The translations under genes were made by a program, and so were the position numbers. From positions 1 through 64,000 of the forward strand of contig NZ_WSZK01000028.1 in NCBI RefSeq assembly GCF_009791395.1: 64,000 bases of DNA, in the 5' to 3' direction. Below, one piece after another: positions 1 through 64,000 of this stretch; within the stretch, counting starts at the first letter, position 1, and every line of letters starts with the position of its first letter. This DNA comes from Halomarina oriensis. GTDB taxonomy: Archaea > Halobacteriota > Halobacteria > Halobacteriales > Haloarculaceae. A model generated the notes under the pieces. The model made no database searches. It was not told the origin of the DNA and saw only the letters and a list, made by a program, of their open reading frames with translations.

Positions 1-514
1 CGCCGATGGACATCATCGTTCGGACGCCGACGTCGCGTTCGACCAGGTGGTACGTCGCCCAGCTGCGCCGGAGGTCGTGCGCCGACACCAGCGTCCAGCG
101 CTCGTCGCCGGTCTCCTCGACGAGGACTTCCCGCGCCTCCCGGACCCAGCGGCGGATCGAGTCCGTCGACGCGTCGATCCACGGGTCGGTCGTCGCGAGG
201 TCGCGCTCGCGCGAGAACTTCCGGAGGTCGTCGGCGACGTCGTCAGGGAGCCACGCGTCGCGCATCGTCTTCTCGCCACCCTTCGTGTTCTTTCCCCTGA
301 CCTCGACGCGCCAGCAGTCGCCGTCGTCGGACCACCACAACTCGTCGTCGCCGGGGTAGTTCACCTCACTGGCTCGCAGTCCCGAGCGGGCCATCAACTG
401 GATAGCGACCTCGCGCTCCCAGCCATCGCGACCGGCCGCTCGTTCGAGTTGGTCGAGCTCTCGCTGGGTGAGCCAGCACTTCGGTCGGGTCTCGGAATCG
501 TCGACGCGGACCAT
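1..514 (-). CDS. Tyrosine recombinase/integrase, 3' end beyond the window
   Basis: The reverse frame is open from ATG at 514 to the window edge (171 codons), so the C-terminus is missing. The catalytic-domain signatures of the XerC/D-like family are visible: the first catalytic Arg in MARSGLRASEV (Arg about 47) and the HxLRR box in SAHDLRRSWATY (His 146, Arg 149). The nucleophilic Tyr would lie beyond position 1. The protein begins almost directly with the catalytic core and lacks the usual N-terminal SAM-like DNA-binding domain, so it is short for an integrase. A TATA-like box lies 27-32 bases before the ATG, suggesting a leaderless transcript. It should cut and rejoin attachment sites of the element. 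Family assignment is secure; its substrate is unknown. Confidence 0.85.
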   Translation of the reverse strand, partial: MVRVDDSETRPKCWLTQRELDQLERAAGRDGWEREVAIQLMARSGLRASEVNYPGDDELWWSDDGDCWRVEVRGKNTKGGEKTMRDAWLPDDVADDLRKFSRERDLATTDPWIDASTDSIRRWVREAREVLVEETGDERWTLVSAHDLRRSWATYHLVERDVGVRTMMSIG

Positions 515-908
515 GCGTGTCTTCACAGGACAACACCGGCAAAAGTGATGCGGTCACCCCGAACGGAGGGGTCGGTTCGGGGGTCGAAGCCCGGATTCGC
601 ACACGACTTCACCCAAAAGTCGTGCATGGGGTGACGGACGCTCGTCGGTCGAGGTCGAGCGTCGTGACAGACAGTCGCCGGTCGCGGGTGGCGACCGGCG
701 GGGAGAGGGCCGAAAAATCAGCGGGGACCGATGGGAGCAGGTGGACTCATAAAGTGGTCACGCCGAGTCGATTAATCCGACCAGGGCCTGTCGCAGGGCA
801 GTACGTTCGAGTGCCATCTCGTGCTATCTGGGTGTTCGACGGTCGTGACAAGTGGTTTCCAGTTATACATATCGACCGACTGGGTTCACTCGGTGCGAGG
901 GGTGTCGG
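515..908. other. Non-coding interval with one strong hairpin
   Basis: No convincing gene lies in these 394 bases. Positions 677-699 form a perfect 9-base-pair inverted repeat (GCCGGTCGC and GCGACCGGC) with a 5-base loop. It has no following T-run, so calling it a terminator is weak. The interval separates the leftward PadR/glycosyltransferase operon from the left integrase and carries the integrase promoter at its left end. Confidence 0.5.
541..546 (-). promoter_or_regulatory. TATA-like box of the left integrase
   Basis: On the minus strand ACTTTT lies 27-32 bases upstream of the ATG at 514, the spacing expected when a haloarchaeal transcript starts at or next to the start codon. Confidence 0.45.
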
Positions 909-1484
909 TCACTCCTCTATCAGCTCCAGCGTTCGGGTATCGGCGCTTCCAGGCATCGAATGCTGGAGGCTCCGAGTGGCCGCCGAGGCGACGATAACCA
1001 GGCACGCGACGAACAGGAGGCAGAAGGACGCGGAAATCGTCCTCTGAACCCCGGATGCGACGTCGGAGAACGGGTCGTCGGACTCCACCTCTGCGAGTGA
1101 ATCGTCGATTGCCTCGACGACGATGGCGATGAACGCGAGAACGTCGGCTCGGAGCTCCGTCCATCGCGATGGTTCTGGTTCGTCTTCCAGTGCGAGCTGA
1201 ACGTCGACGTCGGCGTGGCGTCGGCAGTAGTAGCGCTCGCCGTCCTGGTCCCGCCCGACAATCATTCCGAACAGGACGGCCTCCCGGCCCCAGGTTCGGC
1301 GCTCACCCTCGTCGAACCGTTCGTGGCAGTCCGCGCAGCGCTCGTCGGCGTCACGAACTGGCTCGTTGAACACGCGGCGAAACGTCCCGATCGAGTTCAA
1401 CTGGTAGTCGAATCGGCGGAGGTGGAGCGCCCACACGCTCAGGCAGGCGAGCAGCATCGGCGCGTAGAGTTCGAGGAGCATCAT
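909..1484 (-). CDS. Membrane protein with CxxC and CxxxH cysteine motifs
   Basis: 191 residues. A hydrophobic segment at the N-terminus (about 1-20) and another near the C-terminus (about 150-172) flank an acidic soluble part. That part contains CADC followed by ERYYCRRH, a plausible four-ligand zinc site. The start is fixed by an overlap with the upstream small gene, whose TGA lies within the ATGATG of this gene. It is the last gene of a leftward operon with a PadR regulator and a glycosyltransferase. I do not recognise the family. A role at the membrane, perhaps with the glycosyltransferase product, is only inference. Confidence 0.65.
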   Translation of the reverse strand: MMLLELYAPMLLACLSVWALHLRRFDYQLNSIGTFRRVFNEPVRDADERCADCHERFDEGERRTWGREAVLFGMIVGRDQDGERYYCRRHADVDVQLALEDEPEPSRWTELRADVLAFIAIVVEAIDDSLAEVESDDPFSDVASGVQRTISASFCLLFVACLVIVASAATRSLQHSMPGSADTRTLELIEE

Positions 1485-1669
1485 CGAACCCAGTAGTGGA
1501 CCGCGAGTTCAGCGAACTGGACCGCGTAGAACAGCCCACCACCCACGACGAGCACAACCGCGAGTGCATCCCCGGGAGGCACGTCGACGACCGCTGCTCC
1601 ACTGACGATAAGCATCGAGAAGGAAACACCGAACATCGCCGCCAGCGCGTGGGTGCGGGTCGACGTCAC
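1481..1669 (-). CDS. Small two-helix membrane protein
   Basis: 62 residues with two predicted hydrophobic helices (about 8-28 and 35-55) and almost no soluble part. The GTG start at 1669 overlaps the stop codon of the glycosyltransferase (GTGA), and its own stop overlaps the next gene, so translational coupling in the order glycosyltransferase, this protein, cysteine-motif membrane protein is likely. No family recognised. Confidence 0.6.
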   Translation of the reverse strand: MTSTRTHALAAMFGVSFSMLIVSGAAVVDVPPGDALAVVLVVGGGLFYAVQFAELAVHYWVR

Positions 1670-2847
1670 GTCCGAGCGGTCGACTCTCGACCGGTCTGTC
1701 GGACCAGCGTCTCCCTGTCGACATTGGTGCGATTGACCGCCAACCGAACGGCCTTTCGGACCTGTCGCTCGAAGCGCTCGGTGCCGAAGCTTTGTTTCGC
1801 GTGGTGGTGGATGGTCTCGGCGTCAGCCTCGACGCCATTGCGATCGAAGCGTTCGAGCGCCTCGACGAGCGCCCCACGGGGAGCGAGGTGTCCGCACTCT
1901 CGGGGGATCTGCCGCTGGGTGTGGCCGGACTCAACGGCGAGGACCGGTGTGCCGGCGGCCATCGCCTCTGCCGTGACCATCCCGAACGCCTCGTGTGCGC
2001 CCGCGAAGACGAACGCCTCGGCGCTGCGGAGCAGGTCGTGTTTCTCCTCGCCGTCGACCCAGCCGACGAACTCGACGTCGTCGCCGGCCATCGCCTCCAG
2101 GCGCTCACGGTCGGGGCCGTCGCCGGCGACGACGAGGCGATGATCGGTCGCCGCACACGCCTCGATGACTTCGTCGACGTGCTTCTGGCCGACCAGTCGG
2201 GACATCGTGAGGAGGTAGTCATCGCGTTCGTGGTGCGGTCGGACGTCGTCGACGAACGGCTCGACCTCGATCGGCGGCGGGCAGATTACCTCGGGGGACT
2301 CGCCGAGATAACGCCGGCACTCGGCGGCCGTCCAGGAACTCGGCGTTATCCAGACGTCGGCGAATGGTGTCGTCGTCGGGAGCGTGAGTCGACGGAACGC
2401 GCCCATCACGCGGGACTTCAGGCCGGTGAACTCGTCTGCTCGGCCGTACGCAGCGTGGTCGAGCCCGCCCTGGACACGGACGACCGCCTGGTCGACCGCT
2501 GGCGGGAACCACGTCGCTCCCTCGCCGGAGAACACCAGCACGTCGAACTCGCGGAGCTCGGCGACGCCGGGCCAGTTCAGGACCTCCGTGATGTCACGGA
2601 CGATCTTCGAGCCGCGCAGCGCGGAGGCCAGTGGGGAGTCCTCGAACACCAGATGGACGTCGACGTCGTCGCTGACGTACTCGGTAGAGCCGAACCCGGC
2701 GAACAGTGGTGCGTCGAGCACTCGGCAGAGCGCTTCGGCGCGCACCTCGGCCCCGCCGCGGCCCAGCAGGTGACCGTGACAGACGGCGATACGCTGGTCG
2801 GAAAACGAGAGGTGGTCGGAGGGCTGTCCATCAGTGGGGCCGCTCAT
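1666..2847 (-). CDS. GT4-type glycosyltransferase
   Basis: 393 residues from ATG 2847. The N-terminal Rossmann-like half carries a glycine-rich GRGGAE motif near residue 30. The C-terminal half has the typical family-1/GT4 features: LTMSRLVGQKHVDEVI, VVAGDGPDRERLE, and the EAFGMVTAEAMAAGTPVLA nucleotide-sugar box with the EX7E arrangement. It transfers a sugar from an activated donor to a lipid or protein glycan. The frame stays open upstream to 3591, but that extension overlaps the PadR gene, and the ATG lies two bases past that gene's stop, so the short start is preferred. Genes of this kind in mobile elements can modify the cell surface or the element's own envelope proteins; the acceptor here is unknown. 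Confidence 0.85.
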   Translation of the reverse strand: MSGPTDGQPSDHLSFSDQRIAVCHGHLLGRGGAEVRAEALCRVLDAPLFAGFGSTEYVSDDVDVHLVFEDSPLASALRGSKIVRDITEVLNWPGVAELREFDVLVFSGEGATWFPPAVDQAVVRVQGGLDHAAYGRADEFTGLKSRVMGAFRRLTLPTTTPFADVWITPSSWTAAECRRYLGESPEVICPPPIEVEPFVDDVRPHHERDDYLLTMSRLVGQKHVDEVIEACAATDHRLVVAGDGPDRERLEAMAGDDVEFVGWVDGEEKHDLLRSAEAFVFAGAHEAFGMVTAEAMAAGTPVLAVESGHTQRQIPRECGHLAPRGALVEALERFDRNGVEADAETIHHHAKQSFGTERFERQVRKAVRLAVNRTNVDRETLVRQTGRESTART

Positions 2848-2849
2848 GT

Positions 2850-3161
2850 TCAGTCGGCCGTAACCTGCGCCGGCGGGTTCGCGCGGTCGGCCTCCCAGCG
2901 CTTGCGCTCCTCGAGGACGCGGTGGCCCTCGTCGGTGAGCGTGTAGGTGTTGGTGCGCAGGTCGGGCACCTGGACGTGCTTCTCGACGAGGCCGGCCGAG
3001 ACGAGTTCGTCCATGTTCGGGTAGAACCGGCCATGGGTGACGACCTCGTAGCCTTCCTCTTCGAGTTCGCGTTTGATCTCCTGGCCGATGGCTGGCTGGA
3101 TGTCTGCGACGGTCCACAGGAGGTCCCGCTGGAACCCGGTGAGTTGGTTCATCTTCGTCAT
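2850..3161 (-). CDS. PadR-family transcriptional regulator
   Basis: 103 residues forming a winged helix-turn-helix. The segment around residues 8-35 (LTGFQRDLLWTV, QEIKRELEEEGYEVV), then HGRFYPNMDELVSAGLVEK and a basic wing with the NTYTLTDEGHRVL strand, matches the PadR pattern. It probably binds DNA as a dimer. It is the first gene of the leftward operon with the glycosyltransferase and two membrane proteins, so it likely controls that operon, itself included. The ATG at 3161 is supported by a strong TATA box at the leaderless distance. Confidence 0.85.
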   Translation of the reverse strand: MTKMNQLTGFQRDLLWTVADIQPAIGQEIKRELEEEGYEVVTHGRFYPNMDELVSAGLVEKHVQVPDLRTNTYTLTDEGHRVLEERKRWEADRANPPAQVTAD

Positions 3162-3184
3162 CGTGAGTCTCTCTCGGAACTGTC

Positions 3185-3192
3185 AATAAAAA
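3185..3192 (-). promoter_or_regulatory. TATA box of the PadR operon
   Basis: On the minus strand TTTTTATT lies 24-31 bases before the PadR ATG, directly preceded by GCAGAACG. That octamer resembles the CACAGAACG element of the two rightward late promoters, with 31 bases between AACG and the ATG instead of 30. This may be a fourth, weaker member of the shared promoter set. Confidence 0.55.
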
Positions 3193-3235
3193 CGTTCTGC
3201 GGCAAACGATGGTTGGATTTTGGACCAATCCGAGT

Positions 3236-3628
3236 TCAGAACCGGCGGAGTCCGAGCACGGGGTCGACCACCAGCACCAGCCAGTTCGCGCACGCCCACG
3301 TGAGGAGCAGTGGTGACCCACCCGCGACGTCGACGAACGCACTCCCGTGGAGGAACAGTGCGAGTGCTCCGACGTAGAGCGTGAATAGTCGGACGAACAG
3401 CTCCTGGTCAGGGGAGAGTCCCGCATCACGGACCGCGAGGTCGGACTCGATCCCGACCGCCCACTCGTACTCATCCGGTGGGACGTCAGCGATGAACTCG
3501 ACTGCGAAGAAGTGGGCAATCGCTCTCGCCAGGAGGCCAACTCCAACCAGGGTCTCGACGGTCCACCGAGCACACTGTGCCCCCGTGTCAAGATGGAAAT
3601 CCAACTCTCCAGGTCCAGACAGAGACAT
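3236..3628 (-). CDS. Membrane protein of unknown function
   Basis: 130 residues. Hydrophobic stretches lie at about 25-45, 84-100 and 104-125, with an acidic loop between the first two (about 48-75). The gene is monocistronic between the PadR operon and the ATPase operon. The region before the ATG is A+T-rich (around 3629-3645), which fits an independent promoter. No family recognised. Confidence 0.55.
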   Translation of the reverse strand: MSLSGPGELDFHLDTGAQCARWTVETLVGVGLLARAIAHFFAVEFIADVPPDEYEWAVGIESDLAVRDAGLSPDQELFVRLFTLYVGALALFLHGSAFVDVAGGSPLLLTWACANWLVLVVDPVLGLRRF

Positions 3629-3716
3629 ATAGATATATTATGAGAGCCTCAGCGATTGTTTTCGTGGCCGAGCACCGCCGCAGTGTTGCGATTTTGTGAG
3701 CATGGATGAAAATCGG

Positions 3717-4580
3717 TCAGGAACGGGCGATTTGGCCAATGCGCTGGCCGGATAGGCCGAACGGCTTCCCGATGTCGCTGTACTTCAGGCCACCAGGACG
3801 CTGGTTGCTGAGGTCGGTGATTTTCAGTGCGGCGAACTTCTTGATGAGCTCATCGCGCTGCTTCCGGGTGGCCTCCTTGCGCGCCTGCTCGATGAGTTCG
3901 TCGTGCTTAGACTTCCGCATCCAGTTGTCGTCGGACTCTTTGTCGTCGATCATCCCCTCCTTCTTCGCCGCGAGCGTGCGGTAGTCGGGGTGGTTGTCCA
4001 TGTTCGGCCACTTCAGCGTCTGGAGCGTCTTGTAGTAGACCGTCTGCTTGATGCGGTGGATGCGCTTCTCGTAGATGCGCGCCACACCGCGGGCCTCAAC
4101 GTTGATCCAGAAGTCCGCGAGCTTCTCCATCCGCGTGTCGATGACGCTCGGGTCGGGCAGCGTGAGGATGCCGACCATCTGGTTGACGCGCCGGGTTTGC
4201 CAGACGAATGCGGCGTCGACGTTCTCGTGTGAGTTCGACCGGCGAGCGTCGATCTGCTCGGCCTCGTCGAGAATCAACGAGGAACCTTTCGACGCGGTGT
4301 CGTAGAGGCTGAGGAAGTGCGGGACGTCCAGCGTCGCCTTCTCGCGTGCGTCGAATCCCTCCGGTGAGGTGTCGAGCGCGACCGCGAGAAAGACGGCGAG
4401 CGAGGACTTCCCGACGCCAGTCTGGCCGTGGTCGGCCGTGACGATGATCTTCGCGTCGCGGTCCTGCGCTTTCCGTTTCGCTACCTTCTGCCAGAACGGG
4501 CCGGTCAGTTCCCACCGGCCGTCGTTGCTCTGCGTGTGACGGTCGGTCGTCCACGGCTGGCCGGCGTCCGCTGCACTCAT
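3717..4580 (-). CDS. P-loop ATPase with a C-terminal helix-turn-helix
   Basis: 287 residues. Walker A is GQTGVGKSS (52-60) and Walker B is SLILDEAEQ (101-109), followed by an Arg-rich sensor-like region (WQTRRVNQMVG). The arrangement recalls Zot-like and A32/FtsK-like motor ATPases, but I cannot fix the family. The last 25 residues (LKYSDIGKPFGLSGQRIGQI) read like a sigma-region-4-type HTH, so the motor may hold DNA by its tail. It is the last gene of the leftward operon driven by the shared promoter at 6109-6129, downstream of two very small membrane proteins. A packaging, secretion or DNA-transfer motor acting at the membrane is the likeliest role. Confidence 0.7.
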   Translation of the reverse strand: MSAADAGQPWTTDRHTQSNDGRWELTGPFWQKVAKRKAQDRDAKIIVTADHGQTGVGKSSLAVFLAVALDTSPEGFDAREKATLDVPHFLSLYDTASKGSSLILDEAEQIDARRSNSHENVDAAFVWQTRRVNQMVGILTLPDPSVIDTRMEKLADFWINVEARGVARIYEKRIHRIKQTVYYKTLQTLKWPNMDNHPDYRTLAAKKEGMIDDKESDDNWMRKSKHDELIEQARKEATRKQRDELIKKFAALKITDLSNQRPGGLKYSDIGKPFGLSGQRIGQIARS

Positions 4581-4807
4581 CTGGGGCCTCCAGTGGCCGC
4601 CGGTGAAACTGGCTCAGTGCTGCGCTTCAGCCGTTCCAAGACATGGTTGAGTAGTTCCGCGACCCAGAGTCCGAGAACGACCGCGAGGAACGTGCCGCCC
4701 CCGATTGTCTCGACGAGAGCAGTTGCCAGAAGAACCGACCCGAACGCGATGAAGCCGAAGGCGAGACCGGCGAGCAGTCGCCCTCGGCCTCTCCCGAACG
4801 AGGTCAT
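4577..4807 (-). CDS. Small two-helix membrane protein upstream of the ATPase
   Basis: 76 residues. A basic N-terminus (GRGRGR) is followed by hydrophobic segments at about 11-31 and 36-52, then a polar tail. The stop codon overlaps the ATPase start (ATGA) and its own start overlaps the previous gene. The basic head with two helices suggests a membrane partner of the ATPase. No family recognised. Confidence 0.6.
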   Translation of the reverse strand: MTSFGRGRGRLLAGLAFGFIAFGSVLLATALVETIGGGTFLAVVLGLWVAELLNHVLERLKRSTEPVSPAATGGPR

Positions 4808-5025
4808 CGCGACCCTCCTGTGCCAAGAGCACCCTGTCGTGCCCAGAGTACGATGATGATGGCCATTGTTGCGAACCCGATTACGAATCCGCCAGCCGCC
4901 GCGTGGAGCATGCTGCCACCAAGAGACTGGACGGCGTCGGTCACGAAGACCGACCCAAACATGAAGCCCGCCAGGACGATAGCGGACGAGCCAATTGGGT
5001 AGTCCATGTCTGCGGCGAGGCTCAT
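4804..5025 (-). CDS. Small two-helix membrane protein
   Basis: 73 residues with hydrophobic helices at about 13-30 and 42-62 and short polar ends. It overlaps both neighbours by four bases. It is similar in size and shape to the next gene downstream (4577-4807) but shares no clear sequence with it. Probably a structural or motor-anchor membrane protein of the element; function unknown. Confidence 0.6.
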   Translation of the reverse strand: MSLAADMDYPIGSSAIVLAGFMFGSVFVTDAVQSLGGSMLHAAAGGFVIGFATMAIIIVLWARQGALGTGGSR

Positions 5026-5591
5026 TCGTCCATCACCGTCGGTCCGCCCGACTCGGTCTCCTCTTCGGCTTCCTCCTGGACCCTGACGCCCGCGTGGTCC
5101 ATCGCGGTCGCCTGGCCGCGTTGCATCGTGAACTGTTCGAGGTGTTCGAGGGTCGCCTCGTCGTGGTGGGTGGGGTCACGAATCTGCGCGCCGAACCCAA
5201 GCGCCTTCGCACAGCGGTCGAGTTGCTTCGTGACCGAGACGATAGTGTTCGCCGAGAGTTGGGTGATGGCCGGGCGCTCGACGTGGCGCATCGCCGTAGT
5301 GTCGCCGGGCGCTTCCACGGCGACGGTCGTCGTCGAGTCGAGGGATTCGCGCAGCACGTCGATGGCCTCGGTCCACTCGTCGGTGACCGCCTTCTCATCG
5401 GAGTGTTCGGACAACACATCGTAGAACTGAATCGCGACCGTGGCGAGCTCGCGCTTCGTCGACGGGCGAGGCCGGCCTAGATGGACGGACTCTCGCCAGA
5501 ACTGGTTACGGACGCGCTGGACTTCTTCTCTGGCCTCGTAGATGATGCGCTTGGGACGCGGGTCCGAGGATTCCTCGTGCTGAGAACTCAT
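5022..5591 (-). CDS. Soluble, charged alpha-helical protein of unknown function
   Basis: 189 residues from ATG 5591, chosen because it overlaps the stop of the upstream small zinc protein (ATGA). The frame stays open further upstream to 5888, but that would run through two other genes. The protein is mostly helical and charged (EAREEVQRVRNQFWRESV; DEATLEHLEQFTMQRGQATAM), with an acidic C-terminus (EEAEEETE). It has no membrane segment and no recognised domain. Confidence 0.6.
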   Translation of the reverse strand: MSSQHEESSDPRPKRIIYEAREEVQRVRNQFWRESVHLGRPRPSTKRELATVAIQFYDVLSEHSDEKAVTDEWTEAIDVLRESLDSTTTVAVEAPGDTTAMRHVERPAITQLSANTIVSVTKQLDRCAKALGFGAQIRDPTHHDEATLEHLEQFTMQRGQATAMDHAGVRVQEEAEEETESGGPTVMDE

Positions 5592-5788
5592 CGGAGCGAG
5601 CGCACCTCTGTTTTGAGCCAGTCGTCCCACTGTCTTAGGTGATGGACGCAGAACCACTCCCGCGGGTCGCGCCTCCCGATGACCAACTCGACCATGGCCT
5701 CCATTCCGTCCTCCTCGGCCAGGCGACAGGCCCCACATCCGCGCATCGAGTCGGCGAGCTGAGCCGTGGTAGTCGGACTCGAACTCAT
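5588..5788 (-). CDS. Small CxxC/CxxH zinc-finger-like protein
   Basis: 66 residues. The pair CGAC (about 18-21) and the later CVHH (about 47-50) give four possible metal ligands around a short beta-like segment, which suggests a zinc-stabilised mini-domain. It overlaps its neighbours by four bases on both sides in the leftward operon. Several other genes of the element encode similar cysteine pairs. Function unknown. Confidence 0.6.
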   Translation of the reverse strand: MSSSPTTTAQLADSMRGCGACRLAEEDGMEAMVELVIGRRDPREWFCVHHLRQWDDWLKTEVRSLR

Positions 5789-6084
5789 CGCCCCTCGCTG
5801 AAGTCACCGCGAAGATCGTAGATGAGCAGGCCACGACCGGCGTGGTGGAACACGGGAATCTCGGGGCGTTCACTGGCGTCGTCGTCAAGCGGGATGTCTT
5901 CGCTCCGAAGGATGTCTTTCGGCATGGAGACCGTTCCCGTCTCGTTGTTTTTGCCCAACTGAACGCTCCCGTGGGCTCGAATCGGCGTCCGAAGGTCAGC
6001 TTCCAGCTCCGACCCGGTCTGTTGTGTCGTCTTGTTACGTCCGGAGTCGCCGTCGTCGGGCGTCCCCGAATCAGTCACTGCCAT
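5785..6084 (-). CDS. AbrB/SpoVT-like small protein, candidate regulator
   Basis: 99 residues. After a polar N-terminus, residues about 34-93 read like a swapped-hairpin AbrB fold: a beta strand, the GTVSMPKDILRSEDIPLDD segment resembling the strand-turn-helix of AbrB proteins, then IPVFHHAGRGLLIYDLRG. As first gene of the leftward operon, transcribed divergently from the rightward structural series, it is well placed to regulate both. The AbrB assignment is by pattern only. The ATG at 6084 lies exactly 30 bases after the shared promoter motif. Confidence 0.55.
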   Translation of the reverse strand: MAVTDSGTPDDGDSGRNKTTQQTGSELEADLRTPIRAHGSVQLGKNNETGTVSMPKDILRSEDIPLDDDASERPEIPVFHHAGRGLLIYDLRGDFSEGR

Positions 6085-6108
6085 GTGACACTCGCAGAAT
6101 GATACAGG

Positions 6109-6129
6109 TAAGGTCGTTGTGTCAAATAA
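6109..6129 (-). promoter_or_regulatory. Shared promoter motif, copy 3 (leftward operon)
   Basis: On the minus strand the sequence reads TTATTTGACACAACG then ACCTTA. The GACACAACG block aligns with CACAGAACG of the other two copies (7 of 9), and the following CCTTA matches their CTTTA/CCTTA. Exactly 30 bases separate AACG from the ATG at 6084, as in the other two copies, and the start context TGTCACATGGCAG resembles TGTGACATGGCAG at 16597. CCTTA at about -27 would be the TATA element of a leaderless transcript. Confidence 0.65.
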
Positions 6130-6230
6130 CGGTTCACGAAAAAGACAATCCGGTTCTCACCGCGCGGATGTTGATACACTGGTGGTACAGCCCATCAACA
6201 AATCAGGCGTTAGGAGGCGTGTAGGTACAA

Positions 6231-6250
6231 AATATCCACAGAACGGCTTT
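6231..6250 (+). promoter_or_regulatory. Shared promoter motif, copy 1 (rightward structural series)
   Basis: AATATCCACAGAACGGCTTT, with CACAGAACG at 6237-6245 and the ATG of the first gene 30 bases later at 6276. CTTTA at about -27 would be the TATA element and CACAGAACG an extended upstream element. The spacing decides between the two possible starts of the first gene (6255 and 6276) in favour of 6276. The copy is divergent from copy 3, about 110 bases away. Confidence 0.7.
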
Positions 6251-6275
6251 ACCAATGGAGTGCCGCTCCAGTGAC

Positions 6276-6809
6276 ATGGCGGAAGCCAAGCAGGTAACGA
6301 AAACGGTCGGCATGGAGCCGACGACTGAGGAAGCACAGACGATCACTGCCGACGACCTCGACGTCGAGGACGACTACGAGCCTGAGCGCTCGGTCGACCT
6401 CGGTGACCTCGAAGCAGTTCTCGAAGCCGAGGCCGACGAGGAGTCCGACGGACTGCTCGCGACGCTGCGCGAGAAAATCGCGTTCAAAAAGCGTGCTCAG
6501 CGCATCGTGCGGGCGTACAACGAGCGCGCCAATCTCGTCGGTGCGAACACGCTCGATGAGCCCGACGCGGAGATGGGCATCATGGGCACCGTGCGCCTCA
6601 TCGGCGCGTCCGTCGTCGGCATCGCCGTGACGGTCGTCGTCGTCAACGAGGTTCTGGGAATCGGAACCATCGCCAACTCCTCGGGTCCGTTCGCGCCGGT
6701 CATCGACTCGCTCGGGACGACCGGTGTCGCCGCGATGAGCCTCCTGGTCATCGGGCTGCTCGTCGTCTCGGCCTCGCGCGTCATGGGCTTCATGGGCGGT
6801 GGCTGGTAG
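6276..6809 (+). CDS. Two-helix membrane protein with a GGGW C-terminus
   Basis: 177 residues. A long acidic N-terminal half (about 1-75) leads into a basic helical patch (FKKRAQRIVRAYNERANLV), two hydrophobic helices (about 108-130 and 145-168) and the tail MGFMGGGW. The start at 6276 is chosen because it matches the leaderless spacing and the TGACATGGC context seen at 16597. It is the first gene of the rightward series. The Gly-Trp tail recurs in the next gene and in the protein ending at 9318, suggesting membrane proteins of one assembly. No family recognised. Confidence 0.65.
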   Translation: MAEAKQVTKTVGMEPTTEEAQTITADDLDVEDDYEPERSVDLGDLEAVLEAEADEESDGLLATLREKIAFKKRAQRIVRAYNERANLVGANTLDEPDAEMGIMGTVRLIGASVVGIAVTVVVVNEVLGIGTIANSSGPFAPVIDSLGTTGVAAMSLLVIGLLVVSASRVMGFMGGGW

Positions 6810-6882
6810 AGCAGGCGCTCACCACCATCGGGCTCGTCCGGGGCCGTAACGCCGGACCTCATTATTCCACCCCACCCCATAC

Positions 6883-7341
6883 ATGAAGGGCAACCCTTGG
6901 ATTATCGGAGTCGTCGCCATCCTGCTGGTCGTCGGAGCGCCAGCGCTGAACCTCGGGACGGCGAACGCCGCAGAGACGACCACCGCGACCCAGACGTTGA
7001 CCGTCGACGCCGGCGACAGTGAGACGCTCAGCCCCTCACCGTCGGCGTACGCGTTCGAGAACAACGAGACGGTCACCGTCAACGGGACCACCTACCAGGA
7101 GGGCACGGACTACCGCTTCGACGCCCAGAACGGCACGGTCACCTGGCTCTCGTCGAGCCAGACCCAAGCCGACGCCGGTGCGGACGCACAGGTCGCGTTC
7201 GCCTACCAATTCCACGACGAGAACACGACGTCCATCGTCGGCCTCGTCGGGAATCTCGGCGGCTTCGTCGCCGTCCTCCTCCTACTGGTCTGTGTCGGCT
7301 TCGTCGCACTCCTCGCATACGGCGGCGGAGGTGGCTGGTAG
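6883..7341 (+). CDS. Secreted, C-terminally anchored protein with a GGGGGW tail
   Basis: 152 residues. A typical signal peptide (hydrophobic 7-22, cleavage near ANAAE at 28-30) precedes a Thr/Asn-rich beta domain of about 90 residues with repeated N-x-T/S sites, consistent with an exposed N-glycosylated ectodomain. A C-terminal helix (about 120-146) and AYGGGGGW follow. The layout is what one expects of a surface or virion protein and is similar in size to small archaeal virus envelope proteins, but no homology is visible. A 73-base gap before it contains a GTCCG/CGGAC inverted repeat. Confidence 0.7.
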   Translation: MKGNPWIIGVVAILLVVGAPALNLGTANAAETTTATQTLTVDAGDSETLSPSPSAYAFENNETVTVNGTTYQEGTDYRFDAQNGTVTWLSSSQTQADAGADAQVAFAYQFHDENTTSIVGLVGNLGGFVAVLLLLVCVGFVALLAYGGGGGW

Positions 7342-7659
7342 ATGCTCTGGCGCGTCTGGCTAGCCGTCGCGGCCGTCGCTCTGCTGTTCACGCTCTGCTG
7401 GCTGTTCGTCGAGAAACGTCTGTTCCTGACGACGCTGCTCTCGACGATTCTCTGGGCGTGGCTCGGCACGACCGCCGGCGACCTGGAGGTCCGCTCGCTC
7501 GAGGCCGGGACGACCGCTCCCATCGAGATTCCGTCGCTCCAGTGGGTCATGTTCGGCATGACCGCGCTGAGCGTCCTCGCGGCGTTCCTCCACTACTTCG
7601 GCCACTATCCACCGCAGGACGACACCGTCGAACCGCACCTGACCGACACCCCACGATAA
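7342..7659 (+). CDS. Three-helix membrane protein
   Basis: 105 residues starting on the base after the previous stop codon. Hydrophobic segments lie at about 3-22, 27-43 and 68-87, with a polar C-terminal tail. Direct abutment to the signal-peptide protein suggests co-translation. No family recognised. Confidence 0.6.
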   Translation: MLWRVWLAVAAVALLFTLCWLFVEKRLFLTTLLSTILWAWLGTTAGDLEVRSLEAGTTAPIEIPSLQWVMFGMTALSVLAAFLHYFGHYPPQDDTVEPHLTDTPR

Positions 7660-7675
7660 CAGATTCACGATTCAT

Positions 7676-8281
7676 ATGTCACAGCAAGAACCATCGTACG
7701 ACCAGCGTATCGCCGACCAGCGCGCGAACTCCGCCTCCGCGGCCACCGCACAGGCGGCCGCTCGCGTCCAGCAAGACCAACTTCAGGAGATCCTCCAGAA
7801 TCCCGAGTTCCTCGATAAACTCGGCGACCCGAACGTCGACGAGAGCGATGTCCACGACTGGGTCACCGACGAGTACGGCCCAGCGTTCTCGAAAGCGCTC
7901 ATCAAGGGCAACATGGACGCCGATTACCCTCGGCGTCAGGAGCTTCTGAACCCGAACGCCGTCGACCGAGCCATCGCCGAGCGAACGCCCGGCCGATGCC
8001 TCCGTCAGCACCCGAAGCTGAACGCGCTCGCCCAGGGCATCACCGGCACCGCCGAGTACCCCGACCCGACGGACAACCCCGACTACCGTGCCCCGATCAC
8101 ACCCGCGAAGAAGCGCGTCCTGCGCGACGCCTACGACATCAGAACCTTGCTCCAGTCGCTCTCGGCGGAGGGCAAGGGGACGGACGTCGTCGGTACCGCG
8201 ACGACCGAGAACCGGACCGTCGGGCGGCGTGAGGACTCCTCGAAGAGTTACCGTGAGCGGGTCGCGGGGGTGTTCAACTGA
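7676..8281 (+). CDS. Soluble alpha-helical protein of unknown function
   Basis: 201 residues. The Ala/Gln-rich helical N-terminus (about 15-45, QAAARVQQDQLQEILQ) may form a coiled coil. The rest is charged and rich in Asp-Pro segments (YPDPTDNPDYRAPITPAKKR). It is one of the few soluble proteins in the structural series, and its last base is the first base of the next start codon (TGATG type). It could be a cytoplasmic or matrix partner of the neighbouring membrane proteins; no family recognised. Confidence 0.6.
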   Translation: MSQQEPSYDQRIADQRANSASAATAQAAARVQQDQLQEILQNPEFLDKLGDPNVDESDVHDWVTDEYGPAFSKALIKGNMDADYPRRQELLNPNAVDRAIAERTPGRCLRQHPKLNALAQGITGTAEYPDPTDNPDYRAPITPAKKRVLRDAYDIRTLLQSLSAEGKGTDVVGTATTENRTVGRREDSSKSYRERVAGVFN

Positions 8282-9318
8282 TGATACTGGGACTCTCCAC
8301 GACCGCCCTCGCTGGGCTGGTGCTGGCGGTCGGCGTCCTCGTCATCGGTGGGAGCTACCTCTACGAACGACACACGCGAGGCCCCGATCAGGCGGCCCCG
8401 GCGCCCGAAGAGCGCGGTGAGGCGTGGGGCGAGCTGGCCGCCCAGCCGGTCATCTGGACGGGACGAGCGCTCGCGGCGACGGTCGGCGCGTTCGCGAAGG
8501 TGCTGTTCCGGCGGTCGTGGGGCAAGAAGATCTGGAAGCGACTCGTCGTCGGCGGGCTCTGGCAACTCCACAAGCAGTCGGGGAGTGACGCCATCGGGCT
8601 GAACCACCTGCCTAGCGGGAACGTCGAACTCGTCCCGGTTCGTCACTGCCAGAAGCTCGGTGAAATCGGCGAGGAGCCGGGTTGGAAGGAGAAGGGCGGT
8701 GACCGTGCGTGGGAGGCTTCCGCGCAGGGGAACGCCGTCACGTTCATCGGCCGGACGCCGGTCGTGATGCTCGACGACGACGCCGACTCCATCGGGACGT
8801 GGCTCGACGCTCGCGTGACCGACGCGATCGACAAGGGCAACATGCGCGACCTCTACCGCGTCGACCACGGTGAGTTCACCGCCGAAATCACCTACCCGCA
8901 AGCGGGCGGTGCAGGTGCGGGCGCGGCCGTCACCGATGGCGGGACGAACGCCGACGTCTGGACGGACTTCAACCCGACGTCGAGCCCGATCTTCGAGGAC
9001 ACGCTCATCGACCTCGGGTCGAACGAGGGCTTCAACGGCGCGGCGATGTCCTTCCGTCATTACAAGGACACCGACCGCGACTCGACGAGCCAGGAGAAGC
9101 TGAAGATGGCCGAGGAGCGCGGGAAGCTCGTCGGCATGAACCCCGAGCAGATGAAGGCGTTCATCATCAAGGTGCTGCTCATCGTGGCGGCCCTCGGTGC
9201 GGTCGCGTCGGTCGGAGACGTCCTGCTGGGTGCGCTGCTCGGCGGTGGCGGCGGTGGTGCGGCCGACGCCGTCGGCGGCGTCGTGCCAGGGATGCTCGGC
9301 TTCGGCGGGTGGTTCTGA
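8281..9318 (+). CDS. Membrane protein with an internal soluble domain and Gly-rich GFGGWF tail
   Basis: 345 residues. An N-terminal helix (about 6-27) precedes a basic region (FRRSWGKKIWKRL), a soluble alpha/beta domain (about 95-270), a second helix (about 290-315), a Gly-rich stretch and the C-terminus MLGFGGWF. The tail resembles GGGW of the genes at 6276 and 6883. It starts on the last base of the previous stop codon and ends on the first base of the next ATG. The family is not recognised; a main membrane-associated structural protein is possible. Confidence 0.6.
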   Translation: MILGLSTTALAGLVLAVGVLVIGGSYLYERHTRGPDQAAPAPEERGEAWGELAAQPVIWTGRALAATVGAFAKVLFRRSWGKKIWKRLVVGGLWQLHKQSGSDAIGLNHLPSGNVELVPVRHCQKLGEIGEEPGWKEKGGDRAWEASAQGNAVTFIGRTPVVMLDDDADSIGTWLDARVTDAIDKGNMRDLYRVDHGEFTAEITYPQAGGAGAGAAVTDGGTNADVWTDFNPTSSPIFEDTLIDLGSNEGFNGAAMSFRHYKDTDRDSTSQEKLKMAEERGKLVGMNPEQMKAFIIKVLLIVAALGAVASVGDVLLGALLGGGGGGAADAVGGVVPGMLGFGGWF

Positions 9319-9878
9319 TGGTCAGTCCTCCCATCCCAGAGTCGGCCGTCGACGACCGTGCTCACGTCCGCGACGAAGCGGACCTCGACGAGGACGGCGG
9401 GAGCTCGTGGTGGAGGAGCATGATGCGCAACGCCCTGCTCCTTTCGGGGATGTGTGGGTTCACCATCGTCGTCCTGGTTGTCGGCGTCTTCCCGTCGTTG
9501 CTCTACGAAGAGGGCTACATCGGGCTCGAAGCCTACGAGCAGATGGCGGCACTCGCGTCGACACTCCCGATGTTCGGCGTCTTCGTTGCGAGTTACATCG
9601 CGGTCCGAGCTATCGAGCGGCTCAACGAGGACATGCCCGTCCTCACTCGATGGACGCGGCGAGTGTTCGGCCTCCTCATTGCGGCCTTCCTCGTCGAGAA
9701 CATCCTCCGAACTGGCTTCGAGACCGAGCAGGCACGTGTGGTCTACCGGTATCTGACTGGTTCCTTCGCTGTTCTCGCGCTGCTGGCTGGGTTCGGCGAC
9801 GACGTCGAGCAGTTCGCGAGCCGATTAATCAGGTGGCTTCGGCCGCACCAGCCCACGGAGACGGAGGCCGGCGACTGA
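9318..9878 (+). CDS. Multi-helix membrane protein
   Basis: 186 residues. The acidic N-terminus (about 1-30) is cytoplasmic-like, followed by four hydrophobic helices (about 40-62, 73-95, 112-130, 140-155) and a polar tail. ATG 9318 shares its A with the previous TGA, and the stop codon overlaps the next ATG in the same way. No family recognised. Confidence 0.6.
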   Translation: MVSPPIPESAVDDRAHVRDEADLDEDGGSSWWRSMMRNALLLSGMCGFTIVVLVVGVFPSLLYEEGYIGLEAYEQMAALASTLPMFGVFVASYIAVRAIERLNEDMPVLTRWTRRVFGLLIAAFLVENILRTGFETEQARVVYRYLTGSFAVLALLAGFGDDVEQFASRLIRWLRPHQPTETEAGD

Positions 9879-10111
9879 TGTTCGCCGCGTTCCTCCGTGC
9901 AGGACCGAACATCCTCCTTGCGGCGCTTCTGGGGGCGATTCTGAAGGTGGCGACCGGCCCGTTCTTCGACCTCATGGGCCCGCGATCGGTCGGCCACCCG
10001 CTCCGGATGGGCCTCGAAGCGGTCACGGCGAACTGGCTCGTCGTCGCCATCCTGGCGGTCGCGGTCGGGCTCATCCACTCGGCAGTCGTCGAATCACGGG
10101 TGAGCGCATGA
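9878..10111 (+). CDS. Small two-helix membrane protein
   Basis: 77 residues with hydrophobic helices at about 8-27 and 50-68. The start is fixed by TGATG coupling with the upstream gene. The same frame stays open far upstream to 9197, but that extension lies inside the preceding genes and is not real. No family recognised. Confidence 0.6.
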   Translation: MFAAFLRAGPNILLAALLGAILKVATGPFFDLMGPRSVGHPLRMGLEAVTANWLVVAILAVAVGLIHSAVVESRVSA

Positions 10112-10380
10112 CGTTCGCGAAGCGCCTCCAGGTCTGGTTCGTCGTCACGCTGGCGCTCACCGTCGGCGCGTTCGTCTATTTCAGAGTGGGTCTCCCGTTC
10201 ATCGACTGGGCGAGCCAGCCGCAGTATCAGGGGCCGTTCTCGCCCGTGCTCGGACCGGCCGAGACACTGCCGCCGGTCGCGATGCTCATCCTGGAACTCG
10301 GGACGACCATCTGGCTAATCTACGGCGGGACACAGAGCGAACGGAAGCAGCGGGCCATCGTCTCACGGGGACGCCGATGA
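10108..10380 (+). CDS. Small two-helix membrane protein
   Basis: 90 residues. Helices lie at about 9-27 and 56-72, with a Pro/Gly-rich loop between and a basic C-terminus (ERKQRAIVSRGRR), which by the positive-inside rule puts the tail in the cytoplasm. It overlaps both neighbours by four bases (ATGA). No family recognised. Confidence 0.6.
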   Translation: MTFAKRLQVWFVVTLALTVGAFVYFRVGLPFIDWASQPQYQGPFSPVLGPAETLPPVAMLILELGTTIWLIYGGTQSERKQRAIVSRGRR

Positions 10381-10505
10381 GCGCCGACGAGCAGCGCTCG
10401 GGCGCTAAGTGGCTTGACGTCGCGCCCGACGAGCTGACCGTCCGCGACGTCCTCGACAAGGAGGTTCGCGCAGCGCTGGAGGGCGAGAACGATGACGCGG
10501 AGTAG
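10377..10505 (+). CDS. 42-residue acidic protein hidden between overlapping genes
   Basis: ATG 10377 overlaps the stop of the preceding gene (ATGA), and the TAG stop at 10503-10505 lies inside the start of the LamG gene, which begins at 10492. The product is 42 residues, acidic and probably helical (LTVRDVLDKEVRAALEGEN). Without it there would be a gap of over 110 bases in a series where all other genes touch, so position supports it as real. Function unknown. Confidence 0.55.
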   Translation: MSADEQRSGAKWLDVAPDELTVRDVLDKEVRAALEGENDDAE

Positions 10506-13500
10506 GCGACTCATCATCGCATTCGCGCTCGTAGCGTCACTTCTGGTGGTTTCTGTCGCTCCGGTGGAGGCGAGCCACGGCGTGCTTGCGAGTGCGAACA
10601 CCAGTGCCAGTGAACTTTCCGACGGATCTCTCACTAACGCTCAGGTTGCCCGAGACAACGAGGCTGGCTTCGTTGGACACGACGAGTATCGAGACTCGAT
10701 CATCTTCCGCTACGGATTCAGCGCAGGCGGAGGTAGCACCGTCTACGACCACGCCAACGACTACGACACGTCGGTCTCGACTGCGACGTGGGAGCGAGAA
10801 GGCGGTAGTACTCGCCTCTCGTTCGATGGTGATGACCGTGTCGTCACGCCCACCTTCGGAAGTTTCTCAAGCTACACTCTCTCGTTCCGCTTCCAGACCA
10901 GCGATACGTCGTCGCTGGGCAAGACCGTCGCAGACAAAGACGGCGGCTTCGAAACACGCGTCTATCAGGACTCGTTCTGGGTCCGTCCGAGTGACACCTG
11001 GTACGAAATCGGACCGGTGTCCGAGAATACGGTGCATAGTGTCTCTATCGCGGCGAACGGGACCCACACGACCGTCTATCTCGATGGAGAGCGTACCGTC
11101 ATTTCTACGTCGAACGACCTCGCCGGCCAACTGGTCATCGGACAGGGGCCAGACGGGTTCGAACGCCCGTTCGTTGGTGAAATAGACGAGGTCCGGCTCT
11201 ACTCAGAGGTACTCTCTCCTGGCCTCGTCGCGCGTCTCTCGGACTTCCGAGAGGCCAGGCTCACGCCACGAGCGATGAACCGCTGGGCGTTCGAAGCCGG
11301 CGACGGTACGACTGCCTATGGTGATGCCGGCGTCGACGGGTCGGTCGAAGGGGCGTCGTGGACAGAGACAGCAGGTGACAGCGGTCTGGACTTCAGTGTC
11401 GAGGGAGACGAGGTCTCGATTCCCGACCACGACCGGACGAGTCAGACCTTTTCCTACGTCTTCGAAATCGATGCTCGAAGCGACTCCTCAGGGACCGGAG
11501 ACACCGGCTCGATTTTTCAGGAGAACACACCCAACGGCTTCATCAGGGTCTATACCGTCACCGATGACGACATCAAAATCCGGTTCGAAGATGACTCAGG
11601 GCAGTTCAAGACGGCCTCGTTGAACGGGTTCGGCTTCGACCAGAAGACACAGATCGCGATTACGTACGACGGATCGACTGTTCGGATATACCAGGACGGG
11701 ACGCTCATCTCCTCAACGGCGATGGAGTACGTCGGAGACGCCGGCACTGAGTCACTCTCCGTCGGGTATCAACTCGACGCGACCCTCTACGACCTCCGTG
11801 TTTACTCGGAGGGACTCACTGATACGGAGGTTGCGTATCTATCTGACCACCCAACCGAGCAACTGCCCGAGACGTCCAGCTACTCGGCAGAGCACTCTGT
11901 CCAGAACAGTATCGGCGGGTACGTCGACTTGAATCTCGAAAACGCCGAGGCGACTGTCACGTGGCGCGACGGGGCCGGGACGGTTCTCAATCAGGCGACG
12001 TACTCGTCATCGGGCAACTACTCGCTCACCTGGGCGGAGTCCGATTCCTCAACGGTGACGTTGGACGTCGAGGTCGAGGCGACCGGCCCATCGGCGCTCA
12101 GTAGAATCCAGGGCGAGGGTGTCCGCGCACAGAGCTATGATCCGAGCGTATCGTCGGAGAGTCTCTCGCCGAACTCGACAGAGACGGCACTGTCAGAGTC
12201 GCCAGTGCTCTCCGCGAGCGTCTCCGACGAGGACTTCTCGAACCCCGGCATCGACGAACAGCTGACGCTCGAATGGTTCGTCGACGGCGAGAAAGTCGGG
12301 GAGACATCCGCGTCGTACGAAGGCCCACCGGCAACCTACCAGCCACAGTCCATTAGCGCGGGCGAGCACACCTGGTTCGTCCGCGTCACTGACGAACAGG
12401 GTCACATCACGACATCGGCGACCGCGTCGTTTGCCGTCCCCTCCGAACTGACGATTCGGTCGGCGACCGATGGTGATCAGGTGCTCACGGGCGTCAACGT
12501 CGGCCTGAAGTTCTACCAGGACGGCGAGGAGCGCGTCTACGAGCGAAACGTGAGCGACGGGACCATCGACCTCGTTGGGCTCCCCGTCGGCCAAGAGTTC
12601 GTCGTCACCGCGCAGAGCGAGGACTACTACTTCCGGCGAGCGGTCATCGAGTCCATTTACGACCAAGAGAGCCTCTATTTGCTGAACACGAGTGTCGACG
12701 CCTCGCCCATCACGTTCGGCCTCGACGACTCGACGGGACGGTTCCCCAGCGCCGAGACCACACTCTACGTCGATCGGGCGATCAACCAGTCCGGCACAAC
12801 CGAGTTCAAGACCATCGCTGGCGGGAACCTCGGGGCGACGGCCAGCTTCCAGACCACGCTTCAGAACGACCAGGTCTACCGACTCCGCGTGCGCAACGAG
12901 CAGGGCGAGGTCCGCGTCTTGGGTACGTACGTCCCGAACGGGCCGGCCGCCGCGCCGCTCCCGATCGGGCGAGTCACCCTCCGCGGTGACGCCGACGCGT
13001 ACAACGACTCTGCGGCGGTGACCCAGACTCGCATCGAGACCGTCACGATGACCAACGGCGAGGAGGCACGCGTGGTGCGCGTCCTCTACTGGGACGGAGC
13101 CGACGCCACAGACTCACTCACCTATTCCGTCCACGAACGGGGCAACGAGTCGAACGTCCTCGTGCCGGAGTCAACGGTGAGCGGACCGTTCGGGTACTTC
13201 GTCGCCACCCACAGCATCCCCGCCGACGCGCCCGAGGACGTCAGCTACGTCGTCGAGGTGAGCGCCGACCGCGGAGACACCCAAGCCTACGAGGCGACGA
13301 AGTACGCTGGTGAGGCCGGCGAAATCGCCCATCGCTTCGGGATGGACCCGATGGTCCTCTCGTTGCTGACGTGGGTCGGAATCTGTTGCATCACCGGCCT
13401 GGTCGTCATCGTCGACCCGCGAGCGGCCGCGCTCGTGATGGTGGCCGCGACCGGCTTCGCGAGCGTCCTCGGTATGATCCATCCCCCTGGCATCGCCGTC

Positions 13501-13545
13501 GCCCTCGCGGGCGTCGTCGCCGTCATCGCGAACGCTACTCGGTGA
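10492..13545 (+). CDS. Large secreted LamG-domain protein with a C-terminal membrane anchor
   Basis: 1017 residues. A signal peptide (about 1-29, ending VEASHG) precedes two concanavalin-like LamG (jelly-roll) domains at about 60-245 and 260-445. Each ends with the family hallmark, IDEVRLYSEVLSPGLVARL and LYDLRVYSEGLTDTEVAYL. Ig/PKD-like beta regions follow (about 550-650, with the FVDGEKVG and HTWFVRVTDEQG strands), then further beta-rich sequence and at least two C-terminal helices (about 950-1010). LamG domains commonly bind glycans. In this setting the protein is a good candidate for a receptor-binding spike or adhesin. That role is inference; domain content is well supported. Confidence 0.8.
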   Translation: MTRSRRLIIAFALVASLLVVSVAPVEASHGVLASANTSASELSDGSLTNAQVARDNEAGFVGHDEYRDSIIFRYGFSAGGGSTVYDHANDYDTSVSTATWEREGGSTRLSFDGDDRVVTPTFGSFSSYTLSFRFQTSDTSSLGKTVADKDGGFETRVYQDSFWVRPSDTWYEIGPVSENTVHSVSIAANGTHTTVYLDGERTVISTSNDLAGQLVIGQGPDGFERPFVGEIDEVRLYSEVLSPGLVARLSDFREARLTPRAMNRWAFEAGDGTTAYGDAGVDGSVEGASWTETAGDSGLDFSVEGDEVSIPDHDRTSQTFSYVFEIDARSDSSGTGDTGSIFQENTPNGFIRVYTVTDDDIKIRFEDDSGQFKTASLNGFGFDQKTQIAITYDGSTVRIYQDGTLISSTAMEYVGDAGTESLSVGYQLDATLYDLRVYSEGLTDTEVAYLSDHPTEQLPETSSYSAEHSVQNSIGGYVDLNLENAEATVTWRDGAGTVLNQATYSSSGNYSLTWAESDSSTVTLDVEVEATGPSALSRIQGEGVRAQSYDPSVSSESLSPNSTETALSESPVLSASVSDEDFSNPGIDEQLTLEWFVDGEKVGETSASYEGPPATYQPQSISAGEHTWFVRVTDEQGHITTSATASFAVPSELTIRSATDGDQVLTGVNVGLKFYQDGEERVYERNVSDGTIDLVGLPVGQEFVVTAQSEDYYFRRAVIESIYDQESLYLLNTSVDASPITFGLDDSTGRFPSAETTLYVDRAINQSGTTEFKTIAGGNLGATASFQTTLQNDQVYRLRVRNEQGEVRVLGTYVPNGPAAAPLPIGRVTLRGDADAYNDSAAVTQTRIETVTMTNGEEARVVRVLYWDGADATDSLTYSVHERGNESNVLVPESTVSGPFGYFVATHSIPADAPEDVSYVVEVSADRGDTQAYEATKYAGEAGEIAHRFGMDPMVLSLLTWVGICCITGLVVIVDPRAAALVMVAATGFASVLGMIHPPGIAVALAGVVAVIANATR

Positions 13546-13552
13546 TTCAACC

Positions 13553-13936
13553 ATGAGAACAACCTATCCAGTCGCGCTCATCATCTGCGTCGGTATCGTC
13601 GCCGCCATCGTCTCGGCTTCGGGATTCTGGGGTGCCGTCGGCCTCGTCGACGACCAGCCTGGCGTCTCGTCGGCCGTTAACGACTCGGCGGACAAGTACA
13701 ACCCGAACCAGGGCCTCGAAGGCGAGGCCGCTGCCCAAGACGACGGGAACATCGTCGGGCTCATCCTCTCGGGTGGGTCGAACACGTTCAGCATCTTCAG
13801 CATCATCAACCTCTTTCCGAACACGTTGATGTGGCTCGGCATGCCCAGCTGGGCGGCGTTCCCGCTGGGCTGGCCAGCTCAGATTTTGGCGTTTATTGGC
13901 GGGACGCAGTTCGTCCTCGGGAGGGTCCTCCAGTGA
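13553..13936 (+). CDS. Small membrane protein with an N-terminal signal or anchor
   Basis: 127 residues. N-terminal hydrophobic segment (about 6-30), a polar exposed loop (about 32-65) and two further hydrophobic stretches (about 66-90 and 98-120) rich in aromatic and Gly residues. It begins seven bases after the LamG stop, and the stop overlaps the next GTG start. Probable partner of the LamG protein; no family recognised. Confidence 0.6.
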   Translation: MRTTYPVALIICVGIVAAIVSASGFWGAVGLVDDQPGVSSAVNDSADKYNPNQGLEGEAAAQDDGNIVGLILSGGSNTFSIFSIINLFPNTLMWLGMPSWAAFPLGWPAQILAFIGGTQFVLGRVLQ

Positions 13937-14364
13937 CGCTCCTCGCGACGCTCGTCTCCTGGACGTCCTCCCTGCTGGCGACACTCCAGGAGACGCCGAC
14001 ACCCGAGAACCCGTTCGGTCCCATCACGCCCGTCACCCCTGAGACGCCCTACACGGCACCACTCGACGGGTTCGACGGAAGCTCGAACATGCTCGAAACC
14101 GCGCTCGACGACGTCGTCGTCGCGTTGGGCGGCGAGGCGCTGTTCGGCCTGCTGTTCCTCGGCGCGGTCAACCTCGTCTGGTGGGTCGCCGGCGGTCGAG
14201 ACCTCGCCGTGCCCGCGGTGTTCACGATTCTGGTGGGCGCGATGGCGTTTCCGCTGCTGCCGGGGAGCTACGTCGGCCTCGCACGAGCGATCATCGTCCT
14301 CGGCGGGGCGTCGATGCTGCTGGAGTTGGCCCGACGCTACGTGCTGGACCCGGGGGCTCGCTGA
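13933..14364 (+). CDS. Membrane protein with a Pro/Thr-rich exposed segment
   Basis: 143 residues from GTG 13933, chosen because it forms a GTGA overlap with the previous stop. The frame remains open upstream to 13831 but would overlap by more than 100 bases. A short N-terminal helix precedes a Pro/Thr-rich linker (TPTPENPFGPITPVTPETPYT) and three hydrophobic helices (about 68-85, 90-110, 112-132). The last base of its stop is the first base of the next ATG. No family recognised. Confidence 0.6.
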   Translation: MTLLATLVSWTSSLLATLQETPTPENPFGPITPVTPETPYTAPLDGFDGSSNMLETALDDVVVALGGEALFGLLFLGAVNLVWWVAGGRDLAVPAVFTILVGAMAFPLLPGSYVGLARAIIVLGGASMLLELARRYVLDPGAR

Positions 14365-14744
14365 TGGTCGCTGTCGCGTTTCTCAGGCTGTTTTCGGTGT
14401 TGGTGACGCTCCCACCGGCGATGGCTCACGAAGCCACCCACGCGCTCGTCTCGAAACCGTGGGCGCGACGCTCGCGGCTGGCGAACCCGTTGTCGGTCCA
14501 GGTGTCGTGGCAGGTCTGGTGGGCCGACGACACGCCCGCCTGGGCCGTTGTGTTCGCTGCACTCGCGCCGATGCTCGTCGGCATCGCAGTCGGTATCGTC
14601 GCCTTTCTGTGGGTATTCGCCGTAGGCTACGTCCCCGCGACCGCTCGTGAGTGGCTTCTCCTGTCGATTGTGGCCACGTGGTGGGGAATCTACGCCTGCC
14701 CGTCCGGGAGTGACACACGGACCGCTCGAGACGCGCTTCAGTGA
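14364..14744 (+). CDS. Membrane protein with an HEATH (HExxH) metalloprotease-like motif
   Basis: 126 residues. An N-terminal hydrophobic segment ends in PPAMAHEATHALVSKPW, so HEATH at residues 22-26 sits at a membrane edge, as in intramembrane or membrane-associated zinc peptidases. Two more helices follow (about 55-85 and 95-112). HExxH is the zinc-binding and catalytic motif of many metallopeptidases. The third ligand is not obvious, and short length argues for caution. It follows the LamG and anchor genes, so processing of envelope proteins is conceivable but unproven. Confidence 0.55.
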   Translation: MVAVAFLRLFSVLVTLPPAMAHEATHALVSKPWARRSRLANPLSVQVSWQVWWADDTPAWAVVFAALAPMLVGIAVGIVAFLWVFAVGYVPATAREWLLLSIVATWWGIYACPSGSDTRTARDALQ

Positions 14745-14831
14745 GGAATTAGATTGTGAATATGTCACACAAACGCATACACAAATAGAAAACCTCTTTT
14801 GAGTCGAACAGAACTTGCTGCCAGAACGTTT
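14745..14831 (+). promoter_or_regulatory. A+T-rich spacer with a probable promoter for the GT2 pair
   Basis: The 87 bases between the HExxH gene and the next ATG are distinctly A+T-rich compared with their surroundings. CTCTTTTGAG near 14794-14803 lies about 30 bases before the ATG at 14832 and could be a TATA element. The near-repeat ACACAAACGCATACACAAA lies just upstream. Probably a second promoter separating the glycosyltransferase pair from the structural series. Confidence 0.4.
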
Positions 14832-15020
14832 ATGGTGAGCAATTTGACATATTCTGCGGAACAGCCCTCTGTTCAATCAACCGATTCGTCGGGTGATATT
14901 ATTTCAACAGTAATTCGTCAGAGGGAGGGAGTTCACTCAGGTGATCGAATTGTGTGGCAGGGAATCGAGTTCAAGGGCCTCTCTGGATACATCTCAATGC
15001 CCCCAGAGGACCGATCGTGA
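14832..15020 (+). CDS. Small polar protein coupled to the GT2 glycosyltransferase
   Basis: 62 residues from ATG 14832, beginning MVSNLTYSAEQPSVQ. The TGA stop overlaps the GTG start of the glycosyltransferase (GTGA), the main evidence that it is translated. The composition is less acidic and the DNA more A+T-rich than neighbouring genes. No domain recognised; it could also be a leader peptide that couples translation to the next gene. Confidence 0.4.
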   Translation: MVSNLTYSAEQPSVQSTDSSGDIISTVIRQREGVHSGDRIVWQGIEFKGLSGYISMPPEDRS

Positions 15021-16378
15021 GCGGTTTAGGGTCAGTTCTGGAGCTCAGTAGACGGCGGGCAGCTGTCGTTGTCGCACTGCTCGGGACGGCCATTTGCCTC
15101 TGGTACCTTCCTGTTCCAGGCCTTGACGGCACTGTCGGGGCTGTCCTGCTCAGGTCCCCTGTGTTCCTCGCAATTATCGCCCTCTGGACAGGAGGACGCG
15201 CCATAACGGCGTTCTGGGGGCATCACTCGACGGACATCGCTCTCGACCCTGATGACGCACCGAGTGTGAGCGTCGTCATCCCGGCGTGGAACGAGGAGGA
15301 CATCATTGAGGGCGTGGTCCGTTCAATCTTCGACCAGCACTACCCCGGCGACCTCGAAGTGCTCGTCGTTAACGACTGCTCGACGGATTCGACGAAAGCC
15401 ATCCTCGATGAGCTCGCCCAGGAGTTCGCCGGCTTGCGCCCGATTCACCAAGCGGAGAACACTGGACAGGGCGTAGCCAAGAACAACGGGTTGAGCCGCG
15501 CCCGTCACGAGGTCGTCGTCGGCGTCGACGCGGACACTGAACTGACGCCGGGGGCGCTTGAGGCAATCGTCGCACCGCTCGCGGACCCTGACGTATCAGC
15601 GGTCGCGGGCAACGTCCAAGTCCTCAATGACGATGCATCACTCCTGACCCGATTCCAAAGCCTCGAATACCTCTTGGCGATGGATATGGCCCGGATGTTC
15701 CAGTGCAAGTTCCGCCACTTGATGTGCATCTCCGGGGCATTCGGGGCGTTTCGCCGTGAGCGGCTTGAGGAGGCCGGAGGGTGGATTGCGCCGAACTACT
15801 GTGCCGAGGATATGGGCATCACCGTCTCGATGCACGAGTTCGGCCACGTCGCGTACGCTCCCGGAGCGGTCGCACTCACGGAGGCTCCGCCCACGGTTCG
15901 GGGCCTGTTCCGTCAGCGGGTCATCTGGCAGCGCAATGGCCTGAACACAATCGTCCGCCACAAGCATACGCTGTTCAACCGGAAGTTTGGCGTGCTGGGG
16001 TCGTTCGCTCTCCCCTTCCGGGTCGTCTCGTCGGTCCTGCTCGTCGCGTCGGTCGCAACGGCGGGATACGCCCTCGTGACGCACGGCCTCGCCGGGTCGA
16101 TTCCGGTTCGGACGCTCGTGACGCCGTTCCTCCTCGCCGGCTTCGGTATGATCCTGATGGCGACCGCACTTGCCGTCACGCGTCACGAGCGCTCGTTGGA
16201 CCACGTCTTTGCGCTCCCGGTGTTCTTGCTCCTCTATCAACCGTCGCTCGTCTTCGCTCGCATCGCCGGGACGATATTCTGGGGGCGTGGTCTCGCCCTT
16301 CGAGCGGTCAACCGAGCACCTGCTCGGCTCAAGGTCCAGTCCTCAACACCGGAACCGGAGTCCGAACCCGCGGACTGA
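15017..16378 (+). CDS. GT2-family glycosyltransferase, membrane-anchored
   Basis: 453 residues from GTG 15017. Two N-terminal helices (about 13-30 and 38-58) are followed by a GT-A domain: VSVVIPAWNEEDIIEGVV, VLVVNDCSTDSTK, the VGVDADTELTPG DxD box, the acceptor-site Asp in NYCAEDMGI, and a RQRVIWQRNG box resembling QxxRW of processive enzymes. Three C-terminal helices follow (about 330-355, 368-392, 405-425). The layout matches processive, cellulose/hyaluronan-synthase-like GT2 enzymes that make and extrude a polysaccharide. It might decorate the surface of the host or of released particles. The product is not predictable from sequence. Confidence 0.85.
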   Translation: MSGLGSVLELSRRRAAVVVALLGTAICLWYLPVPGLDGTVGAVLLRSPVFLAIIALWTGGRAITAFWGHHSTDIALDPDDAPSVSVVIPAWNEEDIIEGVVRSIFDQHYPGDLEVLVVNDCSTDSTKAILDELAQEFAGLRPIHQAENTGQGVAKNNGLSRARHEVVVGVDADTELTPGALEAIVAPLADPDVSAVAGNVQVLNDDASLLTRFQSLEYLLAMDMARMFQCKFRHLMCISGAFGAFRRERLEEAGGWIAPNYCAEDMGITVSMHEFGHVAYAPGAVALTEAPPTVRGLFRQRVIWQRNGLNTIVRHKHTLFNRKFGVLGSFALPFRVVSSVLLVASVATAGYALVTHGLAGSIPVRTLVTPFLLAGFGMILMATALAVTRHERSLDHVFALPVFLLLYQPSLVFARIAGTIFWGRGLALRAVNRAPARLKVQSSTPEPESEPAD

Positions 16379-16549
16379 CGTGTCCATAGTTTAATTCACC
16401 CCGAACAGGACCGTTTGAGTGCGGTTCTCCAACCGCATGTATCAGAGGACGGAAGATGGTCTCTGGGCCGGCCCCACGTGGCTAACACGGCCCCCGTTTC
16501 GAGCGTCGATTCGTGACCAGCAGACTCCTTGTATCAATCCGATAGCCAC
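16379..16549 (+). other. Intergenic spacer with two hairpins, possible terminator
   Basis: Between the GT2 gene and the next promoter no gene is seen. Positions 16421-16436 form a perfect 6-base-pair hairpin (GCGGTT, loop CTCC, AACCGC). A second inverted repeat pairs GGGCCG (16465-16470) with CGGCCC (16488-16493). The first hairpin is the best terminator candidate for the glycosyltransferase transcript, although no T-run follows. Confidence 0.45.
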
Positions 16550-16570
16550 AATATACCCACAGAACGCCTT
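16550..16570 (+). promoter_or_regulatory. Shared promoter motif, copy 2 (1379-residue protein)
   Basis: AATATACCCACAGAACGCCTT with CACAGAACG at 16558-16566 and exactly 30 bases to the ATG at 16597. CACAGAACG is identical to copy 1, and the start context TGTGACATGGCAG matches copies 1 (TGACATGGC) and 3. TGTATCA at 16530-16536 upstream also occurs, inverted, twice in the copy 1/copy 3 region. Confidence 0.7.
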
Positions 16571-16596
16571 AGCAGGTTGATTCCCGATTCTGTGAC

Positions 16597-19500
16597 ATGG
16601 CAGATACTTCGCGCTTCGGCGCTGCCGCCGGGTCGGGTGGGTCCAGTTCCAGTTCCTCGACCGACAGTAGCGACACGACAGATAGCTCCTCGTCCTCGAC
16701 ATCTTCATCGACGGAGTCGAACTCGACATCGTCGACGTCGAACGACTACACCAGCGGTCCTCGGCCGGCGATTCGACCCGTCAGTGACTCGGACGGTGGG
16801 TCCAGCAGTGGCTCCTCGGGCTCCGGCGGCGGGTCGACCTCCGATTCCGGGTCGACCGGCGTCTACGAACCCGGTCCCTCCCAGGGCTCGGACTCGACTA
16901 CCGACACGCAGTCACCGACCGGTGGGTCGAACCCCGCCGTCCGACCGGCCGACGGGTCGGAGCCGAACAGCGGCGACGGTGGTGGGAGTGGTGGTTCGTC
17001 TTCCGACTCGTCCAGTCGCCCGAGCGTTCGCGACAACCAGACGCGCGGGACGAACCCGCTGACCGACGTCGACGGCGACGGGTCGAGCGACTACGGCACG
17101 ACAACCGAGAACGTCGAGGACGAAGCGCCGACGAATCCCGAGCCGGTCACGGTCTCTCGACAGGACCGCGACAGCGACGGTGACGGCCTCACGCAGGCGC
17201 AGAACCAGAATATCGACGCAGCCGTCCAGGGTCTCGAGGACCGCGCCCTTCAGGATGCGCAGGGCATCGAGACCGAGCGCTCCGCTCGCGGGCGGCGTGC
17301 CCGGCAGGTCGAACGCGGGTTCATCGACAGCATCGAAGCTCAGCAGGGCGTCCAACTCTCGCGTGATGACGTCGCTATCGTCGAGGGGCCGAACGGCCAG
17401 CCCCAGCCCGAACTCGTCGCCGCTGCTCGCGAGCGTTTGGGGGTGAACCCCACCGACGAGGAGATCGCCCGCGACGTCGCCGGCCAGGAGGCCGGCCTCG
17501 ACGCCGAGGACATCGAGGTCACTCGCTCGGGTACCGTCGACGAACAGGCGGTGTCGGTCGCGCTCACCGGCCGGGCACGTGCCGAGCGGATGCGCCAGGA
17601 GATCCTCGCCGAGAACCCCGACCTCGACCCGACCGACCTCGTCATCAACGACCAGGATGGCGACGGCGACCTCGACCCGCGGCTCACCAACGCCGCGAAG
17701 ATTCGCCGAGCGCGCGAGAGCGTGGCCGCGGAGGTGCCCGGTGTGGGGGCGAACGAAGACCAGATCAGCGTCGACATCGACGACGACGGCCGGGCGGTTG
17801 CCGAGCTGACCCAGAGCGGGCGGGATGCCTACCGCTTCGAGTTAGTCCGCCAGGCTCCTGAGGGCGCGAAGCGGGCCGTGGCGGCCAGTGAGCGAATGGA
17901 CGTCGCCAGCGACGAGTTCCGCGCGCGGATGCGCATCGCCGAGGCGAACGCCGACATCGACGTCGAGGACCTGGAAGTGCGTCGAGACACCGTGTTGGTC
18001 AGAAATTCGTCGGGGGAGTTGGCGGCGCGTGACGACTCCTCGTTCGGCCTCACCGAGGACGCCACCCGTGAGCAGCTGGCTCGGGAGTTCGGCATCGACG
18101 AGAGCGAGATCGAGTTGGACCGGAACGCCCAGGGCGGCTGGGAGGCCGACTTCTCCGCCGAGGCCGCACGGGAGATTCAGTCGCGCGAACCCGAGCGCTT
18201 CGGAGACGACGGTGGCCGAGTGCTGGGCATCCAGGGTGGCGAGGAGTTCCTCGATGGGTTGAGTCGAGGGTTCAGGTCCGAGATAGTCGACCCCGTCGCC
18301 GGTGCAGCCGGGGTGAGTGCGCGTTACTCGCCCGTGGCGCTCGTCGAGGACCGAGTGACGGGAACGAACGTGACCGAGCGCTCCGTCGAGTCGTTCGTTC
18401 AGGGCGTCGGTGACGTGCTCGACGTCCCGCAGATTGTTCGTGGGTTGGACGAAGGTGGCGAGTTGATTGCGTACAACGTCGAGGGGTTCAACGACGGCCG
18501 AGGGAGAGAGACGGTCGGCGAGACGGTCAGTGCGGGCGTGATGGCAGGTGACTCGTTCAAGACCCGACTGACATCCCGACCGTGGGAGACAGGGAGCCGA
18601 ATCGCCGGGTCTTTCGTCGGTGTGGCAGGCACGGTCGGGGCCGCCTCGCGAGTCTCCGGGACAGCTGGCCGCGCGACCTCGGTCGCACTCCAGCCCATCG
18701 AGGAGGGCGCACGACTCGGGGCCGGCGCTGCGGGCCTCCCGACCACGCTTCGGGGAGCGGCCGCCAGCGCTCGGGGCGTCTCCTTCCAGACACCGTCGGC
18801 TCGAGGACGCGCGGGGAGTGTTCGCGAGCGCTTCCGCGGCGACGGCGAGAGTGAGTTCGAGGTCTCCTTTGAGCGGGATGCCGACGCCGGGCTCGTCGAG
18901 ATCGACCCGCAGGTCCGACGCCAGGCGCTCGAACGCCTCGCCGACGCTGACCTGGCTGCTCGCGACCTCCGGGCACGAGTCGCGGGCGTGCCCAGCACCA
19001 TCAGTGACGCCGCCTCCGAGATCGGGACGGGCACGCTCCGCTCGGGGGCCGACTCCGCGACGGTCACTCGCTCGGTCGTCGACAGCGTCCGAGAAGGAAC
19101 TGCACGCGCCGGCGCAGAAGCGCTCAGGCGACGCGCTGACGCCGAACTCGCCGCCGGAGGAGCCCAGCAACAGCTTCGCGAGAGCGTCGACAGTGCCGCC
19201 GACGCAGGCGAGCAGGCCGCCACGGAGGCGGCGTTCCGTGCCCAGACCGGCCGCCTCGACGCGGAGGTGGCCGCCGGACAGGTCGGGCCGGCGCTGCGCG
19301 ACTCCGCGGTCCAGGCTAGGTTCGACCTCCAGACCGCCCGCCTGGACGCCGAGGTCGCCGGCCGTCGAGTTCCGCAAGCGGCCCGACAGGGCGTCCGCGA
19401 CGTGGGGCTCGCCCTGGACACTGCGCGCCTCGACACGGAACTCGCGACCACTCAGGCGCGACGGCGGACGCGTGAGGCGCTCAGAGATGCCCCCGAGTCA

Positions 19501-20736
19501 GCCCTGTTCGCTGCTGACACCGCCCGCCTCGACGCGGAGGTAGCGTTCGGACAGGCCGTCGACAACGCCGTGCCACAGAGCGTTCGAGACGTGCAGGCGA
19601 CGCTGGAGGTCGAAGACTCGCTGGCCGAGGCGCTGGATGTCGCCGGCCGGCGTCGAATCGACGATGCCCGGTCGTCGTTCGCTATTCGCCGCTCGCTCGC
19701 CGGCGGCCGGGTCGAGGACCGTGTCGACCAGCTCCGAGACCTGCTGCCCGATAGAGCGCCCGACAGTCGACGGGTGCGCCCGGCCGACGAGTCGCTGCCC
19801 GAAGCCGCGTTCTACGCCGGTCGACGGCGACTCAGCGACGCCCGCTCGTCGATCGCCATCCAGCGAGCGCTCGTCGAGGGTCGGGCGGACCGAGCCGTTC
19901 GAAGTGGGCTGCTGGATGCTGATGATGCCGTCCGAGCGCTGCGCGACCTCCCAGACGACGCGACGATTCGCATCGGCCCGCGTCGCCCCGATCGGGTCGA
20001 GGAGCCGACGCTCGATGCCGACGCCGATGACCTCGAACTGGACATCTACGACGACCGCGACCGGGAGTTCCTCCGGATGGCGCTCGACGAGAGCACCGAC
20101 GGGAGCACGGGCCGACCGACGCAACTCCAGGCTGGCCAGAACCTCAACGATGGGGGCAGACAGCAGACCGTCACGCGCTTCGAGTCCGAGACGGAGTCGC
20201 GTGCGGAGTTAGAGGAGCTCCGGCGACAGGACGACCTCGTCGAACAGGCCCAGCGTGACAGCTTCCGGCGCGTCGAGACGAGCGTTCCTCGGGCCACGGA
20301 ACCAGCCGTCGACGACGGGTTCGAGACGTTCGAGGACGCACCGCCGACGAGTGTCGAACGCGAGATGGCGATGTTCGAGGCAGAGCTGGCCGACGACCTC
20401 GATGTGGGCCTCGACACGTCGACCGACCAGTTCGGCGACACTGACCTGGACACGTGGGAGGGGACGGCCTTCGAGACGCCGACGCGGTTCGACCAGCCAA
20501 CGGGCTCGGAGTTCGAGACCGAGATGCGCTTCGACCTCGACCGCCGAACTCGCCAGCGCTTCCGGACGCCGGCCGACCCCGCGCCCCGCCGAGGCGGCCG
20601 GGAACTCACCGACGTGCCACCAGAAGACGAGTTCGGCGACGACTGGTTCACCGACGAGAGCGCTGTCGATGAGGTGTTCGACACTGGCATCGCCAGCGGC
20701 GACGACGTGTTGGAACAGGACTTCTGGGAGAACTGA
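16597..20736 (+). CDS. Giant Ser-rich, repeat-containing acidic protein with calcium-binding-like motifs
   Basis: 1379 residues. Residues about 1-170 are a Ser/Gly/Asp-rich disordered region. Four Asp-rich loops of the EF-hand/dockerin kind follow (DVDGDGSSDYG, DRDSDGDGLTQAQ, NDQDGDGDLDPRL, DIDDDGRAVAE). The middle is alternating helical and short beta segments. A central stretch (about 640-735) rich in Gly and Ala (AGAAGV, AGTVGAAS) may contact membranes. From about 760 to 1110 runs a degenerate helical repeat whose core is TARLDAEVA (at least four clear copies plus variants ending in ARSSFAIRRSLAGG). The C-terminus is very acidic. No signal peptide. It has its own shared-type promoter. A long internal scaffold, tape-measure-like or matrix protein is one guess; no family recognised. 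Confidence 0.7.
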   Translation: MADTSRFGAAAGSGGSSSSSSTDSSDTTDSSSSSTSSSTESNSTSSTSNDYTSGPRPAIRPVSDSDGGSSSGSSGSGGGSTSDSGSTGVYEPGPSQGSDSTTDTQSPTGGSNPAVRPADGSEPNSGDGGGSGGSSSDSSSRPSVRDNQTRGTNPLTDVDGDGSSDYGTTTENVEDEAPTNPEPVTVSRQDRDSDGDGLTQAQNQNIDAAVQGLEDRALQDAQGIETERSARGRRARQVERGFIDSIEAQQGVQLSRDDVAIVEGPNGQPQPELVAAARERLGVNPTDEEIARDVAGQEAGLDAEDIEVTRSGTVDEQAVSVALTGRARAERMRQEILAENPDLDPTDLVINDQDGDGDLDPRLTNAAKIRRARESVAAEVPGVGANEDQISVDIDDDGRAVAELTQSGRDAYRFELVRQAPEGAKRAVAASERMDVASDEFRARMRIAEANADIDVEDLEVRRDTVLVRNSSGELAARDDSSFGLTEDATREQLAREFGIDESEIELDRNAQGGWEADFSAEAAREIQSREPERFGDDGGRVLGIQGGEEFLDGLSRGFRSEIVDPVAGAAGVSARYSPVALVEDRVTGTNVTERSVESFVQGVGDVLDVPQIVRGLDEGGELIAYNVEGFNDGRGRETVGETVSAGVMAGDSFKTRLTSRPWETGSRIAGSFVGVAGTVGAASRVSGTAGRATSVALQPIEEGARLGAGAAGLPTTLRGAAASARGVSFQTPSARGRAGSVRERFRGDGESEFEVSFERDADAGLVEIDPQVRRQALERLADADLAARDLRARVAGVPSTISDAASEIGTGTLRSGADSATVTRSVVDSVREGTARAGAEALRRRADAELAAGGAQQQLRESVDSAADAGEQAATEAAFRAQTGRLDAEVAAGQVGPALRDSAVQARFDLQTARLDAEVAGRRVPQAARQGVRDVGLALDTARLDTELATTQARRRTREALRDAPESALFAADTARLDAEVAFGQAVDNAVPQSVRDVQATLEVEDSLAEALDVAGRRRIDDARSSFAIRRSLAGGRVEDRVDQLRDLLPDRAPDSRRVRPADESLPEAAFYAGRRRLSDARSSIAIQRALVEGRADRAVRSGLLDADDAVRALRDLPDDATIRIGPRRPDRVEEPTLDADADDLELDIYDDRDREFLRMALDESTDGSTGRPTQLQAGQNLNDGGRQQTVTRFESETESRAELEELRRQDDLVEQAQRDSFRRVETSVPRATEPAVDDGFETFEDAPPTSVEREMAMFEAELADDLDVGLDTSTDQFGDTDLDTWEGTAFETPTRFDQPTGSEFETEMRFDLDRRTRQRFRTPADPAPRRGGRELTDVPPEDEFGDDWFTDESAVDEVFDTGIASGDDVLEQDFWEN

Positions 20737-20739
20737 GCT

Positions 20740-20922
20740 TCAGACAGAAGCTTTGAGCCACTCGAAGGAGAGGTCGAGTGCCAGTTCGACTTTCGCCGCA
20801 GCAACTGGGTCTACCGCTTTCAGTATCCCGAACCCGAAGCAGAAAGCCATCAGCGCGAGAAACGCGTAGAGTTCGAGTCGATCCCACAGATGGAAGCGTG
20901 GGCCGCCTCTGGACTGTGCCAT
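20740..20922 (-). CDS. Small single-helix membrane protein
   Basis: 60 residues with one hydrophobic helix (about 18-38). Convergent with the giant gene, three bases from its stop. The ATG at 20922 is preceded on the minus strand by GGAACTCTTATTT, with CTTATTT at about -29 to -23, a good leaderless TATA placement reminiscent of the element's shared promoters. Its size and membrane helix are typical of the element; function unknown. Confidence 0.5.
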   Translation of the reverse strand: MAQSRGGPRFHLWDRLELYAFLALMAFCFGFGILKAVDPVAAAKVELALDLSFEWLKASV

Positions 20923-20962
20923 GTTCTGACTGGTTGGTTATCGGAAATAAGAGTTCCGGCGT

Positions 20963-21208
20963 TCAGGCGACCGCCGGTTCGCTCCCGTCCTCGTTCTCGA
21001 TCTCCTCGACGGTCACCTTCTCGTCGGCCGTGAGCGTCACCCGGTAGCCGTGGAACCGAATCGTCACTATCCCGTGGTCTCGCCCGCGAAAGAGCTGGTC
21101 GAGGGCGTCAGGGTCGGTCGCCTGATAGAGTTCAGGAACCAGTTCGTGCGGTGCGACGCCTTCACGCCGGGCGACGGTCTCGACGATTCGTGTCGACGGG
21201 GACGGCAT
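20963..21208 (-). CDS. HalOD1 output-domain protein
   Basis: 81 residues from ATG 21208. The sequence has the HalOD1 layout, a domain so far typical of haloarchaea: an N-terminal helix RIVETVARREGVAPHELVPELYQATDPDALDQLF, then a strand pair IVTIRFHGYRVTLTADEKVTVEE. HalOD1 is usually a stand-alone or receiver-linked output module thought to act in signalling or gene control. The frame stays open upstream to 21529 within the neighbouring gene; that extension is rejected. It lies in the element's regulatory block. Confidence 0.75.
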   Translation of the reverse strand: MPSPSTRIVETVARREGVAPHELVPELYQATDPDALDQLFRGRDHGIVTIRFHGYRVTLTADEKVTVEEIENEDGSEPAVA

Positions 21209-21267
21209 ATCAGAATGGATGACTCTCTGAAAGTAAGTGTTCCGCACAGAATGGCGGCTCTGGTGGT

Positions 21268-21846
21268 TCAGTCTCGGTTCCGAACTGGCGTGAGCGTCGA
21301 CTCGAAGCCCGCCTCCTCGGCCATCACCGAGAATTTCCCGAAGCGAACGGTCAGTTGCCACCGTGTCGCTTCCGAGTGCTCGATCACCTCGTCGATGGTC
21401 GGGTTCCGACCGAGTTCCTCGCCGACCTGCCGAATCCGCTCGACGACGTCTTCTCGGGTCACGTCGGGTTCGGGCTCGACGTTCGGCTCCAGTCCGATCT
21501 CTTTGAGCGCATCCGTCCAGCTTCCCCACCGTGACTTGAAACCGGAGGCAGGGAGCAGCGAGCGTTCGTCGAACGCACGGCGCGTCGGTGTTCGGCCCAG
21601 CTCGGCGGCGACTGCCTCCAGTTCGTTCAGCAGAAGCTCGTCGGGGAGGCCCCGGACGGTCGTCGGCTCCATCCCCGCCGCGAGTTGGGCGCTCGCCAGC
21701 GAGCCGAACACCTGGTGGACGTGATTCGAGGGAAACGAAGCGTGTGCTTTGATGTCCTCGGTTCGAGGGACACGTTCGACTTCGGCGGCGATGGTCCGGA
21801 GCTCCTCGACGATGACGCGTTCGGCGAGATGGGGCTCCTCGCTCAT
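21268..21846 (-). CDS. Protein of three tandem HNH-associated (homing endonuclease-like) helical repeats
   Basis: 192 residues from ATG 21846. Three repeats of about 55 residues are visible: VEELRTIAAEVERVPRTEDI...VFGSLASAQLAAGMEP, NELEAVAAELGRTPTRRAF...RWGSWTDALKEIGLEP, and ERIRQVGEELGRNPTIDEV...RFGKFSVMAEEAGFES. The LGRxPT and FGSW...A..AG pattern is that of the DNA-binding repeat found beside HNH nuclease domains in haloarchaea. No nuclease domain is present. Three stacked repeats suggest sequence-specific DNA binding, so a regulator of the element is likely. Confidence 0.75.
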   Translation of the reverse strand: MSEEPHLAERVIVEELRTIAAEVERVPRTEDIKAHASFPSNHVHQVFGSLASAQLAAGMEPTTVRGLPDELLLNELEAVAAELGRTPTRRAFDERSLLPASGFKSRWGSWTDALKEIGLEPNVEPEPDVTREDVVERIRQVGEELGRNPTIDEVIEHSEATRWQLTVRFGKFSVMAEEAGFESTLTPVRNRD

Positions 21847-21936
21847 GGTCGCGTGGTGACTGCTGGATAAACTAATCAGTTGGGGACTCAGCACGCGGTG
21901 GAAAGGGTTACTAGGAGACAGTCGCAACGAGAGGAT

Positions 21937-22530
21937 GTGACCGAGTACCCTGGACTGCCCACCGCCATCACACGCTTCTATCGGTCATTTTTGCTGGCAG
22001 GCATTCAGATGCTCATCGCGGGGGCTCCCTTCGCCGCAGTAGTGGTGATTCTCTTTGCCCACATATTTCCTGAAGCCGCCCCATACGGCCTGTTAAGTGC
22101 TGTTAATCTCGGATTGCTGTCGATGCTCAACCAGATACGTACGAACTCCGAATCACCGTCGGACAGTGAGACCGCGCCAACCTCGGAACCTGAATCGATC
22201 AGGGGGTTGCTGTTCGGGATGATCGTCATGATGCTCGTGCTCTGGGCGACGATGGTCGTGGTCGGCGGGACTATCGGCTATCTCCTCGCCTACCGGGCCG
22301 GCCTCCCGTATCTCGCTATCGTCGGCGCGGTCGTCTTTCCGCTCATCGATGACGAGTTGGGGCAGATTCACCCGTTCCTCTCACCATCGGTTCTCGCGCG
22401 CTACGCGGTGTTCTCGCCGTTGTATTCGCTGGGACTCATCGACGATTCGAACGAGTTTCTTCGCCGGTCGATCGTTCGCTCGTCGGCGGCACGTGCCGGT
22501 CAGTACAGTTACCGTTCGTCCGAAAGATAA
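21937..22530 (+). CDS. Multi-helix membrane protein
   Basis: 197 residues from GTG 21937, preferred over an upstream in-frame start because GGTTACTA sits about 27 bases before it. Hydrophobic helices lie at about 16-45, 50-66, 90-115 and 120-145, with a Ser/Glu-rich loop (NSESPSDSETAPTSEPES) in between. The 3' end overlaps the convergent gene 22509-22844 by 22 bases. No family recognised. Confidence 0.55.
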   Translation: MTEYPGLPTAITRFYRSFLLAGIQMLIAGAPFAAVVVILFAHIFPEAAPYGLLSAVNLGLLSMLNQIRTNSESPSDSETAPTSEPESIRGLLFGMIVMMLVLWATMVVVGGTIGYLLAYRAGLPYLAIVGAVVFPLIDDELGQIHPFLSPSVLARYAVFSPLYSLGLIDDSNEFLRRSIVRSSAARAGQYSYRSSER

Positions 22531-22844
22531 CACCAGACCAGACGGAGTGATGTCGTCGTTCCGGCGAGACAAACCACCCAGAAACCTAGCGTTGGCCCGA
22601 CAAACGGCAACTCCCCTACTGGAGCCATCCACGCGAAGGCCGCGAGGACAAGTCCAGCGACAAGAGAAAAGCAACCCTCGATAGCCAGCTTTGCGCCCAT
22701 CGCCGCCGACCGCTTCCAAATCGAGTTCGAGTACCGATACCCGACGAGGCGTTCTTGAAGCGTGATTTCGTTGTCTTCGTGGTTCTCGGGTGCGGCACCA
22801 TCGGCGTCCACCCCCTCACGCTCGACGGTCTGTTCCTCGCCCAT
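22509..22844 (-). CDS. Two-helix membrane protein
   Basis: 111 residues. An acidic N-terminus (about 1-28) precedes two hydrophobic segments (about 53-72 and 80-102). It lies downstream of the PhiH1-like repressor on the same strand and overlaps the convergent membrane gene at its 3' end. Sequence composition is less G+C-rich than the core of the element. No family recognised. Confidence 0.55.
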   Translation of the reverse strand: MGEEQTVEREGVDADGAAPENHEDNEITLQERLVGYRYSNSIWKRSAAMGAKLAIEGCFSLVAGLVLAAFAWMAPVGELPFVGPTLGFWVVCLAGTTTSLRLVWCYLSDER

Positions 22845-22888
22845 CCCCTCACGCGCCTCCCGGAATCCATGCCATCAAAATCAGACCG

Positions 22889-23251
22889 TTACGCGGGACT
22901 GCTACCGGAGCGGTCGTGCAAGCAATCGCTGTCCGAATCTGTACTCTCAGCCCATGTTTCTGCACTTTTCAGGAACTCTCGTGCTTCGTCGTGGCTGTAC
23001 TCGTCTTTGTGTTCGAGAGCCGCTATGCCGACAGGAGTGACGACGTACATGCCGGAATTGCCGGTCTCACCGACCTTCTCGACGTATCCAGCACCTGCTA
23101 ACGCGGCCAACCGGTTGTTCATATACTTCGATTTTTTGTCGAGTATCTCGGCGAGAAATGTTGCGGTAAAGCGCTTACCGTCTTTCATTTCTTCGAGTAT
23201 CTCGAAATCGGTCGGAACGACGAGTTTCACTACTTCTCGTTGGTTGGTCAC
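22889..23251 (-). CDS. PhiH1-type winged-helix repressor
   Basis: 120 residues starting at GTG 23251. A winged helix spans about 13-85: DFEILEEMKDGKRFTATFLAEIL, the recognition-helix region YMNNRLAALAGAGYVEKVG, and the wing YVVTPVGIAALEH. This is the pattern of the haloarchaeal phage PhiH repressor-like family, which controls lysogeny-type decisions in several haloarchaeal viruses and proviruses. It is transcribed divergently from the operon that ends in the integrase, across a 128-base region with several short palindromes. It probably represses that operon and itself. Confidence 0.8.
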   Translation of the reverse strand: MTNQREVVKLVVPTDFEILEEMKDGKRFTATFLAEILDKKSKYMNNRLAALAGAGYVEKVGETGNSGMYVVTPVGIAALEHKDEYSHDEAREFLKSAETWAESTDSDSDCLHDRSGSSPA

Positions 23252-23379
23252 AGGTGTTAACTCTTAATTTTTCTGATATGTGTGCTTTGCACTTGCCATT
23301 TCCTACTGGATATAGTACTTTGATACTCCATGTGCAATCTGCAAATGCTTAAGTCAGTTGGGCAGAACTAGTCGCGTAT
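23252..23379. promoter_or_regulatory. Divergent control region with candidate operators
   Basis: This A+T-rich region separates the repressor from the rightward operon. It contains the palindromes GTGC-TTT-GCAC (23282-23292) and AGTA-CTTTGA-TACT (23314-23327), and the related ATGTGCAATCTGCAAATGC (23330-23348). TGCTTAAG around 23346-23353 is a good TATA candidate for the rightward transcript, placing its start near 23375-23380. On the other strand AATTAAGAG lies before the repressor GTG. These are the obvious repressor binding-site candidates. Confidence 0.55.
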
Positions 23380-23457
23380 CAGCCCAGCGCGGCCGCTCCG
23401 CTGTGGAGCGTGTTGCTGCGAAACGCGACGGTGCATGAACACCGCCGCGCTGGGTTG
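23380..23457 (+). ncRNA. 78-base four-way cloverleaf: structured RNA or DNA element
   Basis: The sequence folds almost without unpaired junction bases. P1 pairs 23380-23393 with 23444-23457 (14 pairs, one G-T). P2 pairs CGCTCC (23394-23399) with GGAGCG (23405-23410) around a 5-base loop. After one free base, P3 pairs GTTGC (23412-23416) with GCGAC (23425-23429), one G-T wobble, around 8 bases. P4 pairs GGTG (23430-23433) with CACC (23440-23443). It begins about where the transcript from the TATA box near 23350 should start. It does not fit tRNA consensus. It could be a 5' leader RNA of the operon, a stable small RNA, or a cruciform DNA site for the integrase or for replication. Confidence 0.6.
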
Positions 23458-23467
23458 CAGAAGCCCG

Positions 23468-23650
23468 ATGAGAACAAACGCGAATCCGGAACAAAACCGT
23501 TCCGCACGACCGACGCACTGTCCTTCAGAACCGACTGTCCAGCGGCTCTTCCTCGCCGACCGTCACGAGACGATCGGGAAGCTGTTCGTCCTCACGCTCC
23601 TGGCACTCGCCGCACTCACCAGCGCGCTCACCACCGGGGTGATGCTCTGA
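23468..23650 (+). CDS. Small single-helix membrane protein, first gene of the integrase operon
   Basis: 60 residues from ATG 23468, just after the cloverleaf; an earlier in-frame ATG at 23435 lies inside the cloverleaf and is less likely. The polar N-terminal half is followed by one C-terminal helix (IGKLFVLTLLALAALTSALTTG). The stop shares a base with the next ATG (TGATG). Function unknown. Confidence 0.5.
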   Translation: MRTNANPEQNRSARPTHCPSEPTVQRLFLADRHETIGKLFVLTLLALAALTSALTTGVML

Positions 23651-24036
23651 TGCGTCACTGTCCCAGCTGCCGCGAGCCGATGCTCGCCATCGCCTCGCGC
23701 GGCCCCGGCGACCACCGCGCCTCGCCGTGTGGCTGTCGCGTCTCGGGGATTCAGACCCGCGGCGTCGTCGGCCACCAGAGCCTGCCCCAGACCGAGACCG
23801 ACCAAGGGCGCGTCGCCACCGACGGCGGTCTCCTCGAGGACGGCCAGACAGACGACCCGCAGGCGCTGGCGGCGTGCCGAGAGTGTGAAGCGCGCTGGAG
23901 CGCCCACGCGTTCGCACCCGGTGACGACGCCGGCCGCGAGTTCGTCACGAAGAGCGCTGAGAACCACGCCCGACGAACGAGCCACTCCGTCGACCTCGCA
24001 ATCGACGATGAACGCGACCAGGAGGTGACACGGTAG
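23650..24036 (+). CDS. Zinc-ribbon protein
   Basis: 128 residues from ATG 23650. The N-terminus has a ribbon-like pair CPSC (4-7) and CGC (about 31-33). A second pair CREC is at about 79-82. The remaining sequence is polar and disorder-like. The start is fixed by TGATG coupling. It is one of three consecutive zinc-motif proteins in the operon; a nucleic-acid-binding role is likely but unproven. Confidence 0.6.
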   Translation: MRHCPSCREPMLAIASRGPGDHRASPCGCRVSGIQTRGVVGHQSLPQTETDQGRVATDGGLLEDGQTDDPQALAACRECEARWSAHAFAPGDDAGREFVTKSAENHARRTSHSVDLAIDDERDQEVTR

Positions 24037-24384
24037 ATGGCCGTCGACGGACCGGTCCCAATCGTGACCGCCGGCGACTGCGCCTGTGGTGGCGCCTTCC
24101 TCGTCACCGCCGATAACGACCGCTCGCCACTGGTCGACACGGTCGAAGTGCCGTGCTCAAACCCGGCGTGCGACTGGACGAAGACGGTCTCCCAGAGAGG
24201 CGTCGACAGCGCTCGTGAGCGCGCCCTTGCCGAACGAACTGACCGGCCCGATGACGGTGGCCGAACTGACGACCGGACCCATGACGGGTCCGACGCGACC
24301 GACGCAACCCAGAACATGAACCCGAGAACCCAGCCCCAGAGTACCGACCACGACCAGCCCGCAGAGACGGAGGCTCAGCGATGA
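24037..24384 (+). CDS. Zinc-ribbon protein with a disordered polar tail
   Basis: 115 residues starting on the base after the previous stop. Residues about 14-48 contain CACGG and CSNPAC, a four-Cys ribbon (AGDCACGGAFLVTA, then VPCSNPACDW). The rest is a polar Asp/Thr/Gln-rich tail, probably disordered. Overlaps the next gene (ATGA). Confidence 0.6.
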   Translation: MAVDGPVPIVTAGDCACGGAFLVTADNDRSPLVDTVEVPCSNPACDWTKTVSQRGVDSARERALAERTDRPDDGGRTDDRTHDGSDATDATQNMNPRTQPQSTDHDQPAETEAQR

Positions 24385-25091
24385 AGCGGACCTCCTCTAC
24401 GAAGGTCACCATCACGCTCCGGGCCTACCGCGCAGCCGCGTTGTGCCTGCCAGAGCCCGATGCCGACCCGTGGTTGCTTCGAGACATCGACGGCCTGAAC
24501 CTCACGGCGCTCCGGGAGTTCCACCAGATCGGGGCGGTCGAGCAAGTCGACCGCGTCTATCCCGACAACCGAAAGACCCAGGGGCTGGTCTACCGCTGGA
24601 GTACCGACCGCGAGGCCTACAAGTACATCTCGGAGCACTTCTCCGAAGAGCAGATGATGCCGTGTGGCCACGAGCCGCTGCGCAACCTCCGTGACGGTGG
24701 CTTCTCCTGTCGGAACGACGACTGCGATGCCGAGTTCTCGCGCGCGGTCGCCGAGGCCGTTACCGGCTGGAAATCGACCGATAGAGCCAACATGTCAGAA
24801 AAATCACTCAGAGAGTGTTTTTATTCACCGCCTCACTCTGTCGAGTCAGTGCAACCCGGTGACAGTCCCGAGATTCGGACCGACGGCGGGGAAGCCGTCG
24901 ACACCGAGAGCGACGAGCCCGACCCACCGAGCTGGCAGTGGGAAGGGGCGTCGGCTCCCGACGGGTCACACATCCTCACCGGGTACAGCAACGAGGGTCG
25001 CTTCTCGCTGCGACTCCGCGACGAGGACCTCATGTTCCTCCGGGACTGGGCGAATCGCTCACTCGACGAGGATGGAGGTGAACAGGCGTGA
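24381..25091 (+). CDS. Winged-helix plus zinc-finger protein
   Basis: 236 residues. The N-terminal part (about 25-80) reads as a winged helix: LNLTALREFHQIGAVEQVDRVY, then LVYRWSTDREAYKYI. A Cys/His cluster follows (CGH at about 95, then FSCRNDDCDAEFS at about 107-118) and forms a plausible zinc finger. The acidic C-terminal half includes a WQWEGAS and YSNEGRFSLRLRDEDL beta-like region. Likely DNA-binding. It overlaps both neighbours by four bases. Family not recognised. Confidence 0.55.
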   Translation: MKRTSSTKVTITLRAYRAAALCLPEPDADPWLLRDIDGLNLTALREFHQIGAVEQVDRVYPDNRKTQGLVYRWSTDREAYKYISEHFSEEQMMPCGHEPLRNLRDGGFSCRNDDCDAEFSRAVAEAVTGWKSTDRANMSEKSLRECFYSPPHSVESVQPGDSPEIRTDGGEAVDTESDEPDPPSWQWEGASAPDGSHILTGYSNEGRFSLRLRDEDLMFLRDWANRSLDEDGGEQA

Positions 25092-25312
25092 GCGACGCCA
25101 AACCGTCGCAGGAAGTTCAGCAGGACGGCGACGGCCAGAACGTTTGGATAATCACTGTTCGAGACTCCGACTCGGGGAAGTGGACGCGAGACGTGTTCAT
25201 GGCGTACACACTCAATAACGCCAAGCATCAGGCGAAGTACGCCGTGCGAGACACCTACGGCGAACCGCAGGTAATCTACACTGAGGAGGTGGCTACCGAT
25301 GTCTCGGCCTGA
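25088..25312 (+). CDS. Small soluble protein of unknown function
   Basis: 74 residues from GTG 25088 (GTGA overlap with the previous stop). Predicted beta-alpha-beta: NVWIITVRDSDSGKW, DVFMAYTLNNAKHQAKYAV, PQVIYTEEV. This resembles small protein-interaction or modulator folds, but no family can be named. Its 3' end overlaps the next gene by 14 bases. Confidence 0.55.
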   Translation: MSDAKPSQEVQQDGDGQNVWIITVRDSDSGKWTRDVFMAYTLNNAKHQAKYAVRDTYGEPQVIYTEEVATDVSA

Positions 25313-25775
25313 TAAGCTCTCCACCAGCACTCCTCACGAACTTCCCGAAGACCTCCCCGAGTCGATCACCGTCGACGTCTCCATGGACGAGGCGCTCTGC
25401 GGTGACGACCCCGAGGACCACGACGACGAGTTCGTCGAGAAGTTCGTCAACTGGGAGGCAGAGATTCAGACCTCCAGCGCACTGAACGACCTCGCCAGTT
25501 CCTACGTTGACGAGGACGACGTCGGCCAGGCGACGTGCCTCCTGTGGGTCGACCAGGCGGAGGTCTATCCGGTCTGTGACGGCCACTACCTTGCGAAGAA
25601 GGACGGACAGTGGTCCGGATTCACCACGCACCCGAACTACCACCAGCTCCGTGAGCGGATGGAGCGCTCCGTCGAGGAGGGCCGCCACTGCTCGTTTTGC
25701 TATCGCGAGCGCGTGAAGGCACTTCGAGAGCGCATCGAAGACGTCGTCGACGTGGAGGTGGACGTCCAGCGATGA
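25299..25775 (+). CDS. Acidic protein with Cys/His motifs
   Basis: 158 residues. Strongly acidic. Possible metal ligands are spread through CDGHY (about 92-96), a later HPNYHQL and CSFC (about 131-134), giving a CxxH...CxxC pattern. Its stop overlaps the ATPase start (ATGA). It may be a small partner of that ATPase; no family recognised. Confidence 0.55.
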   Translation: MSRPDKLSTSTPHELPEDLPESITVDVSMDEALCGDDPEDHDDEFVEKFVNWEAEIQTSSALNDLASSYVDEDDVGQATCLLWVDQAEVYPVCDGHYLAKKDGQWSGFTTHPNYHQLRERMERSVEEGRHCSFCYRERVKALRERIEDVVDVEVDVQR

Positions 25776-27574
25776 CCGACTCTGCTAGCCAGGTCGTCCT
25801 CGGCGAACATACGTTCGACCCACTCGCCACCACCGATTTCAGACTCGCGGTCGAGGGAGCGTCGAAGACGGGCAAGAGCAACACGCTCGCAGTCATCCTC
25901 GAAGACCTCGCCGACGTCACCATTCCGACGATCGTCTTCGAGCGCCTCGGCATTCTTACGCCTGTCCGCCAGGTCGACGACGACATCGTGGTCGTCGGCG
26001 CTCGCGACGAACCCGGTATCGACCTCGCACTTCCGCTCGAACAAATCGACCTCGTCGCCGACCTCGTTCTCGAACGTGGATGGAAGGTCCTCGTCGACGT
26101 CTCCACCTACTCGGACCTCGACGATGACCCGGACCGTCACACCGAGCACGCGGCGGTCGCAACGGCGATGAAGGCGCTGAACGACCAGGCCCAGGCGCGA
26201 CTTCGCGCCGGCAATCGACGGAAGGCCCTCGTCATCATCGACGAGGCCCACGTCTTGGCTCCCGAGAACAATGCGCCACACATCGATTTAGATGACGACG
26301 TCCGCCGAGCCCGCGCCCAGATCGTGAAGCTCGCCACCGAAGGCGGGAACAAGGGTCTCACGCTCATCAGCGCGTACCAGCGCCGAGCGTACGTCTCGAA
26401 GGCCGTCGTCAGCCAGACGGACAACTTCGTCGTTCACCGACTCCACGCGACCGACCGGAAGGACGTCGCTCGCGAAATCGGCGTCGACGCCGAGGAGATC
26501 GAGGCGCTCGACATCGGCGAGGTGCTGGTCTACGGTGACTTCACGCGCCAGCGTGTCGTCGGTCCGACGACGGTTCGTCGACGAGCCTCACCGGACCCGC
26601 GCGAGGAGTCGTTCGAAGTTCCCGACCCACCGGCGGAACTCACCGCTGCGCTCGCTGACCTCCGCGATGAAATCGATGCTCGTGAAGAGCAACAGGAGCA
26701 GCGGCGTGACCGCATCGAAGAACTCGAACAGCAGGTCGAACGACTGGAAGAGGAACGGGAGGACCTCCGCGAACAGGCCGACGTCAACGAGCGCATCGCC
26801 CGCGCGTTCGAGACCATCCAGGAGGGCGGCGTCGCAACCGACGCTGCCGAGGTCGAACTCGTCGGCGAGGTCGAGGAGCTCCGAGACCGGAACGACCGTC
26901 TCGAAACAGAACTCGCCAGCGTGCGCGGTGACCTCGAAGACGCCGAGGTCGAGATCCGTGAGCGCGACGAGCGCATCGAGGAGCTCGAAACCGAACTCGC
27001 GGAGTACCGCGAACTCGATGTCGTACGCGAGGAGGTGACAAGCGCTGCGCGGACCATCCTCCGCCAGATGGGAGAGGCCGACCCCGAGGTCGAGGACATC
27101 CAGGAGGAGCTCAGCGAGGCTCGCGAACGAAACCGCGAACTCGAAGCGACCGTCGAGGACCTTCGTGCGGACGTCCAGCAGGCGCGAGCGGAGGGCGTCA
27201 CGCCTTCCGAGGAGTTCGAGTCACGACTTGATTTCCTCCGGCACGACGCCGTTCAGGAGGCCGTCCAGCGGGCGAACGCACAGACCAGCACCGACATCGA
27301 CCACGCCTGGGACGTGCTGTTCTACCTCGCTGACGACGACGTCGACTCAGCGAGTCGTGACGACCTCACGAGCATTGTCGACATCCATCGCGACAACATC
27401 GGGAAGGTGCTGAACAAACTCGCGGAGAAGGACGTGGTCACGACGGGTCGCGACGGTCGGAAGAAGACCTACCAGCTCAACGTCGACGGCCTGGAGCGAA
27501 TCGTCGAGAACCACCAGAAGAAAGCCGAGATGGCACAGTTCAGAGAAGAACTGACGAACGGAGGGACGACATGA
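25772..27574 (+). CDS. HerA-like P-loop ATPase with coiled coil and C-terminal winged helix
   Basis: 600 residues from ATG 25772 (ATGA overlap); an in-frame upstream extension to 25697 is a basic artefact. Walker A is GASKTGKSNT (29-38), Walker B is KALVIIDEAHVL (151-162), and the sensor-like QRRAYVSKAVVSQTDNFVVHRL follows, matching the HerA/DUF87 family of DNA-translocating ATPases. Residues about 290-500 form a long acidic coiled coil (EEQQEQRRDRIEELEQQVERLEEE and onward). The last 100 residues contain a winged helix (LTSIVDIHRDNIGKVLNKLAEKDVVTTG). It shares an operon with the integrase, suggesting DNA handling in replication, segregation or transfer. Confidence 0.8.
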   Translation: MTDSASQVVLGEHTFDPLATTDFRLAVEGASKTGKSNTLAVILEDLADVTIPTIVFERLGILTPVRQVDDDIVVVGARDEPGIDLALPLEQIDLVADLVLERGWKVLVDVSTYSDLDDDPDRHTEHAAVATAMKALNDQAQARLRAGNRRKALVIIDEAHVLAPENNAPHIDLDDDVRRARAQIVKLATEGGNKGLTLISAYQRRAYVSKAVVSQTDNFVVHRLHATDRKDVAREIGVDAEEIEALDIGEVLVYGDFTRQRVVGPTTVRRRASPDPREESFEVPDPPAELTAALADLRDEIDAREEQQEQRRDRIEELEQQVERLEEEREDLREQADVNERIARAFETIQEGGVATDAAEVELVGEVEELRDRNDRLETELASVRGDLEDAEVEIRERDERIEELETELAEYRELDVVREEVTSAARTILRQMGEADPEVEDIQEELSEARERNRELEATVEDLRADVQQARAEGVTPSEEFESRLDFLRHDAVQEAVQRANAQTSTDIDHAWDVLFYLADDDVDSASRDDLTSIVDIHRDNIGKVLNKLAEKDVVTTGRDGRKKTYQLNVDGLERIVENHQKKAEMAQFREELTNGGTT

Positions 27575-27915
27575 TGAGCGACCCCGAGAAAGCCAGCATC
27601 GAGAACTCGACGCTCATCACCGACCCCGAGAGCTCAAACCTCCCACTGGTCGCACGCCTCGTCGAGCCCGACACCCTCCCCGAAGACCTGGCCTGGGTCT
27701 GGGTCCTTGCTGCTGACGCCGTCATGCTCGGCGCGGTTGTCTGGCTGACGAATCCCATCCCGGAGTTTCGGGTGATGAGCACGCTGCTCGCTGGCGTGGC
27801 TGGGTTCGCCCTCTCCGCGCTCGCGGCGCTCGTCGCAGTCAACTGCCTCTACTGGCGCTGGACGGCTGCGCTCGAACGACACGGCCTCGTCTTGGAGGGT
27901 GAAGATGGCGAGTGA
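27571..27915 (+). CDS. Two-helix membrane protein
   Basis: 114 residues. A polar N-terminus is followed by helices at about 43-60 and 68-92 and a short acidic tail. The start overlaps the ATPase stop (ATGA), and its 3' end overlaps the integrase start by about a dozen bases. A membrane anchor for the upstream ATPase is possible. No family recognised. Confidence 0.55.
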   Translation: MMSDPEKASIENSTLITDPESSNLPLVARLVEPDTLPEDLAWVWVLAADAVMLGAVVWLTNPIPEFRVMSTLLAGVAGFALSALAALVAVNCLYWRWTAALERHGLVLEGEDGE

Positions 27916-29002
27916 GCAGCTAGCGTCTCTCGCGCCACGTGAGGCGATGGAGATGTGGCTCGACCGCCAGCGCTCCGAACGCGCCGAGGCCACCGTCCAG
28001 AGCTACTACTACCGCGTGAAGCAGTTCGTCGAGTGGTGTGAAGCGGAAGGCGTCGGCGACCTCAACGACCTCGACGGTCGCGACCTCTATCGCTACGACG
28101 CACACCTGCGGTCGGGCGACCGGAGCGTCTCGGCGCTGAACAACATGCTCGGGACCCTCCGGCGGTTCCTCGCGTTCTGTGCGGATGTCGAGGCGGTCGC
28201 GGAGACGCTGCCCCCGAAACTCGACGTCCCGCAGCTGACGAAGACCGACCGGACCAGCGACACCAAGCTCACCAGCGAACGAGCGGAAGTCATCGGCGAG
28301 GCGCTCGACCGCTTCGATTACGCCTCCCGTGACCACGTCCTGTTTGGGCTCGCCTGGCACACCTGTGCCCGAGTCGGTGGCCTCCACTCGCTGGACGTCC
28401 AGGACTGCTTCCTCGACGAGAGTGACATCGTTCGGTTGCGCCATCTGGATGACATCGACGAAGCCGTTCTCGACGAGGTCGACCTCCCGTTCATCTACTT
28501 CCGGCACCGCGAGACGACGCCGCTGAAGAATGGCCTCGAGGGCGAGCGGCCGGTCGCACTCTCCGAGGAGATGGGTGACCTCATCGCAACGTACCAGCGC
28601 GTGAAGCGCGCCCGCGTTCAGGACGAACAGGGCCGTGAAGCCCTGTTCTCGACGGAGAAGGGCCGGGGACGGATGTCGAAAGGAGCCATGCGTGCGCGCC
28701 TGAACATCGTCACCCAGCCCTGCCGGTTCGGCCTCGACTGCCCACACGGGCGCGATCTCGACACCTGCGAGGCACGTGAACACGGCTACGAATCGCGCTG
28801 TCCCTCCTCGCGAAGTCCACACCCCATCCGCACGGGCGGGATCACCCATCACCTCGACGTCGGCTGGCCCATTGAGGACCTCTCCGAGCGGGTCAACGCA
28901 ACGCCGCAGGTCATCCGCGACCATTACGACAAGCCCGACCTCCTGCGCCGGATGCAGAAGCGTCGCGACCACGTCTCGCGGCTCTCGGGTGATGTCGCAT
29001 GA
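27905..29002 (+). CDS. Tyrosine recombinase/integrase
   Basis: 365 residues from ATG 27905 (a GTG at 27899 is an alternative). An N-terminal SAM-like core-binding domain (about 10-100, ATVQSYYYRVKQFVEWC and SALNNMLGTLRRFLAFC) precedes the catalytic domain: Arg 156 in CARVGGLHSLDV, the H306-x-x-R309 box in HPIRTGG, and Tyr 341 in IRDHYDKPDL. A four-Cys insert (CRFGLDCPHGRDLDTCEA...RC, about 273-299) before the HxxR box is probably zinc-binding and recurs in haloarchaeal integrases. It catalyses site-specific integration and excision. It is last in the operon controlled by the PhiH1-like repressor. Confidence 0.9.
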   Translation: MASEQLASLAPREAMEMWLDRQRSERAEATVQSYYYRVKQFVEWCEAEGVGDLNDLDGRDLYRYDAHLRSGDRSVSALNNMLGTLRRFLAFCADVEAVAETLPPKLDVPQLTKTDRTSDTKLTSERAEVIGEALDRFDYASRDHVLFGLAWHTCARVGGLHSLDVQDCFLDESDIVRLRHLDDIDEAVLDEVDLPFIYFRHRETTPLKNGLEGERPVALSEEMGDLIATYQRVKRARVQDEQGREALFSTEKGRGRMSKGAMRARLNIVTQPCRFGLDCPHGRDLDTCEAREHGYESRCPSSRSPHPIRTGGITHHLDVGWPIEDLSERVNATPQVIRDHYDKPDLLRRMQKRRDHVSRLSGDVA

Positions 29003-29110
29003 CCGAGCGACGGCGTCGAACGGCTTGCGCCAGAGGGGTTTCGCTTACCTCAGCGGTCCCATACTTCTGTCGCGAGCGAGTCCGCGAGCGACGGGGCTCG
29101 ACGGAACAGG

Positions 29111-29194
29111 GATTGGGGCAGCGAGCGCCGCGAATCGTCCACCCCGTTCGACGGTCGACTCGCGGCTCGGTTTGTACGTTGTGATTGGGGCAGC
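29111..29194 (+). repeat. 12-base direct repeat downstream of the integrase
   Basis: GATTGGGGCAGC occurs at 29111-29122 and again at 29183-29194, 72 bases apart, in the 266-base non-coding interval between the integrase stop and the chromosomal transporter gene. This is where an attachment site would be expected. No matching copy is seen at the left of the window, so its role is undecided. Confidence 0.35.
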
Positions 29195-29268
29195 ACTGTA
29201 CTGATTCCACCACAGGTTGCTGATACCAAAAGCCGCTAACCGCTGGCACGGGTTGTGGCTGACACTCA

Positions 29269-30555
29269 ATGTCACATCGAGACTCGAGTAAGAACCGGTG
29301 GCTCATCGCACTGGGTGCCGTCGCGATCCACCTCTCCATCGGGAGTATCTACGCGTACAGCATCTACCAGAACCCGCTGAACGAGAGCGTCGGCTGGAGC
29401 ACCTCGACGGTGACGCTCGGGTTCTCCATCGCGGTGTTCGTCCTCGGCATCACCGCCGCGTTCCTCGGGAAGTACGTCGAGGAGTACGGCCCCCGGAAGG
29501 CGGGGCTCGCCGCCGCCGTACTGTACGGCCTCGGGATGGTCGGCTCCGGTCTGAGCGTCCAACTCGGCAGTCTCCCGATGTTCCTCGCCACGTTCGGCGT
29601 CGTCGGCGGGATGGGCATCGGCCTGGGCTACATCTCGCCCATCGGGACGCTCGTCGAGTGGTTCCCCGACCGTCGGGGGATGGCGACGGGACTGGCGGTG
29701 ATGGGCTTCGGTGCGGGAGCGCTCCTCACCGGGCCGCTCGGGAACTATCTCATCCAGGGGTACGGCGTCGCGACGACGTTCTACGCGCTCGGGGCGCTCT
29801 ACTTCGTCCTGATGACGCTCGGTGCCAGCTACCTCCAGAAGCCGGGGAAAGACTGGCTCCCCGAGGGGATGCAGGACGAGGAGAACGCCCAGGAGAAGGC
29901 CAGCGGTGCGCTGTCGGGACTCGACGTCATGACCGCGGCACAGGCACGGACCTCGCCGCGGTTCTACCTCGTCTGGCTCATCATCTTCATCAACGTCTCG
30001 GCGGGCATCATGCTGCTCGCGTTCGCCTCGCCGATGCTCCAGCGAATCGCCGGTGCCGACGCGACGACGGCCGCGTTCATCGTCGGCTACATCGGCATCT
30101 TCAACGGCGGCGGGCGTATCTTCTGGTCGACCGTCTCCGACTACATCGGCCGGACGACGACCTACGGCGCGTTCATGGTCATCCAGATACTGGCGTTCGC
30201 CGTGATGCCGGAAGTCGCGGGCGTCTGGATGCTCGCCGGTCTGCTCTTCCTCGTCATCACCTGTTACGGGGGCGGGTTCGCCTGCCTGCCGGCGTACCTC
30301 AGTGACCTCTTCGGGACGAAGGAGGTCAGCGCCATCCACGGCTACGCGCTGACCGCGTGGAGTGCCGCCGGTATCGCCGGTCCGCAACTCGCGTCGTTCG
30401 TCCTCGATACGACCGGCAACTACACGAGTGCGCTGTACGTCATCAACGCCGCTCTCGTCGTCGGCCTCGTCGTCGTGGCCGTCCTGCGCTGGCGCATCGG
30501 GAAGCTCAAAGAGTCGAATCGTTCGTCGGGGCACACCGGCGCGACCACCGACTGA
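29269..30555 (+). CDS. OFA-family MFS transporter
   Basis: 428 residues with 12 predicted helices. The N-terminal LGAVAIHLSIGSIYAYSIYQNPL and the loop-2 region GKYVEEYGPRKAG, plus YISPIGTLVEWFPDRRGMATGLAVMGFGAGAL, are typical of the oxalate/formate antiporter (OFA) subfamily of the major facilitator superfamily. These carry small carboxylates such as oxalate, formate or pyruvate across the plasma membrane. The substrate cannot be fixed from sequence. First gene of the chromosomal flank. Confidence 0.88.
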   Translation: MSHRDSSKNRWLIALGAVAIHLSIGSIYAYSIYQNPLNESVGWSTSTVTLGFSIAVFVLGITAAFLGKYVEEYGPRKAGLAAAVLYGLGMVGSGLSVQLGSLPMFLATFGVVGGMGIGLGYISPIGTLVEWFPDRRGMATGLAVMGFGAGALLTGPLGNYLIQGYGVATTFYALGALYFVLMTLGASYLQKPGKDWLPEGMQDEENAQEKASGALSGLDVMTAAQARTSPRFYLVWLIIFINVSAGIMLLAFASPMLQRIAGADATTAAFIVGYIGIFNGGGRIFWSTVSDYIGRTTTYGAFMVIQILAFAVMPEVAGVWMLAGLLFLVITCYGGGFACLPAYLSDLFGTKEVSAIHGYALTAWSAAGIAGPQLASFVLDTTGNYTSALYVINAALVVGLVVVAVLRWRIGKLKESNRSSGHTGATTD

Positions 30556-30579
30556 GACCGGCCGACCGGACCGCCGGTC
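30556..30579 (+). terminator. Hairpin terminator after the MFS gene
   Basis: GACCGGC (30556-30562) pairs with GCCGGTC (30573-30579), followed by CCTTCTTCTC. It lies right after the stop codon and between convergent genes, so it could end transcription from the left. Confidence 0.5.
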
Positions 30580-30611
30580 CCTTCTTCTCACTCGCCCGCC
30601 GGCAGCGCTCC

Positions 30612-31007
30612 CTACTGGCCCCCCAGACCCAGAACCGTCCGGGCGGTGGCCGACGTGAGCCGACTCTCCGGAGTCGCTTCGACGAACACGTGCAGTCCGA
30701 CCGTCGCTGGCTGCTCGCCGTCGTCGTGTTCTCGCTCTCTGTCGACCACCCAGCCGAAGTCCTCCGCCCGTCGCAGGAGGCGAGTCGCCCGCGTCGTCGA
30801 GACGACGAGCGTGTTCGTCGTCGTCGCCGCCTCTTCGGACGCGGTCACGTCGGCCGGCCGCGTCGCTCCGACCGCACCGACGAACGCACACGAGCGGTCG
30901 AGTCGCTCGACGTCCTCGGGGGCGAACGGTCGGTTCGGCATCGATTCGAGGACGCGGTGGCGCGTCCCACAGCGCTCGCACGTCGTCTCCAACTGGTGGT
31001 CCATCAT
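30612..31007 (-). CDS. Small protein with a CxxC motif
   Basis: 131 residues from ATG 31007. CERCGTRHR near the N-terminus suggests half of a zinc site. The later part has beta strands with a two-residue-class pattern (TLVVSTTRATRLLRRAEDFGWVVD, VGLHVFVEATPESRL). The longer reading starts with TTG at 31043 and is less likely. Convergent with the transporter gene and divergent from the next gene. No family recognised. Confidence 0.55.
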   Translation of the reverse strand: MMDHQLETTCERCGTRHRVLESMPNRPFAPEDVERLDRSCAFVGAVGATRPADVTASEEAATTTNTLVVSTTRATRLLRRAEDFGWVVDREREHDDGEQPATVGLHVFVEATPESRLTSATARTVLGLGGQ

Positions 31008-31104
31008 CGCGTCTGGTCGTACCGCGTCGTGGAGGCACGTCAATGGACTGGTCGGGCCCTCGGGCTGGGTGGCCGTTTAAGTCCGGGGACGGCGAACGAG
31101 GGGT

Positions 31105-31515
31105 ATGCCAATCACTGGCGAGGAGTTCGAGTCCGGCCAGGTGGAGACGACGGTCGACGTGCCGGACACGACGCCCGTCGGCGAGTACGACTCGGAGCGC
31201 AACCTCGTCCTCGCGTTCCTGGACGAGAACCCGGAGGCGGCGTTCACCGAACGGGAGGTGCTGCTCGGCGTCGACTTCGACGAGTCCGACGACCCCTCGA
31301 CCGTCCGCGAGTCGTACGAGACGGGCTACGGGGAGGCGCTGGGCGACGCCGCCAACGAGGTGGTGGACCTCGCGGGCGACCTGACCGCGACGACGCTGGT
31401 CCTCGGTGACGTCGACGACGCGCTCACCTCGCTGGTCGCGGAGGGAACCGTCGAACGAGCCGACGTGGTCGTCGGTGGGGACGCGCGGACGTACTACCGG
31501 GTCGCACGCTCGTGA
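31105..31515 (+). CDS. Winged-helix-like protein
   Basis: 136 residues. The central segment (RNLVLAFLDENPEAAFTEREVLLGVDF) and the C-terminal DDALTSLVAEGTVERADVVVGGDARTYYRV read as a helix-turn-helix with a wing, so a small DNA-binding regulator is plausible. TTTAAG about 28 bases before the ATG supports a leaderless promoter. Conserved-hypothetical character; specific targets unknown. Confidence 0.6.
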   Translation: MPITGEEFESGQVETTVDVPDTTPVGEYDSERNLVLAFLDENPEAAFTEREVLLGVDFDESDDPSTVRESYETGYGEALGDAANEVVDLAGDLTATTLVLGDVDDALTSLVAEGTVERADVVVGGDARTYYRVARS

Positions 31516-31566
31516 CGCCGTCGACGGAGTCCCGTGACCGAACGCCGGGGGGCACACGAGGGCACG

Positions 31567-32757
31567 ATGGCGTCGACTAGCTCGCTGCTCCCACAGAGCA
31601 AGGCACGGCTCGGCTACTGGCTACTGGCACTGGTCGCGCTCGCCGTCCTCGCCGGTGCGGTCTACCTGTTCGTCGGCACGCTCGTCACGGGACTGTTCCT
31701 CTACTACGCGGTTCGCCCCGCCAATCGCCGGATTCGGTCGGTCATCGGGAGCGACGGCTGGGCGGCCATCGTCACCCTGGTTCTCGTCGTCCTGCCGTTG
31801 CTCGCGCTCGTCGGCTACGTCGCGTTTCTCGGCGTCCAGAGTCTCGACGCACTGCTCAACCAGAGCGTCCGCAACCTCGTCGCGCCCTACGTCGACGTCG
31901 GCGAGATTCGGAGCCTCTCGGACATCGCCAGCGACCCGGAGGAACTGCTCGACAGGCTCCGGCAGTCGGGGTTACAGGGCGTCATCGACTGGATATTCGG
32001 CGCGGTCGGCCTGCTGGCCAACGCCGTCGTCCACGTCTTCCTGATGACCGCGGTGGTGTTCTACCTCCTGCGCGACGACAGGCGACTCGCGGCCTGGTAC
32101 CGGGACGCGGTCGGAGATGGCTCCCCGGCCCACGTCCTCGGTCAGCACGTCGACCGGGACATCTCCAGCGTCTACTTCTCGAACATCCTCTTCATGAGTT
32201 CCATCGCCGTCCTCTCGGCGCTCGGCTACTCGGTGTTCAACCTCGTCGCTCCCGCGTCGATGCGGATTCCGCTCCCCATCGTCCTCGGGGTGCTGACCGG
32301 CGTCGCCAGCATCGTCCCGCTGGTCGTCGGGAAACTCGTCTACGTCCCCATCGCGGTCTACCTGTTCGGGGCAGCGCTCCAGAACCCCAACGACCTGCTG
32401 GTCTACCCCATCGCGTTCACCGTCTGTGCGTTCCTGTTCCTCGATTTCATCCCGCTGACGTTCCTCCTGCCGGTGATGGCGGGTCGGACGCTCCACAGCG
32501 GGCTGATGATATTCGCCTACGTCGGCGGGACGCTCGTCTTCGGGTGGTACGGCCTGTTCCTCGGTCCGCTCGTCCTCGTCGTCACCCTGCGCGTGTCCCA
32601 GGACCTGGTCCCGGACCTGATCCGTGGCTCGCCGGTCGCTCTCGGGAGCGACGCCCCCTCGCCGTCGCCGGGCGAGAGAGGGGGGGCCGCTGCCGACTCG
32701 TCGGACGATGTCCCCTCCGCGGTGTCCCGGAGCGACGACACGTCGGACGCCGACTGA
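31567..32757 (+). CDS. AI-2E family (UPF0118-type) transporter
   Basis: 396 residues from ATG 31567; an in-frame GTG at 31534 would add 11 residues without support. It has the family layout: two or three N-terminal helices, a long amphipathic region (about 105-145), the helix pair before FLMTAVVFYLLRDDRRL, and a C-terminal helix group with GVASIVPLVVGKLVYVPIAVYLF and YVGGTLVFGWYGLFLGPLVLVV. A Ser/Asp-rich C-terminal tail is a halophile extension. Members export small molecules or act in ion exchange; the substrate is not predictable. Confidence 0.85.
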   Translation: MASTSSLLPQSKARLGYWLLALVALAVLAGAVYLFVGTLVTGLFLYYAVRPANRRIRSVIGSDGWAAIVTLVLVVLPLLALVGYVAFLGVQSLDALLNQSVRNLVAPYVDVGEIRSLSDIASDPEELLDRLRQSGLQGVIDWIFGAVGLLANAVVHVFLMTAVVFYLLRDDRRLAAWYRDAVGDGSPAHVLGQHVDRDISSVYFSNILFMSSIAVLSALGYSVFNLVAPASMRIPLPIVLGVLTGVASIVPLVVGKLVYVPIAVYLFGAALQNPNDLLVYPIAFTVCAFLFLDFIPLTFLLPVMAGRTLHSGLMIFAYVGGTLVFGWYGLFLGPLVLVVTLRVSQDLVPDLIRGSPVALGSDAPSPSPGERGGAAADSSDDVPSAVSRSDDTSDAD

Positions 32758-32874
32758 GCCACCACACCGCCGGGACGTCGCCTCACTCACCGTCGTTCCG
32801 GTTCGACTGACTTACCGCGAACGCGACTATCGGGCGAATTTATTACCCCTGACAGATATGTGGTAGCAGATACC

Positions 32875-33318
32875 ATGCAGGTGAGCACGCAACTCGTCTC
32901 CGCGGGGCTGATGGGTGTGTTACTGGTCGGCGTCGTCGCCGCGGTGCTCGTGTTCCGTGACTGGCGACACGACGAGGTCCTCACCGACGACCGACCGGGG
33001 TCGCTGGGGTCGAGCCTCTACCGCTCGGTCGGTCGCGGGATGCGCAGTCAGGTCGTCTGGGTCCTCGGGTTTCTGGGACTGACGTTCGTCGTCGGTGGTG
33101 CCATCGTCCTGTTCCTGGAGGGTGGGCCGATGAGCGCGACGGCGGGGATGACCGTCGTCGGCGTCGCCGCCGTCGTGCTCGTCGCCTTCGTAGGTCTCGG
33201 GACGTACCGGACGGTGCGGTTCCGGGGCCGGACCAGCGCGGGCGCGGCCGCCGTCGCCGCGTGGACCCTCGGGTCGCTCCTGCTGGTGGCCATCACCCTG
33301 AACCTCCTGCTCGCGTGA
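32875..33318 (+). CDS. Four-helix membrane protein
   Basis: 147 residues from ATG 32875. Helices lie at about 8-28, 60-82, 90-110 and 125-145. AATTTATTACC around 32837-32847 lies at a TATA-like distance. An in-frame GTG at 32860 is possible but would place the start too close to the box. It is the first of three or four small membrane protein genes in a row. Function unknown. Confidence 0.6.
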   Translation: MQVSTQLVSAGLMGVLLVGVVAAVLVFRDWRHDEVLTDDRPGSLGSSLYRSVGRGMRSQVVWVLGFLGLTFVVGGAIVLFLEGGPMSATAGMTVVGVAAVVLVAFVGLGTYRTVRFRGRTSAGAAAVAAWTLGSLLLVAITLNLLLA

Positions 33319-33351
33319 CCGGATGAGTCGACACCGTCGGAGGACCGACCG

Positions 33352-34044
33352 ATGGGAGTAGAACACGTCGAGCGACGACTCACGCTCCCGACCGAACTCT
33401 GGTGGCTCGTCCCCGTCGTCTTCGCCGAGACGCTGCTCGTCGTCGGCTACTTCGGTATCACCGGCGCGCGACCGACCGCGCTCCGATACGTCGTCTACCC
33501 GTTCGTCTGGATCAACCTCGGCCTCGTCGCCGTCGTCGGGACGCGGCCACGCCCCGCTTCGCGGCGACTCCGACTGCTCGCGGGGGCCGTCGCCGTCGGC
33601 TACTTCGTCGTCCTCGCGTGGCTCTCCGGCCTCCTCTACGTCGAGACGGCCGCCGTGACCCACACGCACGCTACCCTCGGCGGCTGGCAGGTCACGCTCT
33701 CGGCTCCGGGGTGGGGGCCACGAATCGGGTACGTCACGGGGGCCGGCCACGTCTACTTCGTCCCGTACCGGGTCGTCGGCTACGTCGCCCTCGCGTACCT
33801 CGTGTTCGCGCGGACGCTCGACGCCAGCGCCAGCGTGCTCTCGGGTGTCGTCGGTCTCGGGGCGTGTCTCTCGTGTGCGTTCCCGGTCGTCGCCTCGTTC
33901 GCCGCGGGGGCGCTCGGCCCCTCCTCGGCCGCCCTCGCCGCCTCCTCGTTCGCGTTCGACCTCTCGACGGCCGCGTTCGTCCTCGCGCTGGCGGTCCTCT
34001 ACTGGTCGCCCGGTCTCCCCCGGCGACCGGGTGGTCGAGGATGA
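33352..34044 (+). CDS. Polytopic haloarchaeal membrane protein
   Basis: 230 residues with about seven hydrophobic helices and a His/Thr cluster in a predicted loop (TAAVTHTHATLGGW, about 101-114). The stop overlaps the start of the following large membrane protein (ATGA), which suggests one complex. Similar genes are found as conserved hypotheticals in haloarchaea; I cannot assign a function. Confidence 0.65.
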   Translation: MGVEHVERRLTLPTELWWLVPVVFAETLLVVGYFGITGARPTALRYVVYPFVWINLGLVAVVGTRPRPASRRLRLLAGAVAVGYFVVLAWLSGLLYVETAAVTHTHATLGGWQVTLSAPGWGPRIGYVTGAGHVYFVPYRVVGYVALAYLVFARTLDASASVLSGVVGLGACLSCAFPVVASFAAGALGPSSAALAASSFAFDLSTAAFVLALAVLYWSPGLPRRPGGRG

Positions 34045-35528
34045 CCGCCCCCGACCGGTCGCTCCTCCCGGCGTTGACGCGACGCGGACTCGTCGCCGCC
34101 CTCGGGACGACGCTGCTCGTCGGCGTCGCCTCGGCCCACGCCGGGTCGCTCGGGAGCGTCACGCCGGTGTCCGTCCCGTCGTGGCTGTTCGCGCTGACCG
34201 GCGGCGCGGTGGTCGTCGCCTCGTTCCTGTTCACCAGCCTCCTCACCGACCGCGACCTCATTCGGGCGGTCAACGAGCGTGGCCCGACGGTTCAGGCACC
34301 GCGGGCGCTCGCTCTCGGGCGACGACTCCTCGCCGCCGTCGGCGTGGTCGGGTTGCTCGCCGTCGTCGTCGTTGGCCTGTTCGTCCCCGCACCCCCCGTC
34401 GCCAACCTCGCCGTGTTGCTCGTCTGGGTCGCGTGGTGGGCGGGCTACACCACCACGGTCTACCTCGTCGGTAACACCTGGCCGGCGCTGAACCCGTTCC
34501 GGACGCTCGCCGGGAGCCTCCCCACGCTCGACCGACCGCTCCCGGCCCGCCTCGCCACGTGGCCGAGCGTCGTCGGCCTGCTCGCACTCGTCTGGCTGGA
34601 GGTCGTCAGCCCGCTGGCCGACGCGCCACGCCTGCTCGCCGGCGTGGCGGTGGGGTACACCCTGCTGACGCTGGCGGGTGCGGTCGTGTTCGGCTCGCGG
34701 ACGTGGTTCGAGCGGGTCGACCCCGTCTCACGGGTGTTCAGGTTCTACGGCGCACTCGCCCCCGTCCAGCGGGTTCGAGAGGGGTTCGTCGTCGGTCTCC
34801 CCGGTGCGGGCCTCCTCACCCACGGGGGTACGGAGGGTGTCGTCGGCCGTCGACGTTCCCCGGACGGGCCGGTCCGGGCCGACGGCGGCGTGGCGAGCAC
34901 CGCCGCACACCGTGGCCGCTCGCTGGTGAGCGGTGGCGACGACGTGGCGTTCGTCGTCGCCCTGCTCTGGACCACGACGTTCGACGGCTTCGTCTCGACG
35001 CAGGTGTGGGCCGACCTCGCCGGTCCCGCCGTCGAGTGGGGGGCTCCGCCGCTGGCGGTGTATCTCGCGGCGCTCGTCGGTGGTTTCGGGCTGTTCTTCG
35101 GTGGCTACCGACTGGCGTCCGCTCTCGCCCGGCGGTCGGCGGGGAGCTACGTCACGAGCGTCGAACTGGAACGGCGGTTCGCCGTCGCCCTGCTCCCTAT
35201 CGCCGCCGGCTACCACCTCGCGCACTTCGCCGGCTACTTCCTCACGTTCTCGCCCGCGCTGGCGGCCGTCCTCGCCGCGCCGCTCTCGCCGCCTGCGAAC
35301 CCGCTGCTCGTCGTCCTCCCGGACTGGTTCGGGGCGATTCAGCTCTCGTTCGTCGTCCTCGGCCACCTGCTCGGGGTGTGGGTCGCCCACTCCGTCGCGT
35401 TCGAGACGTTCACCGGCCGCCTCCAGCCGCTCCGGAGTCAGTACCCCTACGTCGTCGTGATGGCGGCGTACACGATGACCAGCATGTGGCTGTTGATGCA
35501 GCCCTACACCGCACCGCCGTTCCTCTGA
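34041..35528 (+). CDS. Large polytopic membrane protein
   Basis: 495 residues from ATG 34041 (ATGA overlap). The frame is open far upstream to 33402, but that part lies inside the previous gene. About 11-12 hydrophobic helices. Recurrent His in or near helices (AGYHLAHFAGYFLTF, VVLGHLLGVWVAHSVAFETF) could bind heme or metal. The order 33352, 34041, 35531 looks like an operon. The His pattern makes a role in electron transfer or metal handling conceivable. No family named. Confidence 0.65.
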   Translation: MTAPDRSLLPALTRRGLVAALGTTLLVGVASAHAGSLGSVTPVSVPSWLFALTGGAVVVASFLFTSLLTDRDLIRAVNERGPTVQAPRALALGRRLLAAVGVVGLLAVVVVGLFVPAPPVANLAVLLVWVAWWAGYTTTVYLVGNTWPALNPFRTLAGSLPTLDRPLPARLATWPSVVGLLALVWLEVVSPLADAPRLLAGVAVGYTLLTLAGAVVFGSRTWFERVDPVSRVFRFYGALAPVQRVREGFVVGLPGAGLLTHGGTEGVVGRRRSPDGPVRADGGVASTAAHRGRSLVSGGDDVAFVVALLWTTTFDGFVSTQVWADLAGPAVEWGAPPLAVYLAALVGGFGLFFGGYRLASALARRSAGSYVTSVELERRFAVALLPIAAGYHLAHFAGYFLTFSPALAAVLAAPLSPPANPLLVVLPDWFGAIQLSFVVLGHLLGVWVAHSVAFETFTGRLQPLRSQYPYVVVMAAYTMTSMWLLMQPYTAPPFL

Positions 35529-35530
35529 CC

Positions 35531-35857
35531 ATGACCACCGAACCGACACCTACCGTCGAACCGACGCCGACCGTCTCCGACGACACCGCCTCCGACCGGC
35601 CGCCGACCAGCGTCCCCGACGGGGCGACGGTGGAGGCGTGTCCGTACTGCGAGCGGCCGTTCCCGACCGACCGACTCCGGGCGCTCCACCTCGGAGAACG
35701 CCACGCCGACCGTCTGACGCCCGAGGAGCGGGCGACGTTCGAGGAGACCGAAGACGAGGAGATCGACGACCTGTTCGTCTACCACCTGAAGGTGGTGGCG
35801 CTCATCGTCCTCGTCGTGATGGGACTGAGCTACGTCTACGCGTTCGCACTGGCGTAG
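35531..35857 (+). CDS. C2H2-type zinc-finger protein with a C-terminal membrane anchor
   Basis: 108 residues. A disordered Thr/Pro-rich N-terminus is followed by CPYCERPFPTDRLRALHLGERH (about 37-58), a classical CxxC-x12-HxxxxH finger. An acidic helix and a single C-terminal helix (about 87-106) follow. It starts three bases after the stop of the large membrane protein. A zinc finger tethered to the membrane next to transport-like genes suggests a small accessory subunit. Function unknown. Confidence 0.65.
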   Translation: MTTEPTPTVEPTPTVSDDTASDRPPTSVPDGATVEACPYCERPFPTDRLRALHLGERHADRLTPEERATFEETEDEEIDDLFVYHLKVVALIVLVVMGLSYVYAFALA

Positions 35858-35880
35858 GAGCGACGGCCACGCTCCCGTCG

Positions 35881-36195
35881 TCAGCCGATGAGGAAGAAGC
35901 CCATCGTGACGAACGACACGGCGAGGGCGGCGACGAACACGCCGACCGTGGCCGCCAGTGCCCGCCGTCGGTCGTACCGGCGTGCGGCCACGGCCGCCGG
36001 GAGGACGGTCATCAGGAGCGCGGGTGCCAGCGAGTAGATGACCACGCTGGGGACGTACTGGTCGAGACCGGTGGAGTCGAACACCACCAGCGAGACGAAC
36101 TGTCCGAGCAGTGTCGCAGCGACCGAGACGACACACAGGAGACCGAACGCGACGTCCGGCACGCCGATGCCGGAGCGTGTGGAGGGCGTTGCCAT
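35881..36195 (-). CDS. Three-helix membrane protein
   Basis: 104 residues from ATG 36195. Hydrophobic helices lie at about 14-38, 46-66 and 78-102. An imperfect 6-base-pair hairpin lies in the short gap to the convergent zinc-finger gene (35857-35875). No family recognised. Confidence 0.6.
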   Translation of the reverse strand: MATPSTRSGIGVPDVAFGLLCVVSVAATLLGQFVSLVVFDSTGLDQYVPSVVIYSLAPALLMTVLPAAVAARRYDRRRALAATVGVFVAALAVSFVTMGFFLIG

Positions 36196-36397
36196 ACTTC
36201 GACCGTCGACGACCCGAATCAATAGTGTTCCGGAGGGTCCGACCGGAGTCGGCGTCTCCGGAGCGTCACCCGGTCGTCGTGTGTCCGCTCGTCCGCGTAC
36301 CGTCCACGTCGCCTGAGCACCCCGTCGTCCGGACGTCGGCTCCACGTCCGCAGACGGAAGGTGGAGCAGTTTTGTGCGAGGAGCGTCAGGGACGGGT

Positions 36398-36811
36398 ATG
36401 AACGGCAGCGGGTCCAGCGACATGACGCTAGCTTTCGAGTTGGAGGCGCTCAAGCAGTTACGACACCCGGACGTGGTGTTCGACGACGCCCGGACGTGGA
36501 CGAAGTACCTCGGCGTCGTCAGCGAGAAACCCACGTACGTCGTGACGAACTTCACGCGCAAGAACCGCATCCGGCAGGACTTCTTCTCCGGGCCACGCGG
36601 GAAACGCGAGAGCCTGGAGAACGTCAAGCGGCAGTTCGAGACCGACCGACACGTCTTCGTCGGCGTCGACGAGGACGACGAGGCGCTCGCCGGTGAGGTG
36701 GAGTGGGAGTTCCTCCACGTCGAGGCCGCCGCCGAGGCCGCCGAGTGGGAACTCGGCGAGAACGACCCCGCGACGACGGCGAGCGGCGAGGAGCGCGACG
36801 ACTGGCCGTAG
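36398..36811 (+). CDS. Small acidic haloarchaeal protein
   Basis: 137 residues from ATG 36398, with GTTTTG about 28-30 bases upstream as leaderless TATA element. The core is SDMTLAFELEALKQLRHPDVVFDDARTWTKYLGVVSEKPTYVVTNFTRK, with mixed alpha/beta character, then a strongly acidic C-terminus. It looks like a conserved haloarchaeal protein of unknown function. Confidence 0.6.
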   Translation: MNGSGSSDMTLAFELEALKQLRHPDVVFDDARTWTKYLGVVSEKPTYVVTNFTRKNRIRQDFFSGPRGKRESLENVKRQFETDRHVFVGVDEDDEALAGEVEWEFLHVEAAAEAAEWELGENDPATTASGEERDDWP

Positions 36812-36826
36812 CTCGCATCCAAACTG

Positions 36827-36832
36827 TTTTAT
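36827..36832 (+). promoter_or_regulatory. TATA box of the 36856 gene
   Basis: TTTTAT lies 24-29 bases upstream of the ATG at 36856, a standard leaderless haloarchaeal promoter position. Confidence 0.6.
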
Positions 36833-36855
36833 CAGCTTTCTACACAGTCTGTGGT

Positions 36856-37686
36856 ATGTCCCTGAACATCGGCTCCGCGGTGCGGTACGGGTTCGACAGG
36901 CTGTTCGAGCGAAACGGGCTCCTCCTGGTCGGCGTGTTCGTCGTCGTCGGACTGCTCGGAACGGTCGCCTCCCAGACGCTGACCGTCGGTTCGGCCGGGT
37001 TCGGTACACAACCGACCGGTGGGACTGGCGGCATGACCGGCATCCCTGGGCTGATGGGGGCCGAGGAGACGCCGCTGGCGCTGCCGCTCGACGCCGGTGC
37101 TGCGCTCGGTCTCGGGCTCGCGTTGACGCTCGTCGGGGCCGTCGCGGGCGAGGCACTCCGTATCGTCGCCGACCGAACGTTCGTCAGCGAGGCGACGGAG
37201 CAGCTGTACGAACCGTCGCGGAACATCGTCATGGCGACGCTGTTCGGCATCGTCGCGGGCATCATCGCCGCCGTCGCGGTGTTCATCGGGACGATACTGC
37301 TCGTCGTCCCCGGCATCTACATCGGTCTGGGCCTGTTCTTCTTCCGACAGGAGATCGCGGTGTTCGACAAGGGGCCGGTCGACGCCCTCGCCGACAGTTG
37401 GTCGCTCGCCAAGGGCCACCGCTGGTCGCTGTTCGGGTTCGCCGTCGTCCTCGTCGTCGTCTCGCTGCTGGTCACCGCGGCGAACTTCGTCTTCATCCTC
37501 ATCGCCGGTCCCATCGCCGGGTCGGTCGTCTCCATCCTGCTGGGCGCGTTCGTCGGGATGTTCTCGAGTGCGGCGACGGCGGGGGCGTACCGTCAGCTCC
37601 TCGGGATGAAGCGTCCGGACGCGCAGTTCGCTCTCGATTCGGTGAACGCCGACCGCTACGGCGACATCGACGAGGAGTGGCGGTAA
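36856..37686 (+). CDS. Polytopic membrane protein resembling the YciC/glycerophosphoryl-type family
   Basis: 276 residues from ATG 36856. About six helices. The pattern YGFDRLFERNGLLLVGVF near the start and VPGIYIGLGLFFFRQEIAVFDKGPVDALADSWSLAKGHRW in the middle is characteristic of a widespread membrane family, which has the VVPGIYL...FA..A.V.E..G...AL..SW.L.KG.RW signature. Function in archaea is not known. A Gly-rich exposed loop (GTQPTGGTGGMTG) lies after the first helix. Confidence 0.65.
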   Translation: MSLNIGSAVRYGFDRLFERNGLLLVGVFVVVGLLGTVASQTLTVGSAGFGTQPTGGTGGMTGIPGLMGAEETPLALPLDAGAALGLGLALTLVGAVAGEALRIVADRTFVSEATEQLYEPSRNIVMATLFGIVAGIIAAVAVFIGTILLVVPGIYIGLGLFFFRQEIAVFDKGPVDALADSWSLAKGHRWSLFGFAVVLVVVSLLVTAANFVFILIAGPIAGSVVSILLGAFVGMFSSAATAGAYRQLLGMKRPDAQFALDSVNADRYGDIDEEWR

Positions 37687-37737
37687 GGGCGACTTCCTCA
37701 GCAACCGTTTTTCCGTCCTCGCGTGTACTGACGAGTG

Positions 37738-38082
37738 ATGCCAGAGACCAACGTCGAGGTGGAAGTCGAGGTAGCGGTCGACAGCAACGAACTCGAAATC
37801 GAGGTCGGTGAGACCCGCGAGGCCGAGGCCGAACTGGAGATGGACGGGTTGGAGATAGCGGTCGACGTCGAAATCGAAGTGGAGGGCGACGCGGCCGACG
37901 GTGGGGACGACGCGGCCGAGGAGTCGGCGGCCGCGGCGACCGACGCCGCCGCCTCGACCGGGTCGATGACCGATGAACCGCCCGAAGACGACGCGGAGGC
38001 GGCCGCCGAACCCGCCGAGGCCGCCGGACCGGGGGCACAGAGCGAGCACCCCGAGGACGTCGACGCCGACGAGGAAGAATAG
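37738..38082 (+). CDS. Highly acidic repetitive protein
   Basis: 114 residues. The first 50 residues alternate Val/Glu and hydrophobic positions (VEVEVEVAVDSNELEIEVGE), consistent with amphipathic beta strands. The rest is Ala/Glu/Asp-rich and probably disordered. No domain recognised. The ATG at 37738 is preceded by a T-rich stretch (CCGTTTTTCC) at about -28. Confidence 0.5.
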   Translation: MPETNVEVEVEVAVDSNELEIEVGETREAEAELEMDGLEIAVDVEIEVEGDAADGGDDAAEESAAAATDAAASTGSMTDEPPEDDAEAAAEPAEAAGPGAQSEHPEDVDADEEE

Positions 38083-38118
38083 CGCCGTTCTTAACCGCTC
38101 GACGTTCCTACTCGTGGT

Positions 38119-38649
38119 ATGACCGAACCGCGCGTACCCGGTGGGCGGACGCGCACCGTCTCGCTCCCCTGCGGTGAGACCGTCGACGTACACGACCTCG
38201 ACATGGGGATGCGCGAGTACGAGTGTGCCTGCGGCGGCACGCACGCCGTCGTGATGGATATGCACCCGCTGAGTCGCTTCGTCCCCGAGGACCTCGTCGC
38301 GGTGCTCGACGAGGCCATCGACACGACGACGGGCGAACCGTTCGGCACGACGCACACGATGGGTATCGTCCTCGAGGAGTTCCCCGAGCAGGTCGTCAGC
38401 GCCGACACCAGCGAGGACGGGAGCGTCGGCTACGCCATCCTCTGGATGACGGACTTCGACTCGCGGCGACTCCACGAGGTGGTCGTCGAGTTGCTCGTCG
38501 AACTGATGGAACACGCGGTCAGCCACGCCTCCGACGACGACGCGATGACCGACTTCGAGCGACAGATGCTGGAGTTCGACGTGAGCGAGTTCGTCGACCA
38601 GTACCGCGCCCGGCGGGAGTTCGAGACCGAACACGACCGGCCGGTCTGA
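38119..38649 (+). CDS. Conserved haloarchaeal protein with a CxC motif
   Basis: 176 residues. An N-terminal beta-rich part includes SLPCGETVDVHDLDMG and YECACGGTHAVVMDMHP, where three Cys and a His could bind zinc. A helical acidic C-terminal half follows (EVVVELLVELMEHAVSHASDDD). CTTAAC about 28 bases before the ATG supports the start. Looks like a lineage-conserved domain of unknown function. Confidence 0.6.
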   Translation: MTEPRVPGGRTRTVSLPCGETVDVHDLDMGMREYECACGGTHAVVMDMHPLSRFVPEDLVAVLDEAIDTTTGEPFGTTHTMGIVLEEFPEQVVSADTSEDGSVGYAILWMTDFDSRRLHEVVVELLVELMEHAVSHASDDDAMTDFERQMLEFDVSEFVDQYRARREFETEHDRPV

Positions 38650-38714
38650 ACCACTCCGGTACTCGCTCGCTGACTGACGAGAACCACCCGCCAGAGTCGG
38701 ATTCGGTGCATCAG

Positions 38715-38720
38715 TTTTAT
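38715..38720 (+). promoter_or_regulatory. TATA box of the peptide ABC transporter operon
   Basis: TTTTAT lies 25-30 bases before the ATG at 38745, preceded by ATCAG. The five genes that follow are spaced closely enough to be one transcript. Confidence 0.6.
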
Positions 38721-38744
38721 AGCTATGGTAGGTGATATCAGTCC

Positions 38745-40451
38745 ATGACAGGCGATAACGTCGACAGACGGTCGTTTCTGAAGTTGGCGGGCGGCGCAGC
38801 GGCGACGGCGTCCTTGGCAGGTTGTGCCGGCGACGGTGGCGGTGAGGGGACCGACGACGGGACCGGAACCGGCACCGACGGCGGCGGCGGTTCGACGATG
38901 ACCGAGGGCGGCGACGAGACCGAGACCCAGACCGAACAGGCGGAACCGGAGACCCGCGAGGAGTACCTCCAGCGGGCGAACCAGGTACTCCACGACGAAG
39001 CGCCGTGGATATTCCTCAACCGGCAGTACAGCGTCTACGGGAAGTCCAACCGCATCGAGTGGGAGGCGCGGCGCGACGAGCGCATCGACGCCTACGAGAT
39101 CACCCCGACGGAGGGGTCGGACGTCCGCATCACCCAGAGCCAGTTGGACTCGGGGCTGGACCCACACGACCACCGCGAGACGCCGACGGACAACATCGTT
39201 CTCCAGTCCTACGAGGGCCTGCTGAGCCGTGACGCCGAGGGGAACGTCACCGAGGCGCTGTCGAACGGCTACGAGCGAGTCGAGGACGGCCGCGTGCGGT
39301 TCATGATCCGCGAAGGGGTCACGTTCCACAGCGGCGAGGAGCTGACGCCGGCGGACGTCGCGTTCTCCGTCAACCGCATCGTCCAGGAGAACATCGGTGG
39401 GCTGGTCAGCCCGCAGAGCGACCAGCTCGCGGGCGTCACGAGCGCGGAGGTCGTCGACGGCGAGCGGGCCGTGGACGTCGTCTCCGAGGGCGGTATCAAC
39501 CCCATCGTGTTCTCGCTGTTCGCCACCTACTGTGACATCGTCCAGCAACAGTGGATCGAGGACAACGACTCGGCGACCATCAACTCCGACATGAACGGGA
39601 CCGGCCCGTTCCAGCTCGACAGCTACGACCAGGGCGTGAGCGTCAGCTACACGCGCTACGAGGACTACTGGCGCGAGCCGGCCCCCGCCGAGACGCTCGA
39701 AATCACCAACGCGGCCGAATCCAGCACGCGAGTCAACCAGCTGCTCGGCGGCGAGACGGACATCATCGTCAACGTCCCGCCACAGGACGCCGGCCGGGTC
39801 CAGAACAGCGGCGACACCTCGCTGAGTGCGGTGCCGAGCACCCGCGTCATCTACAACGCGATGGTGTACAACGCCGAACCGTTCGACTCGGTGCAGTTCC
39901 GCCAGGCGATGAACTACGCCATCGACCTGCCGAGCATCATCGAGAACATCCTCTCGGGGTTCGCCGACCCGACCGGTCAGCCCACCCTGGAGGGGTTCGT
40001 CGGCTACAACTCCGACGTCGGCCCGTACGAGCAGAACGTCGAGCAGGCCCAGCAGCTCGTCGAGGAGAGCGGCTACTCGGGGGCGGAGATTACGCTCCAC
40101 ACGCCGGTCGGCCGGTACCTGCGCGACCTCGAAATCGCACAGGCGGTCGCCGGTCAGATCGACGAACTGGAGAACGTCTCGGCGTCGGTCGAACAGCGTG
40201 AGTTCGGGCAGTTGGCCGAGGAACTGCTCGACGGCGACATCTCGACCGGCCCGTCGTTCTACCTCATCGGGTGGGGCAACGCGACGTTCGACGCCAGTCA
40301 GACCATCATCCCGCTGTTGACGACCGACGGGGCGCTCACCTCCTACAGCAACGAGGAGGTCGACGGACTCATCGAGAGCGCGCAGTCGATGGGCGGGAGC
40401 GACGGTGGCAGTGGCGGCGACTCTAACAGTTCGGGTAACTCCAGCGAGTGA
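38745..40451 (+). CDS. Dipeptide/oligopeptide ABC transporter substrate-binding lipoprotein, apparently circularly permuted
   Basis: 568 residues. A Tat signal (RRSFLKLAGG) ends in the lipobox LAGC, so Cys 27 anchors the protein outside the membrane. After a Gly/Asp linker, residues about 70-119 (YLQRANQVLHDEAPWIFL...YSVYGKSNRIEW...RRDERIDAYEI) resemble the segment that normally closes the C-terminus of family 5 binding proteins. The usual N-terminal start (ITQSQLDSGLDPHDHRETPTDN) follows at about 129. The chain ends after NEEVDGLIESAQSM in a Gly/Ser tail, where the missing C-terminal helix would be expected. Binds peptides or similar solutes for the permeases and ATPases downstream. The permutation call is by comparison with family pattern from memory. 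Confidence 0.85.
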   Translation: MTGDNVDRRSFLKLAGGAAATASLAGCAGDGGGEGTDDGTGTGTDGGGGSTMTEGGDETETQTEQAEPETREEYLQRANQVLHDEAPWIFLNRQYSVYGKSNRIEWEARRDERIDAYEITPTEGSDVRITQSQLDSGLDPHDHRETPTDNIVLQSYEGLLSRDAEGNVTEALSNGYERVEDGRVRFMIREGVTFHSGEELTPADVAFSVNRIVQENIGGLVSPQSDQLAGVTSAEVVDGERAVDVVSEGGINPIVFSLFATYCDIVQQQWIEDNDSATINSDMNGTGPFQLDSYDQGVSVSYTRYEDYWREPAPAETLEITNAAESSTRVNQLLGGETDIIVNVPPQDAGRVQNSGDTSLSAVPSTRVIYNAMVYNAEPFDSVQFRQAMNYAIDLPSIIENILSGFADPTGQPTLEGFVGYNSDVGPYEQNVEQAQQLVEESGYSGAEITLHTPVGRYLRDLEIAQAVAGQIDELENVSASVEQREFGQLAEELLDGDISTGPSFYLIGWGNATFDASQTIIPLLTTDGALTSYSNEEVDGLIESAQSMGGSDGGSGGDSNSSGNSSE

Positions 40452-40474
40452 TGGCACGAACGGGGGACCGCTGA

Positions 40475-41458
40475 ATGTCGTTCGGGCGCTTCCTGCTGAA
40501 GCGTGTACTGCAGGGTGTACTCGTCGTCTGGGGTGTCATCACGGCCGTGTTCCTGCTCCGGTTCATCACGCCGGGGAACCCGGTGGACTTCGTCGCGCCG
40601 CTCGACGCGAGTCAGGAGCTACGCCAGCAGATAGCGGCGGAACTGGGACTCGATCAGCCCCTGTACATCCAGTACTTCGAGTACCTGTTCGGCCTGCTCC
40701 AGGGCGACATGGGCTACTCGTATCTCTCCGGGCAGGAGGCGAGCGTCATCGTGTTCAACCGCCTCCCGGCGACGGTCGAACTCGCGGTCGCGGCGACTAT
40801 CGTCGCCGTCGTCCTCTCCATCCCGCTGGGCGTCATCAGCGCGACACGTCGCCACCAGCCGGCGGACTACGGCGCGACGACGTTCTCGCTGCTCGGCATC
40901 AGCACGCCCAACTTCTGGCTGGGCATCATGCTGCTGTTGGTGCTCTCGGTGCAGTTCGACGTCTTCCCGGTCGGGCGACGGGGCATCCCGTTCGTGGACG
41001 CGTTCACGCTGCTGCTCCAGGGGAACGTCTCCGGGATGCAGCTGTGGCTCTCACACATCGCGCTCCCGGCCATCACGCTGGGGACGTACTTCACGGCGCT
41101 CATCACACGGCTGACGCGAAGCGGGATGCTCGACGAACTCGGGAAGTCCTACGTGCGTGCGGCACGCGCGAAGGGTATCCCGGAGACGCTGGTGCGGTAC
41201 CGCCACGCGCTCAGGAACACGCTCATCCCGGTCATCACCGTCGTGGGACTCCAGTTGGGGACGCTCATCGGCGGGGCGGTCATCACCGAGCAGGTGTTCA
41301 ACTGGCCGGGGCTGGGACTGGAGGTCATCGGCGCGGTCAACGCCCGTGACTGGCCCATCCTCCAGGGGAGTCTCATCGTCATCGGCATCGGGTTCGTGCT
41401 GGTGAACATCGTCGTGGACGCGCTGTACGCGTATCTCGACCCACGGGTGGTCGACTGA
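40475..41458 (+). CDS. dppB: Peptide ABC transporter permease, DppB type
   Basis: 327 residues, six helices. The start MSFGRFLLKRVLQGVLVVWGVITAVFLLRFITPGNPV and the cytoplasmic EAA loop YVRAARAKGIPETLVRYRHALRNTLIPV are typical of DppB/OppB. It forms the membrane channel together with the next gene. It starts 23 bases after the binding-protein stop and ends overlapping the DppC start (TGATG). The symbol reflects the subfamily; substrate not proven. Confidence 0.9.
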   Translation: MSFGRFLLKRVLQGVLVVWGVITAVFLLRFITPGNPVDFVAPLDASQELRQQIAAELGLDQPLYIQYFEYLFGLLQGDMGYSYLSGQEASVIVFNRLPATVELAVAATIVAVVLSIPLGVISATRRHQPADYGATTFSLLGISTPNFWLGIMLLLVLSVQFDVFPVGRRGIPFVDAFTLLLQGNVSGMQLWLSHIALPAITLGTYFTALITRLTRSGMLDELGKSYVRAARAKGIPETLVRYRHALRNTLIPVITVVGLQLGTLIGGAVITEQVFNWPGLGLEVIGAVNARDWPILQGSLIVIGIGFVLVNIVVDALYAYLDPRVVD

Positions 41459-42477
41459 TGGTCTCGCCACGCACCGTCCGGAACCTCAAACGCGAGTGGC
41501 GCGACAACTGGCTGGCGAAGGTCGGTGTCGTCCTCGTCGTCGCCATGGTGCTGGTCGCGGTGTTCGCACCGTTCATCGCGCCGTACAACCCCCGGTCACA
41601 GAGCCTCGACGACAACCGACTGCCGCCGATGGGGTTCAGCAAGACCGAGAACCAGACGAGTTCGGAGTTCGTCGACGGTGAGGCACAGGTCGTCTCCGAG
41701 GAAGTGACCATCAACGCGACGTGGGACCACCCGCTCGGGACGAACCAGCTCGGACAGGACATGCTCTCGCGGGTCATCTACGGGGCTCGGACCTCGCTGC
41801 TGGTCGGGTTCTTCGGCACCCTGTTCGCCATGCTCATCGGCGTGCCCATCGGTCTCGTCGCGGGCTACTCCCGTGGCCGGGTCGACGACGCGCTGATGCG
41901 CTTTGCGGACGTGATGCTGGCGTTCCCGTCGCTCGTGCTCGCCGTCGCCCTCGTCGGTCTGTGGGGGCGGGCGACGTTCAGGATACCGGACCCGTTCGTC
42001 GCGCTCGGACTCGCGCCGGGGATGCCCGGAAGCGTCGTCATCCCCGGGACGGTCATCGCCGTCGTCGCACTGGTGACGTGGGTGTGGTTCGCCCGCGTCG
42101 CGCGTGGGGAGGCGCTGTCGGTCCGCGAAGAGGAGTACGTCAAGGCCGCTCGCAGTCTCGGCGCGAGCGACCGGTTCGTCGTCTGGAAGCACGTCCTGCC
42201 GAACAGCCTCACGCCCATCCTCGTACTCGGGACCATCCAGATCGCGGCCATCATCCTGCTGGAGAGCGCGCTGTCGTTCCTCGGATTCTCGGGGACGACG
42301 CTGTCGTGGGGCTTCGACATCGCACAGGGGCGTGACGACCTGGCGACGGCGTGGTGGGTCGCCACCATCCCCGGCCTCGCCATCGTGCTGACCGTCATCG
42401 GTATCAACCTCGTCGGGGACTGGCTCAGAGACGCACTCGATCCAGGACTGGGCGGCGAAGGGGGGTCCGGCGCATGA
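41458..42477 (+). CDS. dppC: Peptide ABC transporter permease, DppC type
   Basis: 339 residues. An N-terminal helix is followed by a family-typical external loop (DNRLPPMGF...HPLGTNQLGQDMLSRVIYGARTSLLVG) and a permease domain with the EAA loop EEYVKAARSLGASDRFVVWKHVLPNSLTPI. The signatures GTNQLGQDMLSR and AARSLGASD are diagnostic of OppC/DppC. The loop is longer than in bacterial members, a common haloarchaeal feature. Stop overlaps the ATPase start (ATGA). Confidence 0.9.
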   Translation: MVSPRTVRNLKREWRDNWLAKVGVVLVVAMVLVAVFAPFIAPYNPRSQSLDDNRLPPMGFSKTENQTSSEFVDGEAQVVSEEVTINATWDHPLGTNQLGQDMLSRVIYGARTSLLVGFFGTLFAMLIGVPIGLVAGYSRGRVDDALMRFADVMLAFPSLVLAVALVGLWGRATFRIPDPFVALGLAPGMPGSVVIPGTVIAVVALVTWVWFARVARGEALSVREEEYVKAARSLGASDRFVVWKHVLPNSLTPILVLGTIQIAAIILLESALSFLGFSGTTLSWGFDIAQGRDDLATAWWVATIPGLAIVLTVIGINLVGDWLRDALDPGLGGEGGSGA

Positions 42478-43781
42478 GCGAACGGAACTCGGTCGAGGAG
42501 ACGGCCGACAGCGCCAGTGCCACCACCGACGGTCGGACCGACTCCCGGTCGGACCTGCTGCGCGTCCGGGACCTCTCGACGCGCTTTTTCACCGAAGAGG
42601 GACAGGTCAACGCCGTCGAGTCGGTGTCGTTCGACGTGCGCGACGGCGAGATACTCGGCATCGTCGGCGAGAGCGGGTCCGGGAAGTCCGTGACCGCGCT
42701 CTCGCTCATCGACCTCGTGGAGTCGCCGGGTCGGGTCACGAGCGGGCAGGTCTGGTACCGTAACCCGGACCTCGCCGAGGAGTTCCCCGACGCCGCCGAC
42801 GGGGAGTTCGTCGACCTGCGGGAGTTGCCGACGCGGGTCCGACGGACGCTCCGCGGGCCGTCGTTCAGCATGATCTTTCAGGACCCGATGAGCAGTTTCA
42901 ACCCCTCCATCACCGTCGGCGAGCAGATCGCCGAAGCGGTCGAGGTCCAGCGCCGGGCGAACGCGAACCCGCGCTCGACACGCTCGCGGACGCAGGGGTA
43001 CGGTCTCGGGCGGTTCATCCTCGACGGAGTCGTGCCGAACCGTGACTACACGGACCCCGAGAGCAGTCGGCGGGCGGTGGAGTTGCTCGAACAGGTCGGC
43101 ATCCCCGACCCCGAGCAACGCGCCGACGAGTACCCCCACCAGTTCTCCGGCGGGATGCTCCAGCGGGCGATGATCGCGCAGGCGCTCGCGGGTGAACCGG
43201 ACGTACTCATCGCCGACGAACCGACGACGGCACTCGACGTGACCATCCAGGCACAGATCCTCAACCTGCTGCGGGACCTCCAGGACGAGCGCAACATGAG
43301 CATCGTGATGATCACCCACGACCTGGGTGTCATCGCCCGGATGTGCGACCGGGTCTGCGTGATGTACGCGGGCGAGGTGGTCGAACGCGGGACGCTCGCC
43401 GACGTGTTCGACCGACCGGTCCACCCCTACACCGAGGGGCTGTTGGGGTCGATTCCGGACCTCGACGACCCCGCACCACGCCTTCAGCCTATCGAGGGGA
43501 ACGTCCCCTCGCTGCTCGACTCGGAGATGGGCGACCGGTGTTACTTCGCCGACCGGTGTCCGAAGGCGATGTCAGAGTGTCTGACTCACCCCCCGGAGTT
43601 CGACGCGGCGGGAAGCGAGGAACACCGTGCACGCTGTGTGCTGGCCGACCACGACTACGACCCGAGCGAGGCGCTCCCCGAGGACTTCTTCGGGGGTGGC
43701 AGTCCCGCCGAGACGGGCGTGACGAGCACGGACCAACAGGCCGAAGACGGTGCGACGAGCGAGGTGAGCCAGGATGACTGA
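42474..43781 (+). CDS. dppD: Peptide ABC transporter ATP-binding protein, DppD type
   Basis: 435 residues from ATG 42474. Walker A is GESGSGKSV (about 63-71), the Q-loop is [12 protein letters not shown], the ABC signature is [15 protein letters not shown], and Walker B is [13 protein letters not shown], followed by the switch His in VMITHDLGV. The C-terminal extension has the family's four Cys ([15 protein letters not shown]...RARC). An insert of about 50 residues between the Q-loop and signature makes it longer than the usual 330. A Ser/Thr/Asp-rich N-terminal 30 residues is a halophile addition. Partners with the next gene. Confidence 0.92.
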
Positions 43782-44850
43782 CCCGCTCGTCCGCGTCGAG
43801 GACCTCCGGAAGTACTACTTCGAGCAGGACACCCTCGTCGACCGGATGCTCGGCCGCGAGCAACAGAGCGTGAAGGCCGTCGACGGCGTCAGTTTCGACA
43901 TCCACCGCGGCGAGACGCTCGGACTGGTCGGCGAGTCCGGCTGTGGGAAGTCGACGACCGGCGAGACGCTGCTCGCCCTCCGGGAGGCGACCGGTGGGAG
44001 CGTCGGGTTCGACGGGACGGACGTCTTCGGGATGGGCCGTGCGGAGCTGAAGAGCTTCCGTCGTCGCGCACAGGTCGTCTTCCAGGACCCCTTCTCCAGT
44101 CTCGACCCGCGACTCACCGTCGGCGACATCATCGGCGAACCGCTCCTCATCCACGGCCAGTCGGACAGCGCGGGACGACGTGAACGCGCGAAGGAACTCT
44201 TAGAGCGTGTCGGCCTCTCGGCCGGACAGGTCGACCGGTACCCACACGAGTTCTCGGGGGGCCAGCGCCAGCGCGTCGGCATCGCCCGCGCACTGGCGCT
44301 CGAACCGGAGTTCGTCGTGCTTGACGAACCCGTCTCCGCACTCGACGTGAGCGTCCAGGCGCAGGTGCTCAACCTGCTGGAGGACCTCCAGGAGGAGTTC
44401 GGGTTGACCTACCTGTTCATCGCCCACGACCTCTCGGTCGTCCGGCACATCTGTGACCGCGTCGCCGTCATGTATCTCGGGGAGATCGTCGAAATCGGGA
44501 CGACCGACGACATCTTCGACGACCCACAACACCCCTACACGCAGGCGTTGCTCGACAGCGTTCCACGAGCGGCGACCTCCGAACACGGCCGTCGGGTCGA
44601 CGCGCTCGCCGGCGACGTCCCCTCGCCGCGGAACCCACCGCAGGGCTGTCACTTCCACACGCGCTGTCCGCACGCACGCGAGGCCTGCCGTGCGGAACCG
44701 CCGGCCTACGACGTGAGCGAGGGACACGAGGCGGCGTGTTTCCGACTCGACGACGACCACGCCTACTGGGAGAGCGACCCCATCGCACAGAACGCGACGG
44801 GGGAGGACACCTCCGAGCACGCGCCGGAGTCGACGAGCGAGGCCGACTGA
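43774..44850 (+). CDS. dppF: Peptide ABC transporter ATP-binding protein, DppF type
   Basis: 358 residues. Walker A is GESGCGKST, the Q-loop is [12 protein letters not shown], the signature is [17 protein letters not shown], Walker B is [14 protein letters not shown], and the switch His is in FIAHDLSVV. The C-terminal Cys cluster [14 protein letters not shown]...ACF is present. The start overlaps the end of dppD by eight bases. Together with dppD it powers uptake by the dppB/dppC channel. The stop codon lies inside a strong palindrome that can terminate transcription from both sides. Confidence 0.92.
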
Positions 44851-44876
44851 ACGCGACGGTTCGTCGCGTTCAGTCG
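44844..44876. terminator. Bidirectional hairpin terminator
   Basis: A perfect 15-base-pair stem joins 44844-44858 to 44862-44876 (CGACTGAACGCGACG, loop GTT, CGTCGCGTTCAGTCG). It contains the stop codons of both dppF and the convergent VOC gene. Its perfection and position argue for a shared terminator. Confidence 0.7.
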
Positions 44877-45274
44877 AGGTCGAACGCCGGGTTCCACGCC
44901 ACCTCCCAGAGGTGACCGTCGGGGTCGGCGAAGTACCCCGAGTAGCCACCCCAGAACACCTCTTGGCCGGGTTTCACGACGTCACCGCCGGCGGCCTCTG
45001 CCTCGGCCAGCACGTCGTCCACCGTCTCCGGGGAGGCGACGTTGTGCGCGAGCGTGACGCCCTCGAACCCGGAGCCGTCCTCCGGAACCGTCGCGTCCTC
45101 GGCGAGCAGGGTACGGGGGTACAGCGAGAGCCACGCCCCCGCGAGTTCGAAGAAGGCGACGTCCGAATCGGGGTCACGCTCGCGCATCGGGAGCGCCAGT
45201 CCGTCCCTGTAGAACCGAATCGAGCGGTCGAGGTCGGTGACGCCGAGCGTGACGAGACTGAGACGCGGGTCCAT
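44870..45274 (-). CDS. VOC-family (glyoxalase-like) protein
   Basis: 134 residues from ATG 45274; the reading before that ATG is a non-native extension. The fold signatures are LSLVTLGVTDLDRSIRFYRDGLAL at the N-terminus and GYSGYFADPDGHLWEVAWNP at the C-terminus, two beta-alpha-beta-beta-beta units with the Asp-Pro-x-Gly turn and a Glu metal ligand. The superfamily includes glyoxalases, dioxygenases and resistance proteins, so the substrate is not defined. Confidence 0.85.
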   Translation of the reverse strand: MDPRLSLVTLGVTDLDRSIRFYRDGLALPMRERDPDSDVAFFELAGAWLSLYPRTLLAEDATVPEDGSGFEGVTLAHNVASPETVDDVLAEAEAAGGDVVKPGQEVFWGGYSGYFADPDGHLWEVAWNPAFDLD

Positions 45275-45375
45275 GGACACGGGACGACACCGTCGGAGAT
45301 AACGGTAGCCGGTGACTCCCGGCGTGCGCCCGTCGTCACGACAGCTATTCAACGACGGCGGAGCACTCGTCTATC

Positions 45376-45909
45376 ATGAACGAGGACTCGCCGGACGACG
45401 CTGCCGAGGACGTGCCGCCGATGGACGAACCGACGCCCGTGAAGGGACTCGGTGGGGTCGCCGACTACTGGGACGACATCGTCGCCGACATGGAGACCAC
45501 GGCCGAGGAGTACCGCGAGCGGGACTGGGAGACGCTGGAACTCCACCCCGGACAGGTCTGGCCGCAGTTCGACACCGGCGCGTTCGACGTGTTGCTCCCC
45601 GACAGCGAGTACGAGGCGCTCGTCGAGTTCGTCGACGGGGGCGACGTGGACGACTACGACGTCTTCCGTGCGGAGGTGTCGATGGTGTTCTTCCTGCTCG
45701 TCATGCGTGACGAGGAACGAAGGCGTGCGGTGTTCGTCCCCGGCTACTACGACTTCGGTCACGGGAAGAAGCTCTACTACGGCCTCGACGGCGACTCGCT
45801 CGGCGTGAGCGTCCGGCGACTCCGTGAGGACGGCCGCGTCGAGTTCTCGCTCGACCGCCCGGAGCCGTTCTTCCCCGAGGAGGTTCGGGAGGCGAAGTTA
45901 GAGGAGTAG
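45376..45909 (+). CDS. Conserved haloarchaeal protein of unknown function
   Basis: 177 residues. An acidic N-terminus (about 1-25) precedes a mixed alpha/beta domain: VADYWDDIVADMETTAEEYRERDWETLELHPGQV, FDVLLPDSEYEALVEFV, then VFFLLVMRDEERRRAVFVPGYYDFGHGKKLYYG. It looks like a conserved domain with no known function. The gene end sequence GAGGAGTAGGGAG is repeated exactly at 45965-45977. Confidence 0.6.
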   Translation: MNEDSPDDAAEDVPPMDEPTPVKGLGGVADYWDDIVADMETTAEEYRERDWETLELHPGQVWPQFDTGAFDVLLPDSEYEALVEFVDGGDVDDYDVFRAEVSMVFFLLVMRDEERRRAVFVPGYYDFGHGKKLYYGLDGDSLGVSVRRLREDGRVEFSLDRPEPFFPEEVREAKLEE

Positions 45910-45977
45910 GGAGGTCGACCGAAGGGAGACCTCGAAGTTCCGAACGGCGAGCGTCGCGACCCGTGAGGAGTAGGGAG
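45901..45977 (+). repeat. 13-base direct repeat around a gene end
   Basis: GAGGAGTAGGGAG occurs at 45901-45913, where it carries the stop codon of the preceding gene, and again at 45965-45977. GAGGTC and GACCTC at 45911-45933 form a weak hairpin between. The interval to carB (45910-46151) contains no other gene. Confidence 0.4.
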
Positions 45978-46120
45978 CCGCTCGCCTCGCTCGCGTCTCC
46001 GAGCGTCGAGCGGGGGACGACGACGGATTCCCGCCGTCGTTCCGGTCGACGAGTCCCGACCGTTCCGACGCCGTTTCGATATTCGCAGTTCGACTTCGGG
46101 TTTCGCAGATTTTCGTCGGG

Positions 46121-46127
46121 CTTATTA
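46121..46127 (+). promoter_or_regulatory. TATA box of carB
   Basis: CTTATTA lies 25-31 bases before the ATG at 46152. This supports a leaderless start there rather than at the longer in-frame reading beginning at 45963. Confidence 0.6.
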
Positions 46128-46151
46128 CGATGTGCTGGTTCGGTGTGGGTA

Positions 46152-49100
46152 ATGAGCGACGAGGAGCCTCAGTCAGAGGTCTCGACCGACTCGACGATTC
46201 TGCTCATCGGCAGCGGCCCGATTCAGATCGGGCAGGCCGCCGAGTTCGACTACTCCGGTGCGCAGGCGTGCCGAGCGCTGCAGGAGGAGGGAGCACGAGT
46301 CGTCCTCGTCAACTCCAACCCCGCGACCATCATGACCGACCCGGAGATGGCCGACGCGGTGTACATCGAACCCATCACCGTCGAGGCCATCACCGAGGTC
46401 ATCGACCGCGAGCGTCCGGACGGCGTCATCGCCGGTCTCGGTGGGCAGACGGGGCTGAACGTCACCGCCGAACTCGCCGAGGAGGGCGTCTTGGAGGCGT
46501 ACGACGTCGACGTCATGGGGACGCCGCTTTCCACCATCTACGCGACGGAGGACCGCGACCTGTTCCGCCAGCGTATGGAGAACATCGGCCAACCGGTGCC
46601 CGCCTCCACGACCATCACGCTCGACGAGGGCGAGACGGTCGCCGAGATGACGGCCGAGGCGCTCCGTGACCGCGTGGACGCCGCCGTCGAGGAGGTGGGT
46701 GGCCTGCCGGTCATCTCCCGGACGACGTACACGCTCGGCGGGTCGGGGTCGGGCGTCGTCGACGACATCGACGAACTGTACGAGCGCGTGCGGAAGGGCC
46801 TGCGTCTCTCGCGGAACTCCGAGGTGCTCGTTACCGAGTCCATCTCGGGGTGGGTCGAACTGGAGTACGAGGTGATGCGCGACGCCGACGACTCCTGTAT
46901 CATCATCTGCAACATGGAGAACCTCGACCCGATGGGCATCCACACGGGCGAGTCCACCGTCGTCACGCCCTCGCAGGTCATCCCCGACGACGGCCACCAG
47001 GAGATGCGCACCGCGGCACTCGACGTCATCCGCGAACTCGGCATCCAGGGTGGCTGTAACATCCAGTTCGCGTGGCGCGACGACGGGACGCCGGGTGGCG
47101 AATACAGAGTGGTCGAGGTCAACCCGCGTGTCTCCCGGTCGTCGGCGCTCGCCTCGAAGGCGACGGGCTACCCCATCGCCCGCGTCACGGCGAAGGTGGC
47201 ACTCGGCAAGCGCCTCCACGAGATAGAAAACGAGATTACGGGTCAGACCACCGCCGCGTTCGAACCGGCCATCGACTACGTCGTGACGAAGGTGCCACGC
47301 TGGCCGCAGGACAAGTTCGAGGACGTCGACTTCACGCTCGGGACGGCGATGAAGTCCACGGGGGAGGCGATGTCCATCGGGCGGACGTTCGAGGAGTCCC
47401 TCCTGAAGGCGCTGCGCTCGGCGGAGTACGAACCGGCCGTCGACTGGACCGAGGTCGACGACGACGAACTCGACGAACAGTACCTCGAACGCCCGTCGCC
47501 CGACCGTTCGTTCGCCATCTTCGAGGCGTTCGACCGGGGGTACGACGTCGAACGGGTCGCGGACCTGACGGGTATCGAGTCGTGGTACGTCGAGCGGTAC
47601 GCCCGTATCGCCGAGGCAGCGAAGGACGCTCCCGCCGGCGAGTTCGAACTGGTCGCCGGCGTCGGGTTCACCGACCGCCAGGTCGCCGCACTGGCCGACG
47701 GTGCGTCCACCGCGGAGGTGGCCGCTGGCGGCGACGCGTTCACCCCGTCGTCGCTCGACGAGGTGGCCGCGGCGACCACGGACCGCCGGTTCAAGCAGGT
47801 CGACACCTGCGCGGGCGAGTTCGAGGCGTCGACGCCGTACTACTACTCCGCCCGCGACCCGGTCAGCGGGTTCGGGCGCGACGAGGTGCAGGTCGACACG
47901 GACGTCGAGAGCGTCGTCGTGGTCGGCGGCGGCCCCATCCGCATCGGGCAGGGCGTCGAGTTCGACTACTGCTCGGTCCACGCGGTCCGGGCGCTGCGCG
48001 AACTCGGCATCGACGCCCACGTCGTCAACAACAACCCCGAGACGGTGTCGACGGACTACGACACCTCCGACGGCCTGTTCTTCGAACCCATCACGGCCGA
48101 GGAGGTGGCGGACGTCGTCGAGGCGACCGGTGCGGACGGCGTGATGGTCCAGTTCGGCGGGCAGACCTCCGTCAACGTCGGCGCACCGCTCGAAGCGGAA
48201 CTCGCCCGCCGTGGACTGGACTGTGAGATTCTCGGGACGAGCGTCGACGCGATGGACCTCGCGGAGGACAGAGACCGGTTCAACGCGCTGATGGACGACC
48301 TGGGTATCGCCCAGCCGGAAGGCGGTTCGGCGACGAGTCGGGACGAGGCGCTGGACCTGGCACACGACCTGGGCTACCCGGTGCTCGTCCGGCCGTCGTA
48401 CGTCCTCGGTGGGCGGGCGATGCGCGTCGTCCACTCCGACACGGAACTGGAGCGCTACATCGAGGAGGCCGTGCGCGTGTCGCCGGACAAGCCCATCCTC
48501 GTCGACCAGTTCCTCGACGGCGCGGTCGAACTCGACGTCGACGCCGTCAGCGACGGCGAGGACGTCCTCGTCGGGGGCATCATGGAGCACGTCGAGACGG
48601 CGGGCGTCCACTCGGGTGACTCGGCGTGTTCGATTCCACCGCGCTCGCTCGACGCGGAGACGCTCGGACGGGTCCGTGCGGTCACGGAGGACATCGCCGA
48701 GGCGCTCTCGACGGTCGGCCTGCTGAACGTACAGTTGGCAGTCAGAGACGGGGAAAGCGAGGCGTGGAGCGCCTCGGATGCGAGCGGTGAAACCGCGAGC
48801 GAGGTCTACGTTCTGGAGGCCAACCCACGCTCCTCGCGGACGGTCCCGTTCGTCTCGAAGGCGACGGGCGTCCCCATCGCCAAACTCGCGGCGAAGGCGA
48901 TGGCGGGGCGCTCGCTCGCGGACCTCGACGTCGACGAGCAGGTTCCCGAACACGTCAGCGTCAAGGAAGTCGTGTTGCCGTTCGACCGTCTGCCCGGTTC
49001 GGACCCGCGTCTCGGCCCGGAGATGAAGTCGACGGGCGAGGTGATGGGCACGGCCCGGTCGTTCGGGAAGGCGTACGACAAGGCGCAGGACTCGACGGGC

Positions 49101-49418
49101 GCGCCGATTCCCGAGGGCGGGACGGCCGTCGTCGGGTTCGACGAGTCGGTGCAGGACGCGTTCGCGGACTACTACGACCTCGCGTCGTTCGCGGACGACG
49201 AGGCGATGGCCGAGGCGATTCGTCGGGGGGACGTCGACCTGCTGGTCACCGACGACCGGGACGCGCTGACGCTGGCCGTCGAGGAAGAGGTTCCCTACGT
49301 GTCGACCGAAGCGAGCGCCCACGCGACGCTGGCGGCGCTGGCGGCGACGGGCGACCCGCTCGACGTGTTGCCCGTCGACGAGCGCCCGAAAGTCACCCGG
49401 CAGTGGGGCGGCGAGTAG
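46152..49418 (+). CDS. carB: Carbamoyl-phosphate synthase large subunit
   Basis: 1088 residues. The protein has the duplicated carboxyphosphate and carbamoyl-phosphate ATP-grasp halves: STILLIGSGPIQIGQAAEFDYSGAQACRAL at the start and the matching VVVVGGGPIRIGQGVEFDYCSVHAVRAL at about 585. NSNPATIMTD, NNNPETVSTD and the repeated VLVRPSYVLGGRAM-like segments fit the family. A C-terminal methylglyoxal-synthase-like allosteric domain closes it. It makes carbamoyl phosphate from ammonia (supplied by CarA), bicarbonate and two ATP for arginine and pyrimidine synthesis. carA lies about 5 kb downstream on the opposite strand. Confidence 0.97.
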   Translation: MSDEEPQSEVSTDSTILLIGSGPIQIGQAAEFDYSGAQACRALQEEGARVVLVNSNPATIMTDPEMADAVYIEPITVEAITEVIDRERPDGVIAGLGGQTGLNVTAELAEEGVLEAYDVDVMGTPLSTIYATEDRDLFRQRMENIGQPVPASTTITLDEGETVAEMTAEALRDRVDAAVEEVGGLPVISRTTYTLGGSGSGVVDDIDELYERVRKGLRLSRNSEVLVTESISGWVELEYEVMRDADDSCIIICNMENLDPMGIHTGESTVVTPSQVIPDDGHQEMRTAALDVIRELGIQGGCNIQFAWRDDGTPGGEYRVVEVNPRVSRSSALASKATGYPIARVTAKVALGKRLHEIENEITGQTTAAFEPAIDYVVTKVPRWPQDKFEDVDFTLGTAMKSTGEAMSIGRTFEESLLKALRSAEYEPAVDWTEVDDDELDEQYLERPSPDRSFAIFEAFDRGYDVERVADLTGIESWYVERYARIAEAAKDAPAGEFELVAGVGFTDRQVAALADGASTAEVAAGGDAFTPSSLDEVAAATTDRRFKQVDTCAGEFEASTPYYYSARDPVSGFGRDEVQVDTDVESVVVVGGGPIRIGQGVEFDYCSVHAVRALRELGIDAHVVNNNPETVSTDYDTSDGLFFEPITAEEVADVVEATGADGVMVQFGGQTSVNVGAPLEAELARRGLDCEILGTSVDAMDLAEDRDRFNALMDDLGIAQPEGGSATSRDEALDLAHDLGYPVLVRPSYVLGGRAMRVVHSDTELERYIEEAVRVSPDKPILVDQFLDGAVELDVDAVSDGEDVLVGGIMEHVETAGVHSGDSACSIPPRSLDAETLGRVRAVTEDIAEALSTVGLLNVQLAVRDGESEAWSASDASGETASEVYVLEANPRSSRTVPFVSKATGVPIAKLAAKAMAGRSLADLDVDEQVPEHVSVKEVVLPFDRLPGSDPRLGPEMKSTGEVMGTARSFGKAYDKAQDSTGAPIPEGGTAVVGFDESVQDAFADYYDLASFADDEAMAEAIRRGDVDLLVTDDRDALTLAVEEEVPYVSTEASAHATLAALAATGDPLDVLPVDERPKVTRQWGGE

Positions 49419-49442
49419 CGCGAGGACCGACGAACCGAGCGT

Positions 49443-49880
49443 TCAGTCGGCCGACCCGACACCGAGCAGACCGACGACGATGCCGACGGCGGCCGTCAGG
49501 TGGAGTGCTCCGAGGCCGAGTTGCGCGTTCGTCGGCAGGCCGAGGTCCCCTGCGCCGAGCGTCAGCGGAGCGAGCATGAACAGGAACACGAGCGCCGCGG
49601 CGACGAGGAACCACCGCGCGGGTCGCTCGGTGAGTCGGTCGAGCGTGGCGTAGACCAGCGTCGCCCCGACGCTGGCGACGAGCGTGACGGCGACGATGGG
49701 CACCCAGCCGAACTGTTCGACGCCGGCGAGTGTGGAGTCGAGCGCGACGGCGACGAACCGGGCGACGACGGTCAGTACCAGCGCGAGGAGCGCCGCGACG
49801 AGGCCGCGACGGACGAGGGTCCCCGAATCGAGCCGCGTTCGGACGCCGCCGGCCGGGGGAGTGGGAGTCGAAGTTGCCAC
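49443..49880 (-). CDS. Four-helix membrane protein, DUF6069-like
   Basis: 145 residues. Four hydrophobic helices (about 26-48, 58-80, 90-110 and 122-142) with short loops and a DRLTERPARWFLVAA connection match a small membrane family of unknown function common in actinobacteria and haloarchaea. Convergent with carB. Confidence 0.6.
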   Translation of the reverse strand: MATSTPTPPAGGVRTRLDSGTLVRRGLVAALLALVLTVVARFVAVALDSTLAGVEQFGWVPIVAVTLVASVGATLVYATLDRLTERPARWFLVAAALVFLFMLAPLTLGAGDLGLPTNAQLGLGALHLTAAVGIVVGLLGVGSAD

Positions 49881-49983
49881 GATAGCGTCTCTACGCGCCG
49901 CGAGGAGATGAACCAGTCACTCCTCGGTCACGGGGTGCGCGCCGACCGGGACGTTTCATACTCTCACCCGTCGAGTCGTACCC

Positions 49984-50553
49984 ATGAGCGACACCGACGA
50001 CGACCACGAACGCTCCGTCCGCGACGCGTTCCCCGAACTCGACCGTATCGCGGACGACGACCTGCGTGCCGGCGTCGTCCGGGCGTGGGCGACTGCGATG
50101 GCCGACAACGACGTCGTGGACCTCGCCACTGTGCCCTGGTTCCCACCGGTCCAGCGCGAACTGGGTATCGACGACGAGTACCTGGTCGACCACGTCCGCG
50201 ACGTGACCGCGGGAGCCATCGCGCTCGCCGAGACGCTCACGGAGCGACGCTCCCCCGACCTCTCGCTCGACCTCGTCGTCGCGGGAGCGCTGGTCCACGA
50301 CGTCTCCAAACTCTACGAGTACCACGGCGACGAGGAGACGGCCGTCGGCGACCTGCTCGGTCACCCGCACTTCGGGGTCCACGTCGTCGCCGCCGCTGGA
50401 CTCCCCGTCGAACTCCAGCACGTCGTCCTCTCACACACCTCGCGGACGAGCGTCGACCCGGCCACGCTGGAGGCGGAGGTCGTCCGTCGAGCGGACGAGG
50501 TGGCCGCCAGCGCGATTCGCCTGCGAGTCCTCGACGACCTCAGGGACGCCTGA
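49984..50553 (+). CDS. HD-domain phosphohydrolase-like protein
   Basis: 189 residues. The HD signature is visible as His in YLVDHVRDV, His-Asp in VAGALVHDVSKLYEY, then HPHFGVHVV, VVLSHTS, and a late Asp in VVRRADEVA. HD proteins bind divalent metal and hydrolyse phosphoesters, often nucleotides. The likely role is hydrolysis of a small phosphate compound; the substrate is unknown. Confidence 0.8.
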   Translation: MSDTDDDHERSVRDAFPELDRIADDDLRAGVVRAWATAMADNDVVDLATVPWFPPVQRELGIDDEYLVDHVRDVTAGAIALAETLTERRSPDLSLDLVVAGALVHDVSKLYEYHGDEETAVGDLLGHPHFGVHVVAAAGLPVELQHVVLSHTSRTSVDPATLEAEVVRRADEVAASAIRLRVLDDLRDA

Positions 50554-50624
50554 GTGTGACGTTCGCCGGTGTCGACAGGCAGAGAGCGTGGGTCTAACGT
50601 CTTGGTTACATCACGAATGGCCGC

Positions 50625-51221
50625 TCAGTACCCCTCGAAGCTTGTGCCGAGGTCGAATTGTCCGATATCAGTGGTTGTTGGCGGCTGCGTCGGTGATGCG
50701 GCTTCCGTTGGCCGAATATAGCCGACTCGGAGGTCATCGTCCACCTGCACCCAGAAGTTCTCGACAGATGCGTCTCCAGCGAGTGGGAGGTTGTTGAACG
50801 CATTACGGTGAGCCTGTGCGTGGAGATGGTCTCCAGCTTCGTTTATCGGTCCGAGCGTAACTTCGTAATTCACCCCACCAAACTCGGTCGTCAGGGCATC
50901 GTGCATTTCCGACGAGATGGTAACCGACGCGCCATCAACGGCCCCACTGAGGTACGCTGGGTCGAACGCTCCGAACACCTCGCTGTCCTCAGGGTCGAAT
51001 TGCAGTTTGAGAATATCGGTCCAGACGGGAGCCTCCGTTCGGGTGAGTTCGACGTTTACGTGTTTTCGCCACACGAGTCCGCTCGCAGACTGAATCAGTT
51101 CTGGTGTCGCTGTACTCCGTGTGTCGTTCGACGAATCAGTCGCTGGACAGCCAGCGAGGGAGGCAACACTCCCTGTCGCGCAGAGTGCGAGGAACTGACG
51201 CCGTGAACGTGAGGGGACCAT
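50625..51221 (-). CDS. Tat-type secreted lipoprotein of unknown function
   Basis: 198 residues from ATG 51221. The N-terminus has twin Arg (SRSRRQFLALCATG) and the lipobox SLAGC, so Cys 26 should carry the lipid. The mature part is a polar beta-rich domain (VNVELTRTEAPVWTDILKLQFD; GASVTISSEMHDAL) ending in Pro/Thr-rich sequence. DNA composition is less G+C-rich than the neighbours, and the gene is bracketed by the 9-base repeat GGGTCTAAC (50588-50596 and 51295-51303), so it may be an inserted cassette. Function unknown. Confidence 0.65.
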   Translation of the reverse strand: MVPSRSRRQFLALCATGSVASLAGCPATDSSNDTRSTATPELIQSASGLVWRKHVNVELTRTEAPVWTDILKLQFDPEDSEVFGAFDPAYLSGAVDGASVTISSEMHDALTTEFGGVNYEVTLGPINEAGDHLHAQAHRNAFNNLPLAGDASVENFWVQVDDDLRVGYIRPTEAASPTQPPTTTDIGQFDLGTSFEGY

Positions 51222-51453
51222 GATGAAACGAAGTGTCTCAGTCGGTGTATATTTCCCCACTTGTCATTTAAAACGGCTGTTACACTCGCGGCACGGGTCT
51301 AACTGCTGAATCAGCGGAGTTTCGGCGAAAGAAAATCAAATCGTATCGACCGGACAACGGGACGCCACGGACGGAGCGCGACGAACGGAGCACCGTCCGT
51401 TCAGCGGACGACGCCGGACGAACGCTTTTGCGACGTGCCCACACACCACAGCC

Positions 51454-52587
51454 ATGGCTACCCCCGACCCGCGGGACGACGCGACGCCGAAGGAGTCGTT
51501 CACGCTCGCAGCGGCACAGGTCGAACCGGTCTACCACGACAAGGAGGCGACGCTCGACAGGACGTGTGCGTGGATAGAACGCGCCGGTGACGCGGACGCC
51601 GACCTCGTCGTGTTCCCCGAGACGTACTTCCCCGGCTACCCCTACTGGCGCGGGTCGGTCTCGATTCCACGGTGGACCGAGTTGATGGTCGACCTCCAGA
51701 AGAACAGCCTGCACGCCGACGACGAGGCCGTGTCGGTGCTGGGTGACGCCATCGCGGAGGCGGACTGTCACGTCGTCCTCGGGGCCAACGAACTGAGCGA
51801 CCGTCGCGGGAGCGAGACGCTCTACAACGCCCTGTTCTTCTTCGACCGGTCGGGCGAACTTGTCCGACGGCACCGGAAGCTGATGCCGACCCACGGCGAG
51901 CGGACCATCTGGGGGCGCGGTGACCCGTCGAGTCTCGCGGTCCACGACACCGACATCGGGACACTCGGCGGACTCGTCTGCTACGAGAACCACATGACGC
52001 TGTCGAAGGCCGCACTCTGTGCGATGGGCGAGGAGGTCCACGCGGCGACGTGGCCGGGGTTCTGGACACAGAACGGCCACCCCGGCGACAAGTCGCGTGC
52101 CGACTCGAGCGAGGCGAGCGACACCTGCGACATCTACCCCGCGGTCCGGGAGTACGCCTTCGAGACGCAGTCGTTCGTCGCCTCCTGCTCGATGTACCTC
52201 GGTGACCTCGAACCGGAGGGGTTCGAACCGGGGGAGTTGGGCTACGACCTCGCGGCGGGCGGGAGCATGCTCGTCAACCCGGCGGGCGTCGTGAAGGCCG
52301 GCCCGGTCCTGAACGAGGAGGCGCTGTTGACCGCCGAGTTCGACCGCGACGAGCGACGCGCGACGAAGGCGTACTTCGACGCGATGGGCCACTACACCCG
52401 CTGGGACGCGGTGAATCTGGAGGTGAACGACGCGACGTTCGACCCGGTCCACCGTCACGGTCACGGCGAGCGAACGGGTGGTGCCGACCGGCGACTCTCG
52501 GCCGCGCGAGCGGAGGAGATCGCGACCGAACACGACGTGCCGGTCGACGCGGTGGAGGCGGTCGCGGCGTCCCTCCGAGAGTCGTGA
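51454..52587 (+). CDS. Nitrilase-type carbon-nitrogen hydrolase
   Basis: 377 residues. The catalytic triad of the nitrilase superfamily is visible: Glu 56 in VVFPETYFPGYPYW, Lys 142 in RRHRKLMPTHGER, and Cys 176 in GGLVCYENHMT. ERTIWGRGDPSS after the Lys and HAATWPGF after the Cys are typical of true nitrilases rather than amidases. It should hydrolyse nitriles to acids and ammonia in the cytoplasm. The length is normal for the branch. The gene is probably co-transcribed with the SDR gene 40 bases downstream. Confidence 0.9.
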   Translation: MATPDPRDDATPKESFTLAAAQVEPVYHDKEATLDRTCAWIERAGDADADLVVFPETYFPGYPYWRGSVSIPRWTELMVDLQKNSLHADDEAVSVLGDAIAEADCHVVLGANELSDRRGSETLYNALFFFDRSGELVRRHRKLMPTHGERTIWGRGDPSSLAVHDTDIGTLGGLVCYENHMTLSKAALCAMGEEVHAATWPGFWTQNGHPGDKSRADSSEASDTCDIYPAVREYAFETQSFVASCSMYLGDLEPEGFEPGELGYDLAAGGSMLVNPAGVVKAGPVLNEEALLTAEFDRDERRATKAYFDAMGHYTRWDAVNLEVNDATFDPVHRHGHGERTGGADRRLSAARAEEIATEHDVPVDAVEAVAASLRES

Positions 52588-52627
52588 GTGCGCAAGCGCC
52601 ATCCCCGTCTCGCACCTCCTGTCGAGT

Positions 52628-53371
52628 ATGACACTCGACGACCCGTTCGTCCTCCTCGCCGGTGCCAGCGGGAAGACCGGCCGCGAGACGCTCGACGTCC
52701 TGCTCGACGCCGGTCTCCGCGTCCGTGCGCTGACCAGTTCGCCCGAGAAGGTCGAGACGCTCGACCTGCAGGGGGCCGACGAGGTGGTCGTCGGCGACCT
52801 GCTCGACCCGGCCGACGCACGGCGGGCGGTCGATGGCGACACCGACGACGACGCCGTCGACGTCGTGCTCTGTACCGTCGGCGACTCGCCGGGCCTCCGG
52901 TCGGTTTGGGCGACGCTGGTCGACGGCGAGGGGGTGACGAACCTCGTGGACGCGGCAGGAGCGGCCGGTGTCGAGCGGTTCGCGCTCGTCTCGTCGCTCG
53001 GCGTGGGGGACTCCGAGGACGCCGTCCCCGCCCCGCTTCGCGCGTTCTTCGACCTGTTCGGCATCCTCGACGCGAAGGAGCGTGGCGAGAACGCACTCCG
53101 GGAGTCGGGGCTCACTCACACGATACTCCGGCCGGGCCGACTGACCGCCGATTCCGCAACCGAGGACGTCCTCGTCGGCGCGGGTGGCGTGACGGTGGCC
53201 GGGTCGATTCCACGGGCGGACGTGGCTCGCCTGCTCGCCGCCGCGCCGTTCACGCCCGACGCGGCGAATCGGACGTTCGAGGTGGTCTCGCGGTCGGGCC
53301 TCGACGGGGACGCCACCGGCCTCGTCGACGTCGACTGGAACGTCCCCGAGTCGGTCGTTCCGGGCCGCTGA
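52628..53371 (+). CDS. NAD(P)-binding atypical SDR (NmrA-like) protein
   Basis: 247 residues from ATG 52628. The N-terminal dinucleotide motif is LLAGASGKTGRETLDVLLDAGLRVRAL, a GxxGxxG variant. VVVGDLLDP, DVVLCTVGDS and the segment FALVSSLGV followed by a distant Lys (ILDAKERGENAL) match atypical short-chain dehydrogenases that sense or use NAD(P). TILRPGRLT is another family hallmark. Substrate unknown; follows the nitrilase gene. Confidence 0.85.
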   Translation: MTLDDPFVLLAGASGKTGRETLDVLLDAGLRVRALTSSPEKVETLDLQGADEVVVGDLLDPADARRAVDGDTDDDAVDVVLCTVGDSPGLRSVWATLVDGEGVTNLVDAAGAAGVERFALVSSLGVGDSEDAVPAPLRAFFDLFGILDAKERGENALRESGLTHTILRPGRLTADSATEDVLVGAGGVTVAGSIPRADVARLLAAAPFTPDAANRTFEVVSRSGLDGDATGLVDVDWNVPESVVPGR

Positions 53372-53406
53372 GACGACGGTAGCTTCAACCTCTCCGTCCG
53401 AGTATC

Positions 53407-54699
53407 GTGACCGTGCTCGCGCTCCACCTGTTCGGCGTCGTCCACTTCGACCGCCTGGGGAAGGTCCGGTCGGAACTCGGTTCGTATCTCGACTCGGCGG
53501 ACGCCGACGCGCTGTTCCTCGAAGCGCAGTTTCTCCGGCCCCGACCGTTCCTCCGTGGCTTCCTCCGGACACCGCTCGCGCTGTTCGGGTTCTTGCTCTA
53601 CGGTCTCGTGAGCGCGCCGTTCTACGCGCTGTTCACCCGGCGGTACGCGCCGCCGGAACTGGTGGCGTCGACGGCTCTGACCGACGAGCGTGACCTCCCG
53701 CTCCACGTCGTCGACCGACCGCTCTACGAGTTCGCGCTGGAACGACCCCCACGCAGAACGCTCGTCGAGTGGGCGGTGTTCCTCGCAGTGGGGGCGCTCG
53801 CGCCCGTCCCGAACGGTCTCCTCGTCGGTTACGCGCTCGGATGGATGGCGCTCGTCGCCGTGCTGGCACGGCGGAGTCGGCGACTGGCGGGCGCGCTCTC
53901 CGTGCTCGCCAGCCTCGGCCTCCTGTGGGTGCTCGTCGGCGGCCCGGTCGTCGTCTCCGTCGGGACGGTCTGGTTCCTGCTCGTCGCCCTCGTCGCAAAC
54001 AGCGCGTTCGTCTATCAGACCCTGGACGCCAGAAACGAGTTCATGCTCGACCGGGCGACCGAACTCGCCGACTCGGAGGGGTACGAGTCGGCCGTCCTCG
54101 TCACCGGGATGGCCCACCTGAGTGGGATGGTCGCGCTCTCCGACCGCGTCGTTCGGACCTACCGCCCCCGGTGGCTCCGCGCGCCGGGAGTCACCGAGGA
54201 GCATCCGGACGCGACCCGGGACGGCTGGGAACCGGGGGTCCCCGCACGGCTCAGCACGCGGGCGAAGGCGACCATCGTCGACGTCGTCGGCGTCTGTCTC
54301 GCCGTCGCCGTCGGCGCGGTGGTGACCGCCCGACTCTACGACGTGGTCGCGGCGTTCCTCGTGTTGGACGCGTTCGCCGTCGCCGTCTACGCCGGCGTCG
54401 TCGCGAGCGCGTCGCTGTACTTCGTCGTCCTCGAAGCGAGGTGGGGACAGACCCTCGGCAAGCGAGCGGTCGGCGTCGTCGTCACCGACGCGGACGGCGC
54501 GCCGCCGGCGACGTGGCGAGTCGTCGTCAGGAACGTCCTCCGTCCCGTCGACGCGGTCGGGTTCTACCTACTGGGCGCCGTCGTCGCCGGCATCACCGCC
54601 GACCGGCAGCGACTGGGCGACCTGCTCGCCGGGACGGTGGTTCGTGAGAAGGTGTCGACGTCGGAACCGGCGTCGGCGTCGTCGGGCGCGTCCGACTGA
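53407..54699 (+). CDS. TraB/PrgY-like domain fused to an RDD membrane domain
   Basis: 430 residues from GTG 53407. The N-terminal part has the TraB/PrgY/GumN features: ALHLFGVVHFDRLGKV (a GxxH motif), EAQFLRPRPFLRGF, DARNEFMLDRATELA (the R-x-x-x-M motif) and VLVTGMAHLSGM. Four or five helices are embedded in it. The C-terminal 150 residues form an RDD domain (KATIVDVVGVCLAVAVG at the start, WGQTLGKRAVGVVVTDADG and RQRLGDLLAGTVVREK at the end). TraB-like proteins have metal-dependent protease-like signatures; RDD domains are helical bundles of unknown transport role. The fusion is uncommon in my experience. Confidence 0.75.
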   Translation: MTVLALHLFGVVHFDRLGKVRSELGSYLDSADADALFLEAQFLRPRPFLRGFLRTPLALFGFLLYGLVSAPFYALFTRRYAPPELVASTALTDERDLPLHVVDRPLYEFALERPPRRTLVEWAVFLAVGALAPVPNGLLVGYALGWMALVAVLARRSRRLAGALSVLASLGLLWVLVGGPVVVSVGTVWFLLVALVANSAFVYQTLDARNEFMLDRATELADSEGYESAVLVTGMAHLSGMVALSDRVVRTYRPRWLRAPGVTEEHPDATRDGWEPGVPARLSTRAKATIVDVVGVCLAVAVGAVVTARLYDVVAAFLVLDAFAVAVYAGVVASASLYFVVLEARWGQTLGKRAVGVVVTDADGAPPATWRVVVRNVLRPVDAVGFYLLGAVVAGITADRQRLGDLLAGTVVREKVSTSEPASASSGASD

Positions 54700-54717
54700 G
54701 CCAGTCCCGTCTCAGTC
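54694..54717. terminator. Convergent hairpin between the TraB-RDD gene and carA
   Basis: GACTGAG (54694-54700) pairs with CTCAGTC (54711-54717) with a 10-base loop. Both stop codons lie within it, similar in design to the stronger hairpin after dppF. Confidence 0.45.
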
Positions 54718-55773
54718 CGCGAGCATCGGCGTCCGCGTGGACGCCATGCCGAGCACGTCGTCGAAGAAGCCGAGCGTATCCTCGGGGCCGGGGTTGGCTT
54801 CGGGGTGGTACTGCCGCGTGAGGACGTCGAGTTCGTCGCTCTCCAGTCCCTCGGGGGTGTCGTCGTTGACGTTGATCTGCGTCACCTCCAGCGGGCCGGG
54901 GTCGGCGACGGTGTAGCCGTGGTTCTGCGTCGTCATCACGACGCGGCCCGATTCGAGGTCCATGACGGGTTGGTTGACGCCGCGGTGGCCGAACGTCATC
55001 TTCTCGGTGGTGCCGCCGAGCGCGCTGGCGACGATCTGCTGGCCGAGACAGATGCCCGCGATGGACACCTCGCCGGCGAACTCGCGGACGACCGCTTTGG
55101 TCGCCCCGAAGTTCTCGGGGTCGCCGGGGCCGTTCGAGACGAACAGCACGTCCGGGTCCACGTCCGCGACGGCTCCGGCGGGGGTGTCGTGTGGGAAGCG
55201 GTGGACCGTCGCGCCGCGGTCGACGAGCGAGGAGACGATGCTCCCCTTGACGCCACAGTCCAGGAGAGCGACCGTCGCGCCGTCGCCGCCGGCGTTGTAG
55301 ACGACCTGCTCGCCCACGGAGACCTGGTCGCCGATGTCGACGTGGTCGCTCATCCCCTCGCACGCGGCGAGTTCGGCGCGGGCGTCGTCGGGGGTGACGT
55401 CCTCGCCGACGGCGATACCGCACTTCATCGCCCCCTCGTCGCGCACGGCGGTGACGAGGTCACGGGTGTCGAGGTGGTCCAGCGCGGGCACGCCCTCCTC
55501 TGCTAACCACTCCGCGACGTCGTCGGTGAACTCGCGGGCGACGGCGGCGGTGGGGTGGACGCGCTCGGACTCGAATCGCTCGGTTCGGACGCCGTAGTTG
55601 CCGATGAGGGGGTACGAGAAGGTGAGCACCTGTTCCTCGTAAGAGGGGTCGGTGAGGCTCTCCTCGTAGCCCGTATACGCAGTCGTGAAGACCAGTTCAC
55701 CACGGGTACGACCGGGAGCACGTCCGCGCGCCGAGACGACACGTCCGTCCTCCATTGCCACGTAGGCGTCCAT
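54712..55773 (-). CDS. carA: Carbamoyl-phosphate synthase small subunit (glutaminase)
   Basis: 353 residues. The N-terminal CarA-specific domain has DGRVVSARGRAPGRTRGELVFTTAYTGYEESLTDPSYEEQVLTF. The class I glutamine amidotransferase triad is visible: nucleophile Cys in SIAGICLGQQI, and His/Glu in YHPEANPGPEDT. It hydrolyses glutamine and passes ammonia to CarB. It is divergent from an Lrp/AsnC-type regulator, with a palindromic operator candidate between them. The start at ATG 55773 has CCTAAG at about -30 to -35. Confidence 0.97.
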   Translation of the reverse strand: MDAYVAMEDGRVVSARGRAPGRTRGELVFTTAYTGYEESLTDPSYEEQVLTFSYPLIGNYGVRTERFESERVHPTAAVAREFTDDVAEWLAEEGVPALDHLDTRDLVTAVRDEGAMKCGIAVGEDVTPDDARAELAACEGMSDHVDIGDQVSVGEQVVYNAGGDGATVALLDCGVKGSIVSSLVDRGATVHRFPHDTPAGAVADVDPDVLFVSNGPGDPENFGATKAVVREFAGEVSIAGICLGQQIVASALGGTTEKMTFGHRGVNQPVMDLESGRVVMTTQNHGYTVADPGPLEVTQINVNDDTPEGLESDELDVLTRQYHPEANPGPEDTLGFFDDVLGMASTRTPMLAD

Positions 55774-55783
55774 CGTTACGAAT

Positions 55784-55845
55784 CACCTAGCCGAGTGGCC
55801 TCTTAGGTGTTGTCCTTCGAAGCCCAGTTACGAAATTCGCAACTG
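55784..55845. promoter_or_regulatory. carA/lrp intergenic operators
   Basis: Positions 55825-55845 form a 21-base near-perfect palindrome, CAGTT-A-CGAA-A-TTCG-C-AACTG (nine of ten pairs match). A second inverted repeat pairs CACCTA (55784-55789) with TAGGTG (55804-55809), over the carA promoter. Related half-site TTACGAAT occurs at 55776-55783. Lrp/AsnC proteins bind such symmetric sites and often regulate the divergent neighbour and themselves. Confidence 0.6.
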
Positions 55846-55878
55846 TCAACTGTCGCCGGGGGGTAGGGTCGAATCTCC

Positions 55879-56292
55879 ATGGACGCACTCGACCGCGACA
55901 TCCTCGACGTGCTTCGCCGCGACGCCCGGACGCCGTACACCGAGATCGCCGACGAGGTGGGGACGAGCGAGGGGACCGTGCGCAACCGCGTGGACAGACT
56001 CGTCGCCGACGGCGTCATCGAGCGGTTCACCGTCGCCACCCGGACCGGGAACGTCAAGGCGATGATCGAGATCGGCGTCGACGTGGCCGTCGACACGGCG
56101 GGTATCTCCGAGCGGATGGCGACGTGGGAGGACGTCGACTTCGTCTGGCAGGTCAGCGGCGAGGAGGACCTCGTACTCATCGTCGACGCCGCCGACACGC
56201 GGGGTGTCAACGACCTCATCACCCGCGCCCGCGAGCAGGAGGAGGTCATCTCGACGAAGACGCGACTCATCCTCGACGAACAGTTGGGGTGA
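55879..56292 (+). CDS. Lrp/AsnC-family transcriptional regulator
   Basis: 137 residues. An N-terminal HTH (about 4-48: LDRDILDVLRRDARTPYTEIADEVGTSEGTVRNRVDRLVADGVIERF) is followed by a RAM-type ligand domain (about 60-133; VKAMIEIGVDVA, VWQVSGEEDLVLIVDAADT). These regulators form octamers and respond to amino acids. Divergent from carA, so it probably regulates carbamoyl phosphate or arginine/pyrimidine genes according to an amino acid such as glutamine or arginine; the ligand is inference. Confidence 0.9.
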   Translation: MDALDRDILDVLRRDARTPYTEIADEVGTSEGTVRNRVDRLVADGVIERFTVATRTGNVKAMIEIGVDVAVDTAGISERMATWEDVDFVWQVSGEEDLVLIVDAADTRGVNDLITRAREQEEVISTKTRLILDEQLG

Positions 56293-56356
56293 ACCGTTAC
56301 GATATCCGCAGGTCGCGTCAAGCGTTGCCGGGCGACGCGTTCGTTCCCCCGTCGGT

Positions 56357-57079
56357 TCAGTCCTCGTCGGGGGCGCTCCCCACGCCGGGGGTCGGCTGGT
56401 CCTGCTCGCCGTCGACCCACGCGGGCGTCTGAAGCTGCTTCTTGCCCTCGTGGATGCGCCGGTAGAGTCTCCGGACGACGCGGTCGGTGGGGAAGTCACC
56501 GACGACCGGTTCGACGCGGCCCGCACGGATGGCGTCGGTGACGGCCTCGGGTGTGAGTTCGTCGGCGTCCACGCGGGTGAACGCCCGGCCGACCTCGAAG
56601 GGGTAGTGTGCGTCGCTGCCGCCCACCGTCGGCAGGCCGTGTTCCTCGGCCAGTCGCTCCACCCACTCGCGCGTGCGGGGATGCTTGCCGTTGACCTCGA
56701 TAGCGTCGAAGTCGGCGTCCACCTCACGGACCGTCGAGTTGCGGTACGGGTGGGCGATGATGGCCGCACAGCCTCGGTCGTGAGCCATCTCGACGACCGC
56801 CTCCGGTTCCATGCGCTCGGGGTTGGTGCACGTCGGCGGGTCGGGACCGACGACGAGTACGTGCCCCCGCGAGGAGGTCACCTCGATGCCGGGGACGTGT
56901 GTGACCGGCCCGGCGTCCTGTGGCGCGTAGTAGTCGTGGTTCGTGAACGCGACTCCATCGAGGCCCCGCCGACGCGCGACGAGGCCGAGCAGTCTCGCGC
57001 CGACGGGGTCGAACGGTGTCGGCCGAGCGGTGAAGCCGTGGAAGAACCGTGTGTGGGTGTGCAGGTCGAGCGCGAACAC
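56357..57079 (-). CDS. PHP-domain metal-dependent phosphoesterase
   Basis: 240 residues from GTG 57079. The PHP motifs are FALDLHTHTRF at the N-terminus, FTNHDYY, IIAHPYRNST, and VGGSDAHYPFEVG. These His and Asp residues bind two or three metal ions. A long Pro/Gly C-terminal tail is present. The family hydrolyses phosphate esters; histidinol-phosphatase-like or RNase AM-like activities are known, but which applies is not clear. Confidence 0.85.
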   Translation of the reverse strand: MFALDLHTHTRFFHGFTARPTPFDPVGARLLGLVARRRGLDGVAFTNHDYYAPQDAGPVTHVPGIEVTSSRGHVLVVGPDPPTCTNPERMEPEAVVEMAHDRGCAAIIAHPYRNSTVREVDADFDAIEVNGKHPRTREWVERLAEEHGLPTVGGSDAHYPFEVGRAFTRVDADELTPEAVTDAIRAGRVEPVVGDFPTDRVVRRLYRRIHEGKKQLQTPAWVDGEQDQPTPGVGSAPDED

Positions 57080-57134
57080 ACCTTGCCCATACCGAGGTGT
57101 ACGTCTTTGTCCTTCCGCTCACAACCGTCGAGGT

Positions 57135-58106
57135 ATGGTATCGCCGGAGGGTGACGACCCACAGACCGACATGAACCTCGACGGAGCGACCACGGAACCG
57201 GAACGGACGGTGGTCGTCCTGAACCCGGTCAGCGGCGACGGCGAACACGGCCCGCAGGTCCGGGCGCTCGCCGAGGAGTACGGCTACGAGGTCAGAACGA
57301 CGGAGGCCGACGGCGACGGCATCGACATCGCTCGGCGCGTCGCGGCGGAGGCGGACCGCGTCGTCGCCTGTGGCGGCGACGGGACCATCAACCACGTCGT
57401 CCGGGGCCTCTGGCAGGCCGACGCGCTCGCGGACGTGACGTTCGGCGTCGTGCCCGGCGGCACGGGCAACGACTTCGCGGAGAACGTCGGTGTCGGGAGT
57501 GTCCTGGAGGCCTTCGAGATACTGGAACGCGGTCGGACCCGACGCCTCGACGTCGGGACGGTCAGCGTCGACGGCGGCACGCCGATTCCGTTCCTCAACT
57601 CCTGTATCTGTGGGCTGACGGCCGACGCGAGCGCCGCCACGACTCCCGAGCAGAAACGGCGCTACGGCGTTCTCGCGTACGCCGGCAACACGCTGCGCCA
57701 ACTCGCCGCGTACGACGGCCTCGACATCACCATCCGCCCCGTCGAGGGCGGCGACGGCTGGTCGGGGAACGCTGCGCTCGTGCTGTTCGGCAACGCCCGT
57801 GGGTTCCCCGGAGAGGAGGGTCCTGCCGCAGACATCGAGGACGGCTTCCTCGACGTGACGGTCATCGAGGACCGGCCCGCGATGGACCTCGTCGGTGGCG
57901 GTGCGCTGTTCGAACTGTTCGACCGGGACCCCGACAGCCTCTCCAGGCTCCGGACCGCCCACGCGGAGGTGTCCGTCGAGACGGACGAGGCGGCGACGTT
58001 CAGCCTCGACGGGGAGATGGTGTCGGCCCGCGAGTTGACCGTCGAGGCTCACCGAACCGCGCTCAGAACCGTCGTCGGTCCGGACTACGTCGTGCATCCG
58101 GAGTGA
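57135..58106 (+). CDS. Diacylglycerol kinase-family lipid kinase
   Basis: 323 residues from ATG 57135. The DAGK catalytic motifs are VVVLNPVSGDG, VVACGGDGTINHVVRGL (the GGDGT nucleotide motif), VVPGGTGNDFAENVG, and FGNARGFPGEEGPAADIEDGFLDV. The last 40 residues have the conserved SLDGEMV. It phosphorylates a lipid with a free hydroxyl, as in membrane lipid synthesis or sphingoid/diacylglycerol kinases. In archaea the substrate is likely an ether lipid or polyprenol precursor. Divergent from the PHP gene. Confidence 0.9.
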   Translation: MVSPEGDDPQTDMNLDGATTEPERTVVVLNPVSGDGEHGPQVRALAEEYGYEVRTTEADGDGIDIARRVAAEADRVVACGGDGTINHVVRGLWQADALADVTFGVVPGGTGNDFAENVGVGSVLEAFEILERGRTRRLDVGTVSVDGGTPIPFLNSCICGLTADASAATTPEQKRRYGVLAYAGNTLRQLAAYDGLDITIRPVEGGDGWSGNAALVLFGNARGFPGEEGPAADIEDGFLDVTVIEDRPAMDLVGGGALFELFDRDPDSLSRLRTAHAEVSVETDEAATFSLDGEMVSARELTVEAHRTALRTVVGPDYVVHPE

Positions 58107-58156
58107 TCGCGAGGGGAGTCGAAGCTACCTTATGAAGGCTCCACGCAGGACACGCT

Positions 58157-58759
58157 ATGAGCAGCGAGGACACTCCAGGGTCCACCCAGCGCGAGCGGTC
58201 GGCGGCCCGAACCGACGAGACGGCCCGCAACGCCGAGAAACAGGTCATCGCCGTCGACGAGGACGACACCGAACGGAGCCTCGAGAACCGCCTCGAAGCC
58301 CACACCGGCGACGGCATCCGACACCGGGCGTTCACCGCACTCGTCTTCGACGAGGACGACCGCATCCTGCTCGCACAGCGCGCGTCGAACAAACGCCTGT
58401 GGGACACCCACTGGGACGGCACCGTCGCCTCTCACCCCGACCAGAACCAGAGTCAGGAGGCGGCGACCCGCGAGCGTCTCGAAGACGAACTCGGTCTCAC
58501 GCCCGACCAGTACGACAACCTCCGCGTGACGGACAAGTTCGAGTACAAACGCTACTACCTCAACGAGGGCGTCGAGTGGGAGGTCTGCTCGGTGCTGAAG
58601 TGTACGCTCACCAGCGGCGACGTCGACCGCGACCCCGACGAGGTCGAGGGCCTGCTCTGGGTCGACTACGAGGACCTCTACGAGAACCCACGGTACTACC
58701 GACAGCTTCGCCTCTGTCCGTGGTTCGAGATCGCCATGCGACGGGACTTCGAACAGTAG
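58157..58759 (+). CDS. idi: Isopentenyl-diphosphate delta-isomerase, type 1 (NUDIX)
   Basis: 200 residues. A disordered charged N-terminus (about 1-50) precedes the NUDIX-fold core with family motifs RHRAFTALVFDEDDRILLAQRASNKRLWDTHWDGTVASHP and the Glu-rich EAATRERLEDELGL. The Trp-Glu-Val-Cys segment (VEWEVCSVLKC) and later EVEGLLWVDYEDL fit. It interconverts isopentenyl and dimethylallyl diphosphate for archaeal ether lipids and carotenoids. Neighbouring a lipid kinase, it marks a lipid-related segment. Confidence 0.93.
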   Translation: MSSEDTPGSTQRERSAARTDETARNAEKQVIAVDEDDTERSLENRLEAHTGDGIRHRAFTALVFDEDDRILLAQRASNKRLWDTHWDGTVASHPDQNQSQEAATRERLEDELGLTPDQYDNLRVTDKFEYKRYYLNEGVEWEVCSVLKCTLTSGDVDRDPDEVEGLLWVDYEDLYENPRYYRQLRLCPWFEIAMRRDFEQ

Positions 58760-58801
58760 CGCTAGTTGCCACGTTCTTAACAGCGTAAGACCGGCTGTCG
58801 C

Positions 58802-59314
58802 TCAGACCAGCGAGTCGGGCCGGTTCGAGAGGTACTCGAAGACGAGGCCGACGCCGAAGCCGTAGACGAGGTGCGCGACGAACGTGAACACGAGGTAGAC
58901 CGCGAGCGTCAGCCCCGTGTAGCCGGTGTAGAACCCCAGCACGAACCCGGTCCACAGCGCACCGCCGAGGAACAACCCGCTGACGGGCGGCCGTTCACCG
59001 GGGAGGTACTCCATCAGCGCGGCGAACAGGAGCGGCCACGGCACCATCCCGTTGGCGAGGAAGATGAGGTAGCCGACGAGCACCGGCCGTGCGGTGTCGG
59101 CCAGCCCCAGCGGTGCGGCCAGCGACGCGAACGACTCGAACGAGAACGCTCCGAGCTGGCTGGCCACGAACAGTACGCCGGTCATCAGGGCCGTCCCGAC
59201 CAGGCCGCCGGCAGCACCGACGACGCCGTCGCCGACGATACCGAACAGCCGGTCGTACTCCTCGACCTGTTCTGCGAGCGTCGGGTCCTCGAACTCACCG
59301 GTGGTGTCTGCCAT
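58802..59314 (-). CDS. Four- to five-helix membrane protein next to the cox genes
   Basis: 170 residues. A polar N-terminus (about 1-20) precedes helices at about 28-52, 58-75, 80-100, 108-130 and 138-160. The motif NGMVPWPLLFAALMEYLPGERPPVSGLFLGGALWTGFVLG is shared by a small family often found beside haloarchaeal cytochrome oxidase genes. It is divergent from coxB; an accessory or assembly role is plausible. Confidence 0.6.
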   Translation of the reverse strand: MADTTGEFEDPTLAEQVEEYDRLFGIVGDGVVGAAGGLVGTALMTGVLFVASQLGAFSFESFASLAAPLGLADTARPVLVGYLIFLANGMVPWPLLFAALMEYLPGERPPVSGLFLGGALWTGFVLGFYTGYTGLTLAVYLVFTFVAHLVYGFGVGLVFEYLSNRPDSLV

Positions 59315-59334
59315 GCCTCGGTGTTACCGAGCAG

Positions 59335-59374
59335 TGCTGTTAACAGTATCGCCGCAAAGAGTTACTGCTGTTAA
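59335..59374. promoter_or_regulatory. Divergent control region before coxB with a repeated nonamer
   Basis: TGCTGTTAA occurs at 59335-59343 and 59366-59374, 31 bases apart (three helical turns), and GCTGTTAACAGT around the first copy is near-palindromic. TTAAGA at 59371-59376 lies at about -31 to -36 from the coxB ATG. The repeats are candidate sites for a regulator of both divergent genes. Confidence 0.45.
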
Positions 59375-59406
59375 GACTTTCACCGGTGCGTTGTTACCAC
59401 ACCACA

Positions 59407-60231
59407 ATGTTGATTACGGCGGACGGAAATCACCACACGGGCGAACCAATGAACACAGGTGTGGCGGTTCAGTCGGTCGTGCAGATCGGCGACCTCATCC
59501 CCCGTGGGACACGGATGAACGTCTTCCAGAGTATCTACTGGGTGTTCATCGCGCTGGGGACGCTGGTCGGTGTCGTCGTCGTCGGGTACATGGTCTACAA
59601 CGCCTACCGGTATCGGGAGGGCGGGAGCCACGCCGAGGACGGCGACGACGAACGACCGACGCTCGGAGAGATACCGACCGGCGGTGGCAAAGGGCGGAAA
59701 CTGTTCCTCTCGTTCGGGCTGAGCGCGGTGGTCGTCATCTCGCTCATCGTCTGGACCTACGGCACGCTTCTGTACGTCGAGTCGCCGGTCGCCGCACAGG
59801 AGTCCGACCAGGAGGAGTTGGAGATTCAGGTCGTCGGTCGGCAGTTCTCCTGGGAGTTCGTCTACCCGAACGGACACTCCAGTTTCGAGTTGGTCGTCCC
59901 CGAGGACACCCGCGTCAGACTCGTCGTGACCTCGGACGACGTGTTCCACAACTTCGGGATACCGTCGTTACGGGCGAAGACCGACGCTATCCCCGGCCAG
60001 ACCACCGAGACGTGGTTCATCGCCGACCAACCGGGTGAGTACCAGGCCCACTGCTACGAACTCTGTGGGGCGGGCCACTCCGGGATGAACGCGAACGTCG
60101 TCGTCATGCAGCAGTCGGCGTACGACGAGTGGTACGCGAACACGAGCGGCGGTGGCGGCAACACGAGCGACACCAGCGGCAACGCGAGCGAGAACGGCAC
60201 ACGGACCACCAGCGAGGCACTCACCGCATGA
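59407..60231 (+). CDS. coxB: Cytochrome c oxidase subunit II
   Basis: 274 residues from ATG 59407 (ATG 59449 is an alternative). Two helices (about 35-60 and 95-118) precede a cupredoxin domain with the CuA site: His in VFHNFGIPSL and the segment HCYELCGAGHSGMNANVVV, with two Cys, His and Met ligands. It receives electrons from a soluble donor, probably a halocyanin such as the one at the window edge. A Gly/Asn/Thr-rich C-terminal tail is a halophile addition. The stop overlaps ATGA with the start of coxA at 60228. Confidence 0.95.
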   Translation: MLITADGNHHTGEPMNTGVAVQSVVQIGDLIPRGTRMNVFQSIYWVFIALGTLVGVVVVGYMVYNAYRYREGGSHAEDGDDERPTLGEIPTGGGKGRKLFLSFGLSAVVVISLIVWTYGTLLYVESPVAAQESDQEELEIQVVGRQFSWEFVYPNGHSSFELVVPEDTRVRLVVTSDDVFHNFGIPSLRAKTDAIPGQTTETWFIADQPGEYQAHCYELCGAGHSGMNANVVVMQQSAYDEWYANTSGGGGNTSDTSGNASENGTRTTSEALTA

Positions 60232-62760
60232 GCGACGACACACCACGGACGGAGTCGGACGGGGGGGGCGGCCACCGTCGACCTCCCGGCGACGGAGCGG
60301 AGCACGGCGACCGACCACGAACACGGCCTCCCGCCGATGTCGTCGATAAAACGCTGGTTCGTCACGACGAACCACAAGGACGTCGGCATCCTCTATCTGG
60401 TCACGTCGCTGTTCTTCCTGATATTCGGGGGCCTGCTGGCGCTGTTGATTCGCGTCCAACTGCTCCAGCCGGGCGGGACCATCCTCGCCGACGCGGCGTA
60501 CAACCAGACCGTCTCGGCGCACGGCCTGCTGATGGTGTTCTGGTTCCTCTCACCGCTCGCGTTCGGCTTCGCCAACTACGTCGTCCCGCTCCAGATCGGG
60601 GCGAAGGACCTCGCGTTCCCGCGGCTGAACGCGCTGTCGTACTGGCTCTACCTCTTCTCGGGGCTACTGCTCGGCATCTCGTTCTTCCAGGGAGGCACGT
60701 TCTCCGGTGGCTGGACGATGTACGCGCCGTTGAACGTCCCAATCTACATGCCGAGCATCGGGGCGACGACGACGGTGCTCGCCTTGCTGATGTTCACGGC
60801 GTCGGTCACCGTCGGCGGGGTGAACTTCCTGACCACCATCCACCGGATGCGTGCGCCCGGTCTCACTCTCCGGCGGATGCCGCTGTTCACGTGGACCATC
60901 CTCCTGACGGTGTGGATGATGCTGTTCGCGTTCGCGGCACTGCTGGCCGCGCTGATGATACTGAGCTCCGACCGTATCTTCGGGACCGTCTACTTCGCCG
61001 CGACGGACTCGGGCGGGTCGGTACTGTGGGCACACCTGTTCTGGTTCTTCGGGCATCCGGAGGTGTACATCGTCTTCTTCCCGGCGCTGGGCGTGATGGC
61101 CGAGATATTCCAGACGTTCACCGGGCGACGTATCGTCGGGCGCAAGTGGTTCATCGCGTCGATGGTGCTGGTGGCGATTCAGTCGTTCATGGTCTGGATG
61201 CACCACATGTTCCTCACCTCGATCAACCTCCCCGTCAAGACACTGTTCATGGCGACCACCATCGGCATCTCGCTGCCGTTCGACCTGATGGTGTTCGCGC
61301 TCATCTACACGACCATCAAGGGGAAGATACGCTTCAAGACGCCGTTCCTGTTCGCGTTCGGTGCGCTCGTCCTGTTCATCCTCGGGGGTATCACCGGCGT
61401 GTTCCTCGGTGCGGTCGTGCTGGACTACGAGTTCCGGGGGACCTACTGGGTCGTCGCGCACTTCCACTACGTGATGGTCGGGGGCGTGACGGGACTGGTC
61501 GGCGGCATCTACTACTGGTATCCGAAGATAACCGGGAAGATGTACGACGAGTTCCTCGGGAAGGTCCACTTCGCACTGTACTTCGTCGGGTTCAACCTCG
61601 TCTACTTCCCGATGTTCCTCGCCTGGGAGACGCCACGGCGAGTGTTCGACTACCCCGAAGCGTTCACGCCGTGGCACCAACTCGCCACCGTGGGAGCGTT
61701 CGTCCTCGGCGCGTCGTTCCTCGTCATGTTCTACAACCTCTATGCGAGTCTCGTGACCGGCGAGGACGCCGCCCCCGACCCGTGGCGCTACGTCACGACC
61801 GCGGAGTGGGCCGTCCCGTCGCCACCACCGCTGGAGAACTACCCCGGCCGACCCAGCTACGACGGCGGCGCGCTCCAGTTCCTGGAGGAGGCCGGTCCAC
61901 GCCCGTCGGGTATCGCCGCGGCCGACGGTGGGGCCGGAACCAGAACCGACGGCGGCGTCGCGGCGACGGCCGACGGCGCTCTGGCGGGGGGCCACGACCA
62001 CGAGGAGAGCCACGCGAGCATCTGGCCGTTCGGTCTCTCGCTCGCGGGGTTCTTCCTCCTCGTCGGTCTCTCGGGCGTGAACACGGGCGGGACGGCCTAC
62101 GTCGCGCTCACCGTCGCCGGGTTCGCGCTCGGCGCGTACACCCTCGTCGGGATGGCCCGCGAGAGCCAGACGTTCCACGGACCGTCCGGCCCGTTCGGCG
62201 AGTCCTGGCCGTTCGCCAAGGTGGAGAACATGAAGCTGGGGATGTGGTTCTTCCTGGCCAGCGACGTCGTGCTGTTCGGCGCGTTCATCGGGTCGTACGT
62301 CTTCATCCGGGTCGCGTTCGGCTGGGGGGCGTGGGAGCCCGTCCCCCACGACCCCGTTCCGGGACTGATGAACACCTACATCCTGCTGACGAGTTCCTTC
62401 GCCGTCGTCATGGCGATGGTCGCCGCCCAGAAGGGGAGTCGAAACGGCGTCGTCGCCAGCCTGCTCGTCACCATCCTGCTGGGTATCGGCTTCCTCGGCA
62501 ACAAGGGCATCGAGTGGCTCGAACTGTTCCACGAGGGCCTCTGGCTCTCGACGAACGTCCAGACGTCGACGTTCTTCCTCACCACCGGACTGCACGCCGC
62601 CCACGTCATCGTGGGCCTGTTCATCGCGCTGTACATGCTCGTTCGGGCGTGGGGCGGGGCGTACCTCGACGACGACAAGCCGGTCGAGTACTTCGGTCTC
62701 TACTGGCACTTCGTCGACATCGTCTGGCTGTTCCTGTTCCCGCTGTTCTACATCCTCTGA
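60228..62760 (+). CDS. coxA: Fused cytochrome c oxidase subunits I and III, with an apparent one-base frameshift in the leader
   Basis: The core frame, ATG 60337 to 62760, is 807 residues. Subunit I has heme a ligand His 62, the CuB/Tyr motif His 240-Pro-Glu-Val-Tyr 244, His 289-290, and His 375/His 377. After a linker (about 520-560), the last 230 residues are subunit III ([45 protein letters not shown]). An ATGA start at 60228 is in another frame. Removing one G from the G8 run at 60261-60268 joins it to the core through a sensible leader ([22 protein letters not shown]). So either the true start is 60228 and the G run carries an error, or translation starts at 60337. Catalyses oxygen reduction coupled to proton pumping. 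Confidence 0.93.
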
Positions 62761-62860
62761 TGGACCGCTTCAGACGACCCCACCGAGAGACGCGACCGAC
62801 TCACCGCGGACACACGACCCCCCACCAACACACGACCACCCACCAACACATATCCGACCC

Positions 62861-63124
62861 ATGAACACGAAACTCTACGCCGTCATCTACGTCGTCCTGT
62901 TCGTCTTTGCGACGCTTCAGGTCGCCGTGGAGTTCGCCGGCCTGACCTACTGGACCGCCTTCTGGCTCATCATGGCGCTGTCGGCCATCAAGGCCGTCCT
63001 CGTCGCTGCGTACTTCCAGCATCTGAGGTACGAACCGCGCGCCATCACCTACGTCGTGGCTATCGGCGTCGTCGCGGCCATCGCACTGACCGCGGCCGCC
63101 TCCTACTCCATCACGGGAACATGA
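62861..63124 (+). CDS. Cytochrome c oxidase subunit IV-type protein
   Basis: 87 residues, three helices (about 5-25, 30-52, 62-82) with the signature AIKAVLVAAYFQHLRYEPR, which recurs in small bacterial- and archaeal-type subunit IV (CyoD/CtaF-like) proteins. It stabilises the oxidase. The 100 bases before it are His/Thr-codon-rich non-coding sequence after the coxA stop. The next gene starts at its stop (ATGA). Confidence 0.8.
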   Translation: MNTKLYAVIYVVLFVFATLQVAVEFAGLTYWTAFWLIMALSAIKAVLVAAYFQHLRYEPRAITYVVAIGVVAAIALTAAASYSITGT

Positions 63125-63315
63125 ACGGGACCGTCGCACTCGTCAGCGTGTTGGGTACCGCCGTCGGCCTCGCCGTCGTCCTGCTGGCGACGTACTTCCA
63201 CCTCGGGAACGCGCTCATCGCCGTCGGTGGCGTCGTGGTCCTGGCCGCCGTCGGGATGATGACCGTCGCCATCGCCGCCCTCGACGGCGAGGGGGGCGAA
63301 CACGGCGGGCACTGA
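63121..63315 (+). CDS. Small two-helix membrane protein of the cox cluster
   Basis: 64 residues with helices at about 5-25 and 32-52 and a Gly/His C-terminus (GEGGEHGGH). ATGA overlap with the subunit IV gene. Possibly an extra small oxidase subunit. No family recognised. Confidence 0.6.
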   Translation: MNGTVALVSVLGTAVGLAVVLLATYFHLGNALIAVGGVVVLAAVGMMTVAIAALDGEGGEHGGH

Positions 63316-63394
63316 CGAACCCCATCCGTCTCACGACGAAAGACCGTCCGCACGTCGGAGAACAGTTATCGTTCTACTCACGGTACGACTGGCA

Positions 63395-64000
63395 GTGAGA
63401 CGAACGGTCACCCGTCGTGGCACGCTTCGGACACTCGGTGTCGGTGCACTCGCGCTCTCTACGGGATGCATCCGGCGACTGACTCGGGGGCCGCCACCCG
63501 ACGGTCCGACGATCGTCATGGGTGACGACGGCCTCGTCACGTCTGCCGATACCGTCCTGAAGTACGTCCCCGACCGACTGGTCGTCGACCGGGGGCAAAC
63601 GGTCACGTGGTGGAACCGCGAGGAGGACCAACACACCGTGACTGCCTACGAGGAGCGGATCCCCGATGGTGCGACCTACTTCGACAGCACCGACGACAGT
63701 TCCGAGGAGGAGGCACGGACGTCGGGTGCCGAGAACCTGACTTACGACGACCGGTTCGAACACACCTTCGAGACCCCCCGGCCACTATCGCTACTTCTGT
63801 GTCCCACACGAGGGGTGGAACATGGTCGGCACCGTCGTCGTCCGAGGTGCAGAGGGGAACGCGCCGTCCGCACCGACCGTCGTCCGACCCGAGACGGACC
63901 ACGTCGTACAGATGACCCCCGACTCGTTCGTCCCGGAGACGCTCACCGTCGAAGTCGGCGCGAGCGTCGGCTGGGTCAACGGGACTGGCATCGCCCACTC
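63395..64000 (+). CDS. Halocyanin-type blue copper protein, two domains, with an apparent frameshift; 3' end beyond window
   Basis: The GTG at 63395 begins a Tat-like leader (VRRTVTRRGTLRTLGVGALALSTGC) with a lipobox Cys. The first cupredoxin domain gives QHTVTAYEE and ends FEHTFETP. The ligand loop FCVPHEGWNMVGTVVV is in a different frame. Dropping one C from the C6 run at 63774-63779 joins them as FETPGHYRYFCVPHEGWNMVG, with Cys, His and Met copper ligands. A second cupredoxin-like domain begins afterward (VVQMTPDSFVPETLTVEVGASVGWVNG). Halocyanins carry electrons to cytochrome oxidase, fitting the adjacent cox cluster. The frameshift may be a sequence error. Truncated by the window edge. 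Confidence 0.85.
   Translation, partial: MRRTVTRRGTLRTLGVGALALSTGCIRRLTRGPPPDGPTIVMGDDGLVTSADTVLKYVPDRLVVDRGQTVTWWNREEDQHTVTAYEERIPDGATYFDSTDDSSEEEARTSGAENLTYDDRFEHTFETPRPLSLLLCPTRGVEHGRHRRRPRCRGERAVRTDRRPTRDGPRRTDDPRLVRPGDAHRRSRRERRLGQRDWHRPL

Follow-up and report, generated by a model that had tools for sequence, protein, structure and literature searches.

Structured leaders at the head of SNJ2-type integration operons: a candidate RNA family in Halobacteriales

Positions 23380-23457 of the window (the whole 64-kb stretch of DNA analysed here) fold into a compact multi-branched structure that resembles structured leaders found at the head of integration operons in haloarchaeal viruses, plasmids and proviruses. 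We hold with high confidence that these leaders form a real, conserved RNA family, and we consider the window very probably a member of it, although a divergent one. The reading that we prefer overall, at somewhat better than even confidence, is that the window carries the structured 5′ leader of an operon mRNA, belonging to an uncatalogued family tied to SNJ2-type integration modules and acting as a switch. The switch mechanism itself, deduced from sequence comparison, we place slightly short of even.

Results

An exact four-way fold precedes the integrase operon

A first-pass annotation of this DNA had described a fully paired cloverleaf, and the fold is present exactly as claimed, with 14 closing pairs, hairpins of 6, 5 and 4 pairs and one unpaired junction base (Table 1). 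The two G-T pairs that it reported correspond to G.U 23382.23455, the only one in the closing stem 23380-23393/23444-23457, and to G.U 23414.23427. The minimum free energy is -50.6 kcal/mol (z = -6.2), a stability equalled by 0 of 200 dinucleotide shuffles, and among 80-nt windows across the whole 64 kb the fold has the second-largest stability excess for its G+C content. The largest excess, at 33129-33208, lies within a coding gene for a membrane protein and is probably a codon-usage palindrome. On the plus strand from 15001 to 31000, the sole 78-nt window with a terminal stem of at least 10 pairs, at least two branches and at most four junction bases is 23380-23457, and a far weaker multi-branch criterion was reached by 1 of 4,000 shuffles of the fold's own bases. 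The DNA is strongly palindromic on both strands. ARAGORN and Rfam give no tRNA in the fold, as the first-pass annotation had held, and the Rfam search that it had proposed, run against release 15, found no family matching the fold at or above the gathering threshold; readings of the fold as a tRNA, a terminator or an Rfam family were rejected.

The fold occupies non-coding DNA between an operon and a divergent winged-helix regulator, which is likely the repressor; a 41% identical relative of this regulator adjoins another leader, at locus L029. Its 3′ end lies 10 nt 5′ of the first start codon, at 23468, a start chosen by codon usage, and another in-frame ATG, at 23435, lies inside it. The C-terminal segment of the predicted first gene product probably spans the membrane. 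An integrase closes this run of about nine same-strand genes and is 33-40% identical to integrases of HRPV9, HHPV4, SNJ2, Halfgib1, Humcor2 and others. The operon's ATPase is related to that of the Halobacterium phage ChaoS9 and to those of several proviruses; a locus search with it as the single query protein returned no relatives. These HerA/DUF87-like ATPases (window 25772-27574, L028-L034, ChaoS9 gp55) combine a coiled coil with a C-terminal winged helix and are 51-53% identical over the ATPase part between the haloarchaeal myovirus and several proviruses.

Table 1. Features at and around the leader, in window positions
Feature	Position	Strand	Basis
Divergent small winged-helix/MarR-type transcriptional regulator	22889-23251	-	PHROG 2440 transcriptional regulator, 6.9e-7; weak Pfam HTH matches
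TATA-like box CTTAAGT	23348-23354	+	Sequence; 32 nt before 23380
Strand A, 5′ strand of closing stem, predicted 5′ end of transcript	23380-23393	+	Fold; TATA spacing
Hairpin H1, 6 pairs, 5-nt loop	23394-23410	+	Fold; equivalent of the first conserved hairpin in models R1 and R2
Single unpaired junction base	23411	+	Fold
Hairpin 2 of the first-pass annotation, 5 pairs, one G.U at 23414.23427; loop with GAAAC	23412-23429	+	Fold
H2 in family-consensus form: GCG-A-CGGUG, 6-nt loop, CACCG-C-CGC	23425-23448	+	Covariance-model alignments
4-pair hairpin GGUG/CACC	23430-23443	+	Fold
Strand B, 3′ strand of closing stem	23444-23457	+	Fold
Candidate strand C, AGCCC, pairing with GGGUU 23452-23456	23462-23466	+	Lies before the start codon; shuffle p = 0.54
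First operon gene: 60-aa protein, hydrophobic C-terminal segment	23468-23650	+	Codon-usage gene finder; sequence
Operon body: CxxC protein, small proteins, HerA/DUF87-like ATPase (25772-27574), membrane protein	23652-27915	+	
SNJ2-type tyrosine integrase	27947-29002	+	Pfam Phage_int_SAM_1, 7.5e-8

The integrase leads to related leaders

When 146 family genomes were searched for DNA similar to the window's fold, the fold itself and one chance 78% match whose flanks do not fold came back, so we took the integrase as the anchor for finding relatives. In SNJ2, HRPV9, HHPV4, Halfgib1, Humcor2 and Harhisp1, the stretch that separates the divergent regulator from the integrase operon has a multi-branched fold, whose long closing stem finishes just 5′ of the first start codon. 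From the integrase alignment (A1), 80 loci were drawn from genomes, and 34 leaders chosen from these loci and from viruses show this architecture, both by eye and by scan, with a regulator-to-leader distance of typically 143-152 nt. Scans for competing folds proved too noisy: a permissive start-codon scan was swamped by G+C-rich chance folds, with both strands equal, and a stricter one was clean only at the very top (11 versus 0 at the highest threshold). We therefore relied on homology, through the integrase anchor and two covariance models: R1, built from the 34 leaders as a three-way junction, and the broader R2, with the window in neither training set. Structural alignments were taken from these models because MAFFT misaligned hairpins H1 and H2.

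R1 gave 41 strong plus-strand matches in the loci, including the untrained L064, L079, L099, L107, L136 and a second copy in L070, and it matches the leader of plasmid pHK2 at 92 bits; R2 also retrieves relatives foretold by eye (L043, L034, HHPV4 and L076). At E <= 1e-4, on the shortened calibrations that underlie the E-values of both models, R1 matches 171 of the 392 Halobacteriales genomes searched, which represent 49 of 95 genera, with at most nine copies per genome, and in a sample of 295 genomes across the phylum, matches fall within Halobacteriales only. When the best 30 matches of an RNA-only R1 search were fetched, all 30 lay within 1.5 kb of an SNJ2-type integrase. The leader stands at the matching place in the pleolipoviruses SNJ2, HRPV9, HHPV4, Halfgib1 and Humcor2, in pHK2 and in haloarchaeal proviruses, and the order of repressor, TATA box, leader, AUG, operon and integrase is common to SNJ2, HRPV9, Halfgib1, pHK2 and proviruses. 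Rfam 15 gives no match for the leaders of SNJ2, HRPV9, HHPV4, Halfgib1, Humcor2, Harhisp1 or the provirus loci.

Searched over 17 kb of the window, R1 has its best match at exactly 23380-23457 (13.8 bits), and R2 likewise ranks this fold first, matching it at full length with 20.5 bits (E = 0.0012 in 17 kb). Within its own 4-Mb genome the fold ranks fourth, below sites at C30:93758 (an R2 training member), C7:652798 and C42:2557, which look like further leader copies with a layout similar to the window's. The C42 copy has a 15-nt first-hairpin stretch, CGGCCGCTCCGCTGT, in common with the window, and a perfect 16-bp closing stem. The window also shows the family layout, with a divergent wHTH repressor upstream and an SNJ2-type integrase operon downstream, and the position that the first-pass annotation had assigned to the fold, at the start of that operon, is conserved in relatives.

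Several of these loci yielded further observations. The second L070 copy (8561-8669), about 3 kb downstream of the first, is degenerate and has CTG in place of the start codon. In HHPV4 (L047, region 7540-7979), the GenBank ORF2 (minus strand, 7614-7979) overlies both the leader RNA and the next plus-strand ORF (MSESTITGLQ...), and its annotation is probably wrong. The first ORF in L045, L046, L047 and L068-L072 often carries a GGGG...CCCC hairpin some 15-20 bases after the first ATG, which partly encodes a G-L-(E/K)-x-P motif, so conservation could be at the protein or the RNA level. The divergent region of ChaoS9 has a multi-branched fold near gp63/gp64, and neither R1 nor R2 matches ChaoS9. 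A second mobile element, on contig C25 of the window's own genome (L035, 1580-1945), holds a strongly structured non-coding stretch of about 350 nt (z -4.9) between a divergent HTH gene and its operon. This stretch matches neither R1 nor R2 and no Rfam family at E up to 1; in the equivalent position, it may be a leader RNA that is unrelated or much larger.

Covariation supports a three-branched core

The covariation analysis that the first-pass annotation had suggested found compensatory changes in relatives. In alignment A4, where 40 leaders were aligned by the model and so fitted to the structure, the closing stem (strands A and B, A:B), H1 and H2 are 84% paired, with double changes in 18 of 28 pairs; the leaders are related sequences, and these counts are not phylogenetically independent events. 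The covariation score is 0.269, a value attained by 0 of 500 shuffled alignments (0.136), and shifting the partners by a single column makes it collapse. Since A4 was fitted to the structure, it matters that RNAalifold also recovered the closing stem, with compensatory pairs, from an unfitted MAFFT alignment. Among divergent leaders, the complementarity of A to its own B exceeded that to swapped partners (0 of 20,000 permutations). The deviations from Watson-Crick pairing in A:B, read on the transcribed strand, comprise 50 G.U versus 12 A.C; those in H2 comprise 23 A.C versus 9 G.U. The sense fold beats the antisense fold in 29 of 40 leaders, a modest excess (p = 0.015).

These alignments point to a three-way junction, made of the closing stem and two hairpins, as the core of the family; a fourth branch may be a peculiarity of the window. 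There, the second conserved hairpin, H2, ends in the 4-pair GGUG/CACC hairpin, and the 5-pair hairpin overlaps a linker that is conserved, unpaired and GAAA-rich in the family (GAAAC in the window). This 5-pair hairpin is not common to relatives in the comparative alignment, and we dropped the idea that it is conserved. The four-way form is nevertheless favoured by energy in the window, at -50.6 versus -37.2 kcal/mol for the three-way form (a difference of 13 kcal/mol). The cloverleaf originally described thus holds as an exact and more stable fold of the window, whereas comparison across the family supports three branches.

The closing stem begins at the predicted transcription start

The TATA box of archaeal promoters has its centre near -27. 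Across the 40 leaders, the distance from the TATA-like box to the first base of strand A has a median of 31 nt (10-90% range 30-39), and in the window it is 32 nt. With this spacing and the usual centre, the closing stem would start at, or within 1-2 nt of, the predicted first transcribed base, in agreement with the transcript start that had been predicted for the window. Phasing this strict makes a DNA-level element hard to argue and suits an RNA that hides its 5′ end in the fold. The earlier suggestion that the structure heading the integrase operon works as RNA is supported, RNA being the most likely level. Just upstream of the TATA box, each of the elements L066-L135 has a palindrome of its own (for example GTGCATTGTTCAATGCAC and GTGTTCAATAGAACAC); these are probably repressor operators that define immunity groups.

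A second pairing of strand B reaches the start codon

In the family, strand B is complementary both to A and to a third strand, C, a near-copy of A that stops 0-1 nt short of the start codon. Because B is complementary to both, A:B and B:C are mutually exclusive, an alternative that the first-pass annotation had overlooked. In the 40 leaders B:C is 90% paired and includes 5 doubly changed pairs (score 0.199 versus 0.080, 0 of 500), and a comparison of own with swapped partners among divergent leaders, in several of which C and the AUG were picked by eye, gave 0 of 20,000. In SNJ2, HRPV9 and Halfgib1, the start codon concerned is the one that the sequence record annotates. The energy of B:C minus that of A:B is +1.6 kcal/mol (s.d. 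2.3) across the 40 leaders, and A:B is the more stable pairing in 30 of them. The wobble-type deviations in B:C, on the coding strand, are 34 A.C and 0 G.U, unlike what would be expected from selection for perfect RNA pairing; B:C could be kept deliberately weaker than A:B, or C could be under another constraint, such as protein binding. In the window, B:C amounts to 5 pairs, not above chance (shuffle p = 0.54), and its energy is 9.3 kcal/mol less favourable than that of A:B. The window may therefore have lost the switch, and A:B is the one state with strong support there.

For the family, we propose a cis-acting strand-exchange switch, which would form a layer of control beside the repressor over the integration and excision genes. 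By comparison, transcription is predicted to begin at the first base of strand A, and A pairs with B, closing the junction of the two conserved hairpins, with B ending shortly before the first start codon. This state, in which the 5′ end is tucked away and the AUG region is free, would be stable and translated. Were A unavailable, because it is bound by a protein or an RNA or is absent from a transcript that starts downstream, B would pair with C, and the resulting state, with the AUG blocked and the 5′ end open, would be silent. Candidate triggers are a protein, an RNA or a choice of start site. The occlusion step is physically plausible in these cells, as synthetic riboswitches in Haloferax volcanii that bury the region up to the AUG regulate translation, and do so better at high salt (PMC8241225). 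As regards start-site choice, a review describes two alternative start sites for the SNJ2 orf1-3 operon, with a suggested role in lysogeny control (PMC8371274). A second TATA box in SNJ2 could give a transcript lacking strand A; it is not conserved among relatives, and such a transcript is therefore a possibility for SNJ2 alone.

Static RNA, operator, cruciform and small-RNA readings

The strongest competitor to the switch, in our view unlikely, is a static RNA structure at the 5′ terminus that protects the mRNA from 5′ decay or acts in antitermination, with B:C secondary. It would account for a closing stem at the predicted first transcribed base of a long operon and for the usually greater stability of A:B (30 of 40 leaders, and overwhelmingly so in the window), and the HK022 put RNA illustrates the principle in a phage (PMC9378689). 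It leaves unexplained, however, the covariation of B:C in 40 members and the placement of its 3′ arm 0-1 nt from the AUG, and a put-like role would have to cross the difference between the polymerases.

Improbable, in our judgement, is a DNA-level operator in which A, B and C are direct or inverted half-sites for the repressor, for Orf3-like MarR proteins or for an excision factor. The B:C dyad, with arms of about 10 bp and a 6-7-bp spacer that is nearly fixed in R1-type members, looks the part, as do the three alternating copies of one motif and the B:C deviations without G.U in the transcript. Yet the A/B/C sequence is the same in elements whose palindromes upstream of the TATA box differ, and therefore does not follow repressor specificity. 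In divergent members, moreover, the B-C spacing widens to 18-35 nt, with a nested hairpin in three, which is more natural for RNA than for an operator in DNA. Independent covariation is seen in H1 and H2, and the phasing to the predicted start holds within 1-2 nt.

The first-pass annotation had also raised a DNA cruciform acting in recombination or replication. Such a cruciform, for example a rolling-circle origin, a single-strand origin or an integrase target, we consider very improbable, even though the DNA is highly palindromic on both strands and hairpins take part in pleolipovirus replication (PMC13107129). The mapped SNJ2 origin hairpin lies downstream of orf19, away from the leader (PMC13107129), attP annotations fall beyond the integrase gene, and both the 50 G.U against 12 A.C on the coding strand of A:B and the strict TATA phasing speak against it. 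Least credible of all is a trans-acting small RNA (a decoy, an antisense RNA or a defence or counter-defence RNA) released from the mRNA, with the leader as its precursor. A compact fold of great stability and a predicted promoter of its own speak for this reading; against it, the operon's start codon lies directly 3′, and complementarity abutting the AUG is a cis feature.

Discussion

We tentatively extend the strand-exchange switch to a general proposal, which we rate below the mechanism itself: that archaeal viruses and plasmids widely use an RNA switch in which the bases at the 5′ end of the transcript compete with those before the AUG for one strand, so that start-site choice or a viral factor would set the translation of integration and excision genes, and with it the lysogeny decision, without a Shine-Dalgarno sequence. 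Haloarchaeal mRNAs are largely leaderless, and we know of almost no natural RNA switches in archaea. The leader occurs in nearly half of the sampled Halobacteriales genomes, is absent from Rfam and is tied to the genes by which viruses and plasmids enter and leave the chromosome. SNJ2 in Natrinema and pHK2 in Haloferax are tractable carriers of it, so control of archaeal-virus lysogeny by RNA refolding, beside repressors, is directly testable. The accessible pleolipovirus papers that we searched, a set outside which the primary SNJ2 papers (gky005, gkad125) fall, make no mention of a structured leader.

Among known systems, the leader family resembles translational riboswitches and other exclusive-stem switches in having two competing 5′ pairings, one of which closes on the translation start, and two states of nearly equal energy. 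Unlike riboswitches, it has no known aptamer and no Rfam match and needs no Shine-Dalgarno sequence, and its anti-sequester strand is the predicted extreme 5′ end of the transcript. The HK022 put RNA is likewise a structured cis RNA that opens the early operon of a temperate virus, but it works on bacterial RNA polymerase and has no alternative pairing that abuts a start codon. The SNJ2 replication origin offers a conserved hairpin region in the same betapleolipoviruses, but that hairpin lies downstream of the rep-arvir gene orf19 and acts as DNA with the Rep protein (PMC13107129); identity of the leader with an SNJ2-type rolling-circle origin was rejected, as the leader sits between the repressor and the int operon rather than downstream of orf19. 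The closest link is to the SNJ2-type integration module itself (int, orf2, orf3; PMC8371274), of whose operon the leader forms the 5′ end and to whose integrase family the window's integrase belongs. Structured mRNA leaders and competing stems are already known in kind; the family, its place in the integration modules of archaeal viruses and its Shine-Dalgarno-free design are absent from Rfam and from the accessible pleolipovirus papers searched.

Follow-up and report, generated by a model that had tools for sequence, protein, structure and literature searches.

Can a substrate receptor of an ABC importer carry the last module of its fold at the beginning of the chain, and is such an order a true circular permutation? 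This question is raised by a gene of Halomarina oriensis (assembly GCF_009791395.1, contig NZ_WSZK01000028.1). The window, the whole stretch of DNA which we have analyzed, has 64,000 nucleotides (positions 1–64,000, forward strand), and all the features described below are on this strand. The gene (38745..40451) codes for a family 5 solute-binding lipoprotein of 568 amino acids plus a stop. It matches the SBP_bac_5 profile (PF00496) with 201.7 bits in a Pfam scan, the gathering cut-off being 32.4. The match covers residues 172–529 only, and the rearrangement is invisible in the Pfam output.

The genomic context is that of a Dpp/Opp-type importer: The receptor gene is followed by open reading frames for a DppB-type permease (40475..41458), a DppC-type permease (41458..42477), a DppD-type ATPase (42474..43781) and a DppF-type ATPase (43774..44850). 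We take these names from family resemblance. The four genes occupy the same place in relatives, and the same operon is found with both orders of the receptor chain, where the flanks reach; at some loci the contig or the flank ends early. DppB was not detected in the fetched flank of L025, L162 and L163. The last two (G256:C2 and G195:C49) are canonical paralogues.

The protein begins with a twin-arginine signal (RRSFLK) and the motif LAGC, which we take to be a lipobox ending in Cys27 (38745..38825). The Pfam TAT_signal score is 21.5 bits, slightly below the cut-off of 22.7. A low-complexity tether rich in G, D, T and E follows (residues 28–65, 38826..38939). Next comes the displaced C-terminal module (residues 66–119, 38940..39101), which scores 82.4 bits with a profile built from canonical relatives only; it contains a helix, the strand APWIFLNRQYSVYG, RIEW and RRDERI. 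The splice between the old C-terminus and the old N-terminus, placed by the profile ends and by the likeness of permuted linkers to canonical C-tails, corresponds to residues 119–124 (39099..39116). The body of the protein is in normal order (residues 125–548, 39117..40388; profile positions 7–430, 689 bits), from the first strand VRITQ to the helix VDGLIESAQS. The new C-terminus is a tail rich in G, S and N without a second module (40389..40448), as seen in the sequence and the alignment; the chain ends after AQS and this tail, just past the helix which precedes the module in relatives. Tails of this kind, with 20–30 residues, are found in the nearest relatives of the protein (L001, L002 and L071), and most permuted proteins end about 5–10 residues past the last helix.

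No ligand has been assigned to this protein, because its scores with the NCBIfam equivalogs are far below the cut-offs: 128 bits for NikA (cut-off 600), 108 for GsiB (594) and 69 for DppA (1005); OppA is also far below. The best solved relatives by sequence are 5u4o and 1uqw. Their alignments start at residue 124 or 129, end at about 547 and do not include the N-terminal 120 residues. Residues 64–108 can be aligned with positions 432–476 of AccA, near its C-terminus, with 7.4 bits, which alone is not significant. The family 5 or cluster C proteins (DppA, GsiB/YliB 1uqw, 5u4o and AccA) share with our protein the PF00496 body, the type of operon and all segments. They differ in the order: In the H. 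oriensis protein the last module of about 50 residues comes first, and the new ends are in the preceding loop.

The order of the segments was established with the canonical-only profile (27 canonical rows, 486 positions). In the window protein it matches in two swapped pieces, positions 422–485 at residues 59–122 and positions 7–430 at residues 125–551. All positions from 7 to 485 are present, and the canonical N-to-C order is not; therefore we have filed the protein as a permuted variant of SBP_bac_5. The same two pieces are found in all 13 permuted proteins tried, with the body piece ending at position 427–430 in every case, and the four canonical controls give a single piece. When the permuted sequences are rotated to canonical order, 11 of the 13 give one unbroken match and the score rises slightly in all of them. 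Shuffling the module costs 57–79 bits across the permuted proteins tried, and 77 bits in the rotated window sequence. Local alignment (BLOSUM62) gives a similar picture. The 50-residue module (69–118) scores 123–256 in relatives, always at one chain end, and the maximum of 100 shuffles per protein is 52 (the distant loci L052–L054 were left out). The next best match within the window protein itself scores 23, and no second copy is found there. The swapped order of the window protein is far beyond chance.

An earlier note on this DNA had placed the family 5 C-terminal module at residues 70–119 or so, between the lipobox and the first strand of the body, with the chain stopping just ahead of the point where the module is expected. 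The profile pieces and the end of the chain bear this out, and the limits of the module were correct within a few residues. The note had also proposed a circular permutation, and this is what we find: The order is swapped, nothing is lost or duplicated, and the canonical order is kept in other orthologues.

The species-genome scan gave 54 related loci, of which 19 are permuted, like the window's own copy (L055), and 32 are canonical; the remaining three (L052–L054), which carry the label canonical in the automatic classification, are too distant to judge. Two of the six patterns used in the scan fall in the module, and a pattern takes no account of where in the chain the module stands. Module and body were located in each locus by local alignment of the extracted proteins. 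The permuted order is thus shared by close relatives. Homologues in which the N-terminal segment is accompanied by another copy at the C-terminal end, which would speak against the idea of the earlier note, were looked for and not found. Canonical orthologues have the module at the C-terminus, are found in the same operon and are about 50–70% identical to the window protein, for example those of Halorussus ruber (L017) and Haladaptatus salinisoli (L019).

Of 391 Halobacteria genomes searched, 196 had a match at 1e-70 or better. Among the 150 matches listed, 43 are permuted (the match starts at query residue 1–7) and 107 are canonical (start at 115–127), with no start position in between. The permuted matches listed span 13 genera and five families, according to group codes. 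They form a core of 39 at 58–100% identity and a divergent group of four at 42–44%. The genus g20 has species of either order among the matches listed, and genome G258 contains one permuted and one canonical gene.

A few other loci should be mentioned. Three Clostridia MAGs (L048, L049 and L050) have a canonical solute-binding protein which shares about 33% identity with the window protein; DppB- and DppC-like genes, with about 40% identity, come after it. Exchange between archaea and bacteria in the same sediments is possibly behind their presence; the habitat is guessed from isolate names. One of the divergent permuted genes (L110 or L102, G309:C10:8097-9491) apparently carries a frameshift close to the 3' end: The match to the body ends early and the frame continues to 858–936 residues. 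The canonical gene of Halospeciosus flavus (L034) has an in-frame stop early in the body, which may reflect a pseudogene or a sequencing error.

The junctions are still legible. Profile position 485 ends at residue 122 of the window protein and position 7 starts at residue 125. The old C- and N-termini have therefore been joined with hardly any extra sequence. The splices of permuted proteins (AIEPTGD, AISPATD) resemble canonical C-terminal tails (AIEPASN, AMSPADQ), and their length between module and body is 2–13 residues. The core and the divergent permuted groups are both cut in the same loop, which in a model of the canonical L017 protein is a short turn between helices 417–428 and 432–449.

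The moved module has kept its pattern. The residues R, P-W, Q, Y, W, R and D-E are invariant in the canonical module and likewise in the permuted one, as seen in alignments of 27 of the 32 canonical loci (A1) and of 18 of the 19 permuted loci plus the window (A2). Core permuted and canonical rows share on average 57.4% identity in the module and 60.6% in the body, compared with 62.1% and 61.3% within canonical rows. The module thus seems slightly more changed in its new place, yet about equally constrained in either one, which suggests that the N-terminal module packs at the usual C-terminal site. The window differs from five permuted relatives chiefly at third codon positions, in module and body alike, and this is consistent with purifying selection on both.

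Models obtained with AlphaFold2 are of unequal quality. The canonical L017 protein has a pLDDT of 86.9 and matches GsiB/YliB 1uqw at TM 0.90. The permuted window chain, modeled from a shallow alignment with 19 similar rows, has a pLDDT of 56.1 and a pTM of 0.43; this is a poor model, with values of about 27–40 in the strand region of the module and Foldseek superpositions at about 20 Å rmsd. From the sequence comparisons, the permuted chain most likely folds into an ordinary two-lobed receptor.

How many times has the order changed? The first set has 79 rows from 86 proteins, after dropping six duplicates and the frameshifted L102, with the window standing for L055. In the body tree of this set the permuted rows do not form one group. 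The approximately unbiased (AU) test on all permuted rows used 56 of the 79, without deep canonical rows, and monophyly of the permuted rows was not rejected (p=0.263); the core group alone as one clade, tested on 53 of the 56 with the divergent permuted rows set aside, was not rejected either (p=0.332). The wider set, also of 79 rows, includes deep canonical rows. Its tree and AU tests were computed on 53 rows, after near-copies and long-branch rows had been dropped (L131, L109, L119, L121, L129, L049, L103 and L051 among others). Here the divergent permuted L099–L101 group with the canonical L111, L115 and L120 at 100/100, and canonical branches, starred in the tree, separate them from the permuted core. 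One permuted clade is rejected with body and module (p=2.75e-55), with the body alone on the same 53 rows (p=2.23e-10), and with the adjoining permeases DppB and DppC (p=1.65e-32; 56 rows of data, 40 of them used in the AU tests). The core group as one clade is not rejected with the receptor (p=0.105, 53 rows) and is rejected with DppBC (p=0.0139, 40 rows). The genus of the divergent permuted group also contains a canonical protein, L140, which is 61.2% identical to L099. A quick tree puts L101 apart from L099 and L100, a weak split. The deepest rows are canonical, in Clostridia and basal haloarchaea alike.

A single origin of all permuted proteins is thus rejected once the deep canonical rows and the operon permeases are added. 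Because the AU tests reject one permuted clade, we hold to the reading that the topology has switched at least twice, at one loop.

Our best explanation, to which we give a probability of about 85%, is that the gene codes for a permuted Dpp/Opp-type receptor, exported by the Tat pathway and anchored at Cys27, with an ordinary fold and a recurrent rearrangement. The gene product would be the substrate receptor of the importer encoded next to it, and its ligand is probably a small peptide or a similar solute. The last helix–strand module of the family 5 fold is placed first, a very short splice joins the old termini, and the new chain ends sit in the loop which separates the last two helices. 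With the predicted Tat export and lipid anchor, the tether would start from this loop and no longer from the first strand. In one large haloarchaeal group the rearrangement has become fixed. In a second group it has arisen anew, or has been undone, at this very loop.

The route has to be inferred, because no duplicated intermediate or free module has been found. Most simply, the 3' module would have been duplicated or copied into the region coding for the linker (tether), and the original would then have been lost. In 86 loci the score of a second copy does not exceed 39 for permuted proteins or 34 for canonical ones, and in 29 further loci (28 of them canonical) it does not exceed 43, all within the range of shuffled sequences. 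When 116 family genomes were searched with the module alone, neither a fused intermediate nor a free-standing module was identified. In this search 44 genomes had a match, a single one in 42 of them, and G406 and G424 had two each, on different contigs. The matching open frames have 152–936 amino acids; the one with 152 is found near a contig start.

Other explanations should be considered. One of them supposes one ancient permutation and several restorations of the canonical order. The same cut loop in both permuted groups agrees with it, as does the smaller set, in which one permuted clade was not rejected. Against this, the deepest rows are canonical, the wider set rejects one clade, and the order would have to be reversed several times independently, each reversal being a permutation in itself; we consider it improbable. 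In any case, one gain with several reversals would equally be repeated switching. An artefact of assembly or annotation has no supporting point that we could find, and it is ruled out by relatives with the same order: Many independent genomes show it, with an open frame, a lipobox and an intact operon. Its probability is negligible.

Two further explanations concern the fold of the permuted chain. The first finds room in the poor model of this chain: The N-terminal module might be a duplicate, or an element of the tether with its own job, the body having lost its C-terminal module without replacement. In that case the match in invariant residues and constraint with canonical proteins would be hard to account for, a C-terminal copy is absent from every permuted protein examined, and a lost core strand would hardly have persisted in about 40 genomes; all this makes the idea very unlikely. 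A shade less likely still is a domain-swapped oligomer, in which the displaced module would pack into an adjacent molecule and complete its fold. The tether could permit such swapping. The old N- and C-termini are close in the family 5 fold, and if they are also close here, a splice of 2–13 residues favours packing in cis.

A comparable case has been published. Tp0684 (TpMglB-2) of Treponema pallidum is a circularly permuted glucose-binding lipoprotein of cluster B, for which the name Cluster Bc has been proposed; relatives occur in Gram-positive bacteria, and its authors suggest a link with tethering (PMC4990184). Both cases are natural permutations of the lipoprotein receptor of an ABC importer, shared by relatives. 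They differ in fold, direction and sequence similarity: In Tp0684 the first strands have moved to the C-terminus, with a 13% sequence match, while in our family the C-terminal module has moved to the N-terminus, with 57% mean identity. The window protein does not belong to Cluster Bc; its body is of family 5, and its canonical relative matches family 5 structures. Tethering alone fails to explain the change of order, because canonical haloarchaeal orthologues also look tethered. The earlier note knew of no such permutation in this family. This holds for family 5, for which we found no natural case in the open literature of PubMed Central, whose coverage leaves out most subscription papers; it needs the qualification that Tp0684, from another cluster, had been described. 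We noticed no other natural permuted ABC binding protein in the same literature.

Circular permutations may arise by duplication with trimming or by fission with fusion (PMC3320104). According to the same source, DNA methyltransferases have been permuted by duplication, with changes of order within one fold, as here; intermediates are documented for them, whereas none has been seen in the haloarchaeal family.

In summary, we see a complete and widespread permutation which is apparently recurrent and apparently subject to selection, a stronger case than that of the earlier note, where recurrence does not appear. Natural circular permutations are usually seen between remote homologues, in which the event is blurred. 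In this family both orders survive in same-operon orthologues at about 50–70% identity, with legible junctions, so that the cost, the benefit and the route of a change of chain order become testable by order swaps in closely matched proteins. Annotation by profiles passes over such rearrangements, as Pfam scores the body alone. We think it likely that one loop of this family is a permutation hot spot, where same-operon orthologues have switched at least twice, possibly more, and perhaps the relocation of the tether helps a surface-anchored receptor.
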